Assembly: GCA_016748015.1 (NCBI GenBank)
Contig: JAAOMT010000200.1
Coordinates: 866,984-930,983, forward strand
From: Geosiphon pyriformis
Taxonomy: Eukaryota; Glomeromycota; Glomeromycetes; Archaeosporales; Geosiphonaceae
Direction of reading: 5' to 3'
Length of the DNA: 64,000 bases
Below, one piece after another: positions 1 to 64,000 of this stretch (position 1 is its first letter; the number at the start of each line of letters is the position of its first letter). The notes beneath the pieces were generated by a model. The model made no database searches and was not told the DNA's origin. It saw only the letters and a program-made list of their open reading frames with translations. A program made the translations under genes and the position numbers.

Positions 1-519
1 TTGTGTAATTTGTTTTTGAATTATAATTTCTTGTAATTTTGCTGTGCCATATAGTGTTTCATTTAATTTTCTGACGATCGGACTATCTGACACTCCTTCT
101 TCGAGTGGGATGTCTTCTGTAACTTTTGAGAATGTGGCAGAAACTTTTACGCGCTCAATTTTGATAGGTGCTGGTTCTGGTGCAAAAGAGACAAGTCGTG
201 ATGCGTCAGACATTTGAAATACAGCTGGTTCTGAGCGAGAACGTTTATCATCCAAAGGTAATGAACGACGCCACTCATTTTTAACTTGAGGACTTTGTGG
301 TGGGACTACAGGTTGTTGACTGACGGTGTTGGTGACGTAGGTTTCATACTCGTTCATGAATTTGGCCGCAGATGGAGGAAGTTCACCTTCTTCCTCAGCA
401 ACATTTTTAAGAATATTTGTTAAGATATCTAAGTAGTCATGAATATCATCGAACAACTGTTTTGCGTCGTCGATATCAGAGGTACTTTGGGATCGGATTG
501 GTTTTCTTGGAGATTCCAT
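1..519 (-). CDS. Unrecognised protein, 5' part only (runs off the left edge)
   Basis: An ATG at 519-517 on the minus strand opens a frame with no stop to the window edge (173 codons). Codon use and composition look coding compared with the surrounding AT-rich DNA. The N-terminus is basic and Ser-rich (MESPRKPIRSQSTSDIDD). A helical acidic/leucine-rich stretch follows at about residues 19-45 (DDAKQLFDDIHDYLDILTN), then a Pro/Gln/Ser-rich linker with SQQPVVPPQSP and a basic patch with RSLPLDDKRSRSEP. The end of the visible part is again charged (VRKLNETLYGTAKLQEII). No domain is recognised. The disordered, phosphosite-like N-terminus would suit a cytosolic regulatory or scaffold protein, but that is only a guess. 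The rest of the gene and any introns lie outside the window. Confidence 0.7.
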   Translation of the reverse strand, partial: MESPRKPIRSQSTSDIDDAKQLFDDIHDYLDILTNILKNVAEEEGELPPSAAKFMNEYETYVTNTVSQQPVVPPQSPQVKNEWRRSLPLDDKRSRSEPAVFQMSDASRLVSFAPEPAPIKIERVKVSATFSKVTEDIPLEEGVSDSPIVRKLNETLYGTAKLQEIIIQKQITQ

Positions 520-948
520 TTTTTTTAGAGTAGACAATGGAAATAAAGACTAGTTTGTAAAGAATATGAAATGGGATAAGCTTTCCTAACGGTAAGTGAA
601 AAGGTAGGTCCTAATAAAATTTAGGTATAGATAATAATAATAATAATAATAGTAATAATACTAATGATTTAAATTGCAATTAAGTCAAGTCTTTTCCTTT
701 GCAGACTTTTTAATGATAAAATTAAAATTTGTGTATTATCTTATTTGATGATAATATAATGTGTTCCTTTAATAAAAGATGAACTAAATAAATTGGTTGA
801 CACTTTGATGGTCAAAAATACCAAGAGGGTAAATACTTTATGATTTAAAAAGGAGAACAATTATTTAAATTTTGCAGTTGAGTTTCAAAGTTCGACCAGT
901 CAGTTTTATATGTTTTTTTGACTTCTCTCTCTATTTTTCTGTATAGGT

Positions 949-1021
949 ATGACAACGGTATTCACCAGTGTCTCATTTTCAGGTGCCGCCGCGCGAGATC
1001 TACAAATAGCTCTGATATCAA
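949..1021 (+). other. Small GC-rich exon-like patch
   Basis: A 73-nt patch, much richer in GC than its surroundings, starts with an ATG just after a TATAG and reads MTTVFTSVSFSGAAARDLQI plus a few residues. It ends at a good donor (A|GTAAGC). A T-run acceptor (TTTTTTTTTAG, about 1067) follows 46 nt later, but joining there gives an almost immediate stop. It could be a first coding exon of an undetected gene divergent from the minus-strand gene at 519, or a leader peptide or non-coding exon. No downstream exon could be identified. Confidence 0.25.
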
Positions 1022-1450
1022 GTAAGCAAATAAAATAAACTTTTTGTTATAATCACTTTTTTTTTAGAGTAAAAGATCACACGAGTGAAGGAATGATAAG
1101 AGTTGACCGATTCAAGTGAATCATTTAAAAAATTTTTTTTTTGAGCGAACGAATAAATTAGACTATTTTAAATATTCTATTTTGTATTAGATTTTCATTA
1201 TTTTTTATGTATCAAATGTACTATCAAATTTTTCATGCATAAAAAAATCACTTTACTGATCAACTTTTAAAAAATATATATATATATATAAATATATATA
1301 TTTTTAAATTGATAAAGCATTTTAAAGAGAATGTTTGTTCTAGAATAAAATTTTTTCAATAAGATGTTCATTTTTTGAAGTAAAAAATTGAATTAAGAAA
1401 AATTGAATGACAACATTAAATAAATTAATGAGAATTTGGGATCAATATTG

Positions 1451-1469
1451 AATAATAATAATAATGATC

Positions 1470-1513
<44 letters not shown>
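1451..1513. repeat. (AAT)n microsatellite
   Basis: Trinucleotide AAT tract with one GATCAT interruption near 1466-1471. Apparent Asn-rich or Tyr-rich frames through it are artefacts of the repeat. Confidence 0.95.
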
Positions 1514-2661
1514 CGTTTTTTTTTTTTGAAAGATTCGATAAGGGTTTTTTTTTTTGAAGAAGGACGATTAAAAATACGCGAATCGTTAAATTATTCTCAA
1601 ATGAAAGGCAACGCAAATCGAGAAATTCAAAAAGGTTGAATTTTGCAGATTTTACCATAATGGCAACTAAAAAACTAGTTTGGGGAAACGGTATAATTAT
1701 TTATTATGATGATTTTTGAAATTAAAAATCTTTGAATAGAAAAAAGTAATCAAAATAAATGATTAAATAAAAAATGAAATAGATGATTTTTTTTTTTTAA
1801 ACAATTTTTTTGAGGAATATGATTCATTTATTTGTACATGTATAATGTATAATGTATAAGAGAGAGATACCTAACAAAATATTAGAAATCTAATACCATT
1901 TATTTAGTAAAAAAATTTTCCAGGAACTATTCTATGGAAAACGACGTAAAATTTTCGAAATGTAACTAAATATTGGTTAATTGTTTGTGTTGATCAAAAA
2001 TTATAACTTTCGATTTTGTGTGATGTTAGATACCGTTTTACTCTCTCTAAAGTTACTTTCAGATCCAAAAATGGTGGGTGAGTCAGGAGCAAAAAGCTTA
2101 TGGTTTTAATGATATTAAGAGAACTCAAAAAAAGGAGTTGATCATTTCAAAAAATTATGCGTGAGAGACTGAAATCAAGGGGTTTGATCAACAATTTTCT
2201 CCCTCACGTCATTTATTAAAATTTTTCATGTCCCCGAGGAAAAAATTATTTTTTTTTCATTTATCAACCGGGAAAACTAAATAACGCGCAATATTCGTAA
2301 CTTCTCGGAATCATTTATCGAAGCTGCCTTGGTTGGAAATCGAAAATTTTGCGGCGGAGAGGCTTGGCCTTTGAACCGGTTATTAGTCTGGCCACATCTT
2401 GCTGTCTTCGTCGAAAAAAAATCTACCCATCTTTTTTTTTATTCCCAGAGTTCACTGCCGCTGAGCCCTAAACAATGCTACATAATCAGATCATGATTAC
2501 AAAATTATAGTTCTAATTAGACGTATGATTCTTATGATTTATTTAGGAATTGATAAATTGAATTTTTAATAATCCTATGTCTACTAATTTGAAGGTACTT
2601 CCAATCAAAGAAAAAAAAACCGGACCAAGATCTTGTTAAAAAATTCTTTGAGTTGACGAAT

Positions 2662-2664
<3 letters not shown>

Positions 2665-2757
<93 letters not shown>
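2665..2757. repeat. 93-nt poly(T) homopolymer
   Basis: Uninterrupted run of T from 2665 to 2757, followed shortly by another T run near 2780. The run length may be inflated or truncated by sequencing or assembly. It could be the A-tail of a minus-strand retroposed sequence, but no adjacent retroposed gene was recognised. Confidence 0.9.
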
Positions 2758-5700
2758 CAAATCGATCATTTCAAGTGTTTTTTTTTTTTTTACCCAAGAA
2801 ATTTTGTTATACTTTACTATATCGGTAATTATTGTTCGGTGTCGGTACGTTTATATTTGAATTTAGGTGTAATCTTTTACATCGAAAAGGATGATCTTAT
2901 CAGTTTTACATCAGTATGATTAAGTGATTTGCATACTCTCTATGCAAACGAAAAAAACTTACAATTTTAATGATGTATAGAAATTATTTGATCGTCCGTT
3001 CATCATCATCTATAGAACTTTAATTCGGGAAAATTAGGACCAATCTTAACGATTTCCTCGGCGTTTTCTACCATAAAAATTTCGATCTTTCCAAATATTA
3101 AAGTCTGGGTAGATTATGAGTGACCTCTTTTGATATTCATTTCTCATCTAATACAAGGTTTTTATTATTATTACTGTTTATTATTTATTGATGTTAACAA
3201 TTTCACAAAGTTTTGTTTGTTTTTTAAAAAAAAGAATATAAAATCATATGCTTCATTCAGTGTCATGATTGCTATGTATTTTGAGCATATCTGGCCCAGA
3301 AATTTGGTATTTAAATTGTCATACAAATTTCGAAAATTAACTGGACAATTGTATTGTTTTTATTTTCCACAATGATTAATCACACAAAAATTTCATACAT
3401 AATAAAAGAAAAATAAAAACTCTCGGCTTCCACACACACATACACACGGCGTTCGATTTGTGATGCCTTGATGAAACGGTATACAAGAAAGAGTACTACA
3501 AGTTTCGGTGCTTTTTTCATTCTTTGAGTGAGACAATTGTTCTTTGAAACTTTGCTTGAAACGGTTTGAGTTGATCGATTTACTTATTCAATGCTCATTT
3601 ATATCTTTTGGACCTATTTTTGCCATACCAATGACGTTGAATGATCGATGAACTGAGAATGTAAGACAACAGAGGCTATACCGCAGATCACAAAAAAAAC
3701 TAGACTCGAAAGTGGCTAGCTTGAGCTGCAGGCATAAAAGTGTTTCAAGAACAATGATCGAGAATTCGGTGAGTAGATCGGAGTAATTTTGAGGATGATA
3801 AGATTTTATTTACGCTCTTGTTAGAGTAAAGGAATTTTAAGGTTTAGAAAATTCGTTGAGGTTTTTTTCGGTCTTTTCCTGGAAAGTATTGTGATACGAT
3901 TGTACAATCCTATTCAAGTTGGAGTCGAGTAAAAAATTTTATAGTTATTTTGGGGGAAATTCCTTGTTTTCCGTGTATAATGACAGCATAATTTTTTTTT
4001 TCTCAAAAATTAAAAATTTATTTGTGATATTACCAAGTTCATGAATGTCTTGTCTGCCAGTTTTGAGGTTATCAAAAATCTAGGTGATGCTAAACAGATG
4101 AAATGCTCTATTATATTTTCGAATTCAAATTGTACCATTGATAACTTTGGACATTGTTACGAATAACTTTTAGTGAAGGATATTTAACATTTGTTACCAT
4201 GCATTATCGCCGACAAAATTCAGCCCATAGGATATAATTGATTAATCGTTTTCATTCGGACTAGGTATCTCAATGATTTTGCTAGTCAAACAAAGGAAAA
4301 GGAAAAAACTGGTTTTTGAGAAACACAAATTTTCAAGAAATGAAAGAGAAAAAGCCTCAAATTAAGAATTTTAGTTCCAAGTTCGAATGATTAAAACTTG
4401 TATATTACGTAGAATTTTTGGTTCGAAGCTTTTCGCTCATTTTGTGTCATAATTTTTTCTTGAAGTCAAATAAAATAAAATAAAATACATGTAATAAAGA
4501 AAAATTTGATGAACAAAGAAGAAATCTTTTGAAAGAATTTTTGTAAAAGATATTCTTTAATTTTTCTTAACAAAGTATTTAGTCGATTAATGGGAAATAG
4601 TTAGAAAGCTTGTAAAACGTGGTTCAAAAAATTCCTCATGTTTATTTTTAGTGGAAACTAAATATAAATTAGACTTGACAAAAACAATTCAGATTGAGAA
4701 TTTAAACTTCATCATGTAAGAGAAATGAAAAACATTGATTATTAATTAAATGACGAAATATATTAACTTAACTTGGCTAGTATAACTTTTTTAAAATATT
4801 ACTCAAGGGTCCCTCTATAACCTTTTCCACAAGATTAATAAGTGTAACTGGGAATCATATGAAAGGAATATTTAAAGGAACTTTCTTTACGTCAAGGCCT
4901 GTTCTTAAATTTGACATTTGGTTTGTTTTATAGTATTGCCAATCGAATCATGAAAATTGAAATAAAAGGCGATTATTCTTTTAAAATTTTGTTTAGATAG
5001 TTCTTTTTATAAGTTTCCAAGGTATCTCATATATTTTGTTGCAGCGAGGACTATGAAAAATTAATTTCGAGTTTGATTTATCAAAATTGCTGCTACCGAC
5101 TTTGGACATTAAAGCAAATCGGTATCGATTAAGTTTTATTCTCGCGACTAAAAAATTTTTTTCTCCCTGATCAGACTAATCAATAGATGATTTACGATAC
5201 ATAAATTTATGATTTTCGAAAATTCTAGATGATTGACTGAAAATTTTTTTTTTTTTTTTTTTTTACTAAAAACTGCTTATTAATGTGCATTTAAGTGCAA
5301 ATTACAAAAAAAATATTATCCACTCTTTAACTCTTTTTAGACTGTTGAATTGAAAGCTGATATTTTATTTTCATGTCTCTTGCGTTTTTTGCAAAAAAAA
5401 AAATTTTTTTTTAAATCTTCAATTGCCCCCTTCCACTTTCAACTTTGAAGCATTAACTCCCAAAAATGTACGTTAAAGAAGTATTGAAGCACTGCCGGGC
5501 AATGCCGGTCAAAGCAATAAGGGGTGGGAACTTTGAGAATCCTGTTTCCCGGGATTCCAATAAAAAGATTTTCATTGCATTAAAGAATTATTGAAATCTC
5601 TTGTAGAAAAAAAGCAATACATTTTTCTAAAATTCTGATTCATTCGATGCAAACTCCCTCTTAGAATATGCGAGGCAGTATTATCAATATAACTTGAATG

Positions 5701-8286
5701 AAGAATGGCTAGGATAGGGTAAGTCAATGGTATCATTGACTCACTGCAATTGGTAGTGACTCAATGAGAGAATTGCGTGATTAAGAATTATAATTTGTCC
5801 AACATCCATTCTTAAAATGTTACAATTTCTTATTTCTCAAACAAAGTTTTTTTTTATAGATTCCCATGCGTACGTCTATGATTAACGATATTTAGCACCG
5901 ATTTCTTGTATTACGTACCAACATCGGTGGATATTTAAGAGTTTTATTCCGGATCAAAGTGGATTTTAATTTTCTGGGTTTCTGTACTCTTTATTGTATT
6001 AAACAATGCGTGCATTGTTAAAAGCTCAATGGAACTGTAAATTTTTTGAATTTGAGGTAGTTTTAGTTGACAATATAAAAATTTGAAAATTTAATAAAAA
6101 AGCATCAGAATTTGAATAATATTTTTTGTTTCGTTCAAAATTTTCAACCTGTTTTTTTGATAATACTTGTTCTTAAAAGAATCGTAAAAATTAGAAAAAT
6201 TTTAAATTTTTCATCTTTTAAAACCTAGTATTTCGATGAATGTATAAATTACTAAATTTTGGAAGGTTAGATTCAGAGTTTATATAAAAAATTCCTTTTT
6301 TTAAAAAAACCGTGACACATGAATTTAAGTTCTTGAGTACAATCCCGCTAATCCCGAATAAACCGGCTATTTGAGATGCTTGATTATTTGGATGATTGGG
6401 GTTTTTTTTTTCCGAGTTACAAATTATTTCAATCGGGAAACGAGCATAAAACAAATTCATAAATGAAGCGTTGAACCCATTCCTTTAAAAAACCATGGCT
6501 TTCTAATTCCAAATTTTTTGTTGGAGTTTATTAATATCCTAAATTTTTTTTAATTTTGTTTGCTAAAATAAGAATGGCTTATTCTTGACAGTTTTTTTTT
6601 TAGATTTTAAGCTTGTTTAATCAATATTCTTTTTTTTTTTTAACCACATGGATAACATTTTTTTTAAATGTAACTTGAGTTTAGTGGTTTGTTTATTTGT
6701 TTTTAATTAAAAATTTTTACATTCCACAAGGCCAAGAAAGAGCTCAATATAGATGTACTTATCATTACAGATAAAGTCCCATTTAGCATCAAACTGAGAC
6801 TTTTTTTTGAAGTAGTTGAATCATCAAAAAACTAAAAGGAATTCGATGTTGAAAAAATCCATATAATAATACTTTTACTCAATCCAAGAGAAAAAAAATC
6901 AAATGCATGTATTAATTCAAAATGCATCTCTATATATTAAATCAAGAAGAACATAATTAAATGCCGAAGATGGGTCGTTTGACATTCAGTAATCTCGATT
7001 TAGATTGAAAATCTTTTTACTATAAATGAAACTAGATTTTCATAGAATTTTTCCAAGTATTTTAACTTGCTTGATGCAAAGAAAAATTACTGAAATTTTT
7101 AAGCTTATTAGAAGATTAATCTCGAAAATAATTTTCTCACGACTAGTTTAAAAAAGAACACAATATTTTAATAACAGAAAATAATTTCATGTTGCCTTTG
7201 AAAATCCCTTGGAATTTGCAAAAAAAGTCAAATTTAATTAATATTACATGTATTTGGGAGACAAACCTGGAAAGTGCACAGACAGTTACATAAGAGACTC
7301 TTCTTAAAAAGATATTAACTTTCAATATTATTAATATAGATTTCTTCATTTGGCATTTTTGGTCTTATTGAACTCCAAATGCGTCTTGAAATTTCTGATG
7401 ATTAATGGTTTTTGAACTTTTTCTAATAATTTTAATATTCGGCATTCTTAATTCTTAATATCCTGTCTGCAAGTTGAAGTGGAAATCAAGGAAATCTGGC
7501 GGGCAAGGTGCATATCATTTATTAGGGTAATGTGGAACATTAAATGTTGTAACGATTCACAAGCATCCGGCGCTTAAATTTGGTCTCGAGATTCAAATGT
7601 AACCTGTTTTGATGGAAATATCAAAGTAAACGCCAAAAAACTTTGAAGAACAATATAAATTTCAGCCAGATTCTGATCACCAAGTTCCGAAAGGATAAGT
7701 TTAATGCGAAGAAAATATCTGAAACTATTCGCTAACGTTCAAAAAAAATAAATTTTGCTTTACTAGGTACAGCTATTCATTAAAATTGCTTCTTTGTTCT
7801 TACAATTTATCGAAAATTAACAAAGGTAATCGCACAGTAGTCAAAAGAAGATGATCCGGCTGAGAAAATGTATGATAAAAGACACAAAGGATGGATAAAA
7901 ATGAACAATCATGTAACAAATCTCCTAAAATATTCAGCCCAAGAATTCAAATTTGATATAATGATGCATGAAAAAATTTTTATGATGGTATTCAAACTAA
8001 TGACCATGGTTTCAATGAGCAGATTACCTTGAAAATGGTCCAAGTCTAGAAAAGGATCCTTAATAGTGCGTAAAGTTTTGGTGATTTGAAAGAATCCAGA
8101 ACTACCTTTGTACCTCGTCATATGCTCCATCAAAATAGTTTAGTTCAACCTCATGATAAGATGCATTTGTACACCTTTGGACTAAATATTAAGTTTTTAC
8201 CTATCATTTACGAATGCTGAAATTTTACAATGAATCAAAAAAAGGTTTGAGACTATCCCATTAATATTTATTCGAAGAAGCACTGG

Positions 8287-8563
<277 letters not shown>

Positions 8564-9515
8564 TCATTGTGAGAACTTTCTTCAGTGGTACAAAGAACAC
8601 AAATTTTCTTGATGTTCGAATAATTAAACTATATGGTTATTTAAATATTTTCCAGCTGAATATTTATACAGATTGAACATTCGGATCCTTTAATTATTCT
8701 AGATATCTCCATGTATTACTAGGAATCAGGTAAATCTTTTTGTGCTGATTTTAAAAAGTTAAAATTAAAATTGACATGAAATTGGGAGATCTTAAGAGCT
8801 GTAATACAAAATTAAATTCCTTTAAAAGGTAATTTTTTTATATCAAAACTATTATTATAATTTCTGATAGTTTGGAATCTCGATTATCTAGTAATTTTGG
8901 ATTCCTTTTGCTTGGCGATTCCGGAGTCCATTGAAAATAAAGCCTGTCGCGTTAAAATATTAATGATTTCGATGCAGGCCTGAGTTCGGGTCTCTTTGTG
9001 ATCTGAACAGTTTTACTTGTTTAAGATCATTTAAATTTTCTAATTTTTTTACGGAAATAAAAAAGATCGGGTATTTACAAAACCGCAAAATTTTTTTTCT
9101 TTGTCAACTTACATATATAAATACCGGTTTTGAGAATCCTTAAAACGGTATGTTGCCATCAAATCGGTAGTTTAAATAGATCTCCCTTTTAGTATAAGCT
9201 TCATTACACCAAAAATCTGTCACGTTATAGCTATCAAAAATTTTCGCAGATGGATCGACTCTCTCTAAAACTCGGGGAAATCTTCATTTATTTTAGATCA
9301 ATAATGTAAATATTTGATACTTTTAAGGACAACTTTGTTTTCACTTATCGGCTATAGATAGGGGGATTTGAAACATGGCGGAGTATTTTTAGAGTTTCCT
9401 TTCAAAGTAATTTTGAATAGAATCATATTGAGAATAAACGGGTCAATGACATTGAAAATTGGTTCTGGTTTACGGGAAAATTTGTTTATTGTTTCGTGAT
9501 GTATTGGTTGGTTCG

Positions 9516-9560
9516 TTGATTGATTGATTGATTGATTGATTGATTAATTGATTGGTTGGT
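9516..9560. repeat. (ATTG)n tetranucleotide repeat
   Basis: Repeated ATTG units with GGTT variants at both edges. Nearby sequence (9570-9620) also holds a short duplicated phrase, GATGATTGGAATCAT, followed by CGTCAATATT or a close variant. Confidence 0.85.
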
Positions 9561-10170
9561 TTGTTGGATGATTGGAATCATTGTCAATATTGATTGGGAT
9601 GATTGGAATCATCGTCAATATTCAGGATTCAAATATTTTTAGGAAATCACAGTCAAAGCAGAACTCGTCATTGATTGTTCGGTGTGAACCATTGTCTGCT
9701 CAAATCTAGAGTGAACAAACCAAAATAGGGAATAGGTGTCATTTAGTGACTGAAGATTTGGTTCCTGCCTATCAAGTTAACTTCATTGTTTCTGCTGGGA
9801 ATATTTTTGTTAATTTTTCGTGGAATTTCTGTACAATAGAATTTTTTCCAGATTGAAGTTAGATATGGTTTAATGAAAGTAAACAAAGGATAAAATATTT
9901 GTTTTATGTTACACTAAATTAAGTCGTCAGATTTTTCTAAAACCCACGCACAGCCATGGAAATTAAAAGTTTTTAGTGAATAATAACGTTTCAGAAGATT
10001 CAAAATAACCCCTGGAACCCCACTTTATCAATATTTTTCCGAATAATTTTGTTTTGATTGGTTTGAACTGGTTAATTATTTTTGGTTTGGTTTTGGACTC
10101 TTTTTTACCTGAGTTAGTCATTAAAAGGGTTCACGTTAATTGAAGATATTAATTAGTTTTGATAAATTAG

Positions 10171-10315
<145 letters not shown>

Positions 10316-13299
10316 TGCCCATAGAAAGTGAGTTTTATATTTTAGATTCACGGAGAATCCTTTAGATTTTTACAAGATAAATTATTGAAATCTAATATAT
10401 GTGGGAACTTTTAATAACTCCAACAACAATTTGTTTCATTCAATATCTGAATTTAAAAGTCCGAGCTCAAAGAATTAAAGTTTCTAACTAGAATATTCGA
10501 TAACTAATCGAAATATTCCACGGATGAGGTCACAGGCTTCTCATTTTTTCTTGGTTCCCACGAAATTTTATCATTGAACACACTGTAATCAGATATTTTT
10601 ATTTGTTATGTACTTAAACTAGAAAAATGTTTAAAATATTTGGTTAAAGATTTATTTTTTTTTCTATCAACTTTATGTTTGTTGATATGATGAAATTAGT
10701 CATAAATCCATGCACAGCCAAGAAAATTAAAAGTTTGGGGAAATTATTAAAAGTTTCAACTTTCAAAACATAATCATGCATACAAATTTATATTTTGCAT
10801 AAATTGTCAAAATATTTTTTTCGAAATATTTAGTTCTGTTTATTTGAACAGGTTTATAGCTTCTGATGAGATTTGAAAGTTGGTTAGGTGCTGTAGGCAT
10901 TGTGAATCTATCGGGGAATTCCATCGGGCTTATTAAATGTATAAGGAATCAGAGAGTCTTGATGGTCAAGAGCGAAGTTAAATTTGTTAAAAATTTTCCT
11001 CATTCCCCATTTTTAGGTTTTTAATTTGTGCTTTTTGAGAATCTAGACTAGGCACTCAGGAAATTGAAAGGTTTGATAAACCCCGTATATAGCTAGAAAA
11101 TCTTGACTATTGATTTTGAAGATTGAGATGAGCGAACTAACCGAAATTTGAGCTCTTACCCATCTGGGATAAGCTTTCTTATTATTTGATTTCAAACTTT
11201 TTTTTACTAAACTATGATCAGGAAAACTTTATCCATTTAATTTCATTTTCTTAACATAAAACATATCATTGATTTAAACCTTTATTCATATGAAATTAAA
11301 ATAATTGTTACAATGCCTCTCTTTTAAGTTTTATTGAATCAATATATTGACTATTTATTTTAAGGTTGTCAATCGTAAATTTGAACAATTCTCAAAGTTA
11401 ACTCAACTTCCTTTTCTAATGAATGGGTTTCCTTTGAAATAATCTCCAATAAATTTGAATTATTAATATTTACTCATATCAAATGTCATCGTAAACTTAT
11501 TTGAACCCCTCAAAACTTTAACTTGAGATCTAATTAGATTTTCTGTAGCATAAAGATCATATATTTTGAGTACAAAATTAATTCTTAATTACTCTATTTA
11601 TTTATATTCAAAATTACATAACAATAATTTGAAATCGAAACATAATATTTTCCATCAAGAAACGAGAAAACTTGTCTTTTTTTCAATCCGTTTACAGGTA
11701 ATTCATGTTTTTTTACATTTTAAAGATTTACCAGGCATAATATGATTTATATTTTATGATAAATTACCACGTGAATTGGCAATCAATTAGAAACTTCTTC
11801 TTTTAAATTATAAGTAAAATTATAGTTTAAAGTGAAATGATTTTTTGTAATTTGTATATCTTTATTTAAAACTATAAATATCCTTATTTTACACATTTAA
11901 TTGTTTGATAAACATTAAAATAGAAATAATCATATTATTATTGAGAAAATTAAAAATATTGTCTAATTATTATTCATTTTTTTATGAATAATAAATGCCA
12001 ATTATTAAAAAAAAAAAATTTTAACATTTATAATTACTAGTTAATCAAAAAAAAAAATGTATTTTATACACCAAAAAAATATTATTTCTTTATATATTGT
12101 ATAAAATAATTGAGAAAAAGTTTTTTAAATAATTATTTTATTATTTATAAAAGATTTTTTAGTTAAAAAATTAAAATAATATTGTAAAATTCAAATTAAT
12201 TTAATATTTATTAGTACTAAAGCTTAATTTATGTTATAAATATAATTTATATATATTTTACATATAATCAATTATTTGAACTTATATTAAAACAAATACT
12301 ATGCTAATTAAAAATTTGGAAATAATTTCAAAGCACTTATTTCTTATTACTAAATACAAACTTATTTATTTAGAATTTAATATTTTTTATATTAAATTTA
12401 ATATCAAAATTAAAATTAAAGAATAATCATATTTTTAAATATATTATTATCTATAACAACTTATTTTTGTTTTTAATTTTTTTTTAAACTTTATAAAATT
12501 TTTTATCTAATATTTATAAGTTTAATAATTGTTTTAAATTTTTAAATTTTTTTTTTAATGTATTTTAAAATAAAAAATTTTCTAATATAAAGTCTGGTAA
12601 AAATAGTAATAATTGTAGTAATAATAACAGTTTATATACTAATTAATATTATTAACTATTGTTTTATATTGATATTAATTTGCTTAAATTAAAATTATGT
12701 AAAAAAAGATTTATATTATTATGTTTAATTATTAAAAATAACCAGCAATAAAAAAATAAAAAATAAATAATTAGTTTAATTACTATATATTGAGCCAACT
12801 TTTTTGGTATAGTTTTATAATAAACATTAATTTTTTTATATGTTTCTTTTTTTTTATGTTTTAAATATTTGTTATTAATATTTTAAGTATGTTTTAATAT
12901 TTGTTATTAATATTTCGAATTATATTTATTTTTTATGGTTTTTTTTATATACTTATTATCAACATTTTAAATTATATTTATTTTTATGGTCTTTTATATA
13001 CTTATTATTATTATTATTTATTAACTATTTTCTTTAAAAACACATGTTATTAACATTTCATATTATATTTTTTCCAATCAAATAATCAAATAATTTAATA
13101 TTATAATCAAAATCAAGAAATCAAGAATTTAAATCAATTAGTTTTTATTAAAGCATTTATATTAACTACCAATTTTTTGATTCTTGTAATTAATGTCTTA
13201 AGTATTAATTTTGCTAATAATATCATATAAAAAAAATTAAATTAAGTATTTTTGTTTTTATACAATAAATAATTATTCAAATAAAATAGGAATTCAAAT

Positions 13300-15400
13300 G
13301 TATTTATTTTTTAAATAAATTTACATTAAATATTAAAAAAAGGTGAAAAAACCAATTACTATAATTTCATATGTAATATCTTATAAAATTTATCTTAATT
13401 ATACAATGAAAAATTATTGCATTCAACAAAATTCAATAATATATTCGTTATAATATAAATTGGTTTTTAAAAAAATTTTGTAACTTTTTTTTAATGTGTT
13501 TTTTATTGGATACAAATCATTATATATTTTGGAAGTAAATTGAAATAGTTTTTAAAACCAAACTGTAAAATTTCAACTATAATTATATAAAAAAAATTAT
13601 TAACATGTTCTTCAAAAATATTTCCTTATACTAATATGCTGTATCAAACTTTTTGCATCAAACACATATTATAATTTAAGATGTTAAATAGATATATGTT
13701 ATACCAAAATTTATATTAAATAAAAAAATAACAATAGATGAAATATACTCCTCATGAGGTTGATATTGATCAAGATCCCGAAGCTATCACGCGTACATTC
13801 CAATTACATGTGCGGCCAGCTGGGATGTTTTTCCTGAGATTCAAGTTTTCCTCGTGAGTTTTGTTTAACACCATGAACAACATCCTTTTCAAACTCGAGA
13901 AGTCACGTTGTCTACCTACCCTCTTTTCTTTATGGTATTTGATAATTGTCTTATAGAGGTATGTGGGGGAAAGGAAAGTCAGAACTAGGTCTGGTTTAAC
14001 CTCATTAAGCAAGATAGAGTTTACAAGATGAACGGTGGCCGAAGTGACTTTGAGAAAGGGAAAACTAAATGTATCATCCTCCCGTCTTTCGAGACCTATG
14101 CTCTGAAAATACGAGTCAAAAGCAGTGTACAGATTGCTGTCAGTGCTGCGGCCATATTTATTAGGTGGTACATATTTCGGAGTTGCTACATAGTTCGGAG
14201 TTGCTGGTTGATGAGGAACGTATTCAAATATCGAACGATTAAATCCGAATTTTTTTTCTATGCCTTCAAATCCATTTTCTGTTCGGAATAAAGTATGACA
14301 GAGGACTAACACTAGCTTTGGAGAGATGACGTAAAAAGAATGGTAGGGAATTTGAAATGGAACAAGAATTCCCAATCGATTCACTCCTTCAAAGATTCCA
14401 AATCCGTTGCAGGTTATTATAAACTTATCATTTTCACCGGCTTGCCAAATTACGAGAAAAGAATCGACCATGCGCAGCTCGTAAGCTTCCCTATCTAGCG
14501 TAAAGATTCGCAAGTTGTCTTTGATCTCTTCATGCGGGGTCTCTAGTATTTCACGGATGTTCTGTAACCACAATTCTTGAGGCTTTTTCAACTTCTGCTC
14601 TCGCATAAATTTTTTTACCATCAACAAAGTGAGAATATCAAAACTTTCATTGGAAAATTGGGCCCATCGATGACGGTTTCGATAGTTCATGACAAAGAGG
14701 AACTTGCGTAGATTCGAAAGGTCTCTTCTGACTAAAACGATCTGACTTTCCACTTGAGATGCCTTTATAATATCTCTAACCACTTTTGATGCTTTTTCTT
14801 CAAGTTTTGACAGTTTATCTTCTACGTGCATCGCGTCTTCGTGATTAAGATCTTTATACATGTTTAGGTATCCAAAGGTTTTCGCGACTAAAGAGATGCC
14901 CAGTTGACCGATCTTTCTATCGTAAATTTGGAGAAGTGCTTCTGCCTTATTCTTATTCCTAAAGTTCTGTTTCTGATTTTTCTGTTTGAACAGCTTTTCC
15001 TTGCTCACAAATATCCTCTCATAATTATTGATAGCAAAATTACGAAGAAGGAATCTTGGAATGTAGTGATGGTATTGATCTTCCATTATAGTTTAAGACT
15101 TAGAAGAGCACCATAATTAGGGTTTATACAAGCGTAAATGAGACACAGGTATGCAGGGTCATCTCACATGTGCTTTCGTTGTAAAATAAATATATGCACA
15201 AAGTCATTTAACATAATGGGTGTTATGAGTGTAAAACCTCGCTTCATCGAAAAATTTCTCTTTACCAATTTTTGCAATCAATTATTGCCTTAAAAGGTAC
15301 TTTGCAAAGATATGGTGATTCCTGTTAATCCGAGAAATCGTTGCCGTCGTCATTGCCGTTGTTGTCGTCATTAAAGCTATAAAATGTCTCGTTATATAAT
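13300..15400 (-). repeat. Segmental duplication, left copy
   Basis: The DUF4238 gene and its flanks match the block at about 50420-52470. On the 3' side both contain TTAAATATTAAAAA, GGTGAAAA and TTTCATATGTAAT. On the 5' side both carry a phrase of CCGTCGTCATTGCCGTTG type (15345-15370 and 52437-52465) and the same leader before the ATG. Boundaries are approximate because the surrounding DNA is nearly pure A/T. Confidence 0.75.
13770..15086 (-). CDS. DUF4238-type protein, copy A
   Basis: Single uninterrupted frame of 438 residues starting at the ATG ending at 15086. The N-terminus (MEDQYHHYIPRFLLRNFA) carries the HYIPRFLLRNF signature that I associate with the DUF4238 family, known from bacteria and expanded in some fungi; its biochemical function is unknown. 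A charged helical segment (about residues 80-105, HEDAMHVEDKLSKLEEKASK) follows, then a mixed alpha/beta body. No signal peptide or membrane segment is seen, so it is probably cytosolic. A paralogue of identical length lies at 50857-52173 in the same orientation; over the first 100 residues the two are about four-fifths identical by eye. Both frames being intact at equal length argues that both are, or recently were, under selection. The 5' and 3' flanks are duplicated too. Confidence 0.85.
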   Translation of the reverse strand: MEDQYHHYIPRFLLRNFAINNYERIFVSKEKLFKQKNQKQNFRNKNKAEALLQIYDRKIGQLGISLVAKTFGYLNMYKDLNHEDAMHVEDKLSKLEEKASKVVRDIIKASQVESQIVLVRRDLSNLRKFLFVMNYRNRHRWAQFSNESFDILTLLMVKKFMREQKLKKPQELWLQNIREILETPHEEIKDNLRIFTLDREAYELRMVDSFLVIWQAGENDKFIITCNGFGIFEGVNRLGILVPFQIPYHSFYVISPKLVLVLCHTLFRTENGFEGIEKKFGFNRSIFEYVPHQPATPNYVATPKYVPPNKYGRSTDSNLYTAFDSYFQSIGLERREDDTFSFPFLKVTSATVHLVNSILLNEVKPDLVLTFLSPTYLYKTIIKYHKEKRVGRQRDFSSLKRMLFMVLNKTHEENLNLRKNIPAGRTCNWNVRVIASGS

Positions 15401-16029
15401 AAACATCAGGTAAGAAATTCTCACCTTTGATTTTATTTGCAAAAAAAATTATAAATGGATATCTTTTTAAATCTTTTCGGAAGCAAAATATACTTTAAAA
15501 ATTAGGATAAAATGACTTTTCATTTTTTTTTTAGAATAACTATCAATCCATAAACGAATGCTTTTCAATTTCAAAATTACTCTGAGTGGATATGAAGGAA
15601 ATTTTGAATTCGGTGTGCATTTCAAGAAAACATGATTTTATTAACTCAATTCCTATGTAGATGAGATCCAGTACAACATCCCAAATGCCACGATTCAGAC
15701 ACTTCAAAATTTCGACATAGTTTAAATAGTGGCATTTTGCCATTCCCTTTCGCATTATACGTAATGCATGCCATCGCATTATTGGTAAAAATCAATGTAC
15801 CGGTTGTCATTAAAAAATTGCAATATCGAAAAATTGACGTACAGACTCTGAATAAAAATCTATTAGATTTGCTTTTGGAGATAAGAATAAAATATTAATT
15901 GGACATCACTTCTGTGAACTTAAGTCGCTGCATGCAGACTATGCAAAAATGACTAAATTCCGGATATTCATCCACCCAGATCGGCAAATGGTTCACACAA
16001 ATCATTTCGTTACACATCTGGGCTTTGAA

Positions 16030-16636
16030 GTCGGTGAATATACTATTAAGGACGAGCCTTCAAGACTTGTCTAAACTGCCTTTCTGCCTAAGCATGTCCC
16101 TCTTCTCACCGAAAATTCCCAAAAGAGAACCGCTTGCAGATGTTCCGAAACACTTGTTTAGCCTGGACAACCTATAGTACTATAGTAAAACATCCCTTCA
16201 AGCTGCATATTTAGGCGGCAATCAGTGAACATAGGAAGTTTAGTTTCTAAATATTCAGAGAGAATTTGAATCATGAAATATTAAATAGCCAACTTTAAGA
16301 CAATACAACCGGAAAACATGGGCATCAATTTGTATTTCAGTAGGAAAACACATTTTTCTGTTGATTTTCAAGCAAGATTTTCACGTCGCGTTTTGCCATG
16401 ACCATTATATAACTTGGATCTCAACCCCATTAAGAACTTTTGGGCTGTATTAAAGCATAATGTAGAGAAAAGAGTAAAAGAAATGGAGGCAAAAAAAGAG
16501 TGTTTCAAAAAAAATTTTTATTAAGCTAATAAAAGAAGAATGGGCAAACCCCCTCGAAGAGGTGTTACTTACTAACAGTCATAGCGTCTGTATTCAAACT
16601 TGTATAAATGCTGAAGAAGGCCATACAAAATATTAA
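16030..16636 (+). pseudogene. Tc1/mariner transposase remnant
   Basis: Near 16406 a frame reads YNLDLNPIKNFWAVLKHNVE, matching the end of the DDE domain of Tc1-like transposases (consensus SPDLNPIENLW..LK). After a frame change in an A-run (about 16508) the frame continues with IKEEWANPLEEV and ends INAEEGHTKY stop at 16636, the usual Tc1 C-terminus. Upstream, around 16048-16150, pieces such as KHVPLLTENSQKR resemble the linker after the helix-turn-helix. Several stops and frame changes show it is dead. No terminal inverted repeats could be defined. Confidence 0.7.
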
Positions 16637-17884
16637 TTTTTATATATATTATAGCATTAGCATTAAATATCTTCAATAAAAAAATCTTCTGGGTTTGTAT
16701 ATAGGAAATATATATAAGAATTTTCATTGTTATTTTTTTTTAAGAATAAATTTATAATTTGTGAATCAAATTAATTTTTAAATAAGGCTTTAAGGTTTAA
16801 AATTCATTTCTTAAATTAATGAAGAATTTTCTGAGAGCGATTTTATTCATAACTGATTGCTTTTTATCAGAAGTTGGGAAAAAAGTTTAGATTGTTATTC
16901 ATTTTTTATACTTTATAATAGGCAGATAATATATGGTATTAAGGTAGAGTCTGTTGCAAAATCATTGACGTTTGATTTTTTCATTCTTATACAATAAAAT
17001 TTTTAAAATATTTATATATAAATTCCTTGTTTCAAAAAATGTAGATTTTAAATATTTGATTCTGCAAAAGCACAAATTAAGGTAATTTCCAATAATTTTA
17101 CTATTAGACTGGTGGAACTAAAAAAACCTCACCAAATTAAAATAATATTCTTTTTTAAATATGCTAGGAGTTTTTAATAACTGAATTGAAACTATAAAGA
17201 AAGTCTCACACATTAATATCTCAAGCACAAATTTAAAATTCTTTCCTATATAAATAGATAGACTCCTATATAAAATCAATAATTATAAACATTCTATTTT
17301 TAAATTCATAATAAAAATTAAATTTTTCAAATGTTGAATAGCTGGTTTTTATCAAATCAACAAGTACCTGAAGAAAATAAAATATTAAAAACTGGAAAAT
17401 CTTTGGAATTTTGAACGTCATATAAAGTTTCGGAGTGCCAATAGCAAAGGATCGATAGCATCATTTTGAATCAGTTTCATATTTGATTCCAAAATTCATA
17501 GAATATTTGTTACGTTCAAGATATCAAGATGAAAGATTTTCATCAACCAATAAAAGTTTTCAAAGATTGAAATGGGAAAAATGGTTTAGGCCTTTTTAAT
17601 TTTTTTGAGCTTTATTTTTTCCAAAGCCATCAAAAAAAATTAAAAAAAATCACAAAAGGGATTTCACAATCTTAAATAAGCCCCGGAATATTTTTCGACT
17701 TGCTGACTTTTTGTCTTGGCGACTCGGAATAATTTTTCCGTCGCTAATTATGGGTCAGATGGAGATTTTGAAACCATGTAAAAAATCTAATGTCTCTCCG
17801 TGTTTTATCTCTATAAAATTTTTTCATAACTATTTAAACTTTTCCCTGGAAATAAAAATTGGATTTTATACTAAATCTTTGAAA
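16637..17884. other. No gene seen
   Basis: AT-rich spacer between the Tc1 remnant and the lipase gene. Nothing recognised beyond A/T runs. The lipase promoter is presumably within the last few hundred bases, but no clear element is visible. Confidence 0.6.
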
Positions 17885-19320
17885 ATGATGACTAAAAGCA
17901 ACAGTGTTACTTGGTTATTAAAAGCTCTATTTGCCATCTTTTTTCTCGAATTCGCTATCTTCATCATCTATGGTAAAAATCTTAAACGGTATGACTTTAA
18001 ATAAAAATTCTTTCACTCTAAATACTAATCTTTTAATCAAATTGGTAAAAGACCTTTTCTTGAACAAATTACCTCTGTTTGTAAAGAGCTTCCGGGAAGT
18101 AAACCCTATTAAACGTATCCACGTTATCAATCCACCTAGTAGTCATAAAACTAAACAGATTGCAAGGTCAAACCTTAGTCAAGGTGGTATCAAGAGTGAA
18201 TACCAAGTTCCTAATATAAAACGTGATCGTATTGATGAATATGCATGGTGGGCAATGCGATCATATTGTTTGGGTCAAAATAACTTGGTTGGCCCTGGGA
18301 TTTATGGTAAGTTTTAAGATAAACAATAAAATTTTACAAGTAAATCGTTTAAAAATGACCTTAAGCATTTAAATTATTCATCATATTTAGCGGCGGTTAC
18401 CGTACGTGATTACAGATTAATTTTAATGGTTAGAGGAGAATCTAGGGTTGATAATCAGCAATACTGGTCAACTCGAAATAATCAACTTGTCGACTATCCT
18501 ACAACAATTCCAGCGGCTATTGGAGCTAAAGTTGATAGAATCTTTTATGAAAACTTTCAGAGAACCAACGGACAAATTACGCCACTTATTTTATCGGCTA
18601 TAAAAGAACACAATATTAAAGTAATTGTGGCCGTTGGGCATGGTTCTGGTGGTGGTGAGACGAAATCTTCCCTCAACTTTGGTTCAATATCATCTTGCAA
18701 ATTCAATTAAAAGTGATGGTTATTTTTTTAGTCTATGCAGTGTTACAAATGTTGGAAATGATTCACTTGGATCTAAATATACCTCTGAAAGTATATACTT
18801 TTGGACAGCCGCATCTAGGCAACAGGGAATTCGTGCAACAATTTGATGATATAAACGATGGAGAAAGAATTTCTGTAAAAAGGGTGACAAACCTGGATGA
18901 TTACGTACCAAAACTTCCACTAAGTACGGAGCAGATGTTTTATGTGCAAAGTAATACAGAAATTTGGATTGAATCTGATGATTGTGAATGTCCTACGGGT
19001 AAGACCTTTATATGCCTCGGGCCGATAATTTATCAGCCTAATCGGCCTGCGATTCAGTTGGAAAGCCAGGTTAGTATTTTACCATTATGATAATTTTTAT
19101 TTTTTTAGACGTAAAAATAACTTGAATCAATTGAATACTATAGGAATGTAATGCTCAGTTTACAAACCCAAATTTTTTACCAAATAATGGCCCTTATTTT
19201 GGGTATATTATGGGAAACTGTTTAAATGACGCACCCCCTTGGATTATTTCTCCACCTGTTCAAGAAACTCTCGATCTGAATTGGTGGAAAAGGTTTTGGT
19301 CAAGACTTCTGGGCTGGTAA
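17885..19320 (+). CDS. Class-3 lipase-like secreted alpha/beta hydrolase, five exons
   Basis: Model: exons 17885-17972, 18052-18306, 18391-18654, 18732-19069 and 19144-19320, giving 373 aa with all junctions in frame. The four introns (79, 84, 77 and 74 nt) begin GTAAAA, GTAAGT, GTGAGA and GTTAGT and end in AG; the first has a CTAAT branch-like motif. Residues about 10-29 form a hydrophobic signal peptide or anchor. The body follows fungal class-3 lipases: MVRGESR at the RGT(S) position, GHGSGG (197-202) at the nucleophile elbow, VYTFGQPHLGN (223-233), RVTNLDDYVPKLP (253-265) and YFGYIMGNC (333-341). The family normally has GHSLGG with Ser at the third position, an Asp in ND.VP, and His in DH..YFG. 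Here the elbow serine is shifted by one position, Asp (D259) is kept, and the His position is Asn (N330). The protein may bind lipid or act atypically rather than as a classical lipase. Confidence 0.8.
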
Positions 19321-20780
19321 AAATAATAACAATACAGAGAACTCTTTCTAAATGCATCTCTTATAAGTGCACATTCTTTTTAATAAAAATAGTACCTTAA
19401 TAAGTTGCAACCAACGTGATCTTTATTGTTACATGGTTACAATTTCAAATTATAGAGTTTGTCTTCTCAAAACTGCCATACTTGGTGAACAAGTTTTATG
19501 TCAGGTTATCAGATTTAATATAAGATTGTTTAAGTTGTATAATAATATAAATTTTTTACAAAATTATATTCATAATATTATATACAATCTGTTTTTTTAA
19601 AACAGTTATACTTAATAAACAAGTTTTGTATTAATTTTGGAAGGTTATTAAGTTTAAAAAATAAGGTTATCTAAAATTGTATAATAATTTACATTATTAG
19701 AAAACTTATGTTGTTGGTATTTAAAAATATATTAAAATATATTAACATTAAATAAATATTTTTTATATTTTACATGCATAATAAAATTATTTTTGTATAA
19801 ATTTTATTTGAATATATATTTATGGGAATCAATCAATAAATTTTTTTGAATATTTGTAAAATTAAAAATATGTAATTTTTTTATGTTTCTTATTTGTTTT
19901 ATTTGTTTTAAACCTAATTTTTCTCTTAAGAAATTTATACTAGCTTATAAATTTTAAAAAGTTTTAAATAATGTTTTATTATTACAGAAGCCAAAAAAAT
20001 CAAGATAGATTGCAATTTTTTAGGTGACTTTATTTATTGACTAAAATTTTATTGCTAAGTTTAAATATTATTACAAAAAAAAATGGGTTAAATATCTTTC
20101 AAACCCAAATTTATGATATAAGAAAATCGAATTTTTTTATTAATACATAATTTTATCCTAATACTTTATTTTTTATTAATTTTTAAAATATATTATACAT
20201 TAAAGCTTAATCAAATAAAAAATTTACAATTTTTCAAAATGATATCAAAATTTTTTTTATTAAGTTATGCAAAAACATTAAAATTTTTCATATGCTAATG
20301 TTTATTTCTTTTGATTTGAAAATTTAACTAATAAATATCCAATAATTAGGAAAAATTAAGATGTTTTTTTAACAACAGGACAATTAAAACTATTGAGCTC
20401 TTTGGAAAAACAACAGGAATAGTTCATTGGAACAGTCTTATATAAAAAATTAATTACTATAGTTATATTTTAATAAAGATTTTTAAATTTGATCATATTT
20501 AGTGTATTGTAAATGATTTCACAACCATATTTAAAGGATCAGGTTTTCTTTAACAATTTGTATTTTTACCTTTTGCTTCTATCACATCCCTAATCCTTTT
20601 TGGCATTAAATTCCACAAAAATTAAAAGTCAGTCAATTTGGCGATCTTGGTTGCATCGCCATTGATTTCCGCTGGAATTTTAATAGTAGTGAGTGAATTT
20701 TGTAAATTTCTGGTTGCACATTTTTGTCATCCACATTCTAAATCAAAATGAGTTTTGTTTCAAAAATTCCCATTCAATGA
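19321..20780. other. No gene seen; AT-rich spacer
   Basis: From about 19600 to 20330 the sequence is almost pure A/T. A short piece near 19348-19376 (AAATGCATCTCTTATAAGTG) loosely resembles the element terminus at 62714, too short to call. Confidence 0.5.
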
Positions 20781-20783
20781 CCG

Positions 20784-21650
20784 ATGGAACCTGATATTAA
20801 TCCAATATTTAACATAGAATTCATGGAATTTGGCCAGACTACTCTTATTGCGAAAGGTGGCTATAGTGATGTTTCATATTGTACTTAGGAATCAAAAAGC
20901 ATTAAGGTTGTATTTAAGAAACTTTTCAACTAGCTGATTTCACAAAGAGAGAAAAGAAATTTCAAACGGGAGGTATTATTTGGAGAAATTTTTAATCTTT
21001 CTAGCTTAGAAAATTATTTGAAATATCTAAACAATTTTCTACCAAGGTGAGAATTTTACACGATCTGGGTAATTAAAAAAAATCCATATATCACTCAATT
21101 TTTCGGTTTGACACAAGATAAAATTATGTCTTATTTCAGATCTTAGCGGAGACTATATTTTTGTATTACAATATGCAAATGGAGTTACACTTCGAGGCTA
21201 TTTAAAGAATCATTTTGAATTGCTTGGGATTAGTAAGAAAATTGAACTAGCGAAAAATACAATCGACGCTATAACATATTTGGACAAGAACAATATAATT
21301 AATAGAGAATTAGTGAGTTGTTTATTTAAAACTAAAAATCTTTTGATTCAATTAATTATAAATCGAAGATTTTTTTATAATTTGAGCCCTCAAAAAATTT
21401 TCTCGTACATGATGAGAAAGCGATTTTAACAAATTCTGGACTATCAAGATCAGAAAAGAATACGATTTCATCATACTAAGGTTTGTGTGGTTAGTTCCTT
21501 ACAAAGACCCAGTTACCTTTGAAGATGAAACATATAGATATACCGCAGCATCTGATATCTATTCGTTGGGCGTTTTCTATGGGAAATTGCAAGCAGCTAT
21601 CCATTGAATAAAAGTTTTACTGAGCTTGAGGAGAGTTCCTAAATTATAAG
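20784..21650 (+). pseudogene. Broken protein-kinase gene (TKL-like)
   Basis: Pieces of a kinase domain appear in order but in several frames. First, a block from ATG 20784 reads MEPDINPIFNIEFMEFGQTT and continues to the glycine loop AKGGYSDVSYCT, then a stop where a Trp is expected. It resumes ESKSIKVVFKKLFN. Next come NPYITQFFGLTQ (about 21080-21120), SGDYIFVLQYANGVTLRGYL with the alpha-helix KIELAKNTIDAITYLDKN, and INREL where HRDL should be (about 21300). Finally VTFEDETYRYTAASDIYSLG (21510-21570) covers the segment before and after the APE region. The catalytic HRD His and Asp are lost and several stops occur, so the domain is non-functional. The pattern matches the hugely expanded kinase family of Rhizophagus. 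It directly abuts the left end of the peptide array. Confidence 0.75.
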
Positions 21651-22104
21651 CATAAGTGAATAAAATGAGATAAAAAAACTGAAAATTAAAAATGAATGAA
21701 TTGTCTAACCGTTAATTTGATATTTATTTATTCGTATCTAAGGTTTAGTTTATAAAATCTATATTTACAGCAGGACAATATCTACTTCAAAACTGGCACA
21801 ACAAATGTCTTGTTTATCCTAAATGAAATTTCCTATATTCCTATTTTGACTTAAGAATTGAAATAGTGCTCAAATCCGGATGAGGATTGTTAAAAATAAA
21901 CTCCTTGAAAAAAATTAAATTATCTAAAATCATTCAAATTATTTTCACACCAACAAAAATATAATCCCAAAGCTTTTAATTCTGAAAAAATCTAAAAAGA
22001 CCCCATTCACGATCTTTAACTTTCAACATAATGATAATGTTTCTTCTATATCTAGCTTATTATGGAGTTAAAAATCAGAAACTGGAATAATTAAGATTTA
22101 GAGT

Positions 22105-22387
22105 TTTTAGCATTGTCTGTGAATAGACAAGTATTTTTCGTACAACGATAACACATTTTGAAGAATACCCTTTCGAAAGTCCGTTTACGACATTGTATAT
22201 TCATATAATAGATTGTAGTACAAAGAACAATGACCAACCTTTTGCCTTTTAGACATGTTTTTGGGACATTGTTAGCGTAGCTTAACAATGCGTCTATCAA
22301 ATTTATGATTAATGGGAATAATGTTTTGGCTTTTTTAACATTCTGTTTCAATTAATATTGTTTCTAATCATATCTTTTTCTATAAAA
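22105..22387 (+). promoter_or_regulatory. Promoter of peptide copy 1
   Basis: TATAAAA at 22381-22387, 121 bp before the ATG. CAAAGAACAATG at 22221-22232. Inverted pair CATTGTTAG (22267-22275) and CTTAACAATG (22281-22290). Additional CATTGT at 22111 and 22191. AACAATG fits the HMG-box core [A/T][A/T]CAA[A/T]G, and the first element also resembles the fission-yeast Ste11 TR box; binding is inferred only. Confidence 0.55.
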
Positions 22388-22501
22388 TTGATCGTGTCTT
22401 CCCAATTTCTTTTCATTCAACCCAACCAAAGTAACTAAAAGAAAAGGAAAAGAAATTGAATTCTCAAATTCAAATTAAATCAATCAAATAACTTAAACAA
22501 A

Positions 22502-22633
22502 ATGCAACCAACAACCAACAATCAATCTTCATTCAATCCACTCTCAATTATCGCTCCTGGCAACGGCTCAATTAAAGGACCAACTGGTGACCCAGATGAT
22601 GGTAGTGGCACTGGTCAATGCTCAATCATGTAA
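22502..22633 (+). CDS. CaaX-box peptide copy 1, candidate lipopeptide pheromone precursor
   Basis: Intronless 43-codon frame in a good start context (AAACAAAATGC). The peptide begins MQPTTNNQSSFNP, is polar and rich in Asn/Gln/Ser/Thr in its first third, and has a central Gly/Asp-rich part (GPTGDPDDGSGTGQ). It ends CSIM, a textbook CaaX motif; terminal Met favours farnesyltransferase. Fungal a-factor-type mating pheromones are made from 30-45-residue precursors of this plan: prenylated, trimmed after Cys, carboxymethylated, cleaved N-terminally and exported by an ABC transporter. The MQP start recalls yeast a-factor precursors, which may be chance. No signal peptide is present, as expected for that export route. 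Codons are identical to copy 5. Other possibilities: an unrelated prenylated micro-peptide. The CaaX call is firm; the pheromone role is inferred. Confidence 0.8.
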   Translation: MQPTTNNQSSFNPLSIIAPGNGSIKGPTGDPDDGSGTGQCSIM

Positions 22634-23530
22634 AAGTTGCAGAGTACTCACATTGAAGATACTCTTTTTTCGACCATCCCAGTAAATTGTATGAAAAATT
22701 ATCGTCGGCACTTCTTCAAGTTAATATAATGCAAATTCGGACTCTTTACATAGATATCTAGTTCTTAATAATTAACGGTCGATAGAATTACTCGCAACTA
22801 AAGGATACGGCATATTTTTATTTCACTATTATTTAATATTAATTGTGTATTAGCACTAGAGTAATATAATTTGGTTAGTTTTAACAAAATATTCTTAATA
22901 TGTAAATTTGATAATAATAGGCTTTAATTTTTGAACCAAAAAATCTTTTTTTGTCCAAGTAAAATAAAGCTATTTGGACCTTTAAAAATATCTCACTTAA
23001 TATCAAAGTGAAACTTGAAAGTCAAATAAGAACCTGTTCAATCTTTACTAACTCAACTCATAACTGATATTTACCTTGAAAATTATTAAATTTTTGAAAG
23101 TTAAGAGATTAAAGGCTTGTGATAAATATATATAAACCAATCTTTGAAATATATTTCTCCTATCAAAATTGATTGAAATTAAAATTACTGTTTTATTTAC
23201 GCTCAAATTATTCTATTCCATTTTTTTATTTGAAGTTATGAATTTTTCTTAAACATATCTTTTAACATTGAAAAAAATCTAATCTCTAATTTATACTTGT
23301 AATATGAATTGATAATAGAAGTTAAAATGCCCAAGTTTATTATACTAACAATTAAAAAAATGCCTATAAAAAAATTGCTTTTGCGAAAAACTATAACTCT
23401 TAATACTGCATTGTATTTTCAGGTTTTTTTTGTACTTTTAGCTATTAAGCATTAAAATTTTGATGCAAAATTTAGAATTTATATTTTATTGTAATCTAAG
23501 CTTAAAATTTATTGATGACTTTATAACAAT

Positions 23531-24265
23531 AGAGAGTTTGCGCTACAATGATTTCTTTGTAAATTTACTTCTAGCAGTCCCAAATGGAATTCATTGTAGA
23601 ACAGAGTTTGTGCTACAATGATTTTCCTTGTAAATTTATTTCTGCAATTGGCTAGTGATTTCACGTAATTTTAATGCAAAAGCGTATCAAATCTCACCAT
23701 ATGGAGTCCGAGAACTTGACTTTTGACAGCCTGCGAATGGCTACACTTCTGCTACTACTTCATAAGCGTCAACAGCAACTGGCCATAACAATGAAGACAA
23801 TATTTGAACCTGAACGTCCATTGATTCCCAATACGAGACTTGATCTAAATGCACTTGATGAGGGAACGTGTGTAGCATTTTTCCGGTATGAAGATAAAAG
23901 TTTTATATGATTAATGTAACAATAATGTTTTGAAAAGTATATTGAAGACAACGGCTTATAGATTCAACAAAATACAGATAGAACAACTTGTTGGGCACTT
24001 CCGAATTCCATCAGTTAGTATAGTGAATACTTATTCACTAACAATAAAAATGGTCCACAGTCTTAAAATAGGTTTGAGAATATCTCTCTTAGGTTTGGAC
24101 ATATTTTAAGACATACCTTGTCAGCTTTTGGCTACAGATTGCAAAAAATTAGATAACAAAAATCTCTTACTTGTACAAAGAATTCCGGTTTTAAATTTAT
24201 CTGTAGCCACAAATTTGTGGCTACAGATAAATTTACAAAGAAAATCATTGTAGCGCAAACTCTCT
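23531..24265 (+). mobile_element. Non-autonomous Harbinger-like DNA transposon, 735 bp
   Basis: Terminal inverted repeats of 37-38 bp (23531-23567 and 24228-24265) begin AGAGAGTTTGCGCTACAATG and differ only by one T. A third, diverged repeat of the 5' end sits at 23603-23640. Target duplication is AAT; the matching empty site (AACAATAAG) survives in unit 3 at about 28471-28478. Inside, 23674-23910 encodes a piece beginning MQKRIKSHHMESENLTF and reaching ALDEGTCVAFFRYED, and after breaks FNKIQIEQLVGHFRIPS (about 23960-24010). These resemble, from memory, the N-terminal region of PIF/Harbinger (DDE_Tnp_4) transposases. The catalytic domain is absent, so the element could move only with help from elsewhere. 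Confidence 0.75.
24192..24235. repeat. Perfect 44-bp palindrome inside the transposon
   Basis: The half-site TAAATTTATCTGTAGCCACA plus AA is followed directly by its exact reverse complement, centred between 24213 and 24214. It overlaps the inner end of the 3' inverted repeat. A related TGGCTACAG occurs near 24128. It can form a cruciform or a stable RNA hairpin. Confidence 0.85.
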
Positions 24266-25186
24266 AATAAGTATTAGAATTTGGAATGACCAAAGTGGTT
24301 TACATAAAAATTGAAAATCAAATTTGAAAAATGCAACATAATTATTGTTTAAATAGTTAAAGATGCTAATTAATCATCAAAAAACTTCTAAAGAATGCTC
24401 AATTATTTAATCAGAGATTACTACTCTTAAATTTGTAGAATGTAGGAAATACTCTCAAAAATTTCTAAAGAAAAAAAATGCCCAGATGTAAAACTCTACA
24501 TTGTTAAACACAATGGGAAAATAAAACTGACGTTATTATGAATAAATTGTCTAAACGTTAATTTAACATTTTTTATTACTATTTAAACTTCAGATTATAA
24601 AATTCAAAGAATATTTATAGTTCAAGCAGAACAATATCTACTCCAAAACTCGCATAACATCTATATTGTCGTTATAATTGAAATTTCCTTATCAAGCGAG
24701 ATGGTGCTCGAATGAAGATTAAAGATTGTTGACATAGATTCTTTAGGAAAATATAAAATTATCTAAAATTGCCCAAGTTATTTCATTCTTTAGCGGATTA
24801 AAAATTTGAATAATAAGAGTTTATAGTCAATTTTGTCATTTAAAAGGAATATTTGGAGATAAAACTTATTATTAAAATTAAATACGAATGCAAAGTGAGT
24901 TATATAATTAAACATCTTTATAATTTATTCTAAAACTAGGCGAATAATTAGCAAGAGGTTATTTAGACCTAATATAAATAAAATTTAATTTAAAAATAGT
25001 GTCATTTCTACTCAAATAAATTCTAAATTTGAAAATGAAAGTCATTTTATTCCCAATATTTAAAGTATATTTGTTTAAGAAAATTTTTAAAAAAGATATC
25101 CATTCACAATCTTAGACTCAATCAAAATTTAGATTTTGTACAACCATAACACGTTTTGAAGAATACCCTTTTTAAAAAGCCTGTTT

Positions 25187-25419
25187 ACGGCATTGTAAAT
25201 TCATCCATCCGTTCTATATTCTATAATATTGTAGTGCAAAGAACAATGACCTACCTCTTGCCTTTTTCGACTAAAATAATCAATTATAAAGGCTGATCCA
25301 TTTTTTAGGATATTGTTTGCATAGCATAACAATTCATATGTTAAATTGGAATATAATATAACTTTTTTAGCATTCTATTTCAATTGATATTGTTTCTTAT
25401 AACATCTTTTTCTATAAAA
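25187..25419 (+). promoter_or_regulatory. Promoter of peptide copy 2
   Basis: TATAAAA at 25413-25419, 122 bp before the ATG. CAAAGAACAATG at 25237-25248. The inverted pair is present in the weaker form ATTGTT...AACAAT (25312-25333). CATTGT at about 25188. Confidence 0.55.
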
Positions 25420-25534
25420 CTGGTCGTGCCTTCCCAATTTCTTTCATTCAATCCAACCAAAAGAACTTAAAGAAAAGGAAAAGAAACTGAATTCTCAAAT
25501 TCAAATTCAAATTAAATCAAATAACTTAAACAAA

Positions 25535-25666
25535 ATGCAACCAACAACCAACAATCAATCTTCATTCAATCCACTCTCAATCATCGCTCCTGGCAACGGC
25601 TCAATTAAAGGACCAACCGGTGACCCAGACGATGGCAGTGGCACTGGTCAATGCTCAATCATGTAA
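25535..25666 (+). CDS. CaaX-box peptide copy 2, candidate lipopeptide pheromone precursor
   Basis: Same 43-residue product as copy 1, ending in the CaaX box CSIM. Relative to copy 1 it has four synonymous changes (Ile16, Thr28, Asp32, Gly34) and no amino-acid change; it is identical at DNA level to copy 4. The A-rich leader carries an extra CAAATT repeat compared with copies 1 and 3. The transposon at 23531-24265 separates it from copy 1. Function as for copy 1: probable prenylated, secreted signal, inferred from length, CaaX end and multicopy arrangement. Confidence 0.8.
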   Translation: MQPTTNNQSSFNPLSIIAPGNGSIKGPTGDPDDGSGTGQCSIM

Positions 25667-27044
25667 AATTCGCAGAGTATATATATTGAAAATTCTCTTT
25701 TTTCGACCATCCAATAATAAGTGTGAAAAATTATCATCAGCACTTCCGAATTATATACTTCAAGTTAATGTAATGCAAATTTAGACTCTTTACATAGTTA
25801 TCTAGCTATTATTAATCAATATTAAAGCAAAAGTCAATAGAATTATTTATAATGAAATGATATCGCATATTTTTCTTTCACTATTTATTAATATTAATTA
25901 TCTATTAGCATTACTTTTATAAAAGTCATTGGTTTTACTAAAGTTCAAAAAAAATACTTCTAGCATCTAAACTTAATAAAGGAATGCTTTAACTGAAGAA
26001 CTATAGAACTTTTTTTTCAAGAAAAAATTTGGTTTTATATCATAAATAAAATACAGCTACTCGGGCACTTTTAAGGTATATTCTTAGTGAACTTGAAAAG
26101 TGAATTATTCAACGCAAAAATTGAGCCTTAGATATTTTGAATCCCAAAAAAAAAGAAACCTAAATAAAAAATCTGAAGTTTTTACTGCTAATAAAATTTT
26201 TGATTTTGCTGTAGGAAATGCATAACTACTATTTAAAGTAATTTTAAATGTTATGAGCCATTTTTCGCTACTTTTTTTAGCTTAATTTAAATTTTGATGA
26301 CATAACTCATTTAAGTTTTTGAATTATTGTTTCTAATTTAAAAATTTTACGGGCAAAAAAAAATTGACATAAATATATAAAGTGTCACGATAGAAGGTTA
26401 TTAGACTAGAAAACAAAAAACTAATATAATATATATTAAAATTTAGAAATAAACAGTTAAACATGACATCCTTTTTTGAAAAATAACGAATTATTTAAAT
26501 TGGGTTAAATTGTTTCGCCCTTTAGCAGGTTTCGGTTTGAATCTCTAATTAGCAGCTATTCGAATAAGGCGTTGAAATAATTAAATTACAAAGCAGGAAT
26601 CCTTACAATTAATACAGGAGAGGGTAGCAAATTTATCTAAAAACTAAAATAATAATAAGTGTCAATTTGGTATGGGTAGATCGAAAAATTCGAGCTTTTT
26701 AAAATAAATTTTCATATGCACACTTAGCAAAAAGTTTTTAAAGCCTCATAACATAAATAATATTTTTTACTAATTACTTATTAATTCAAAGTTTCTCTCA
26801 TATCAATTCAGATTAATTTTGGTATTCAAAAGCATTCCGTTTATAGATTGATACTTGTACTAAAAGTCAATTTATTCACGATTTTTTTGGTATATTTGCT
26901 TATGTAAAGGTTTTAAAAATATATTCATTTGCAATCTTAAATTCAAAGGTATTTTGCATGCTAGTGATAAATTTTCTTGCATGTAATACTCATTAGCATA
27001 CAGTTAAACATTAGAAACTGAAATAACCGAAATTAGAGTTTTTA

Positions 27045-27358
27045 ACATTGTCTGTGAATAATAAGTATTCTTTGTACAACTATAATACCTTTTTGAAGAA
27101 AACCATTTTGAAAGCCTGTTTACGGCATTGTAAATTCATGCATCCGTTCTATAATATTGTTGTGCAAAAAACAATGACCCACCTCTTGCCTTTTTCGACT
27201 AAAATAATCAATTTTAAAAGCTGATCCGTTTTTAGGACATTGTTAGTATAGCTAAACAATGCGTTTATCAAATTCATGATTAAATTGAATAATGGTTTGA
27301 CTTTTTTAACATTCTGCTTCAGTTAATATTGTTTCTAATCATATCTTTTTCTATAAAA
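27045..27358 (+). promoter_or_regulatory. Promoter of peptide copy 3
   Basis: TATAAAA at 27352-27358, 121 bp before the ATG. Element CAAAAAACAATG at 27165-27176, with one change from the other copies but the AACAATG core intact. Inverted pair CATTGTTAG...AACAATG at 27238-27261. CATTGT also near 27052 and 27126. From the TATA box to the ATG this copy is almost identical to copy 1. Confidence 0.55.
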
Positions 27359-27472
27359 TTGATCGTGTCTTCCCAATTTCTTTTCATTCAACCCAACCAA
27401 AGTAACTAAAAGAAAAGGAAAAGAAATTGAATTCTCAAATTCAAATTAAATCAATCAAATAACTTAAACAAA

Positions 27473-27604
27473 ATGCAACCAACAACCAACAATCAATCCT
27501 CATTCAATCCGCTCTCAATCATTGCTCCTGGCAACGGCTCAATTAAAGGACCAACTGGTGACCCAGACGATGGTAGTGGCACTGGTCAATGTTCGATTAT
27601 GTAA
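27473..27604 (+). CDS. CaaX-box peptide copy 3, candidate lipopeptide pheromone precursor
   Basis: Same 43-residue product ending CSIM, but the most distinct at DNA level. It differs from copy 1 by eight synonymous changes (Ser10, Pro13, Ile16, Ile17, Asp32, Cys40, Ser41, Ile42). This is striking because its leader and the 3' flank from about 27645 onward are nearly identical to those of copy 1. Thus the coding part differs more than the flanks, a sign of gene conversion in one of the two. No intron; start context as in the other copies. Confidence 0.8.
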   Translation: MQPTTNNQSSFNPLSIIAPGNGSIKGPTGDPDDGSGTGQCSIM

Positions 27605-28470
27605 AAGTTCCAGAGTATTCATATTGAAGATTCTCTTTTTTCGACCATCCCAGTAAATTGTATGAAAAATTATCGTCGGCACTTCTTCAAGTTAATATAA
27701 TGCAAATTCGGACTCTTTACATAGATATCTAGTTCTTAATAATTAACGGTCGATAGAATTACTCGCAACTAAAGGATACGGCATATTTTTATTTCACTAT
27801 TATTTAATATTAATTGTGTATTAGCACTAGAGTAATATAATTTGGTTAGTTTTAACAAAATATTCTTAATATGTAAATTTGATAATAATAGGCTTTAATT
27901 TTTGAACCAAAAAATCTTTTTTTGTTCAAGTAAAATAAAGCTATTTGGACCTTTAAAAATATCTCACTTAATATCAAAGTGAAACTTGAAAGTCAAATAA
28001 GAACCTGTTCAATCTTTACTAACTCAACTCATACCTGATATTTACCTTAAAAATTAATAAATTTTGAGAGGAAAGAAATTAAAAGCTTGCAATAAACTAT
28101 ATTTCTCTTAACAAAATTCATTGAAATTAAAATTAACTGTTTTATTTACGCTCAAATTATTCTATTCGATTTTTTTATTTAAAGTCATCAATTTTTCCTA
28201 AAAATATCTTTTAACACTGGAAAAAATCTAATCTCTAATTTATACTTGTAATATGAATTGATAATAGAAGTTAAAATGCCAAAGTTTATTATACTAAAAA
28301 TGCTTCTATAAAATATTGCTTTTGCAAAAACTATATTTTTAATACTGCTTTAAGAAAAAACAATATTACATTGTATTTTTCATGACTTTTAGCTATTAAG
28401 CATTAAACTCTTGATGTAAAAATTTAGAATTTCTTTTTTATTGTAATCTAAGCTTAAAATTTTCTTGATA

Positions 28471-28478
28471 ACAATAAG
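28471..28478 (+). other. Empty target site of the transposon in unit 1
   Basis: Unit 3 reads AACAATAAG here, where unit 1 has AACAAT, then the 735-bp element, then AATAAG. The AAT is present once here and twice around the element, which defines the insertion and its 3-bp duplication. Confidence 0.75.
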
Positions 28479-29484
28479 CATTAGAATCTGGAATGACCAA
28501 AGTGGTTTTACATAAAAATTGAAAATCAAATTTGAAAAATGCAACTTAATTATTGTTTAAATGGTTAAAGATGCTAATTTATCATCAAATAACTTCTAAA
28601 GACTGCTGAAATATTTAATCAGAGATTAATATTCTTAAATTTGTAGAATGTAGAAAATACTCTCAAAATTTTTTAAAGGAAAAAATGCCCCGATGTAAAG
28701 CTCTTTATGGTATAACACAATGGGAAAATAAAACTGCCGTTATTATAAATGTATTGTCTAAACGTTAATTTAACATTATTTATTACTATTTAAACTTCAG
28801 ATTATAAAATTCAAAGAATATTTATAGTTCAAGCAGAACAATATCTACTCCGCAACTCGCATAATATCTATATTGTTCTTTATAATTGAAATTTCCCTAT
28901 CTTCCTATTTTCGACTTAAGAATTGAAGAATGGAAACGAGATGGTGCTCGAATGAATATGAAAGATTGTTGAACATAAATTCTTTGGGAAACTATGAAAT
29001 TATCTAATATTGACCAAATTATTAATTCTTTAGCGTGTTTAAATTTGAATAATAAGAGTTGATAGTCAATTTTGTCATTTAAAAGGAATATTTGGAGGTA
29101 AAACTTATTATTAAAATGAAATACGAATGCAAAGTGAGTTATATAATTAAACATCTTTATAATTTATTCTAAAACTAGGCGAATAATTAGCAAGAGCTTA
29201 TTTGAACCTAATACAAATAAAACTTTAATTTAAAATTACTATCATTTCTATCCAAATCAATTCTGAATTTAAAAGCGTTTGTTCATAGATTGATACTTTT
29301 ACTAAGAAAACAAAAATGCTATTTTATTTCACATTCACTGAATTTCGAACATAAATCTTTCCACACATTTCACTTGTAAAGAGATTCCAAAAAAATCATA
29401 TTTAAAATCTTTAATTCAAAAGTATTTTGCATGGTAGTCATAAATTTTCTTGCATTAAGATGTTGTTAAACATCAAAAATTGAA

Positions 29485-29784
29485 TAATAGAAATTTAAAG
29501 TTCTTAGCATTGTCCGTGAATAAACATGTATTCTTTGTACAACTATAACTCAAAAGTCTGTTAACGGCATTGTAAATTCATGCATTCATTCTATAATATT
29601 GTAATGCAAAGAACAATGACCTAAAACTTGCCTTTTTCGAGTAAAAATTATCAATCTTAAAATCCGTATTTAGAATATTGTTAGCATAGCTTAACAATGC
29701 ATCTGTCAAATTTATGATCGAATTAGGCTTTTTTAATATTCTGCTTAATTAGTATTGTTTCTAATCACATCTTTTTCTATAAAA
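29485..29784 (+). promoter_or_regulatory. Promoter of peptide copy 4
   Basis: TATAAAA at 29778-29784, 122 bp before the ATG. CAAAGAACAATG at 29607-29618. Inverted pair ATTGTTAG...CTTAACAATG within 29676-29699. CATTGT near 29509 and 29568. The TATA-to-ATG leader matches copy 2. Confidence 0.55.
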
Positions 29785-29899
29785 CTGGTCGTGCCTTCCC
29801 AATTTCTTTCATTCAATCCAACCAAAAGAACTTAAAGAAAAGGAAAAGAAACTGAATTCTCAAATTCAAATTCAAATTAAATCAAATAACTTAAACAAA

Positions 29900-30031
29900 A
29901 TGCAACCAACAACCAACAATCAATCTTCATTCAATCCACTCTCAATCATCGCTCCTGGCAACGGCTCAATTAAAGGACCAACCGGTGACCCAGACGATGG
30001 CAGTGGCACTGGTCAATGCTCAATCATGTAA
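29900..30031 (+). CDS. CaaX-box peptide copy 4, candidate lipopeptide pheromone precursor
   Basis: Same 43-residue product ending CSIM. Its DNA is identical to copy 2 over the whole frame, and the leader and the first part of the 3' flank also match copy 2, so these two are the most recently homogenised pair. A deletion of about 30 bp relative to copy 2 occurs in the 3' flank, near 30130. Role inferred as for the other copies. Confidence 0.8.
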   Translation: MQPTTNNQSSFNPLSIIAPGNGSIKGPTGDPDDGSGTGQCSIM

Positions 30032-30499
30032 AATTCGCAGAGTATTTATATTAAAAATTCTCTTTTTTCGACCATCCAATAATAAGTGTGAAAAATTATC
30101 GTCAGCACTTCCGAATTATATACTTTAAGTTAATGCATAGTTATCTAGCTAATAATAATCAATATTAAAGCAAAAGTCAATAGAATTATTTATAATGAAT
30201 AGATATCGCATATTTTTCTTTCATAATTTTTTAATATTAATTGTATATTAGCATTATAGTAATATAATTTGATTGGTTTTACCAAAGGTTAAATTAAATA
30301 TCCTAGTATTTAAATTTGGTAATAAAATGCTTTAATTCAAGAGCCATAAAATCTTTTTTCTCAAAACAAAATCAAGCTAATTGGACCCATAAAAGTATAT
30401 TTCTTAATGACGAAGTGAAATTTGAAAGTTAAATAAGAAACTAGTCAATTATTACTAACTCAACTCAAAGCATTCGAATATTAAGATGATCATAAACCT

Positions 30500-32340
30500 T
30501 GTAAAAAACCAAAACCTGAATTAAAAAGTCTTGATATTTAATTTCTGAATTTAGTTTTAAAAAACTGTGAAGTCGTTTTCACCATGCAGGAAAATATTTT
30601 AAGTTAAATCAAATTTTTAAAATATAAATTATATTACTTTTAATTGTTATTTTAATTTGAAAACTTATCAGCAAAGCAGTAGCAAAAATCTTGAATTTCT
30701 TTATATAGCTTTCAAATTATTCATATATTCAGCAAAAAAGTGAAGCTTATTCTTTTATACGATTATTCCCTACTGAATAAAGCTATTTCCCAAAGTCTAT
30801 TTTGAAACTTTCCACAGAATTAATCTAGAGCCTCTGACAAGAAAACTGCGATCATTCAATTCTCAATAGTGTGAAAATCATTAAAATCAGTCATGAAAAA
30901 TTCTATGGTTTGAATTATTTAGTTATCTTAATTGTTTGATTTCTCGCTTTTGTGTTGAAGCTGGAAATTTCGAAAAAAAAATTCAAATTATCAATTCTAA
31001 GGATTTTTTGCTTTAGCAACTTTAAAACCAAGGTTTTTTCATTGAATCTATTTGTGTATTAAATATTAATAACTTATCTACTCCATTAAAATTTCAATTC
31101 TGTAATATTATGAAATTATTTCTTAATTATTTCGGTGAATTAATAAACTGTCAAAAATAAATAAAAAAATATCTCTCTCTTTGATGCTAGGGATATTAGG
31201 CTCAATTAGATTTTTATCATATTTTATATTAATCATAACTAGATTCACTCAAAATCTTGATTTAACCTAATAAAAAATAAGCCATTTTTAGAGTGTTAGC
31301 GACATTATTAAGAAAATATTCAAGGTAACAAATACTATAAAGCTATTTATTATCATTATGATACACTATAGATAACAGGAAAATGAAACCCTATTTAACA
31401 AATATTAATGCACTTAAGCAATATTTCCTCTTTGCATAAAGAATTTCTCCAAGAAAATTTGTTCCGAAAACATATATTGATATAATTCACCAAATTCTAT
31501 TTTTATCGGATTTTTGAGCACATCATGAAAATCTTGAAATTAGAAAAACTCACCCCAACAGCTGAAACAGAGATAAACCTTTGTAAAAAGTAAACAAAAT
31601 CTATTTTATTTACCCCATATTCATCTTCAAAATTATTAAGTTTTTGAAAGCAAAGTGATTAAAAGCTTGGAATTAATATATATCATCGAATTAAAATTCA
31701 ATTATTTCTCCACACTCAAAATATTCTATGGCACTATTTTTATTTGAAGTTATGAGTTTGCTTAAAAATATTTAGAAGAAATTTAAGCCCCAATTTTTAC
31801 TTTTAATATAAATTAATAATAGAAATAAAATATCGAAGTTTATTATGCTGACAATTGAAAAAATGCCTCTAAAAACGATTGCTTTTGTGAAAGAATATAT
31901 TTTTAATACTATTTTGAACTTATAGTTATTAAGCAACAAAATTTCTGATATAAATTTAGAATTTATTTTTTATTGATGAATTTATAGCAATAAATATAAG
32001 AAAATATTTTCAAGGATTATTATTTAATATAAAATTATTTAATTTTGAATATCTCAAGATTGTCAAACAAATATTTATACAAAATTCGATATAAAATTAT
32101 CCAAAATTTAGATTCATTATTATTTAGATAGTAAAATATGTTAATTTAATCATAAAAAACTTATAGAAAATACTGTATTTCTTAATATTAACGAAAAAAT
32201 AATATACAATCAGAAAATAAAATTTTTAAATTTTCAGGGTTTAGAAAATACCCTCAAAAAATTATTAAAGAACATAAATAAACAAAGTGCAAAGCTCTTC
32301 ATGGTTAAAAACAATTGGAAAATAAAACTAAAAAGTTAAA
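30500..32340. other. Spacer between copies 4 and 5; no gene seen
   Basis: AT-rich sequence. The latter half (from about 31640) again matches blocks following and preceding other copies, so it is diverged array DNA. No sixth peptide frame or CSIM-coding end was found. Confidence 0.6.
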
Positions 32341-33009
32341 AATGAAGCATTGTCTAAACGTTAATTTAAAATTTTTTTATTAGTATTTAAACTTCAGATT
32401 ACAAAATTCAAAAATATTTATAGTTCAAGCAGAACAATATCTACTCCGCAACTCGCATAATATCTATATTGTTCTTTATAATTGAAATTACCCTATCTTC
32501 CTATTTTCGACTTAAGAATTGAAGAATGGAAACGAGATGGTGGTCGAATGAATATGAAAGATTGTTGAACATAAATTCTTTGGGAAACTATAAAATTATC
32601 TAATATTGACCAAGTTATTTCATTCTTTAGCGTGTTTAAATTTGAATAATAAGAGTTTATAGTCAATTTTGTCATTTAAAAGGAATATTTGGAGGTAAAA
32701 CTTATTATTAAAATGAAATACGAATGCAAAGTGAGTTATATAATTAAACATCTTTATAATTTATTCTAAAACTAGGCGAATAATTAGCAAGAGGTTATTT
32801 AGACCTAATATAAATAAAAATTTAATTTAAAAATAGTGTCATTTCTACTCAAATCAATTCTAAATTTAAAAATGAAAGTCATTTTATTCCCAATATTTAA
32901 AGTATATTTGTTTAAGAAAATTTTTAAAAAAGATATCCATTCACAATCTTAGACTCAATCAAAATTTAGAGTTTGTACAACTATAACAATTTTTGAAGAA
33001 TACCCTTTT

Positions 33010-33258
33010 AAAAAGCCTGTTTATGGCATTGTAAATTCATCCATCCGTTCAATAATATTGTAGCGCAAAGAACAATGACCCAAATCTTGCCTTTTTCGAC
33101 TAAAATGGTCAATTTTAAAAGCTGATCCGTTTTTAGGATATTGTTTGCATAGCATAACAATTCATTTGTTAAATTTATGATTAAATAGAATATAATTTAA
33201 CTTTTTTAACATTCTGCTTCAATTAATATTGTTTCTTATCATTCCTTTTTCTATAAAA
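33010..33258 (+). promoter_or_regulatory. Promoter of peptide copy 5
   Basis: TATAAAA at 33252-33258, 111 bp before the ATG; the leader has lost about 11 bp compared with the other copies. CAAAGAACAATG at 33066-33077. Inverted pair in the weaker form ATTGTT...AACAAT (33140-33161), like copy 2. Confidence 0.55.
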
Positions 33259-33362
33259 CTGATCTTGCCTTCCTAATTTCTTTTCATTCAATCCAACCAA
33301 AAGAAATAAAAGAAGAGGAATCCTCAAATTCAGTTTAAATCAAATCAAATAACTTAAACAAA

Positions 33363-33494
33363 ATGCAACCAACAACCAACAATCAATCTTCATTCAATCC
33401 ACTCTCAATTATCGCTCCTGGCAACGGCTCAATTAAAGGACCAACTGGTGACCCAGATGATGGTAGTGGCACTGGTCAATGCTCAATCATGTAA
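33363..33494 (+). CDS. CaaX-box peptide copy 5, candidate lipopeptide pheromone precursor
   Basis: Same 43-residue product ending CSIM, identical in DNA to copy 1. Identity to copy 1 continues past the stop to about 33537; beyond that the flank switches to the copy 2/4 type, and the upstream region is also copy-2-like. This sharply bounded patch looks like a gene-conversion tract. The last copy of the array; diverged array sequence continues to about 34 kb. Role inferred as for the other copies. Confidence 0.8.
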   Translation: MQPTTNNQSSFNPLSIIAPGNGSIKGPTGDPDDGSGTGQCSIM

Positions 33495-34760
33495 AAGTTG
33501 CAGAGTACTCACATTGAAGATACTCTTTTTTCGACCATCTCAATAATATGTGTGAAAAATTATCGTCAGCACTTCCGAATTATATACTTCAAGTTAATGT
33601 AATGCAAATTTAGACTCTTTACATAGATATCGAGCTCTTAATAGTCAAGATTGAAGCAGAAGTCAATAGAATTATTCATAACGAAATAATATCGCAAATA
33701 TCTCTTTCACTATTTTTTAATATTAATGGTTTATTAGCATTATAGCAATTACTTTTATACAATGTGATTGGTTTACCAAAGGTAAAATAAAACTTTGCTA
33801 ATATTTAAACTTAATAAATTAATGCCTTCACTCAGAAAAAATATTGGGTTCCTATTATCGATAAATGAAGCTAAATAGACGTTCTCAAAGTATATTCCTG
33901 GTGGCAAAGTTAATTTTGATTCAAAAACTTATATCAACTCAAAAAAAATGATTTAATTATTTTTAAATTCCAAAAAAATAGAAACTCAAATCAACAGATT
34001 GAGACTGTTACTGCTAATAAAATTTCCGATTTGAAACATGATGGCATAGAAATTATATAACTTTATATAGAAAATTTTAAATATGTTGAATCATTTTTAC
34101 TGTATGAGAAATTTTTATGGAGTGAGTTAAGACCTTAAATTAACAATTCTAACTTAAAAAGTTTATCAGAAAAGGAATGTCAAGCAATTTTAAATTTCTT
34201 GAGAATAGCAATCAAACTATACAAATATTTTTCAAATAAAAAAGTTGTTAAAAAGGAAATATGTATATTGTTAAATTATGAAATAAAATAAAAATAATGC
34301 TAAAATTAATAAAAATCTTGAAATTAAATTGAAGAAATTGCAATTATTGAATTTTCTTTACTAAAATGTAAAAGGTTTAAAATTACAAAATGTTTTAAAA
34401 TCAATTTTACATATAATTTATTTTTTTAAACAAATATATTGTTTTTATGATATTAAATATTTTTATAAGACCAATTAATTAAAATAAAATAAAATAAAAT
34501 ATTTATACAAAACCATGGCTAATCGTGTATAAAAAGTGCATAAGCCGCGTTTAATAGGGAACATGTATTTGTCGAATTTATTTAAATAGCAGCTGAATCA
34601 CACCATATGCAAAAAAACAAATTACACAAATCATTTTTATTACATTAAAAAACTATCCAATTTTTCATTGGATTCATCAAAGTAAAGGTTTTTGATATCC
34701 TTAAAATTTCTTTGATATTTACATCAGAAGTGGTTAACTCTTAGATTAGAAGTTAGCATT

Positions 34761-35395
34761 AATGAAGATTCCAAAACTTAGATTTACTGTCAATGATGAT
34801 CCTGGCATAAATGCCACAAATAGAAAGAAAGCTCTGGCCTTTATTGTAAAAGCTATTTTGACCGAATATCTTTAACCCCCAATTCTATTTCACAAAAATT
34901 CTCTTATGGGAAACATCATCAAAACCAATGCAAAAGCTGACTCTCAAAACTGAACCACTCTTCAGCCGATGATGATTCCACCAAATATAAAGATCGTAGT
35001 TGGAGAAAGTCCTCGTTTTATATTCAAGCAACAATTGCCTTGGGAATCGTGGATTTGTCACACATTTATGCACAGGAGAATTCTCCTTCTCTGGAATCCG
35101 GTATTTCATTAATCCTAACAAACTATTTATTACGTTTCATGTCAACAGATCAATTGGAACCAACCGATGTTCGAAATTGTCGGTATCAAATCATTTGGAA
35201 TTTAATTTTTAGTGGATCGATAAAGCGCTAATGCCTTAAACTTGGGGAAACTAGCTTCCGAAAGGTATCCCATGTATCAGGAACTGGTTTTTTTGATGTC
35301 GATGGAGCAAATCAATTCGCAATCGTGAGTAAACCAGAAATATCATGGGATGGGTTACGAAGAAGGTGTGTATATTCACTTTTGTGTTGTTTGAT
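34761..35395 (+). pseudogene. Unrecognised decaying gene
   Basis: Three open blocks in a region of higher coding character. The first starts at ATG 34761 (MKIPKLRFTVNDDPGINATN) and stops after 38 codons. The second, about 34970-35230, includes KYKDRSWRKSSFYIQATIAL and DVRNCRYQIIWNLIFSGSIK. After a single TAA it continues in the same frame with LGETSFRKVSHVSGTGFFDV and AIVSKPEISWDGLRR. The in-frame stop and the frame change between the first two blocks suggest decay, unless small introns rescue it. No family recognised. Confidence 0.35.
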
Positions 35396-35399
35396 TCAA

Positions 35400-37370
35400 T
35401 ATTTTTTCTAATGATAACTTTTATTTCGATTCAAATATTGGTTTTATTTTTGTGAGAAACCGAAAATAGTCAAATTCTAGTATTTCAAGAATCTTCGTTT
35501 CCGCCTATAATACCATCTATTTACATTGCCTTTAATGATTATCTTGCAAACAAAAGAAATCAACAAAATCAACGAAGAAAGAAAAAAAGAGCTACTCATT
35601 AAATCTATAAAAAATACTTAATACTATTTTCTGTTAATGATTAAAATTTTATCTAACAAGCATCCAACTTGCAGCAGTAAAATTATGAATTGAAAATGAG
35701 TTATTGATGATATCTTAAATAATAAAATTACATTTTCGCATTCGCATAATACAATAAAATTCCGCTCTTTATGATTTAAAAATAAGAAATTCAAAGGTAT
35801 AAATTATGACTCAATATATTTTTGTGTAACTGAGCTTTCATAGGTGATCATCTAGTAGTGTTGAAAAATGTTTTTAGCAAAATGATATCATATTAAGGAT
35901 AGATGCCGCGCTCGGGGAAAAATTAATCATATTTGCTGTCTTTATTTACGGAAACCATAGAGCTAGTGAGATATTTCAATAGTCATACAGAGTAATTAAA
36001 AAACATGAATCCCTACTCCTAATTCGTTCACATCCCTTAATGCACCTTTTTGCCAACATGTTCGCTCGCTTGATGAAACGGCAAAAAACCCCTTGATGAT
36101 CATTATTATAAGTGGTAGATTTTTTAATCTCATGTTTATTGGTGTGAAAATTTCTTTGACAGTAAGAAAGAGTGCAGTCCATTTCAAGATGACTTTCATT
36201 ATTATACAAAAAAGCTTGGGAAGCTCAGCATAATTATAATTGAAATTGGGAATTGTTTGGTTCCGTGATAAATACTTGGACTAACCCTTTTAGTTGAAAT
36301 AAAAATCCTTGATTTCACAAAGCTTACTCATAAAACTTCATTCGATTTGATCCAATCTATTAAGATACAGTTTAATGTCAAATTAAAATAGTTTGTTTCT
36401 ATGCCTTTCGCATAACTGTACCTGTTGCCGCTCTTTTATGAAAAATCAGCTTATTAAACGACTTTAATTTTTCGGAGTCTCAAAATGGATTCACGGCAAT
36501 TACTGTTTCCACCAAAAAAATGCATCCTGTATTATTTTATCTCTCTATATCCGATTGCATTTTTAGTAGCCACTGGTAGATTAGATGTACATCATTCTCA
36601 CTTTTAGTAGTGGGTAACTCTTTAGGAAAAGGATCTTGATTTCTTAATAATAATAATGAACGAAACGAAGCAGAGCTATACCCAGTTGGTAAATTAATAA
36701 TGGAAAGCGCTGAGCTATCGATAAAAATTTCAATGGTTTTGATTAGACAATTCTCAGCTAGGGTATTTGAATATTTGTAGATTCGGTAAAGATGAACTCA
36801 AAGATGAAACAACATTGAATCTGTAACAGAAAAGAGAAAAATAATAAAATTTTCTAGTGATGGAAGTAAAAGAGCTCACAATGGTAGATTCAATTAGATT
36901 GATACATATAAATAAATATTAAATAAAGTGAATTATATAATCAGAAATCTAAACCTGACTCATTTTCGTCAGTAACTATACACTTCCAAAAAAAATTAGT
37001 TTACTTTTCAGTCGATTCATATGGGCGATCAAGAAAAATTATGTTGGCTGTTTTTTATCTTTTGCAATTAAAATATAACTTTCCTTTGCTGTTTATTTAC
37101 CAAAAAAACCCATAAAAAAGCATTCTGCTAGGTAATAAATATCATGAAACGGCATTCATCAATTTCTTAAATTTTTAGCTACACAACAGCATTAATAGAT
37201 AAACAAATGACTTTGTCATCTTCGCCCGATACATGATCTTTCCGACTGTTTTTCGGCGATAAAAAATCTAGTAATGAACTTAAAAAATCTACATGACTGC
37301 ATCACATTCTTTCTGGATGTGAAAAAAATTATATAACAAATTGCATTAAAGAATTGAAACGAATCACATA
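35400..37370. other. No gene seen
   Basis: AT-rich interval with only short open frames. A GC-richer patch at about 36000-36200 has overlapping minus-strand frames of no recognisable family. Confidence 0.5.
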
Positions 37371-37380
37371 GCAAAGATCC

Positions 37381-37565
37381 CGTGTTTCGTATCTATGGCA
37401 GGCTTCTTCTATCATTATGGAATTGGGACGGAGGAAGTTGCTAACTTGGCTTGCAGAACTATCTGCTTTCAGCCAAAACGCGGCATTTTTATACCAGGAA
37501 GGAGATACCAAAGTAAATGGAATGTCGAATTTGAGCCTGTGCTATAGTCACGCGTTAAGACAGGT
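37381..37565 (+). pseudogene. Sel1-like repeat fragment
   Basis: A piece reads AGFFYHYGIGTEEVANLA and, in a neighbouring frame, FLYQEGDTKVNGMSNLSLCY. Together these match Sel1-like repeats (consensus LA.FY.YGIGTE...A..LY..A...G...A..NL..CY) with one frame break. In Rhizophagus such repeats often follow kinase domains. The end (GTAATT at about 37565) could be an old donor site. Too short and broken to be functional. Confidence 0.5.
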
Positions 37566-38898
37566 AATTTTTTAATTAATTTATTCAAAACTTGAAATCT
37601 AATGAGTCACTACGTTTATGTGGGTAAAAGAGCAATAGGTTTGTGTAGCGTCACCAAGGAGATGATTTTGGAACACAGAAGAATCTCGATAATATTTATC
37701 AACGTGATTAAAAATCACCTTATGAAAATATTTATTATGAACCGTGTCTGTATTTAGCGCAAAGGCTACCAACGACATAGTACGCTAAATGAAATTTCTA
37801 AAAACCTTTTGGAAAAATTCCTCTTTGACGTCAAAAAACCTTAAAAACAGAAAAGGCCGATTTATACATGGCAATCGGGTTTCCTTGTTTAGCGGAACTT
37901 TTTAATAGAGAGATGCATTAATTTAACTTTTAGGGTTTGCTAATAGAGCTGACAAGGTCATTTTTAAATTCCGGCTTGGTATACACATAAAACAAACCTA
38001 ATTTTATTTCGTGCCGTATATTATCGAGAAACATAATTCAAAGATGATGCTTCTGGCCATGACACAGATTCGAAAAAAATTTTCAAATCAATTCTATTTC
38101 GTAGCCATAATCCTTGTTCTATTTTTCAAAAGAATAACATTTTTTGACTCGTTCGCATTTGTGATTTCAAGATTCCCGAGGTATGATCAAATTATTTGCA
38201 TAATATTTCGAATAATACGCTAAAAGGTTTCCTATCTTTATGAAATTCTATTATCTGCTTTTAAAAATTTAGCATGCATAACCATCCATTTTCATAGAAT
38301 ATGACAAAACGGGTAAGACAATCACAGCTTTCTTACTATACCAATATCACTTCAATTGTCATTTATATTGTAAGTCCGGTTTCCAAACTTGGACAGGAAG
38401 AAAAGGGTTCTTATGAATAAGTAAAAATGATGCACAGCGTAGATGAATAATTATAAATTGTGATTTGGAACGTGGTATAGAGATTCCTGCGGGAAATTAA
38501 ACGATGGAACAAGGAAAAAAATGATTAAAGAATTATTATTATTATTATTATTATTATTATGTTATATTAACGATATGATTTATTATGAGAAGCGAGATAA
38601 TTTAAGATTTATTACACGAAATAAAAATCCTCTTGATCATTACTATGCATGCTTACGTTTTTCGATCAATTTATTTGAAAATCCTGAACAAAGTCGACAA
38701 TTGAAAAAAGAAACCGGATATTTAATCCCATGTTTTATCTGGATCCTTTGATTTTTTGACTCTTTGGCTCAATGAAGAAATCATACAAATAAGTACGGGA
38801 AAAACTTTAAAATTTTGAATTTGACCGCCAAATTTTTAAAGAGTCTTTCAATTAGCTGACTTTGGCAATAGAAACAAGTTATACTAAATAAGAATATT
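37566..38898. other. No gene seen; small (TTA)n tract
   Basis: Contains a short TTA microsatellite at about 38533-38559, whose frame continues for some 60 codons into non-repetitive sequence (about to 38751) but resembles nothing I know. Otherwise unremarkable. Confidence 0.5.
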
Positions 38899-40039
38899 AT
38901 GGCTTTTGAAATTGATAGCATTCAGTTAACCGTTGTTATGTTTAGCGTTGTTATAAGTTTAGCTACAAGTACAGTATTAATACGATATATGTGGAAAAGG
39001 TTTACTTATCTGAGACTTGCTTGGTAAGATTTCTTTGATTGCGGTCTTTTGTTTTCAAATTGTTTTGAGTAATTAACAAAAAAAATTAACATTCTGCTTT
39101 TATATGTTCTCGACCCCTTCCCTTTTCAAAAGTGTTTTTGCAGGAATAACAATAATTCTCTTATCAACATGCAACCTTCTAAAAACCCTATTTCCAAACA
39201 CAATCTACGAAAAGTGGTATTGGTTCTGTTATGAACTTCTCTCGGGAACATACACCTCCCTAATTACAATTTTCTTATTATTCACTGGGCGACGATTTTA
39301 TGCGCCACAATCTCGACACAATAACCTTTTCAAATTTACATGTTTCTTTCTTTTGGCAACTATCATCGTACACGGGACAATTGCATTTTTTGTATTACCA
39401 CCGCTAATACAAAGTTCTTCGACGCTTTCTGAAAAGTTTGAGATAAAAAAAGAACCCAATCTGAACTCATATATTGTTCAAGTGATAGTGAGAATGCTAG
39501 TTAGCGTCTTTGGATTTTTGTATGCTTTTATGCCAGTCTTACGCTTACAATTCCGTTCCATGAAAAAGGAATATGGAAATGCAACGAAACCTGACAACAA
39601 TAATATGAACAAGTTGAATAATAATGAAGGATCAACATATGATAGAAAAGAACTCAACCCACAAAATGCCGCAGTTGGGATATGGTACATGACCACCATT
39701 ACATTATTAGTCGTATTATACATTTCGTTTTACGCATCAGTATTCATTCTTGGGATGAAGAATTCGGTAGAAGGAAGCACAAAGGCTCCATTTTTGCCAG
39801 TGAATAATGCCATTGATTTTATTTTACGGATTGGAGTCTTACTTGTTTATGGTATTCCTCCTTCTGGAGTTGTGCTGAAATTTTTGATCAAGAAGATCAA
39901 AGGTAGTAACAAGTTGAATACAAGTGATGATTTTAATATTAGTATACATGTTATAAAAAATTTTGATGAAGATAACACAACTATTAATGAAGATGTTGAA
40001 AGCAGTAGGGAAAGCCAGAAGGGCTGGTTAGATTTGTAG
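38899..40039 (+). CDS. Seven-transmembrane protein, receptor-like topology, two exons
   Basis: Model: exon 38899-39023, intron 39024-39132 (GTAAGA...AAAG), exon 39133-40039; 343 aa. Unspliced, a 311-residue frame starts at 39104, but only the spliced form supplies the first membrane helix. Predicted helices: about 9-28, 42-60, 72-93, 109-130, 155-179, 223-249 and 269-290. Basic loops (RYMWKRFTYLR; RRFYAPQSR; RSMKKEYG...; KKIKGSNK) fall on one side, so the N-terminus is outside, the C-terminus inside, with a long third inner loop (about 180-220) and a 50-residue acidic/Ser-rich tail. This is GPCR-like topology. The end of helix 7 (YGIPPSGVVLKFL) and the helix 3 pattern (SGTYTSLITIFLLF) recall, from memory, the THH1/TOM1/TOM3-GPR137 family more than the STE3 pheromone receptors. 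It lies 5.4 kb downstream of the last CaaX peptide copy. Confidence 0.7.
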
Positions 40040-41079
40040 AAAATTCATTAGAAAAAGTGTAGATAGTAAAAATAGGATGTAGAAAAATGTAAAAATTTAA
40101 ATTAGAGGGATTTAAAATTTCTATTACTGACATCAGGTAATGTAAAAAAAACTGATGTCGAACTTTTACTTTCTGATTAATTCTTTAAACTGTCTAATAG
40201 TTTTGACACAGTAAATTATTAATTATTAAAATACTAGCAAACTTAAAAACTGTTATTTCCCTTTTTTATAAAATTTAAAATTTTGTATTTATATGTTACT
40301 AAAATTAAGAATTTATTTTCGTTTAATAAATATATTCAGTGGGTTATTTTAATAAACTATTTTGTCTTTATAAACACATGTCTAATGAATTGAGTAAAAT
40401 TATATAAAAGCCAACTAGTCGTGAAATCTCATTTTTTTATCTGAAATAGTTACCCTCCGACCTTGATGAAAAATTTAAAGATCAATTATTAAACATTGTA
40501 GAATCTGGTAAATGAATATGTCCTTTATCACGTGGCCCGTTCCTTATAAATTCCATCGAAATTAGGGAAAAACAATTTAATTAAGTATCTTTTGTCAAAT
40601 ATCATATTTTCAAATGGCAATTGAAGGAGCTTATCCAAGGTAAATTTAAAAGGAATGCCACGATGCATTCTAGAATAAAAATTAGTGCCATCCTCAAATA
40701 AAACTCCAATATAGTGAACAGCTATAGTCTCGCTTAAAAAACTGTACCATTTTGCTGGCTGACATAAAATTTGCCTTGGCTTATTCTTACACTTCTCTCT
40801 TTCGTCTTTAGTCTTTTTATTACATTTCTCTTCTGAAGTGTGCTCTAGTGAAAAAGTTTAGAAAGAGCATCCAAAATAAATTTAGAAATAACAGTTTTTA
40901 CAGATTATAAGAAAATTTCCCCACTAGTCTGAAGGTTTTGGGTGGCGCTTGGAATTTACAAATGTAATGAGGGAATAAACAAAAGTAAAGAAGGCTAAGA
41001 ATAAAGGTCAAGTACTTACATTCTTAGATTAAGTTATTAAACGGAAGATTGGAAGGCAAAAAACCTAACACATCAATAA
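40040..41079. other. No gene seen
   Basis: AT-rich spacer downstream of the 7TM gene. A slightly richer patch around 40500-40840 has no sustained frame. Confidence 0.5.
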
Positions 41080-41780
41080 TAGGTAATACCAAGTATTGTT
41101 AAATAACACTCATCAAGCAATCCCCGGAGGAAGATCCCGGCAGTTGTACACATTGGACCTTCCGATTCTTTGGATTTTGCCATATTACAAGTCTTGGATT
41201 GTAAGCTTCGTTCTGGATAATAATACGGACCCCTAATTCCTTAACCTTGCTGATTAGACGTTGTCGAAAACAATAATGTCCCCAACAATGCATTTTCCAA
41301 ACAGTTTTTCGTGTAATCTTTCTTGTCTTGCGATTCACTATCTCTGAAACTTCAAAAGGAGGAAATGACAATGGCATCGAATTCGGGAAAAAATCTAACT
41401 GATTTCCAGTGATTTCACTTTGCATACATACAGCTTTTCGCCACACTCGAAATCGCCTTATCGAGTCGCCAGGCCATTTATTTTTACATTTTGAGGAGGA
41501 TACTAATAAATTATTCTTTTTGCAGATTATATCATCCAAGTATTTGCAAATGCCAACATAGGTCCAATAGAATGTTCACCAATCTTATATGCACCGTTTG
41601 TGGGAGAGTACCATGTAAAAGGTGTATAAGCTCCAGAATTAAATAGAGACTGTATGAACAGAGCTATTCGCTTGGGTTTCGCAGAGCTGTTTTTATGTCT
41701 CATATACTCAGACTAATTCTACTCATTAATTTTGCGAGAATAAGTGAGCTTGCCATCCGACATTATCTGGTGAAAAACCG
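41080..41780 (-). pseudogene. Decayed Fanzor/TnpB-like RNA-guided nuclease
   Basis: On the minus strand, blocks appear in TnpB/Fanzor order. TPFTWYSPTNGAYKIGEHSI (about 41570-41625) matches the RuvC-I region, in which the family has DPG.RTF; here the Asp position reads Asn (FNSGAYT). After a frameshift near 41550-41565 comes ICKYLDDIICKKNNLLVSS, then a basic helix (RRFRVWRKAV). HCWGHYCFRQRLISKVKELG leads to IIIQNEAYN (about 41200-41285), the RuvC-II region with its Glu kept. After a second frameshift near 41198, SKTCNMAK matches the SKTC start of the zinc ribbon. Two frameshifts, a lost Asp and a ruined ribbon show it is inactive. Family assignment is by recognition of these motifs; the element's ends were not found. 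Confidence 0.7.
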
Positions 41781-42702
41781 GCCGCTATTATTATGTCTCT
41801 TTTTTCCGAAATGAAAAGGCCTTATCATTATCCAGAATGATGGTACGCTTATAACAATGTGTGTAAGCATCATCGGATTATGGAGATAAGTGACATAGAA
41901 ACGTTTCTATGTGGATTTCGAAAATTTCTGTGCACGAATTGTCAGTTTGTCGCAGATCTTTCAAGATCGAAATGATAGTGTGTTGATAGGCCTTGCCGAT
42001 TCGCATTACACTTAATCACTTCTTCCTTAGCAATAAATACTTCATCAATTTTATCAGTGGGCGCTTTGCCGTGCACACTCCAAAACATTCTGAGACACAC
42101 AACAGTTCGGATGAACTTGCGCTCATCCCATGTTCGGAGTTTTTTGTCTTCGTTTTCATTAACTTAATTTCCAGGCAGAAATCTGTTTAAAGCTCAAGTT
42201 ATCTTGATGGATTGAGTCTTCATCCAAGAGTGTTGATATGGGTGATGTCGACACTATTAGACAACGATACTATAAGCAAATCTCGTCAAGCCCAGCCACC
42301 GCTTCAAGAGCTGCTTTTGAAGATGTTTTAGATACACCTTGATTAATAGTGAATTGTTGAGAATATCTGATATTGCTACGAGCTGTTATGCGTTTTTCGT
42401 CTGCTATGATGCTCCCGTCAATAGCAGCCAGCTGCATGCGACAGATAAAGACTGTGTTGATAAAAATGTTTATGAAGAGGTCGGCAAAGTATATCCTGGT
42501 GGGTGACCACAACTTTCGAGACCATTCCGCGACTTGTTCGTAGGTGGGAAATCGAGAGAGAAGTTGCTTTGTCGCTCGATCCTCTTTTGCTTTGCACTAG
42601 AGACACGGGTATAGAGTTAATCTTTCTTGGTGGCAGAGGTGGTGAAGATGGTATCAGATGAGGTATTTATTTTCGCAAATCTTTTCTATTGGTTAAATCC
42701 AA
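41781..42702. other. Probable 5' debris of the Fanzor-like element; otherwise unassigned
   Basis: Immediately upstream of the RuvC-I region the minus strand has SDGKLTYSRKIN and farther up LDNDKAFSFRKKE, separated by stops; these may be remnants of the nuclease N-terminal half. At 42270-42606 overlapping minus-strand frames of 60-80 codons resemble nothing known. The PPR promoter should lie in the last part, but no element is evident. Confidence 0.4.
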
Positions 42703-45700
42703 ATGTTAATCATTGATTGGCTTCATCATTCGATAATTTTTTGTTTGCTTCCTTGCTTTATGGTATTCTCTGGACAAAAGCTGTCAATGTCACCAGTGCA
42801 AAAAACGCTATTCTCTTTTATACAGATTCAGCGCCTTCTATCAAAGTCTCATACTAATTCAAGGACATTGAAACATCAAGCATCCTCTAATTGTTCACGC
42901 TCTCAGCGACTCATTAATAAAGACCGCTACTATATTCTCTCTCTGAGGGTTACTTGTAAATTTCGTCCTGGGGATTTCTTCCTGTCTCCACCAACAGGAA
43001 TTAGTCGTTTTTTGAGTACAAACTGTAGCGCTGAACTCCAGGTTAACAAAGTACCAGACCTGGATAAGTCGAATATTCCTTGGACAGTAAAATGTTTTCT
43101 TGCCCTTCTGAATGAATGTGCCAATCAGGCTCATAAAGAGCGACAAATTGACCCAAATGTGATGAACGTCATGTGGGACTTATATGTCTCAATTGAATCG
43201 CAAGAAAAAGTATTTTTGAAGTTGGATGATTTCAATCTATTTATCTATATATTAAAACATTATGATCACAAAATCAAGCAACAACCATCAAAATTGATCA
43301 AGATTCTAGATGATATCAAGGAAGTCAAGCTGAAGTTTGGGAGGCAGCACTACAATACTTTGATTCAAGCACTAGGATGGAAAAAAGATCTAGCAGGTGC
43401 ACTAATGGTTTTCCTCGAACTACAATCTCATAGATTTCCACCAAATGGAGTGACTTTCGATTCATTAATGGATGCGTTCCTCTCGAGTTTTAATCACAAG
43501 GAGGCCATGAAATTATATCGGGGGCTCAAAGATCCCATTATCCCACAGGATGTTCCCATAAAATTTTTCATCAAACTTCTTAAGTTTCAATGTGATCGAG
43601 GCTATCTGAAGTCTGCGATCTCAATATATAAAGATATGATAGAGGCAGATCGACAACCCTCGATCTACGTAGCCAACGTAATCTTGAGTGCAATATGTGA
43701 ACATAATGATTTGACGACAGGCTTACAATTTTTTCGAGATAATTATCCCCCAAACGCAGCAAAAATTGCTTCTAGTTACAATATTCTTCTTACTACTGCA
43801 CTCCAAAATGACGAACGCATTATGATCCTTCAAATTTGGAAAGAAATGGTAGACAACGAAGTGGAACCAGATATAATTTCATATACACTTCTAATGCGAC
43901 TTCATCTCCGCGAATTGAAGCTCAGAGAAGCTCTCGATGTTTACACAGAGATGCTTAAAATAAATATTATTCCAGACTCTCCTATATTCCGGATTTTGGT
44001 TCAAGCGTGTGTTTTCAAGGAAGAGTGGAAACCTATGTTGCCATTTATTTGTGAAGAAATGAAACAATTCGATTTCATTGATCAGAGTTCTTTGACATAT
44101 AATATTGTTCTCAAAGCTCTTACTCAGCTTGGAATCAAGTTCGCCCAACGCGTTATGTATGATTTAATTTGTGCTGGATTATCTGTTGACAGTAGATCCC
44201 CTAAAGCTTTGATTGAAGAATACGTGTCTCGTAATGATTTACCAAGTGCCTCTCAAATCTTACAACGCTGCCAATCTCATAACATCCTCCCTGATCAACA
44301 AACATATGAAATTTTAATTCGTGCTTATATACGTGAAGGGAATATTTTACAAGTCCAAAAATACTATAGCGAATTTATTAGCAACAATAATCGCGATTTC
44401 CCTCAGAGAGCTTGGCCGAAACAAAACGATGACATATCCGGTATAAACGAATTTCTCAAATTATGTTCAAAAAACAAATTGAAATTCGGGATCGATTTCT
44501 TTGAACATATCCAAAAGCTTGGCTTCAAGGGAAACACAATGACGTACACCATATTAGTTCAATTTTTACTGGATTTAGGGCGTCGTGAAGACAATAAACT
44601 TTTAGCACGCATATACGAAAATGCATCTACCTCAAATATACAATTTCCTCTTGATATATATAATCTTTTATTGCGCCGGTTTATAATTACACGAAACACA
44701 ATATGCATGCATAAAGTCTTCGAGGATATGATGCATGCCAATCTTGAGCCCGATTCCGAAACATTCAGGGTTTTAGTAGACGGATTTAACAAATTTTCAG
44801 AAGCTGATGTATTGGAAATAGTTTATGATAAATTAAAAAAATCATTCAGTGCCAAATTGAGTAGAATTAATTACAATGGATTTATTTATGGATTCTGCCG
44901 GAATTCTAGAATGAATCTGGCTTATAAGGTATATACGGATATGCGCACGTCCGGATTGTCTCCTGATGTTATAACCTTTAGCCACTTAATCAACGGTTAC
45001 GCGAGTGAGAAAGATATTAAATCAGCACATCTGATATTCAGCGATATGCCCTTATCAGGAATTAAACCGACGATCGATATCTACCAATCTCTCATAAATG
45101 GATATATAAACTTATCACTACCATCAAAAGCCATCCAATTATATGAGGATCTGGCCAAAGTACAACCCTTTCTGATCGATAATTCGATTTATCATAATAT
45201 TATTTCGGCGTGCCTTCAAACATCAAACTTTGGGCTTGCTAACGAATTACTTAACAAAATGGAAAAAGACACAACCCCTTCCAAGAGATTCACTGGGGTC
45301 ATTATTCAAAGCATTGATCGTCAAGATCTTGGGACGGCTATTTTTATATTTGAACATATGGTAATAAAAAAAATAGAAATCACTTTATTATTATGCCAAC
45401 ATCTCGTAGAAGCTTTGTCGAAACACTCTGAATTTCCTTTGGTCCGTCGTTTATACCGTTATTTGGTAGCCCGTAAAGGTAGACGTAAAGTGCTGTTAAG
45501 TATGGCCCTCTTAAATTCTGTTATTAAATGCGCATCGATGACAAAACATACTAGATATGCTAAAAGGGTTCTCGAAGATTTACTGCGCTTTGGTTTCACA
45601 CCTTCGACTGAGACAATGAATGCCTTTATAAGTGGTCCGATCAGAGCAGGACACATTGAAGAAGCGAAAAAATTGATGGATAAAATGCGAGCTCTTTATA

Positions 45701-46497
45701 ATATCGCACCAAATACAGAAACTTTCTCGATGATGATCAATTCGTTGGTACATCGCGGTCAACTCGGAGAAGCAATGGCAGTATTGCGGTCAATGAAGCA
45801 AATTGACATTAGACCTAATATTGCAATATTCAATTCAATTTTTGACGGATATATTCACAGTTGCCCCTGGCGTGTTGCCTTACGTGTATTAGAACAACTA
45901 TTACGAGAGTATCCATTCAAACCTGATATTGGAACTGCCAACATTCTATGTGAATTTTTGATCAAGAAAAGATCTAGATCGTTACTAAAATTACGTGAAT
46001 TATATAATTGTTTGCATGGACGTGGCATGGAAGTTTTCATGAAAAATGAGATCGGGGCAGTAAAGGAACAAGTCAGTGAGTCGCCTCTAGTAAACGGACC
46101 TTCAAGGCTAGATTCTCCTTCTTTGGAAGTTGGAAAACCCTATCAAGATTTAATTTCACATGATAAAACCAATTTCCAAGATTTTGCCAGCGATCACCAG
46201 ATATTTGATTTACTTTTTAAAATTACAAAAATTCGAGTCAAAAATAAAAAATCTGTTTCCACAAATCAGCAAAATTTAAATGAGCTCATCGATGAACATC
46301 AAAAGACCCCCAAGAATGAAACACTCAATGAAATAATAGATTTATATTTCCAAGTAAGCAAAGAATCCTTAAAATCACTTACGTTGACTCGATCTACATA
46401 TGTAAAGTTCTTGAAAGCCTTCTGGAAATATGAAGATGTGAGTGCAACTCGGCAAGTCTTTGCAGATATGAGAAAAAGAAAAAAATTAATATTATAA
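42703..46497 (+). CDS. Pentatricopeptide-repeat (PPR) protein, probably mitochondrial
   Basis: Intronless frame of 1264 codons. The likely start is Met20 (42760) or Met29 (42787): both give an N-terminus rich in Ser, Arg, Lys and hydroxylated residues without acids (MSPVQKTLFSFIQIQRLLSK), as in mitochondrial presequences. From about residue 215 to 1110 there are many degenerate 35-residue PPR motifs, e.g. HYNTLIQALGWKKDLAGALM, SYTLLMRLHLRELKLREALD, TFSHLINGYASEKDIKSAHL and TFSMMINSLVHRGQLGEAMA. A less ordered segment (about 1115-1170) precedes a final PPR-like motif at the C-terminus. PPR proteins bind specific single-stranded RNA; in fungi they act mostly in mitochondrial RNA processing, stability and translation. 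The specific target cannot be told from sequence alone. Length is large for a fungal PPR protein. Confidence 0.9.
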   Translation: MLIIDWLHHSIIFCLLPCFMVFSGQKLSMSPVQKTLFSFIQIQRLLSKSHTNSRTLKHQASSNCSRSQRLINKDRYYILSLRVTCKFRPGDFFLSPPTGISRFLSTNCSAELQVNKVPDLDKSNIPWTVKCFLALLNECANQAHKERQIDPNVMNVMWDLYVSIESQEKVFLKLDDFNLFIYILKHYDHKIKQQPSKLIKILDDIKEVKLKFGRQHYNTLIQALGWKKDLAGALMVFLELQSHRFPPNGVTFDSLMDAFLSSFNHKEAMKLYRGLKDPIIPQDVPIKFFIKLLKFQCDRGYLKSAISIYKDMIEADRQPSIYVANVILSAICEHNDLTTGLQFFRDNYPPNAAKIASSYNILLTTALQNDERIMILQIWKEMVDNEVEPDIISYTLLMRLHLRELKLREALDVYTEMLKINIIPDSPIFRILVQACVFKEEWKPMLPFICEEMKQFDFIDQSSLTYNIVLKALTQLGIKFAQRVMYDLICAGLSVDSRSPKALIEEYVSRNDLPSASQILQRCQSHNILPDQQTYEILIRAYIREGNILQVQKYYSEFISNNNRDFPQRAWPKQNDDISGINEFLKLCSKNKLKFGIDFFEHIQKLGFKGNTMTYTILVQFLLDLGRREDNKLLARIYENASTSNIQFPLDIYNLLLRRFIITRNTICMHKVFEDMMHANLEPDSETFRVLVDGFNKFSEADVLEIVYDKLKKSFSAKLSRINYNGFIYGFCRNSRMNLAYKVYTDMRTSGLSPDVITFSHLINGYASEKDIKSAHLIFSDMPLSGIKPTIDIYQSLINGYINLSLPSKAIQLYEDLAKVQPFLIDNSIYHNIISACLQTSNFGLANELLNKMEKDTTPSKRFTGVIIQSIDRQDLGTAIFIFEHMVIKKIEITLLLCQHLVEALSKHSEFPLVRRLYRYLVARKGRRKVLLSMALLNSVIKCASMTKHTRYAKRVLEDLLRFGFTPSTETMNAFISGPIRAGHIEEAKKLMDKMRALYNIAPNTETFSMMINSLVHRGQLGEAMAVLRSMKQIDIRPNIAIFNSIFDGYIHSCPWRVALRVLEQLLREYPFKPDIGTANILCEFLIKKRSRSLLKLRELYNCLHGRGMEVFMKNEIGAVKEQVSESPLVNGPSRLDSPSLEVGKPYQDLISHDKTNFQDFASDHQIFDLLFKITKIRVKNKKSVSTNQQNLNELIDEHQKTPKNETLNEIIDLYFQVSKESLKSLTLTRSTYVKFLKAFWKYEDVSATRQVFADMRKRKKLIL

Positions 46498-49400
46498 AAC
46501 AAAGGAGTCAAATTCCTGATTTGAAAGATCTCCATGAGCAATTATCTTGCACGCAGGCCCCAACTATTAAGAGATTATCATGTGCAAGAGCGTGAATAGT
46601 GCCACAACAAACTCCCCGTGATTGGATAACAATTATATTAGAGTCTCGGGGTCCAAGTTATAATTATACAGGTTTTCTTTTTTTAACTGTCTAAACAAGA
46701 CTTGTTAGTTAGATCCAAGATTGCGACGATATCTTCTTTGAAGTGTGTTTGTAGGATAACAATAAATTGAGCATTAAATTCACATGATAAAATTTATCTT
46801 TTATTATTTTACCAGAAGGCTATATCAAGCCAGTTCGAGGTTTTAAGATAATTTCCTTATTAATATAAATTTTATTTTCATATATATTTACAAATGGTGT
46901 TTAAAAGGAAAATTTTAAATCAGTCAATTACCTAAAATATATTAGCATTTTTTTATTTCTGTGATATTATTTTAGTCTGATAATTAAACACAAAAGACAT
47001 CACATTTTAATTGTTATTGTTTTTTTAAAAATACAATTACAAATATTTATATTTATTACATTTAAAAAGATATAGAATTTAATTAATATTATTTGTATTA
47101 ATTAAAAAACTATTTTATACTTTGCCAGAATTTAAATTTACAAAATTAATCTTTAAATATACATGTTTTTAAAAAAAGAAATTAACATCAAAAATACCAA
47201 ACCATTTAATGCTGTAATAATATATTACTATATAAGATTTTAAGAAATTGCTTAAAAATTCTGGGTTTTCAAACACAAAAAAAGAATAATATTTGTTAAT
47301 AAGAAATAAAATTATTTTAGAACAAATAAAGTCTATTTTAAGTTAAAATTGCTTATGTTTGTATAGTTACAAATTATGTATATATATATAATAATTTTTA
47401 ATTTAAAAAATATATATTTAATAATTTTATTTATTTAAAATATTAATTTATTATTTTATTATTTTAATAACATAATTAATATTAAAATAACAATTTTTTC
47501 TTGCTTAAAAACACTAATTTATTATATTAACAGCTGAGATTATTACATTATAAAAACAAATTGGACAATTAATTTACTAAACCTAATATTATAAACAAAA
47601 CTTTAAATTAGCAATTAGTCAACTAACAAAATTCACTTTATAATAATTGGAAAAAAATTGGTTGCTGACTTAATTTTGTTAATGTTTGGCAATAAAAATA
47701 ATACTAAAACTGTTTTTAGTAAAAAATTTTAATAACAATTTTACAATAGAGCTAATATTTAATTACCAGTTTATTGCCAAAAAAAAATTAAAGTTGTTGC
47801 TTTTTTAAAATAAATATGTGTTTGATTTCGAAAATTTTTAAATTAATTGGTAAAAAATCAAAATTTATTATATTTTTTAATAGTGTTTTTTAATGATAAA
47901 TAATCAAAGTTAATTGATTTAAATTTTTAAAACTAAATACTTATAATTATATTTTATGTCAAAATTTTTTGATCTACAGTATAGTATTAATTAATATTAA
48001 TATTTTTATTTATCATATGTTAATTTGTTATTTAATTCACCTTTTTATTTTGAACTTAATTGTTAACATAAAAATTAATTAGGTTTGATTTAATTTCTTA
48101 TTAAATTTATAGATAAAAGCTCTAGAGAAACATAAATAAAATATTTTATAACAAACTTATTTTCAGATTAAATGAGATTTTTTTTATATAATTTATTAAA
48201 AAATAATAATAATAAAAACTTGTATCAAAAGATATTATATATGTTAAATATAAGATAGAATTGTATTTATAGTATGATTTTATTAGTATTTTAATAGAAT
48301 TCAAATCTTTAGAAATTAATTATTATTATTTTGCTAAAGGTATAGCCCAACCATAATGATCTCTTACGATACTATATCATACATTAGACTTTGATTGCGC
48401 GTGACAGTTTGTTATTTTTGCTAAAATTAATATATTCTTTTTTGTTAAATTTTTATTTTATTATTATTTTTTTAAAAACAATTAAATTTCTTGATGTATA
48501 AAAAAATAAGCTTTTTATTATTGAAATCAAAATTTTAATACACAGCATAAAAAAAATTTTTAAAACTTTAAAAAATTTGTTCAATGAAATTGTTACCTCG
48601 TTAAAACACAAAATATTATTTAAAAAATAAAAAACTTTGTTTGTAATCTGTAAAAAACAAATGTTATTTGTTACTAATTCCAAAAAATACCAATTAAAGC
48701 ATAAAATTACAATAATTATATAACTTTTTATTAACTACTTTATATTTTTAAAATTTTTTGGTAATCAACAATGTTTTTTTTAGTTAATTATTCTTATTTA
48801 TATATTAATATATTTTTTATTTATATTAATTATATAACTCTTTTAATAATAATTTTTTAATTAAAACAATAATATTTATTGTTTTTTTATTTTACTTAAA
48901 TATTGCTATTTATAATAATTTAATTAGATTACTTAATATTTATTTATTTTTTCAAAAACAGAATTTTTATAAATATAAAAACAATAAAAGATTTTAATTT
49001 GCAATAAATATATATTTTTTTAATATGATATATTAATAATTATTTTATTATTTATAAATAAAATGCAAAATATATTAAATATAATTAATTTAAATTGAGT
49101 TTTTTTAAATAGAAAACAATTTAAACCAAACCAAAAATATTAAAATTAAACTCATACAGTAAATATGTGATTTAATGTTTCTGAATTTATAAATTTTTAT
49201 TAAAAATAAGTAATAAAACTATTTAATCAAAAATACATTTTTTAAAAAAAATTTATTAATCAATACTATATTACAAAAATATAGAAAATTTATTTTAATT
49301 TAAATACAATAATAATGTAATATATAAAATTTGATAACAAATTCTGAACAAAATTGTTGAAAATTACTTGAAAATATTGTTATTATAAGTTAAATATTAA

Positions 49401-50400
49401 AAAAAATAACAAATTAATGTTAATTTCTATTAAATAGGTTTTTATATCAAAAGTAACATTTTTAAAAATTTAATATCAAATATCAGTTGTACTTTTTAGT
49501 AAACATTTATTTAATATACTTCACAAAAACTAACAATTATACAAATTAAAATAATAATAATAATAATAAAATAAAATATTTAATATTATTATATTAATTT
49601 GAGTGTAAATTTAAATATAAATGATCTTTTTATAACTTTAAAAAGTCTTGCTTATATATTTTTAAAAATAGAATGGTTAATTAATAATATTAGTGGTTAA
49701 TACATATGATTATTTATGACTAAGTAAATAAATAAAAATTATAAAGTAAAAAATTCATCTGTAACAATATAAATATTTAAATATATATTCAAATTTGCTT
49801 TATTTTTTGATTTTAATTATTGTTAAAAATATTTATTATTATGTTCAAGTTTAAAAAATTATAATTGTTAAAGCTAATATTTAAAATAATTGTATTTGGT
49901 AAAAAACTTTTAAATATTAATATAATTATAAATATTAAAGTAAAAATTATTTGGTTTTTAATGCAAAATTACTTTTTTTGATTTCTTAAATTTATTGAAA
50001 TTTTAGTTGCTCAAAATATTCTTTCACTGGTTATTAAGCTTAAATCTTTTGTAAAAATAAAAAACAATTTTTTTTTGGAAATTCAAATACAAAACTTTAA
50101 TAATATTATTAATATACTAATAAATAAATAATAATGAACCATTAATAAATAATGTATATTTAGATAATTAATAATTCTATACAAATTTGTAAACTTCTAA
50201 AATTAAATTTAGCAAAAAAATACAAGAATCTAAATAAAAAAATTTGATTAATAATAAAATTCAAAATTATTTTATTAATAAATATGCAAAAAGACATTTT
50301 ATAATTTATAATAATATATAGCATACATACATATTTTATAAATTTTTAAAATTTAGAGGTATTTATTAATTTCCATGTAAAATTAATATAATCCAAAAAG
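46498..50400. other. AT desert
   Basis: After about 300 bp of mixed sequence following the PPR stop, nearly pure A/T with short homopolymers. The only GC-richer island is at about 48340-48410 (includes TAGCCCAACCATAATGATCT). It does not fold by eye into a tRNA. Open frames here are Lys/Asn/Ile/Phe-only noise. Confidence 0.7.
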
Positions 50401-50419
50401 GATTATATATATTTTAAAT

Positions 50420-52470
50420 AAATTTATTTTAAATATTAAAAACAGGTGAAAACCCAAATACAACAATTTCATATGTAATAATTTTATAAAAATCTTAAAA
50501 TACATCACAATTATAATATATTCGTTATAGTATGAATAAAATATTTAATAAAATAATTTCTTTAAAAACTTTTGTAATATGTTTTTTATTGGATAGAAAT
50601 TATTTTATTTTTATGATATTATGCAAGTAAATTGAAAAAGTTTTTAAAATTAAACCTGTAAAATTTGAATTATAATTATATAAAAAACAAATAAAAAATA
50701 GATTAAAATGTTCTTCAAAATAGTTATTTTTTCAAAAAAAGTTTTCTTATACCAGTATCGAGCTTTTTGCATCAAAGCATACTATAATTAAAGATATCAA
50801 ATATATATGTACGAAAATTTATAATAAAATAAAAAAAGAGCAATATATGATATTGATCAGGATCCCGAATTTATCACGCATATATTCCAATTACATGTGC
50901 GGCTAGCTCGGATGTTTTTCCTGAGATACAAGTTTTCCTCGTGAGTTTTGTTTAACACAATGAACAACATCCTTTTCAAACTCGAGAAGTCATGTTTTAC
51001 GCCGCCCTCGTATTTATGATATTTGACAATTGTCTTATAGAGGTATGAGCGGGAAAGGAAAGTCAGAACTAGGTCTGGTCTAACCTCATTAAGGAAGATA
51101 GAGTTTACAAGATGAACGGTAGCCGAAGTGACTTTGACGAAGGGAAAAGTAAATGTGTCATCCGCCCGTCTTTCGAGACCTATGCTCTTTAGATGCGAGT
51201 CAAATGAAGTGTACCAATCGCTGTCAGTGCTGCGGCCATATTCATTGGGTGGTACATATTTTGGAGTTGCTACATATTTCGGAGTTGCTGGTGGATGAGG
51301 AACATATTCAAATATCGAACGTCTAAATCCACTCGTTTTTTCCATGATGTCGGATCCAATTTCTTTTCGGAATGAAAAATGACAGAGAACCAACATTAGT
51401 TTTGGGGAGATGACGTAAAAAAAATGGTAGGGAAATTGAATTGGACCAAAAATCCCCAGGGATTTATTCACTCCTTCGAAGGTGCCAAATCCGTGGCTGG
51501 TCATTATAAACTCGTCATTTTCACCGGCTTGCCAAATTACAAGAAAAGAATCATGCATGGACTGCTTGTAATCTTGTCTATCTACCCAAAAGATTCGCAA
51601 GCTGTCTTTGATCTCTTCATGCGGGGTCTCTAGTATTTCACGGATATTCTGTAACCACACTTCTTGAGTCTTTTTTAACTTGTGCTCTCGCATAAAGTCT
51701 TTTACCATCGACGAAGTGAAAATATCAAACTTTTCATTGGAAAATTGGGACCATCGAAGAGGGTTTCGATAGGCCATGATAAAGAGGAACTTGCGTAGAT
51801 TTTCAAGGTCTCTTCTAACCAAAACGATCTGACTTTCCACTTGAGATGTCTTTATAATATCTCTAACCACTCTTGATGCTTTTTCTTCAAGTTTTGATAG
51901 TTTTTCTTCTACATGCATCGCATCTTCATGATTAATATCTTTGTACATGTTATAGTATCCATAGGTTTTCGCGACTAAAGAGACGTCCAGTTTATCAATC
52001 GTTCTATCATAAATTCGGAGAAGTGCTTCTTCCTTATTCTTATTCCTAAATTTTTGTCTCTGTTTTTTCTCTTTGAATAGCTCTTCATTGCTCATAAATA
52101 TCCTCTCATAATTATTAATAGCAAAATTACGAAGAAGGAATCTTGGAATGTAGTGATGGTATTGATTTTGCATTATAGTTTAAGTCTTAAAAGAGCACCC
52201 ATAATTAGGTTTATATAGGCACAGGTATGCAAAATCATCTTTTCATTGTAAAATAAATATATCCACAAACTCATTTAGCCTAATGGATGTTATGATTCTT
52301 CGAACCCCTTCTTTTGGGGTGTAAAAACCCGCTTAATCGAGAAATTTTTCTTTAAAAACCTTTTCATTAACACCTGAATCAAATTATTGCCTTAAACAGT
52401 ACTTAGCAAGATATAGATGTTATACATGAAAATCGTTGCCGCCGTTAATGCCGTTGTTATCGTCATTATT
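50420..52470 (-). repeat. Segmental duplication, right copy
   Basis: Matches 13300-15400 in the same orientation, including the 3' flank (GGTGAAAACCC and TTTCATATGTAAT), the whole DUF4238 frame, and the 5' leader up to the GCCGTTAATGCCGTTG phrase. The two copies form direct repeats about 37 kb apart. Confidence 0.75.
50857..52173 (-). CDS. DUF4238-type protein, copy B
   Basis: Single 438-residue frame with the same start and stop positions relative to copy A (MQNQYHHYIPRFLLRNFA... to ...SGS). Differences from copy A are spread over the protein and many are conservative (K/R, D/E, I/V, F/Y), which fits constraint on the protein rather than neutral decay. As in copy A, the repeated YVATPKYVPP motif near residue 300 lies in a probable linker. 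No signal peptide, membrane helix or known catalytic motif is recognised, so the function is unknown. Confidence 0.85.
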   Translation of the reverse strand: MQNQYHHYIPRFLLRNFAINNYERIFMSNEELFKEKKQRQKFRNKNKEEALLRIYDRTIDKLDVSLVAKTYGYYNMYKDINHEDAMHVEEKLSKLEEKASRVVRDIIKTSQVESQIVLVRRDLENLRKFLFIMAYRNPLRWSQFSNEKFDIFTSSMVKDFMREHKLKKTQEVWLQNIREILETPHEEIKDSLRIFWVDRQDYKQSMHDSFLVIWQAGENDEFIMTSHGFGTFEGVNKSLGIFGPIQFPYHFFYVISPKLMLVLCHFSFRKEIGSDIMEKTSGFRRSIFEYVPHPPATPKYVATPKYVPPNEYGRSTDSDWYTSFDSHLKSIGLERRADDTFTFPFVKVTSATVHLVNSIFLNEVRPDLVLTFLSRSYLYKTIVKYHKYEGGVKHDFSSLKRMLFIVLNKTHEENLYLRKNIRASRTCNWNICVINSGS

Positions 52471-55400
52471 TAAATATTATTGAAAATAAAGTTGTTAATG
52501 TCTTTGCTAGTTTGCAAATAAATATTAAGGAATTTTTTTTTAAAAACATGTAAATAGCATTAAGTAATATTTTATATCTAGTTAAAATATTGTTTAACTT
52601 TTGTTAATTATGTTTAATAGAAAGCTAATTGTATTGTTAAATACATAAATAATAAGTTGACAAGACATATTGATTAAAATAAAACTAGCTTAATATAGTA
52701 TTCTAATAGTTTTATTAAGTTTAATACTATAAGCTAGAAGTTAGCCGGTTTTTATACATATGATCAGAAAGAAAATTATATAATTTGATATATTTTAATA
52801 AAAAATATATTAGATATAAGAAGAAAAAAGTATAAGATTATGTTTTTTTGTGTGTATAAGATTTTAATAAGAGACATCTAATTCTATAAAAACTTGTTTA
52901 AAGTTTTATAAATACTTTTTAATGTCTAATATTTGTATAATGCTAAGATTAATGGTAAAATATATATGTTTATTATTAAAATTTTGTTTTCAATAATTAA
53001 TATAATAAATTTGTAAGATTTTAAAGCTAATTGCTATTAAAGTTTTTTTTATTTAACGAGGGCGGCCCAACCACTATTAAAGTTATTGCAGTTTAATATG
53101 TAATTATTAAACTTTTAATAAAACCAATAAAAAAGCAATACTATAAAATCTTAAAAAATTAGCAGTTTATAAAACCAAATTATTAATTTTAAAAATTGTA
53201 TAACTAAAAATAATCAACCAATTTAATTTTAAAAATTAATAACTTTTTTTAATTGGCAAAAAAATTTTGATATTATTTTTATTATCAAAATTAATTAATA
53301 TAACAAAAGTAGCTTTAACAGCTTTAAAAAACTTAAAATACAAAACAATATATTGTTATTAACTAATAAACTTTAGCTTTAATATTTACTAAAAACACTT
53401 AAAGCATTTTTAATTTTGTTAAAAAAGACATTCAAAAGAATATCTACAAAACTGCAGCAATAAAAACAGAAGTAAAATAAACATTACAAAATTTTTTACA
53501 ATCTTACAAATATTAACAAATATAATTTGAATAGCAATATTTAAAATGACTTATAGTAAAATTTCATACAAAAAAGCTTAATATTGTCTTTTACAACCAA
53601 TTTCAAACCAAAAAAAAACATATAAAAACTAAAATAAAAATTATTTATCTAAAAAAATTTTAATAATTAGTAAATATTTTTTAGATATTATTAAGACCAA
53701 TAGTATTTTCAGAAGACAAAAAAGAAAAATGCTTTAGTTTTTATTTAATTAATCTAATATTTAAAATCAAATAACTTAATAGATTAATTAATTAAAGTTA
53801 TATGTAAAAGCATAACTTGTTTGCTTTTAAGACAGTAAATATTGACGAGAATTCAACATATTAAACAATTTAATTATGTGCTAATTAAAACCAGTTTTGG
53901 TAGATATGTAGATTAGATATCATAATCAGTACAAGTGTAACAAAATTAATATAAATACCAGTAAAACAAAATAAAGTTAATATCTTATTTTTCAGAAAAA
54001 TTTTCGAATACTATTGTTGTATTTTTGTTAATTTTGCTTTTAATTACTAATTAAATTTCTATTAATTAAAAAGAAATTATTGTTTTAAAAAATATTTTTA
54101 AAACCAAATTAGTTAATTTTTTAATTTCCAAATTCTAATTGTTATAAAAAATACAATTTTAATTTATAAAACTTAATTTTATTGTTGTTAAAAATAATAT
54201 GCTTAAAAAACTATATTTGATAAAAATATTTTAAGTTATTTAACTCAAAAATATTGTATTAATCTAATTTTTTAAATTTATTATATGATTTGGTAATTAG
54301 TATGTTATATTGTTTGAAAAAGCTTATATAGTAACTTTATTTATTGGTTATAAAAATACTTACAAGCATAGTTATGTATATTTTTATAATAATAGACAGA
54401 TTTCAAAATGCTGTAAATTTATTTTTATCATTTTTAAAATTTTTAAACTTAATTTATTTTAATATAATTACAGCTTACTGAATATAAAAAGATCTGTATT
54501 GAGCATTTAAAAGTTTTCAAGTTATAAAAATTAAGATAAAAAAATTTAATTGAAAAATTAATACAATTAAAAATTTTAATTTAATATAGTTAAAGCAAAA
54601 TGTTTTAAATTATGGTCTGAATGCTTTTTTATTATAATATTTCATTTATTTTAACAAAAACAAGCTTATTAATTTCTTACTTGTAAATTAAATATAATAA
54701 AAATAGTTTGAAGTATTAATCTTAAAAAAAACAGCTTTTTTTTAACAAAAAATAATAGTTGTTAAATTAAAAAATTGTAATTACATAGTTTTTTATAATT
54801 CAAACTTTTTTAAAACAAATTTCAATTTTTAATCAAACAAATTGACTTTTGATTTAACTTAAAATTTATGGAATTTTAATTAATTTTACAAACAATATTC
54901 AAACAAACGAAAAGTCGTGTTTTTTTTAAAATAAAAATTTTAAACAAATATTTATTATTGTTTTTTTCAATTATTTTTACCAAAACTAAGTATTATATTT
55001 TTCAATTATATCATTTAGTGTAATTTTTTTAAAGTTTGCTAATTTCTTTATTAAATACTAATTATTTATTTGAAAATTCAATTTTATTTATTTTATAATA
55101 TCATATCTATAAAACAAATGAAGATATTTTATAATAAAAATTGATTTAATTTGATTTATTTTTTTTAATTAAAAATTTAAAAATAAATTTTGTATTTTAG
55201 ATTTACGAGTAATTTTACACTTAAAATATAATAATAATAATTATAATAATAATAAATAATAGATTTGTTTTTGGATTAAAAATTTGAATAGTTACAAAAT
55301 TTAATTAATTATAATGTTTTTTTTTTCGATAAAATTTGATAGAATTTTTACAAGATGATTTTATAACCATCTAAAAGAATACATTTTTATCAATCTAAAC

Positions 55401-56250
55401 ATAATAACCAATTAAGTAAGTAATATATATATATTTATTTTTTTATTAATTGGCTAAATTACATATATAACTAAAATTTTGAATTTTGAATTTTACAATG
55501 CTCTGTTAATTTTTAATAAATAATTTTTTTGTTACATAAAACTTTAATTAAAAATACAATTATTATTATTGAAATAATTTTTTATGGTTTTAAATATTTC
55601 AATAAAACATAAATTCTTAACTTTGTTTAACAGCTAAAATTCATAAATGAGTTTTACTAAAAAAAATTCAATTTAAAATAAATGTAACTTGTTTATTTAT
55701 TTTATTTTTTTAATCAATTGAATTAATGTGAAATTTATTTTGAAAAATAATGTTTTTTCTTTGCCAATTAATAATTAGATTCATTATAATTAATTGATGA
55801 AAATCAAGTAATACTGTTAATAATTATGTTTTCTTAATATATTTTTAATCTGAATTGACAAAAAAAATAATTACTATTAATTAATTTAATTGAAAAATTT
55901 CAAAAATATTTTATCAAATATTACAATAAACTGCTTAAAAAATAAAATTTAAAAGCTGTAATTCAAATTTTTTGGTTAAATTATATTTATATTAAAATTG
56001 TTTCAAGAATTGATGTATATTTAATTAAACATTAAACAATAATAATAATAATATAATAATAAGCAGTGAGCTTGTTAAATTAGAAAATTATATTACTTTA
56101 ATTTTTATTGCTTTTAAAAAAACCAGACTTGCTATTTGAATTATTATAAAAAATTTGAGCAAAAAGTATTTTTACTAAAAATAACTTAATGTAAGTATAT
56201 TTATTTAATTTAATTTATTACACCAAAATATATATAAATAAATAAATTTA
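52471..56250. other. AT desert
   Basis: Almost entirely A/T. A lone GC-rich hexamer-scale island (GAGGGCGGCCCAACCA, about 53058-53073) stands out and shares GCCCAACCA with the island at about 48348. No gene seen. Confidence 0.7.
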
Positions 56251-56400
56251 GAAATGTTAATTCATATTACAAAAATAAACCGATTTAAAAATATTTTTGT
56301 GATAACTAGTAGATATTAGCAACTTTTTGAGAAGGCAAGATTTTAAGGAAAAGGAGAGTATTGAAGCTGGTAGTGATAACTCAAGGTTCATTTTCAAGTT

Positions 56401-56506
56401 TTTCCTCATTAGACCAAACTTTCCATTGCCGAAAATTCTCCTCATTAAACCTAACTTTCCATGGCTTAAATTTTTTCTCATTATACCAAACTTTCCATGG
56501 CTGCAA
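56401..56506 (+). repeat. Three tandem 35-36 bp repeats
   Basis: Units 56401-56435, 56436-56470 and 56471-56506 share CTCATTA, then ACC(A/T)AACTTTCCAT and G(G/C)C. The minus strand reads in frame through all units with a repeated G(K/N)(L/F)GLMRKN-like phrase, but the frame is short and no protein family is suggested. Confidence 0.8.
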
Positions 56507-58397
56507 CATTCACAATAACACGATTATTCTAGATGTTTGAAGGAGTCTTATTGCAAAGATTTAAAAAACGTCATTTAAAAAAATTAGCTTTAGTATTTGG
56601 GTGATAGACTCATGTGTAAAATGCATATGTTCGTAGTCCTCAATGAGTGAAAATAATTAAATATGGTATAATAAGGTGAAGGCAATAAGGCTTGCTTTTC
56701 TTAAAGAAAAGACAACTTGTGAAGCATCCATCTTGGTTAAAATACTGCGGTTATTGCTCGAATTCGTATGTTACATGTATGTTCAACCAGAAGTTTTACA
56801 ATTTACGATAAAGGCTTTGATTAAGGGATTGAAATTTTTATTACAACGATCACTTTTGGGAGACACCAACATACCTATATTTGGTAAAAGGCAGTCAATT
56901 TTGATGGTTTTAGGCAATAAGTATAGTTGAAGGTCGAGATTTATAGTGCAAATATCGTTTTAATTCCTTTTGCGCTATCGCTACGGGTAGAGTCTTCACA
57001 AATATCTGTGGCGAAGATCAAAATTACTTGTTCAAATGCAGTGAAACCAAATTACTGCAACACTGTTAATCAATAACAAACATTTATGCAGCGATCCCGC
57101 ATTGTGATTCCTTTAAGGTTTTTGGTTGGTAAGGCTGACAAATGGCTCTTACAATCAATGCTCACCTAGCGTATGTGAGAGTTTGCCCTCTTTCCAGAAA
57201 ATTAGATTTTATTTTAGTTTTAGGCCACCAAAGAATTTTCATCTGATGGTTGATTCGCAGTATATGTCTGGTTCTAGAGTGTTCTTTTTTGACTAATTTT
57301 TGTTCTTGATTTATATTCATTACTATAGCTTTTTCTAGCATCAAAATAATAATTTATAAAGTTTCAACATGAATTGAAAGTACATATACCTGCCATTCAT
57401 GAAAATCCATGATTTAAAAATTTATTTTAAACAAGACATCCAAACTGATTAATTTATGTTAATATTGGAGAATTGAAATTAAATGATCTTTTTTATACAT
57501 TAAAATTATGATATATTAATTATTGCAAAAAGCAAAAAAAAATTTGAGGTTAAATTTATATGAGTTAAATGTTATCAATAATTATATTTTAAAAATACTA
57601 GAAATTAATTGTGAAATCAAGAAAAAGCTTGACTTTAATAAATAATCATATTTAGATATGATACCAATTTTTTACTTTGATTTCACATTTAGTTTTGACA
57701 ATTATCATGCCAATACTTTATTATTCGTGAAACAATTTCAAGAAGCAAAAAGATCAAGTAAAAGAAAAAGGAAACTTTAATTAACAAGCTTTTTATAGAA
57801 GATAATTGATTTTTTAAAATAAAATTGAATAATTTGTGCAACTAATTCTAGAATTTGAACCTCCAATAACTTTTTTGAAGTGCGCCAATATTATAGAATT
57901 ATTTGAAAACTATTAATATATTTGAATAAAATTCCATTAAAAATGAAGAAAAAGATTTTGAACCAGCCTCATCACAAATGAAGAATTTGATTATAAATGA
58001 TTTTTCTTTAGGTGAATAAATCAAAGAATTGAAGATCTACCATTTGTTTTCAGGGCTAAATGCAAATGGAACTAGAAAATTCGATCCATCAATTGAAACC
58101 CCTCGGAAAATTATTAAAGAATTATGGTAATAATAAAAAATCCCAAAAACTTATATTTTTATATTATTTTATTACTTAATTAAACTTATTATAGAGATAA
58201 TTGTTTAAGTGGCTGGTAAATAAGGTTTAAGAATAATTTTGAAACCAACAATTTTTTAATCAGAAAGTTAATCAAATTCAAATGGTGAAAGAATTCCTTT
58301 GGAAAAACAGGTTGAATACAGGTTTTTAAATATAAATTTTAATATAGAAACTCAAGATTTTTCGCTATCAAACCTATTTTTTTTACAATTTATTCAG

Positions 58398-58442
<45 letters not shown>

Positions 58443-59576
58443 GAGTGGCACTTAATTAAAATATGTGAGCATTTTTGCAACTGAATCATATGCCTATAAA
58501 ATTTTTCTTGGAAAAAATATCTTGGAATTGGAGCGCAATTTTGTCCAAGTATCTTATTCTTTATAAAAATCTTAAAATTTTATTGGTGTTAAATATATAT
58601 AAAGAGTTTTATTTTAAATAAGAATTTAAGTGCGTTGTGATACATATCTTAAAATTGATTATAATTGATTATTTCGGAGCTACATTTTACCTTAAATTAG
58701 TCTCGGAAGCATTCATTAATATTCTTTAATAAACTTATTTGGCTAAACAAAAATGTTCGTCATTTACTAATATAGCCTACACATGTGAATAAATCTTTTT
58801 TGTGACTTATTATTTTCCTTAATATTCATTTTTGAGTTTAATTTGTACAAAAATCCATAATATTGGAAGAAATGCTGATACAACCAACCAACCAACCAAC
58901 CAAACCTTTTCAACTTGTATTTTTCTAATCTGTAATTTACTTGATCTTTACAATAAAACAATATTCATACTTCCCAATTCAGTTTTGAATTATATGTTCG
59001 AATATAATATGAAAGAAATGATTCGATTGGAAGAGCAGATATGGCAAAGAGGGAAACACGGATGATCCTGTATAAAATTAATAGATAAATACTTTTAGTG
59101 ATCCCAAAAGAAAATCTATGATCACATTCATCTAAACGTTGATAACAATTCGAGGTAACAATCTCCGAATTCTCCAAGCTATTTTTTAACTAGGATCGAA
59201 TATTTGGGCGTAGGTTTTTAGAGAATAACATATAAAATATTAGTTAGCAGCAATTGAAATTTTTTTTCAATAATCTCTTCATGAGAAAATGATTACTAAC
59301 CTTAAAAATGTAACATGACTTGATCGCTTCATTGTTGAAACACTCCTAATAACCTAATAAGCTAACCGCCTCTACTGTAGTGTCACCAGCTTGTGGAACG
59401 TATGAAGAGCGTCATTATTTAGTGCCTTAACATTTCCAATTATTGTTATCACAACATACACACCATACCTTCGTCTTTTTCGTGAATCAAAAGTATTGAT
59501 ATTTTTTGTCTTTATCACAAACTAGTAGATCCCTCAATTTTTACATTAACATTCTAAAATTTAAGGGAACTAAAAT
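56507..59576. other. Unassigned interval with gene debris
   Basis: A moderately GC-richer stretch at about 56660-57350 has short frames on both strands but no recognisable product. A piece near 57950-58140 reads FEPASSQMKNLIINDFSLGE and then, after a stop, LNANGTRKFDPSIETP, possibly an old gene fragment. (TTA)n at about 58399-58443 and (CCAA)n at about 58880-58906 are simple repeats. Confidence 0.4.
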
Positions 59577-60103
59577 ATGTCATCAACCCCTCGAAAAAGA
59601 CCCCGAGAAACTGCCACTCCTAACAATGAACCTATATCAAAAGAAAGTAAACACTGTGGTCATCCAAAGCATGAAACATACATTTCTACACTTAAGCAAA
59701 CCAGTAAAAATCCAAAGCCTGGGTTAATTAATAGAAAATTGGTCAAAGTTCCAAAGAGAATGATTCTTGCGCTGGGCGTCAAGGAAGGAACGTTGATTTG
59801 CAGTCGTTGTGTAATCCAGACGGATAAGGATCCTCAGGTTTACAAAATTTTTTTTACGAAATATTAACATCAATTTTTTCAAAAAAAAATTATTATTATT
59901 TTAAAAAATTTATTCATTTATAATTTTGATTAATCGTTTTTTAATTTCAGTATCTCAAAAACCCAAAATATGTGTCTCAGAGAGTGCAAACACGTAAGAA
60001 TGTTCTTTCCAGTTTGAAAATTGATATGAAAGATGATCCCAGAGATAGAAGGGAAACGAGAAGTTCCAGTGCAAAGGCATTGAATGGCAAAAAGAATCTT
60101 TGA
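59577..60103 (+). CDS. Small basic protein with putative zinc-binding residues, two exons
   Basis: Model: exon 59577-59837, intron 59838-59950 (GTTTAC...TTTCAG, 113 nt), exon 59951-60103; 137 aa. The N-terminus is basic and disordered (MSSTPRKRPRETATPNNEP) and could serve as a nuclear signal. H26-C27-G-H29...H32 and C75-S-R-C78 are spaced as in two halves of a zinc site. Between them is a basic amphipathic segment (RKLVKVPKRMILALGVKEG). The second exon is Arg/Lys/Asp-rich (KDDPRDRRETRSSS). Without the intron the frame would end six or so codons of A/T noise after residue 88, and the spliced reading restores coding-like sequence, which supports the model. I do not recognise the family; a DNA- or RNA-binding role is a guess. 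Confidence 0.65.
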
Positions 60104-62713
60104 GGCTTTAAAAATTTTCGAAATAGATTATTGCCTGTATCGAGGGTTGGTATTGTAGCGTAAAACACTCTATTAACAACTTTCATTATTCAGATAATAT
60201 TTCTTTCTTCCTTTCTTCTTTCACTATATATTATATGAATATTTTTACATTAAGTTATTTTATATTTCCTGGCTCTTAAATTTACTTACTAAAACTTACC
60301 AATATTCTGTCATTTCCATATAAGATTGACCTTTTTATATAGTAATAGAGAGTTTAAATTTTAAAATTTCAAATAGCTCTTTCCACAAATAGTTTATAAT
60401 ATATATTTTTTTGAAAATGAATATAATTTTGAAATATGCGACAAAGAAAAGTCACTCTATTATTTGGTTCTCGTTTCAAATTTGAGGTCATTAATATCCT
60501 TGAATTTTTTAATTTTTTTTGTTTCACATTTAAATATCAATAAAGTCTATTTTTAAATATATACAAAAATGGAAAGCTCAGAATATTTTGAATAGGGTCT
60601 TATAAAATAAGATGACACTCACTTTAGAAAACTCAAATTTCTAATGAGGCCTGGTTTTATGTTCAAAGCATTTGGAACAATATGATTCATTTCAAAACCG
60701 TTGATTAAGAATAGGCTTAATTCGGTTTAAACTTAGGACTTTTTTATTTACGTACAATAGAAATAATTTTCATTAAATCAATTATGATTTGGCCCCAATC
60801 CAATTGAAGAGCCCTTAAATTTCCCAAGAAACTAAAATTCCGCAATTCTATTAACTTTGACAGATTTCACAATGTTGAAACTCAAAGTTTTTCCCCAGTT
60901 AACCATTAAACTAAGCCTAAATGCATTCATCATTCGTGTTCTTAAACCTAAATATGTTACAGCAATTTTTGTACAATCGTTATTGATAAAAGATTGGTCA
61001 ACCTGAAATTTTAAAGGGTATTCATGTGACTGATTAACTGTATAATGGGAACATCTAATTAGCATAATATTTAATTGCAACTTTAAATCATATAAATGTA
61101 ATTAATTGCACCCATACAATGTTATTTGTTGCATTTACAATTTCATCTTTAGTTGGATAAGTATTTTGGAAGTACAGCTTTCTTCACTTTAATCTTGGAA
61201 TCACATTTGAATTTAAAACTAATCAAACCTATTAGAAACTAAAAGACATATGTTTTAAATTTCAGGATCAATATGTTTTCTGTATATGTATTTAAAAATC
61301 AAAGTTTCTTTTAGACTAAATTGTTGGTTTGAAATAAGCTTTTGACATTTAATGAGTTCTTTGTATAGCTTTCACAAAATATGGTTTTCAATTGGCTGAA
61401 TTCTAAGAATAAAGATAATTTCGAATTAAAATATTTCCAAGCCTTATCGTGTTAAACTAAATTTGTATTGTTAATAAAAAGATATTTAATAATTTGGGCA
61501 TATAAAATTTAAAACAAGTCTAGTTAAAAAAAATAATGCGAATACGAAGTTACTTCAACCCAAAATATTTTTTAAATTAAATGAAAGAAGTTTTCATACT
61601 TGAATAAGAAAATTTAAATCAAATTCTCGAATAATTAATTTTTAAAATGTTACATGATAAAATATAGCAAAAATCTTATTTTGTAATTTCCTGCCAAACT
61701 TTATCATATAAACTGAATTTTGAACCAATTTTTTGCTAATTTAACTTAAAACTAAATGATAAAATGATATTATGTCTTTTAAACATAATATAAAAATATT
61801 TTAATTATATCAATAAAAATGAAAATAAAATAAAACAGATATATATATATATAATCTAAAAAGTTAACTTTCTTTAAAATTGTGTAAATGTGGAATTATT
61901 ATGTTTGATTTTTTTATAAAAAAATTTTCGTAATTAAGAATTAATAAAAAATTAATGCGAAAAATAATTTAATATACATATAAAAATTTAATCTAAATTT
62001 ACAAAAATAATTACATAAAAAAGCTCTTTTTTTATTTTCATGATCACAAATAGAGAAAACAATAAGAAAAAGCAATTACTATTTTTCTTATAATAACTAA
62101 GCGTGTTAAAACCAAAAAAGTTCTTTTAGTCATAAAAGCAAGTAAACAAGATGTTGTGTAAACACTTTTTTTAAATAACTCTGGTGTAAAGCAGCCTCCA
62201 GCTTTTTAAAAGCACTTTTTTTGAAGTCTTTTTAAGTCAAAATTTCTTCAAAACAACACATTAGAACCAGTCTTAGTGTTTCTATTACTATTATAAAGAG
62301 TCTTAATTACTTTTTTTACTCTTGTTCAAATGCTAAAAAAATCAAAACAGCCAAGAAATAACTGCTTTTTTTCTACCACTACTATTTCTATTAAAAACTT
62401 TTTTTAAATTCTAAAAAATACTTTTTTTCTTAGTATTTCTTGTTGTTTTTTTTCCTTTCTAGAAGATAAAGTTATAAATTTCTTTTTTTCTAAAGTTTTT
62501 ATTAATTCTGTATTCCGAATACCAAATACAATGGTTTATTTAAATTTAATTGTAAATAATAAAATTTTCTCTATTTTGAACAATAGCAGAAATATCACAT
62601 TTATTAAAATAAATATAGATTCATAAATAATTGTAATGTTAAAGCAGTTAACTTTGGTAGATTATTGCCAATTATTGTCAATGATAGAGCAAAACAAATT
62701 ATGTTTCAATATA
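60104..62713. other. No gene seen
   Basis: AT-rich DNA, partly resembling decayed intergenic repeats. Between about 61.9 and 62.5 kb it holds many runs of T and A with scattered CTTTTTTT motifs. No coding region or RNA gene recognised. Confidence 0.6.
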
Positions 62714-62885
62714 CAGTCGAACCTCCTTAAATGCACACGCTCTCTAAGTGCACAGTTACTACTGGTCCCGTAATGGGACTTATAGATAAGAGCACACTCT
62801 TCACTCTATAAGTACACATTATTTTTTAGACCGATCTATATATAGTATCTCTCCATAAGTGCACATCTCGTAATTACACCAATCA
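62714..62885 (+). mobile_element. Possible pogo/Tigger-like transposon end
   Basis: After a TA dinucleotide the sequence starts CAGTCGAACCTCCTTAAATG. CAGTCGAACCTC is close to the terminal repeat start of Tigger/pogo elements of the Tc1/mariner superfamily. The following 160 bp contain subterminal repeats of the type CTCTAAGTGCACA, CTCTATAAGTACACA and CTCCATAAGTGCACA. The opposite end is not in the remaining sequence, so this is a solo end or the element is broken. Confidence 0.45.
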
Positions 62886-64000
62886 AATTTTGTAATTATA
62901 TTGTGAAAATCAATGTTGTCAACAAAAAATTTTTTTCTAAGTTAGATGTATATTCGAAAACCGACTGACATACTATCAAGTTAGAATATGATGAAACATT
63001 ATTAGAGTTACATAAAGGGATAAAAATGCTTCATTGAAACAAGTCAGTATTGAAACTTTTTTGTAAATTGAATAAAATTTATTAGTAGCTTTTAATTTCA
63101 CCAAATAATAGAATAGTCCCAATATATTAATATAGTTATTTTTCAGTCAAAATCAACTGTAGACTCTTCAAAAATAAGTAATAAAGGAAAAAATAATAGT
63201 GCTAATATGTTTTTATTGATTTGGAAAAGAGAATGTTTCTTTTTAAGCTGAGAATAAGCTTGATTTAATCTATTAAATTTGGTAGCTAATTAAATTTAGA
63301 GTGTTGGTTGAAAATAATTGTAAAAGAATTTGGTTTTCAAAGTAAAATTTATTTTTTAATAGTGACTAATGTTTCTATTAAGGATTCTGATTAAATATAA
63401 TATGTTTTTCGAAAAAAAAGCTTTTATTTTATATATTTGGTTGTAATACTATTTTAAATTCTGATTTCTTTATTTTATTAATATTTTTATGAACTTTTAA
63501 GAGCTAAATATATATATTTCAAAAATTATAAATAATTTTGGTAAACTATTGAAAATTTTAGTGAATTTCTAAATGTTTTGGTAAATTCTTAAATACTACA
63601 TAGTTTAAAGTATTACATAATCTAATTATACATTTAATTATATTTTGTTTATTATACAAACATAAATTAATTACTGGCATAGTTCTTAAAAAAATTTCTT
63701 AAACAAGCTTTGTAAAGCATACAAGTATGTAATTAAAACTTATAATTGTAGAGCATATAAACAGAAAACAATTTATTTTTGATCTTTATAACAAAAAACT
63801 TGCACAATTATCTTTCAAATTTTCAAATTATTAAGATTTAAATAGTACTATAAACTAAATAAATGCATTTGTTATTTTTTAGTATTTAATTAACTTTAAA
63901 TCAGATTTTGTTGGTATATTAACTTTTAAAAAAATATTTTAATAGACGAAAAATATTTTAGCTGATTTTAAATTAAACAACATTTTTATTTTATAAAAAG
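62886..64000. other. No gene seen
   Basis: AT-rich sequence to the window edge with no sustained frame. Confidence 0.6.

Follow-up and report, generated by a model that had tools for sequence, protein, structure and literature searches.

A dispersed family of CaaX peptide genes in Geosiphon pyriformis: candidate precursors of a lipopeptide pheromone

A 43-aa peptide ending in a CaaX motif is encoded repeatedly in the Geosiphon pyriformis DNA studied here (the window, i.e., the whole stretch of 64,000 nucleotides analysed), which raises the question of whether it is the precursor of a prenylated, secreted signal, plausibly a mating pheromone as an earlier note proposed. Geosiphon pyriformis is a glomeromycotan, yet falls outside arbuscular mycorrhizal fungi in the strict sense, and Glomeromycotina were long treated as asexual. 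The species is a member of the Archaeosporales and a host of cyanobacteria (PMC8401276).

Copies of the peptide gene in the window and the genome

Five frames starting at positions 22502, 25535, 27473, 29900 and 33363 were recovered on the + strand, each of 43 aa and free of internal stops, and all of them encoded the identical peptide MQPTTNNQSSFNPLSIIAPGNGSIKGPTGDPDDGSGTGQCSIM, as first described for this locus. Five-fold repetition of identical 43-aa frames is far beyond chance.

22502..22633, + strand, 43-aa CaaX peptide gene, copy 1 (peptide shared by 24 genome copies)
25535..25666, + strand, 43-aa CaaX peptide gene, copy 2 (separated from copy 1 by 4 synonymous changes only)
27473..27604, + strand, 43-aa CaaX peptide gene, copy 3 (separated from copy 1 by 8 synonymous changes only)
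29900..30031, + strand, 43-aa CaaX peptide gene, copy 4 (separated from copy 1 by 4 synonymous changes only)
33363..33494, + strand, 43-aa CaaX peptide gene, copy 5 (frame DNA as in copy 1; flanks differ)

By hydropathy scan only, the peptide displayed no strongly hydrophobic, signal-peptide-like stretch, which fits the absence of a signal peptide. The description of a five-copy family held inside the window but not genome-wide, where a DNA search recovered 35 recognisable copies on 13 contigs (84-100% DNA identity), six of them on the same contig as the window, 49-64 kb further along. The frame was intact and ended in CSIM in 33 of the 35 copies, and 24 of the 35 encoded exactly the same 43-aa peptide; a protein-level search of the genome gave 37 rows, 24 of them at 100% identity across residues 1-43. 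Compared with the copy at 22502, the 24 identical-peptide copies differed at 0 to 16 of 132 bases, all changed codons being synonymous.

Cys-Ser-Ile-Met followed by a stop was found in 33/33 intact copies, and CSIM was also kept in a truncated relic (C393:605208). The copy at C216:39720 was frameshifted, the one at C318:387079 was intact but an N7S variant joined to Nextera adapter sequence, and those at C356:513196 and C216:57705 were intact with diverged peptides. Two divergent matches were set aside as probable decayed relics: C353:140157, with MQPTTNNQS in one frame and a CLIM end in another, and C83:322889, with an internal stop and the CaaX motif absent. The pair C241:314768/C380:949174 (98.1% identity across 2.9 kb) and a pair on C283 (99.5% across 1.1 kb) resemble duplicates produced by the assembly or by a recent segmental event.

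Selection on the frame and the annotated models

A first dN/dS set comprised 32 copies, without C216:39720 (frameshift), C393:605208 (truncated) and C318:387079, while the main set of 31 intact copies (351 pairs among 27 distinct DNA sequences) included C318:387079 and left out C356:513196 and C216:57705 (diverged peptides). Among these 31 copies, mean dN was 0.0083 and mean dS 0.608 (dN/dS ~0.014), and variable sites numbered 5, 2 and 32 at the first, second and third codon positions, respectively. Inclusion of the two diverged copies (33 copies) gave a mean dN of 0.0195 and a dS of 0.623. The contrast between dN and dS among the 31 copies therefore identifies the frames as genuine protein-coding genes under strong purifying selection.

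Copies that are both dispersed and tandem, the duplicate-like pairs (C241/C380, C283) and the adapter beside one C318 copy would also be expected if the frames were not genes, being instead ORF-bearing repeats from a mobile element or from assembly duplication. The flanks have strongly diverged, however, and the dN/dS of the 31 copies makes neutral copying impossible as the source of the family; the repeat reading, refuted for the family as a whole, was given the slightest chance of all those weighed.

Eight NCBI records of the family exist, all as 'hypothetical protein' of 50-76 aa with other C-termini, and none holds the 43-aa frame; the earlier suggestion that the frames may be unannotated was thus partly right. 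Read with these eight records and their other ends, the frame would be a first exon, with its splice donor in the GTAA of ATG-TAA or in a GT further upstream, and no CaaX end would be made. A plausible acceptor (TTTTTTCGACCATCCCAG) lies ~50 nt downstream in some copies, e.g., that at 22502, but is missing from copy 25535 and from the divergent copies, while the eight models have differing tails and depart from the frame at three separate points. Both C318 copies have TGA as stop codon, and selection on the CSIM-stop is sharp against strongly diverged flanks, mean identity dropping from 0.91 in the frame's last full bin to 0.59 in the first bin wholly past it. All eight models are at least 50 aa long, as expected under a minimum length for annotation. 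The NCBI splice models were rejected on the strength of the non-conserved acceptor and the differing tails, and a first exon is considered very improbable. Two of the records (P0004 and P0005) belong to a contig of 120102 bases. By eye, the tail of P0005 is legible in the DNA following C216:55011, so that for this record the contig is apparently C216 in a version of another length (here 99389 bases).

Each protein-database search with the peptide (E<=10; dependent on shared 5-residue words) gave 8 candidates and no relative outside Geosiphon; since the same method returned no Rhizophagus STE3, though one is reported, this absence is weak. The 43-aa frames combine two of the features looked for in an a-factor-type precursor, being both real coding genes and short CaaX precursors.

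Upstream elements of the copies

Each copy in the window was preceded by an inverted pair of putative HMG-box factor sites and by a TATA-like element.

22267..22290, + strand, inverted pair CATTGTT-N10-AACAATG upstream of copy 1
25311..25334, + strand, inverted pair TATTGTT-N10-AACAATT (imperfect) upstream of copy 2
27238..27261, + strand, inverted pair CATTGTT-N10-AACAATG upstream of copy 3
29676..29699, + strand, inverted pair TATTGTT-N10-AACAATG (imperfect) upstream of copy 4
33139..33162, + strand, inverted pair TATTGTT-N10-AACAATT (imperfect) upstream of copy 5
22380..22387, + strand, TATA-like element CTATAAAA, copy 1
25412..25419, + strand, TATA-like element, copy 2
27351..27358, + strand, TATA-like element, copy 3
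29777..29784, + strand, TATA-like element, copy 4
33251..33258, + strand, TATA-like element, copy 5

TATAAA occupied the same alignment column in 17/17 representative copies, chosen out of 33 aligned ones for the promoter alignment shown. ACAATG was the hexamer with the top excess in the region -450..-130 (101 observed vs 7.6 expected; ranking on the excess divided by the square root of the expected count), motifs being counted over all 35 copies, with C318:387079 two bases out of register. Both the TATA element and the inverted pair (AACAATG/CATTGTT) were retained upstream of the copies while the flanks decay; at C216:34211, one intact copy whose upstream stretch is readable, the ACAATG core was absent.

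The paired-site pattern occurred at 37 genomic places, 19 of them upstream of family copies, compared to 7 places for the backwards control pattern. A wider regulon was rejected: 15 of the 18 non-family places fall in one dispersed repeat, 14 loci of which share DNA similarity with L037, and 3 lie outside it. No second CaaX family was evident near the paired-site places; a few short CaaX-like frames found there were mutually different and were taken as chance. The promoter of the STE3 gene described below carried no paired sites (nearest upstream core at -937), so that the region near the STE3 start gives no sign of co-regulation with the peptide genes.

A candidate ligand for STE3 and its known counterparts

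The Geosiphon genome harbored a single STE3-type receptor gene (C303:334886-335808, 526 aa), on a contig separate from the peptide genes. Its product matched PF02076 over the full length (profile 1-292 of 292, E 3.1e-70), with relatives in Ambispora gerdemannii (52%) and Diversispora eburnea (46%) by protein search. PPTA repeats (prenyltransferase-alpha) and ICMT were each matched at two loci. The Ste24 N-domain was matched at E 4.9e-44, with three stops inside the matched stretch, a pattern expected from introns or from a broken copy. No Rce1-family match was found in the Geosiphon genome, and STE2 had no match there, but none in any control genome either, so that this result does not speak for its absence. 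A PDB sequence search with the CaaX peptide and the receptor as queries gave no informative match.

Genuine genes with a conserved CaaX end and a complete STE3 in the same genome, along with the Ste24-, ICMT- and prenyltransferase-alpha-type matches, strengthened the proposal of a lipopeptide pheromone, and the family is a good candidate for the lipopeptide ligand of STE3. The frames are probably the precursor genes of one farnesylated, carboxymethylated a-factor-type secreted signal, read by the fungus's own STE3 in partner recognition. With somewhat less confidence, we favour regarding this as the first pheromone of lipopeptide type, for sex or partner recognition, in Glomeromycotina, encoded by ~30 dispersed genes behind paired HMG-box sites and read by an STE3 that has lacked a ligand in this group. 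Expression, prenylation, secretion, STE3 binding and a mating role of the peptide are inferences.

The TATA promoter and paired HMG-box sites would drive the peptide copies together, and the 43-aa precursor would be made without a signal peptide. A farnesyltransferase would then modify the Cys of CSIM, a Ste24-type protease would remove the SIM tripeptide, and ICMT would methylate the Cys. Cleavage, perhaps after N21, would remove the N-terminal part of the precursor, and the remaining lipopeptide would be exported through a Ste6-type transporter and activate STE3 on another hypha or on the same one.

Secretion is not implied by a CaaX end alone, and the hydropathy profile would also suit an intracellular, membrane-anchored prenylated peptide, e.g., a small regulator of prenylated GTPases, that is never secreted. 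However, a-factor-type precursors are without signal peptide too, and an intracellular role, which appears improbable, leaves thirty dispersed near-identical copies and a ligand-less STE3 unexplained. A secreted but non-mating peptide, acting as a symbiosis or colony signal (self-fusion, quorum, towards Nostoc) and possibly still through STE3, is unlikely, though less so than the intracellular role. One peptide type and one receptor in one genome would fit self-signalling, high copy number may suit a dose-driven signal, and pheromone machinery is used for host sensing in Fusarium (PMC4771724). Nothing specific speaks for a symbiosis role, however, and in smuts the regulation of pheromone genes by an HMG-box factor belongs to mating (PMC3248468). 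Thirty copies are not required for a mating signal, which is a point against the preferred reading as a pheromone.

If the pheromone reading is true, lipopeptide-STE3 signalling, to our knowledge tied so far to Dikarya, also works in Glomeromycotina, beside or instead of trisporoids. The defined 43-aa precursor offers an exact molecule for synthesis and receptor testing, and the combination of short CaaX frame, identical copies and HMG-pair promoter a search template for the ligand in Rhizophagus, Gigaspora, Ambispora and others, so that sexual signalling in Glomeromycotina becomes directly testable.

Likeness of the CaaX peptide to yeast a-factor is only suggestive. Against S. cerevisiae MFA1, 11 of 32 in-register positions were identical (M1, Q2, P3, T5, S15, N21, I24, K25, G26, D30 and P31). 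For this post hoc comparator, the local score was reached by 15/20000 shuffles, by 41/20000 with the CSIM end fixed and by 494/20000 without the first five residues; for MFA2 (also chosen post hoc), the likeness was weaker, the local score being reached by 111 or 160 of 20000, and the in-register identities by 3058/20000. Pfam, including MFA1_2 (PF17317), gave no family at E<=10 for two peptide variants, and the MFA1 control matched MFA1_2 at E 1.7e-18.

S. cerevisiae has two a-factor precursor genes (MFA1, MFA2) for the same signal, and shares with Geosiphon a short precursor, no signal peptide, a CaaX end, multiple genes and an STE3-type receptor. Mature S. cerevisiae a-factor is YIIKGVFWDPAC(S-farnesyl)OCH3 (PMC7035247). 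Unlike a-factor, which has one residue between DP and Cys, the Geosiphon peptide has eight (DDGSGTGQ); its presumed mature part is without aromatic residue, its CaaX X is Met rather than Ala, and 33 intact copies stand against two yeast genes.

Basidiomycete mfa products, farnesylated, carboxymethylated CaaX lipopeptides read by GPCRs (PMC3248468), share the CaaX end and the STE3-type receptor (pra). In smuts, Prf1, an HMG-box factor, acts through the pheromone response elements ACAAAGGGA, and at most two precursor genes per locus are described, at the receptor locus (PMC3248468), whereas the Geosiphon copies are many and dispersed, with the receptor on another contig and AACAATG/CATTGTT as core.

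The earlier statement that no pheromone peptide was described from an arbuscular mycorrhizal fungus has to be narrowed: alpha-pheromone-like Kex2-processed peptides with STE13 signatures were described in Rhizophagus irregularis in 2019 (PMC6339444). These are likewise candidate pheromone-like peptides in a glomeromycotan, but of another chemical type, with a signal peptide and KEX2-cut repeats, and are not described as prenylated (PMC6339444). STE3, as a single gene in Rhizophagus and Glomus cerebriforme as in Geosiphon, and STE6 have been known in arbuscular mycorrhizal fungi since 2013, from a study that detected no gene related to a-factor or alpha-factor (Halary et al. 2013; PMC3834313); the present family now adds a candidate lipopeptide ligand to that putative pheromone-sensing pathway, in another genus, Geosiphon.

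Copies and coding constraint

The earlier note had claimed five frames for a 43-aa CaaX peptide starting MQPTTNN and ending CSIM; their positions proved exact, and all five encoded one and the same peptide. The frames considered in the window were as follows.

13773-15092, - strand: 440-aa DUF4238 (PF14022) frame in the flank region
18659-19087, + strand: frame partially matching lipase class 3
21112-21426, + strand: frame weakly and partially matching a protein kinase, directly upstream of the first copy
22502, 25535, 27473, 29900 and 33363 (starts), + strand: five copies of the peptide gene
42697-46494, + strand: one open 1266-aa frame containing many PPR repeats
50860-52179, - strand: second, related 440-aa DUF4238 (PF14022) frame, 37 kb from the first

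The 124.7-Mb assembly, in which the window spans C380:866984-930983, held many more copies. A whole-genome DNA search returned at least 35 peptide-gene matches spread over 13 contigs, and a protein search of the genome at least 37, with the identical peptide in 24. A degenerate pattern for GPTGDPDDG occurred at 33 or more genomic places (backwards control, 0). The contig of the window (C380) carried six copies about 49-64 kb past it in addition to the five inside; other copies were grouped on C241 (5), C216 (6), C283 (3) and C318 (2), and eight further contigs carried one each. Copy number is approximate, as two pairs may have arisen in assembly or by recent segmental duplication and one C318 copy abuts adapter sequence. 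At this joint (L023, near 2255), Nextera adapter sequence lay within the assembly directly upstream of the copy, so that the joint is probably a misassembly. Two further loci (C353:140157 and C83:322889) appeared to be remains of decayed peptide-gene copies, one of them with a CLIM end, an apparent case of gene death alongside strong constraint on the remaining copies.

The 43-aa frame was kept in 33 of the 35 copies, the broken ones being frameshifted (C216:39720) or truncated (C393:605208). Every intact copy finished with the codons for Cys-Ser-Ile-Met and a stop, TAA in 31 intact copies and TGA in both C318 copies. In 351 pairwise comparisons of the 27 distinct DNA sequences represented by 31 intact copies, mean dN was 0.0083 and mean dS 0.608 (Nei-Gojobori), with 5, 2 and 32 variable sites at codon positions 1, 2 and 3; adding the diverged copies C356 and C216:57705 gave means of 0.0195 and 0.623. 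Mean pairwise identity in a 32-copy alignment was 0.86-0.91 across the three 44-base bins that make up the bulk of the frame, 0.74 where a bin straddles its end, 0.59 just past it and about 0.2 at about 500 bases on either side. The family thus consists of real, multicopy, strongly constrained CaaX peptide genes, and that it codes for a protein ending in CSIM is nearly certain.

Eight NCBI proteins, all "hypothetical" and 50-76 aa long, shared the start of the peptide and then left its frame at one of three points, none of them later than the stop. Only some copies had the splice acceptor that follows copy 22502, and the models had differing tails. If the annotation pipeline required at least 50 aa, that would account for the survival of such forms only.

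Upstream elements

Cores of ACAATG/CATTGT averaged 3.17 per copy within 800 bases upstream (0.45 expected under a first-order model) and 0.37 downstream (0.31 expected). Between -450 and -130, ACAATG showed the largest excess among all hexamers (101 occurrences, where the remainder of the window predicts 7.6), a few rarer ones exceeding it in observed/expected ratio, and was found in 29 of 35 copies, up to five times per copy. Three of the six core-less copies were diverged or broken (C216:57705, C356, C393), one had a mostly N upstream stretch (C241:290223) and one sat at the adapter joint (C318:387079); the sixth, C216:34211, is intact and counts against a strict requirement for the core.

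The cores formed an inverted pair of near-constant spacing, CATTGTT-N10 or N11-AACAATG, in 19 of the 35 copies, and an imperfect one in further copies, three of them in the window. With a spacer of 8-12, the exact pair occurred at 37 genomic places, 19 of them family copies; 15 of the other 18 belonged to one dispersed repeat. This diverged repeat (L037-L051), bearing CATTGTT-N(8-11)-AACAATG variants, showed no apparent relation to the peptide genes. A TATA-like element, CTATAAAA, preceded the ATG of each of the five window copies by 112-123 bases, and all 17 aligned representatives had TATAAA. Sites common to paralogous copies could by themselves be inheritance; in the promoter alignment, the inverted pair and TATA were retained amid changing surrounding sequence. 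AACAATG matches the SOX/HMG-box consensus. In smuts, the HMG-box factor Prf1 is reported to activate pheromone-responsive genes via ACAAAGGGA (PMC3248468).

Receptor, processing genes and earlier reports

A PF02076 profile search of the genome found one STE3-type receptor gene, in two exons (C303:334886-335392 and 335440-335808). Its product (NCBI G9A89_010645, 526 aa) matched the STE3 model end to end (E 3.1e-70). Its relatives were one unnamed fragment and proteins of Ambispora gerdemannii (52%) and Diversispora eburnea (46%, partial). The search that gave these relatives returned no Rhizophagus protein despite the reported presence of STE3 there (PMC3834313), which marks the limit of that search. 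STE2 had no match in the genome, in a search run without positive control. The paired site was absent upstream of STE3, where the closest cores lay at -937 and -947. Among CaaX processing genes, PPTA repeats were matched on C320 and C368, ICMT on C80 and C282, and the Ste24 N-domain on C306, with three stops within the matched stretch; Rce1 (PF02517) had no match in the genome.

In Rhizophagus and Glomus cerebriforme, Halary et al. (2013) reported STE3 and STE6 along with most of the signalling path; they found no a-factor- or alpha-factor-related gene, for which they offered divergence and short length as possible explanations (PMC3834313). Mating-related genes, with no pheromone genes in the available text, were upregulated during coexistence of two R. 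irregularis isolates (2020 ISME J; PMC7490403). A 2019 survey described Kex2-processed R. irregularis peptides with alpha-pheromone-like STE13 signatures (PMC6339444); "CaaX", "farnesyl" and "a-factor" were absent from its available text. Given these alpha-like peptides, the family would be a first for the Glomeromycotina among lipopeptides only. No CaaX peptide from a glomeromycotan was found in the available text of PMC8401276, PMC4771724, PMC3834313, PMC7490403, PMC6339444, PMC7329392, PMC13315312 and PMC9560946; the paper on the Geosiphon genome (Curr Biol 2021) may contain such a mention. We consider the family most likely to be the STE3 pheromone or ligand of Geosiphon, with good though incomplete confidence, and lean somewhat less firmly towards a service in mating.

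Likeness to known lipopeptide precursors

S. pombe M-factor and N. crassa MFA-1 showed no likeness to the Geosiphon peptide, nor did the Pfam MFA1_2 model match it. S. cerevisiae MFA1, a comparison picked after the likeness was seen, aligned ungapped from the first residue, the two being identical at 11 of 32 positions (M1, Q2, P3, T5, S15, N21, I24, K25, G26, D30, P31). Its local score was equalled by 15 of 20000 peptide shuffles (41 with CSIM held fixed) and the in-register identities by none; without the first five residues, 494 of 20000 did as well. For MFA2, the other yeast a-factor precursor, the counts were 111, 160 with CSIM held fixed, and 3058 for in-register identities, each out of 20000. 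The likeness may be convergence or chance, and homology is not claimed. N21, I24-G26, D30 and P31 were unchanged across eight Geosiphon peptide variants. The yeast precursor is cleaved after N21; if the MFA1 register is meaningful, the same cut would leave a lipopeptide of 19 residues, G22 to C40.
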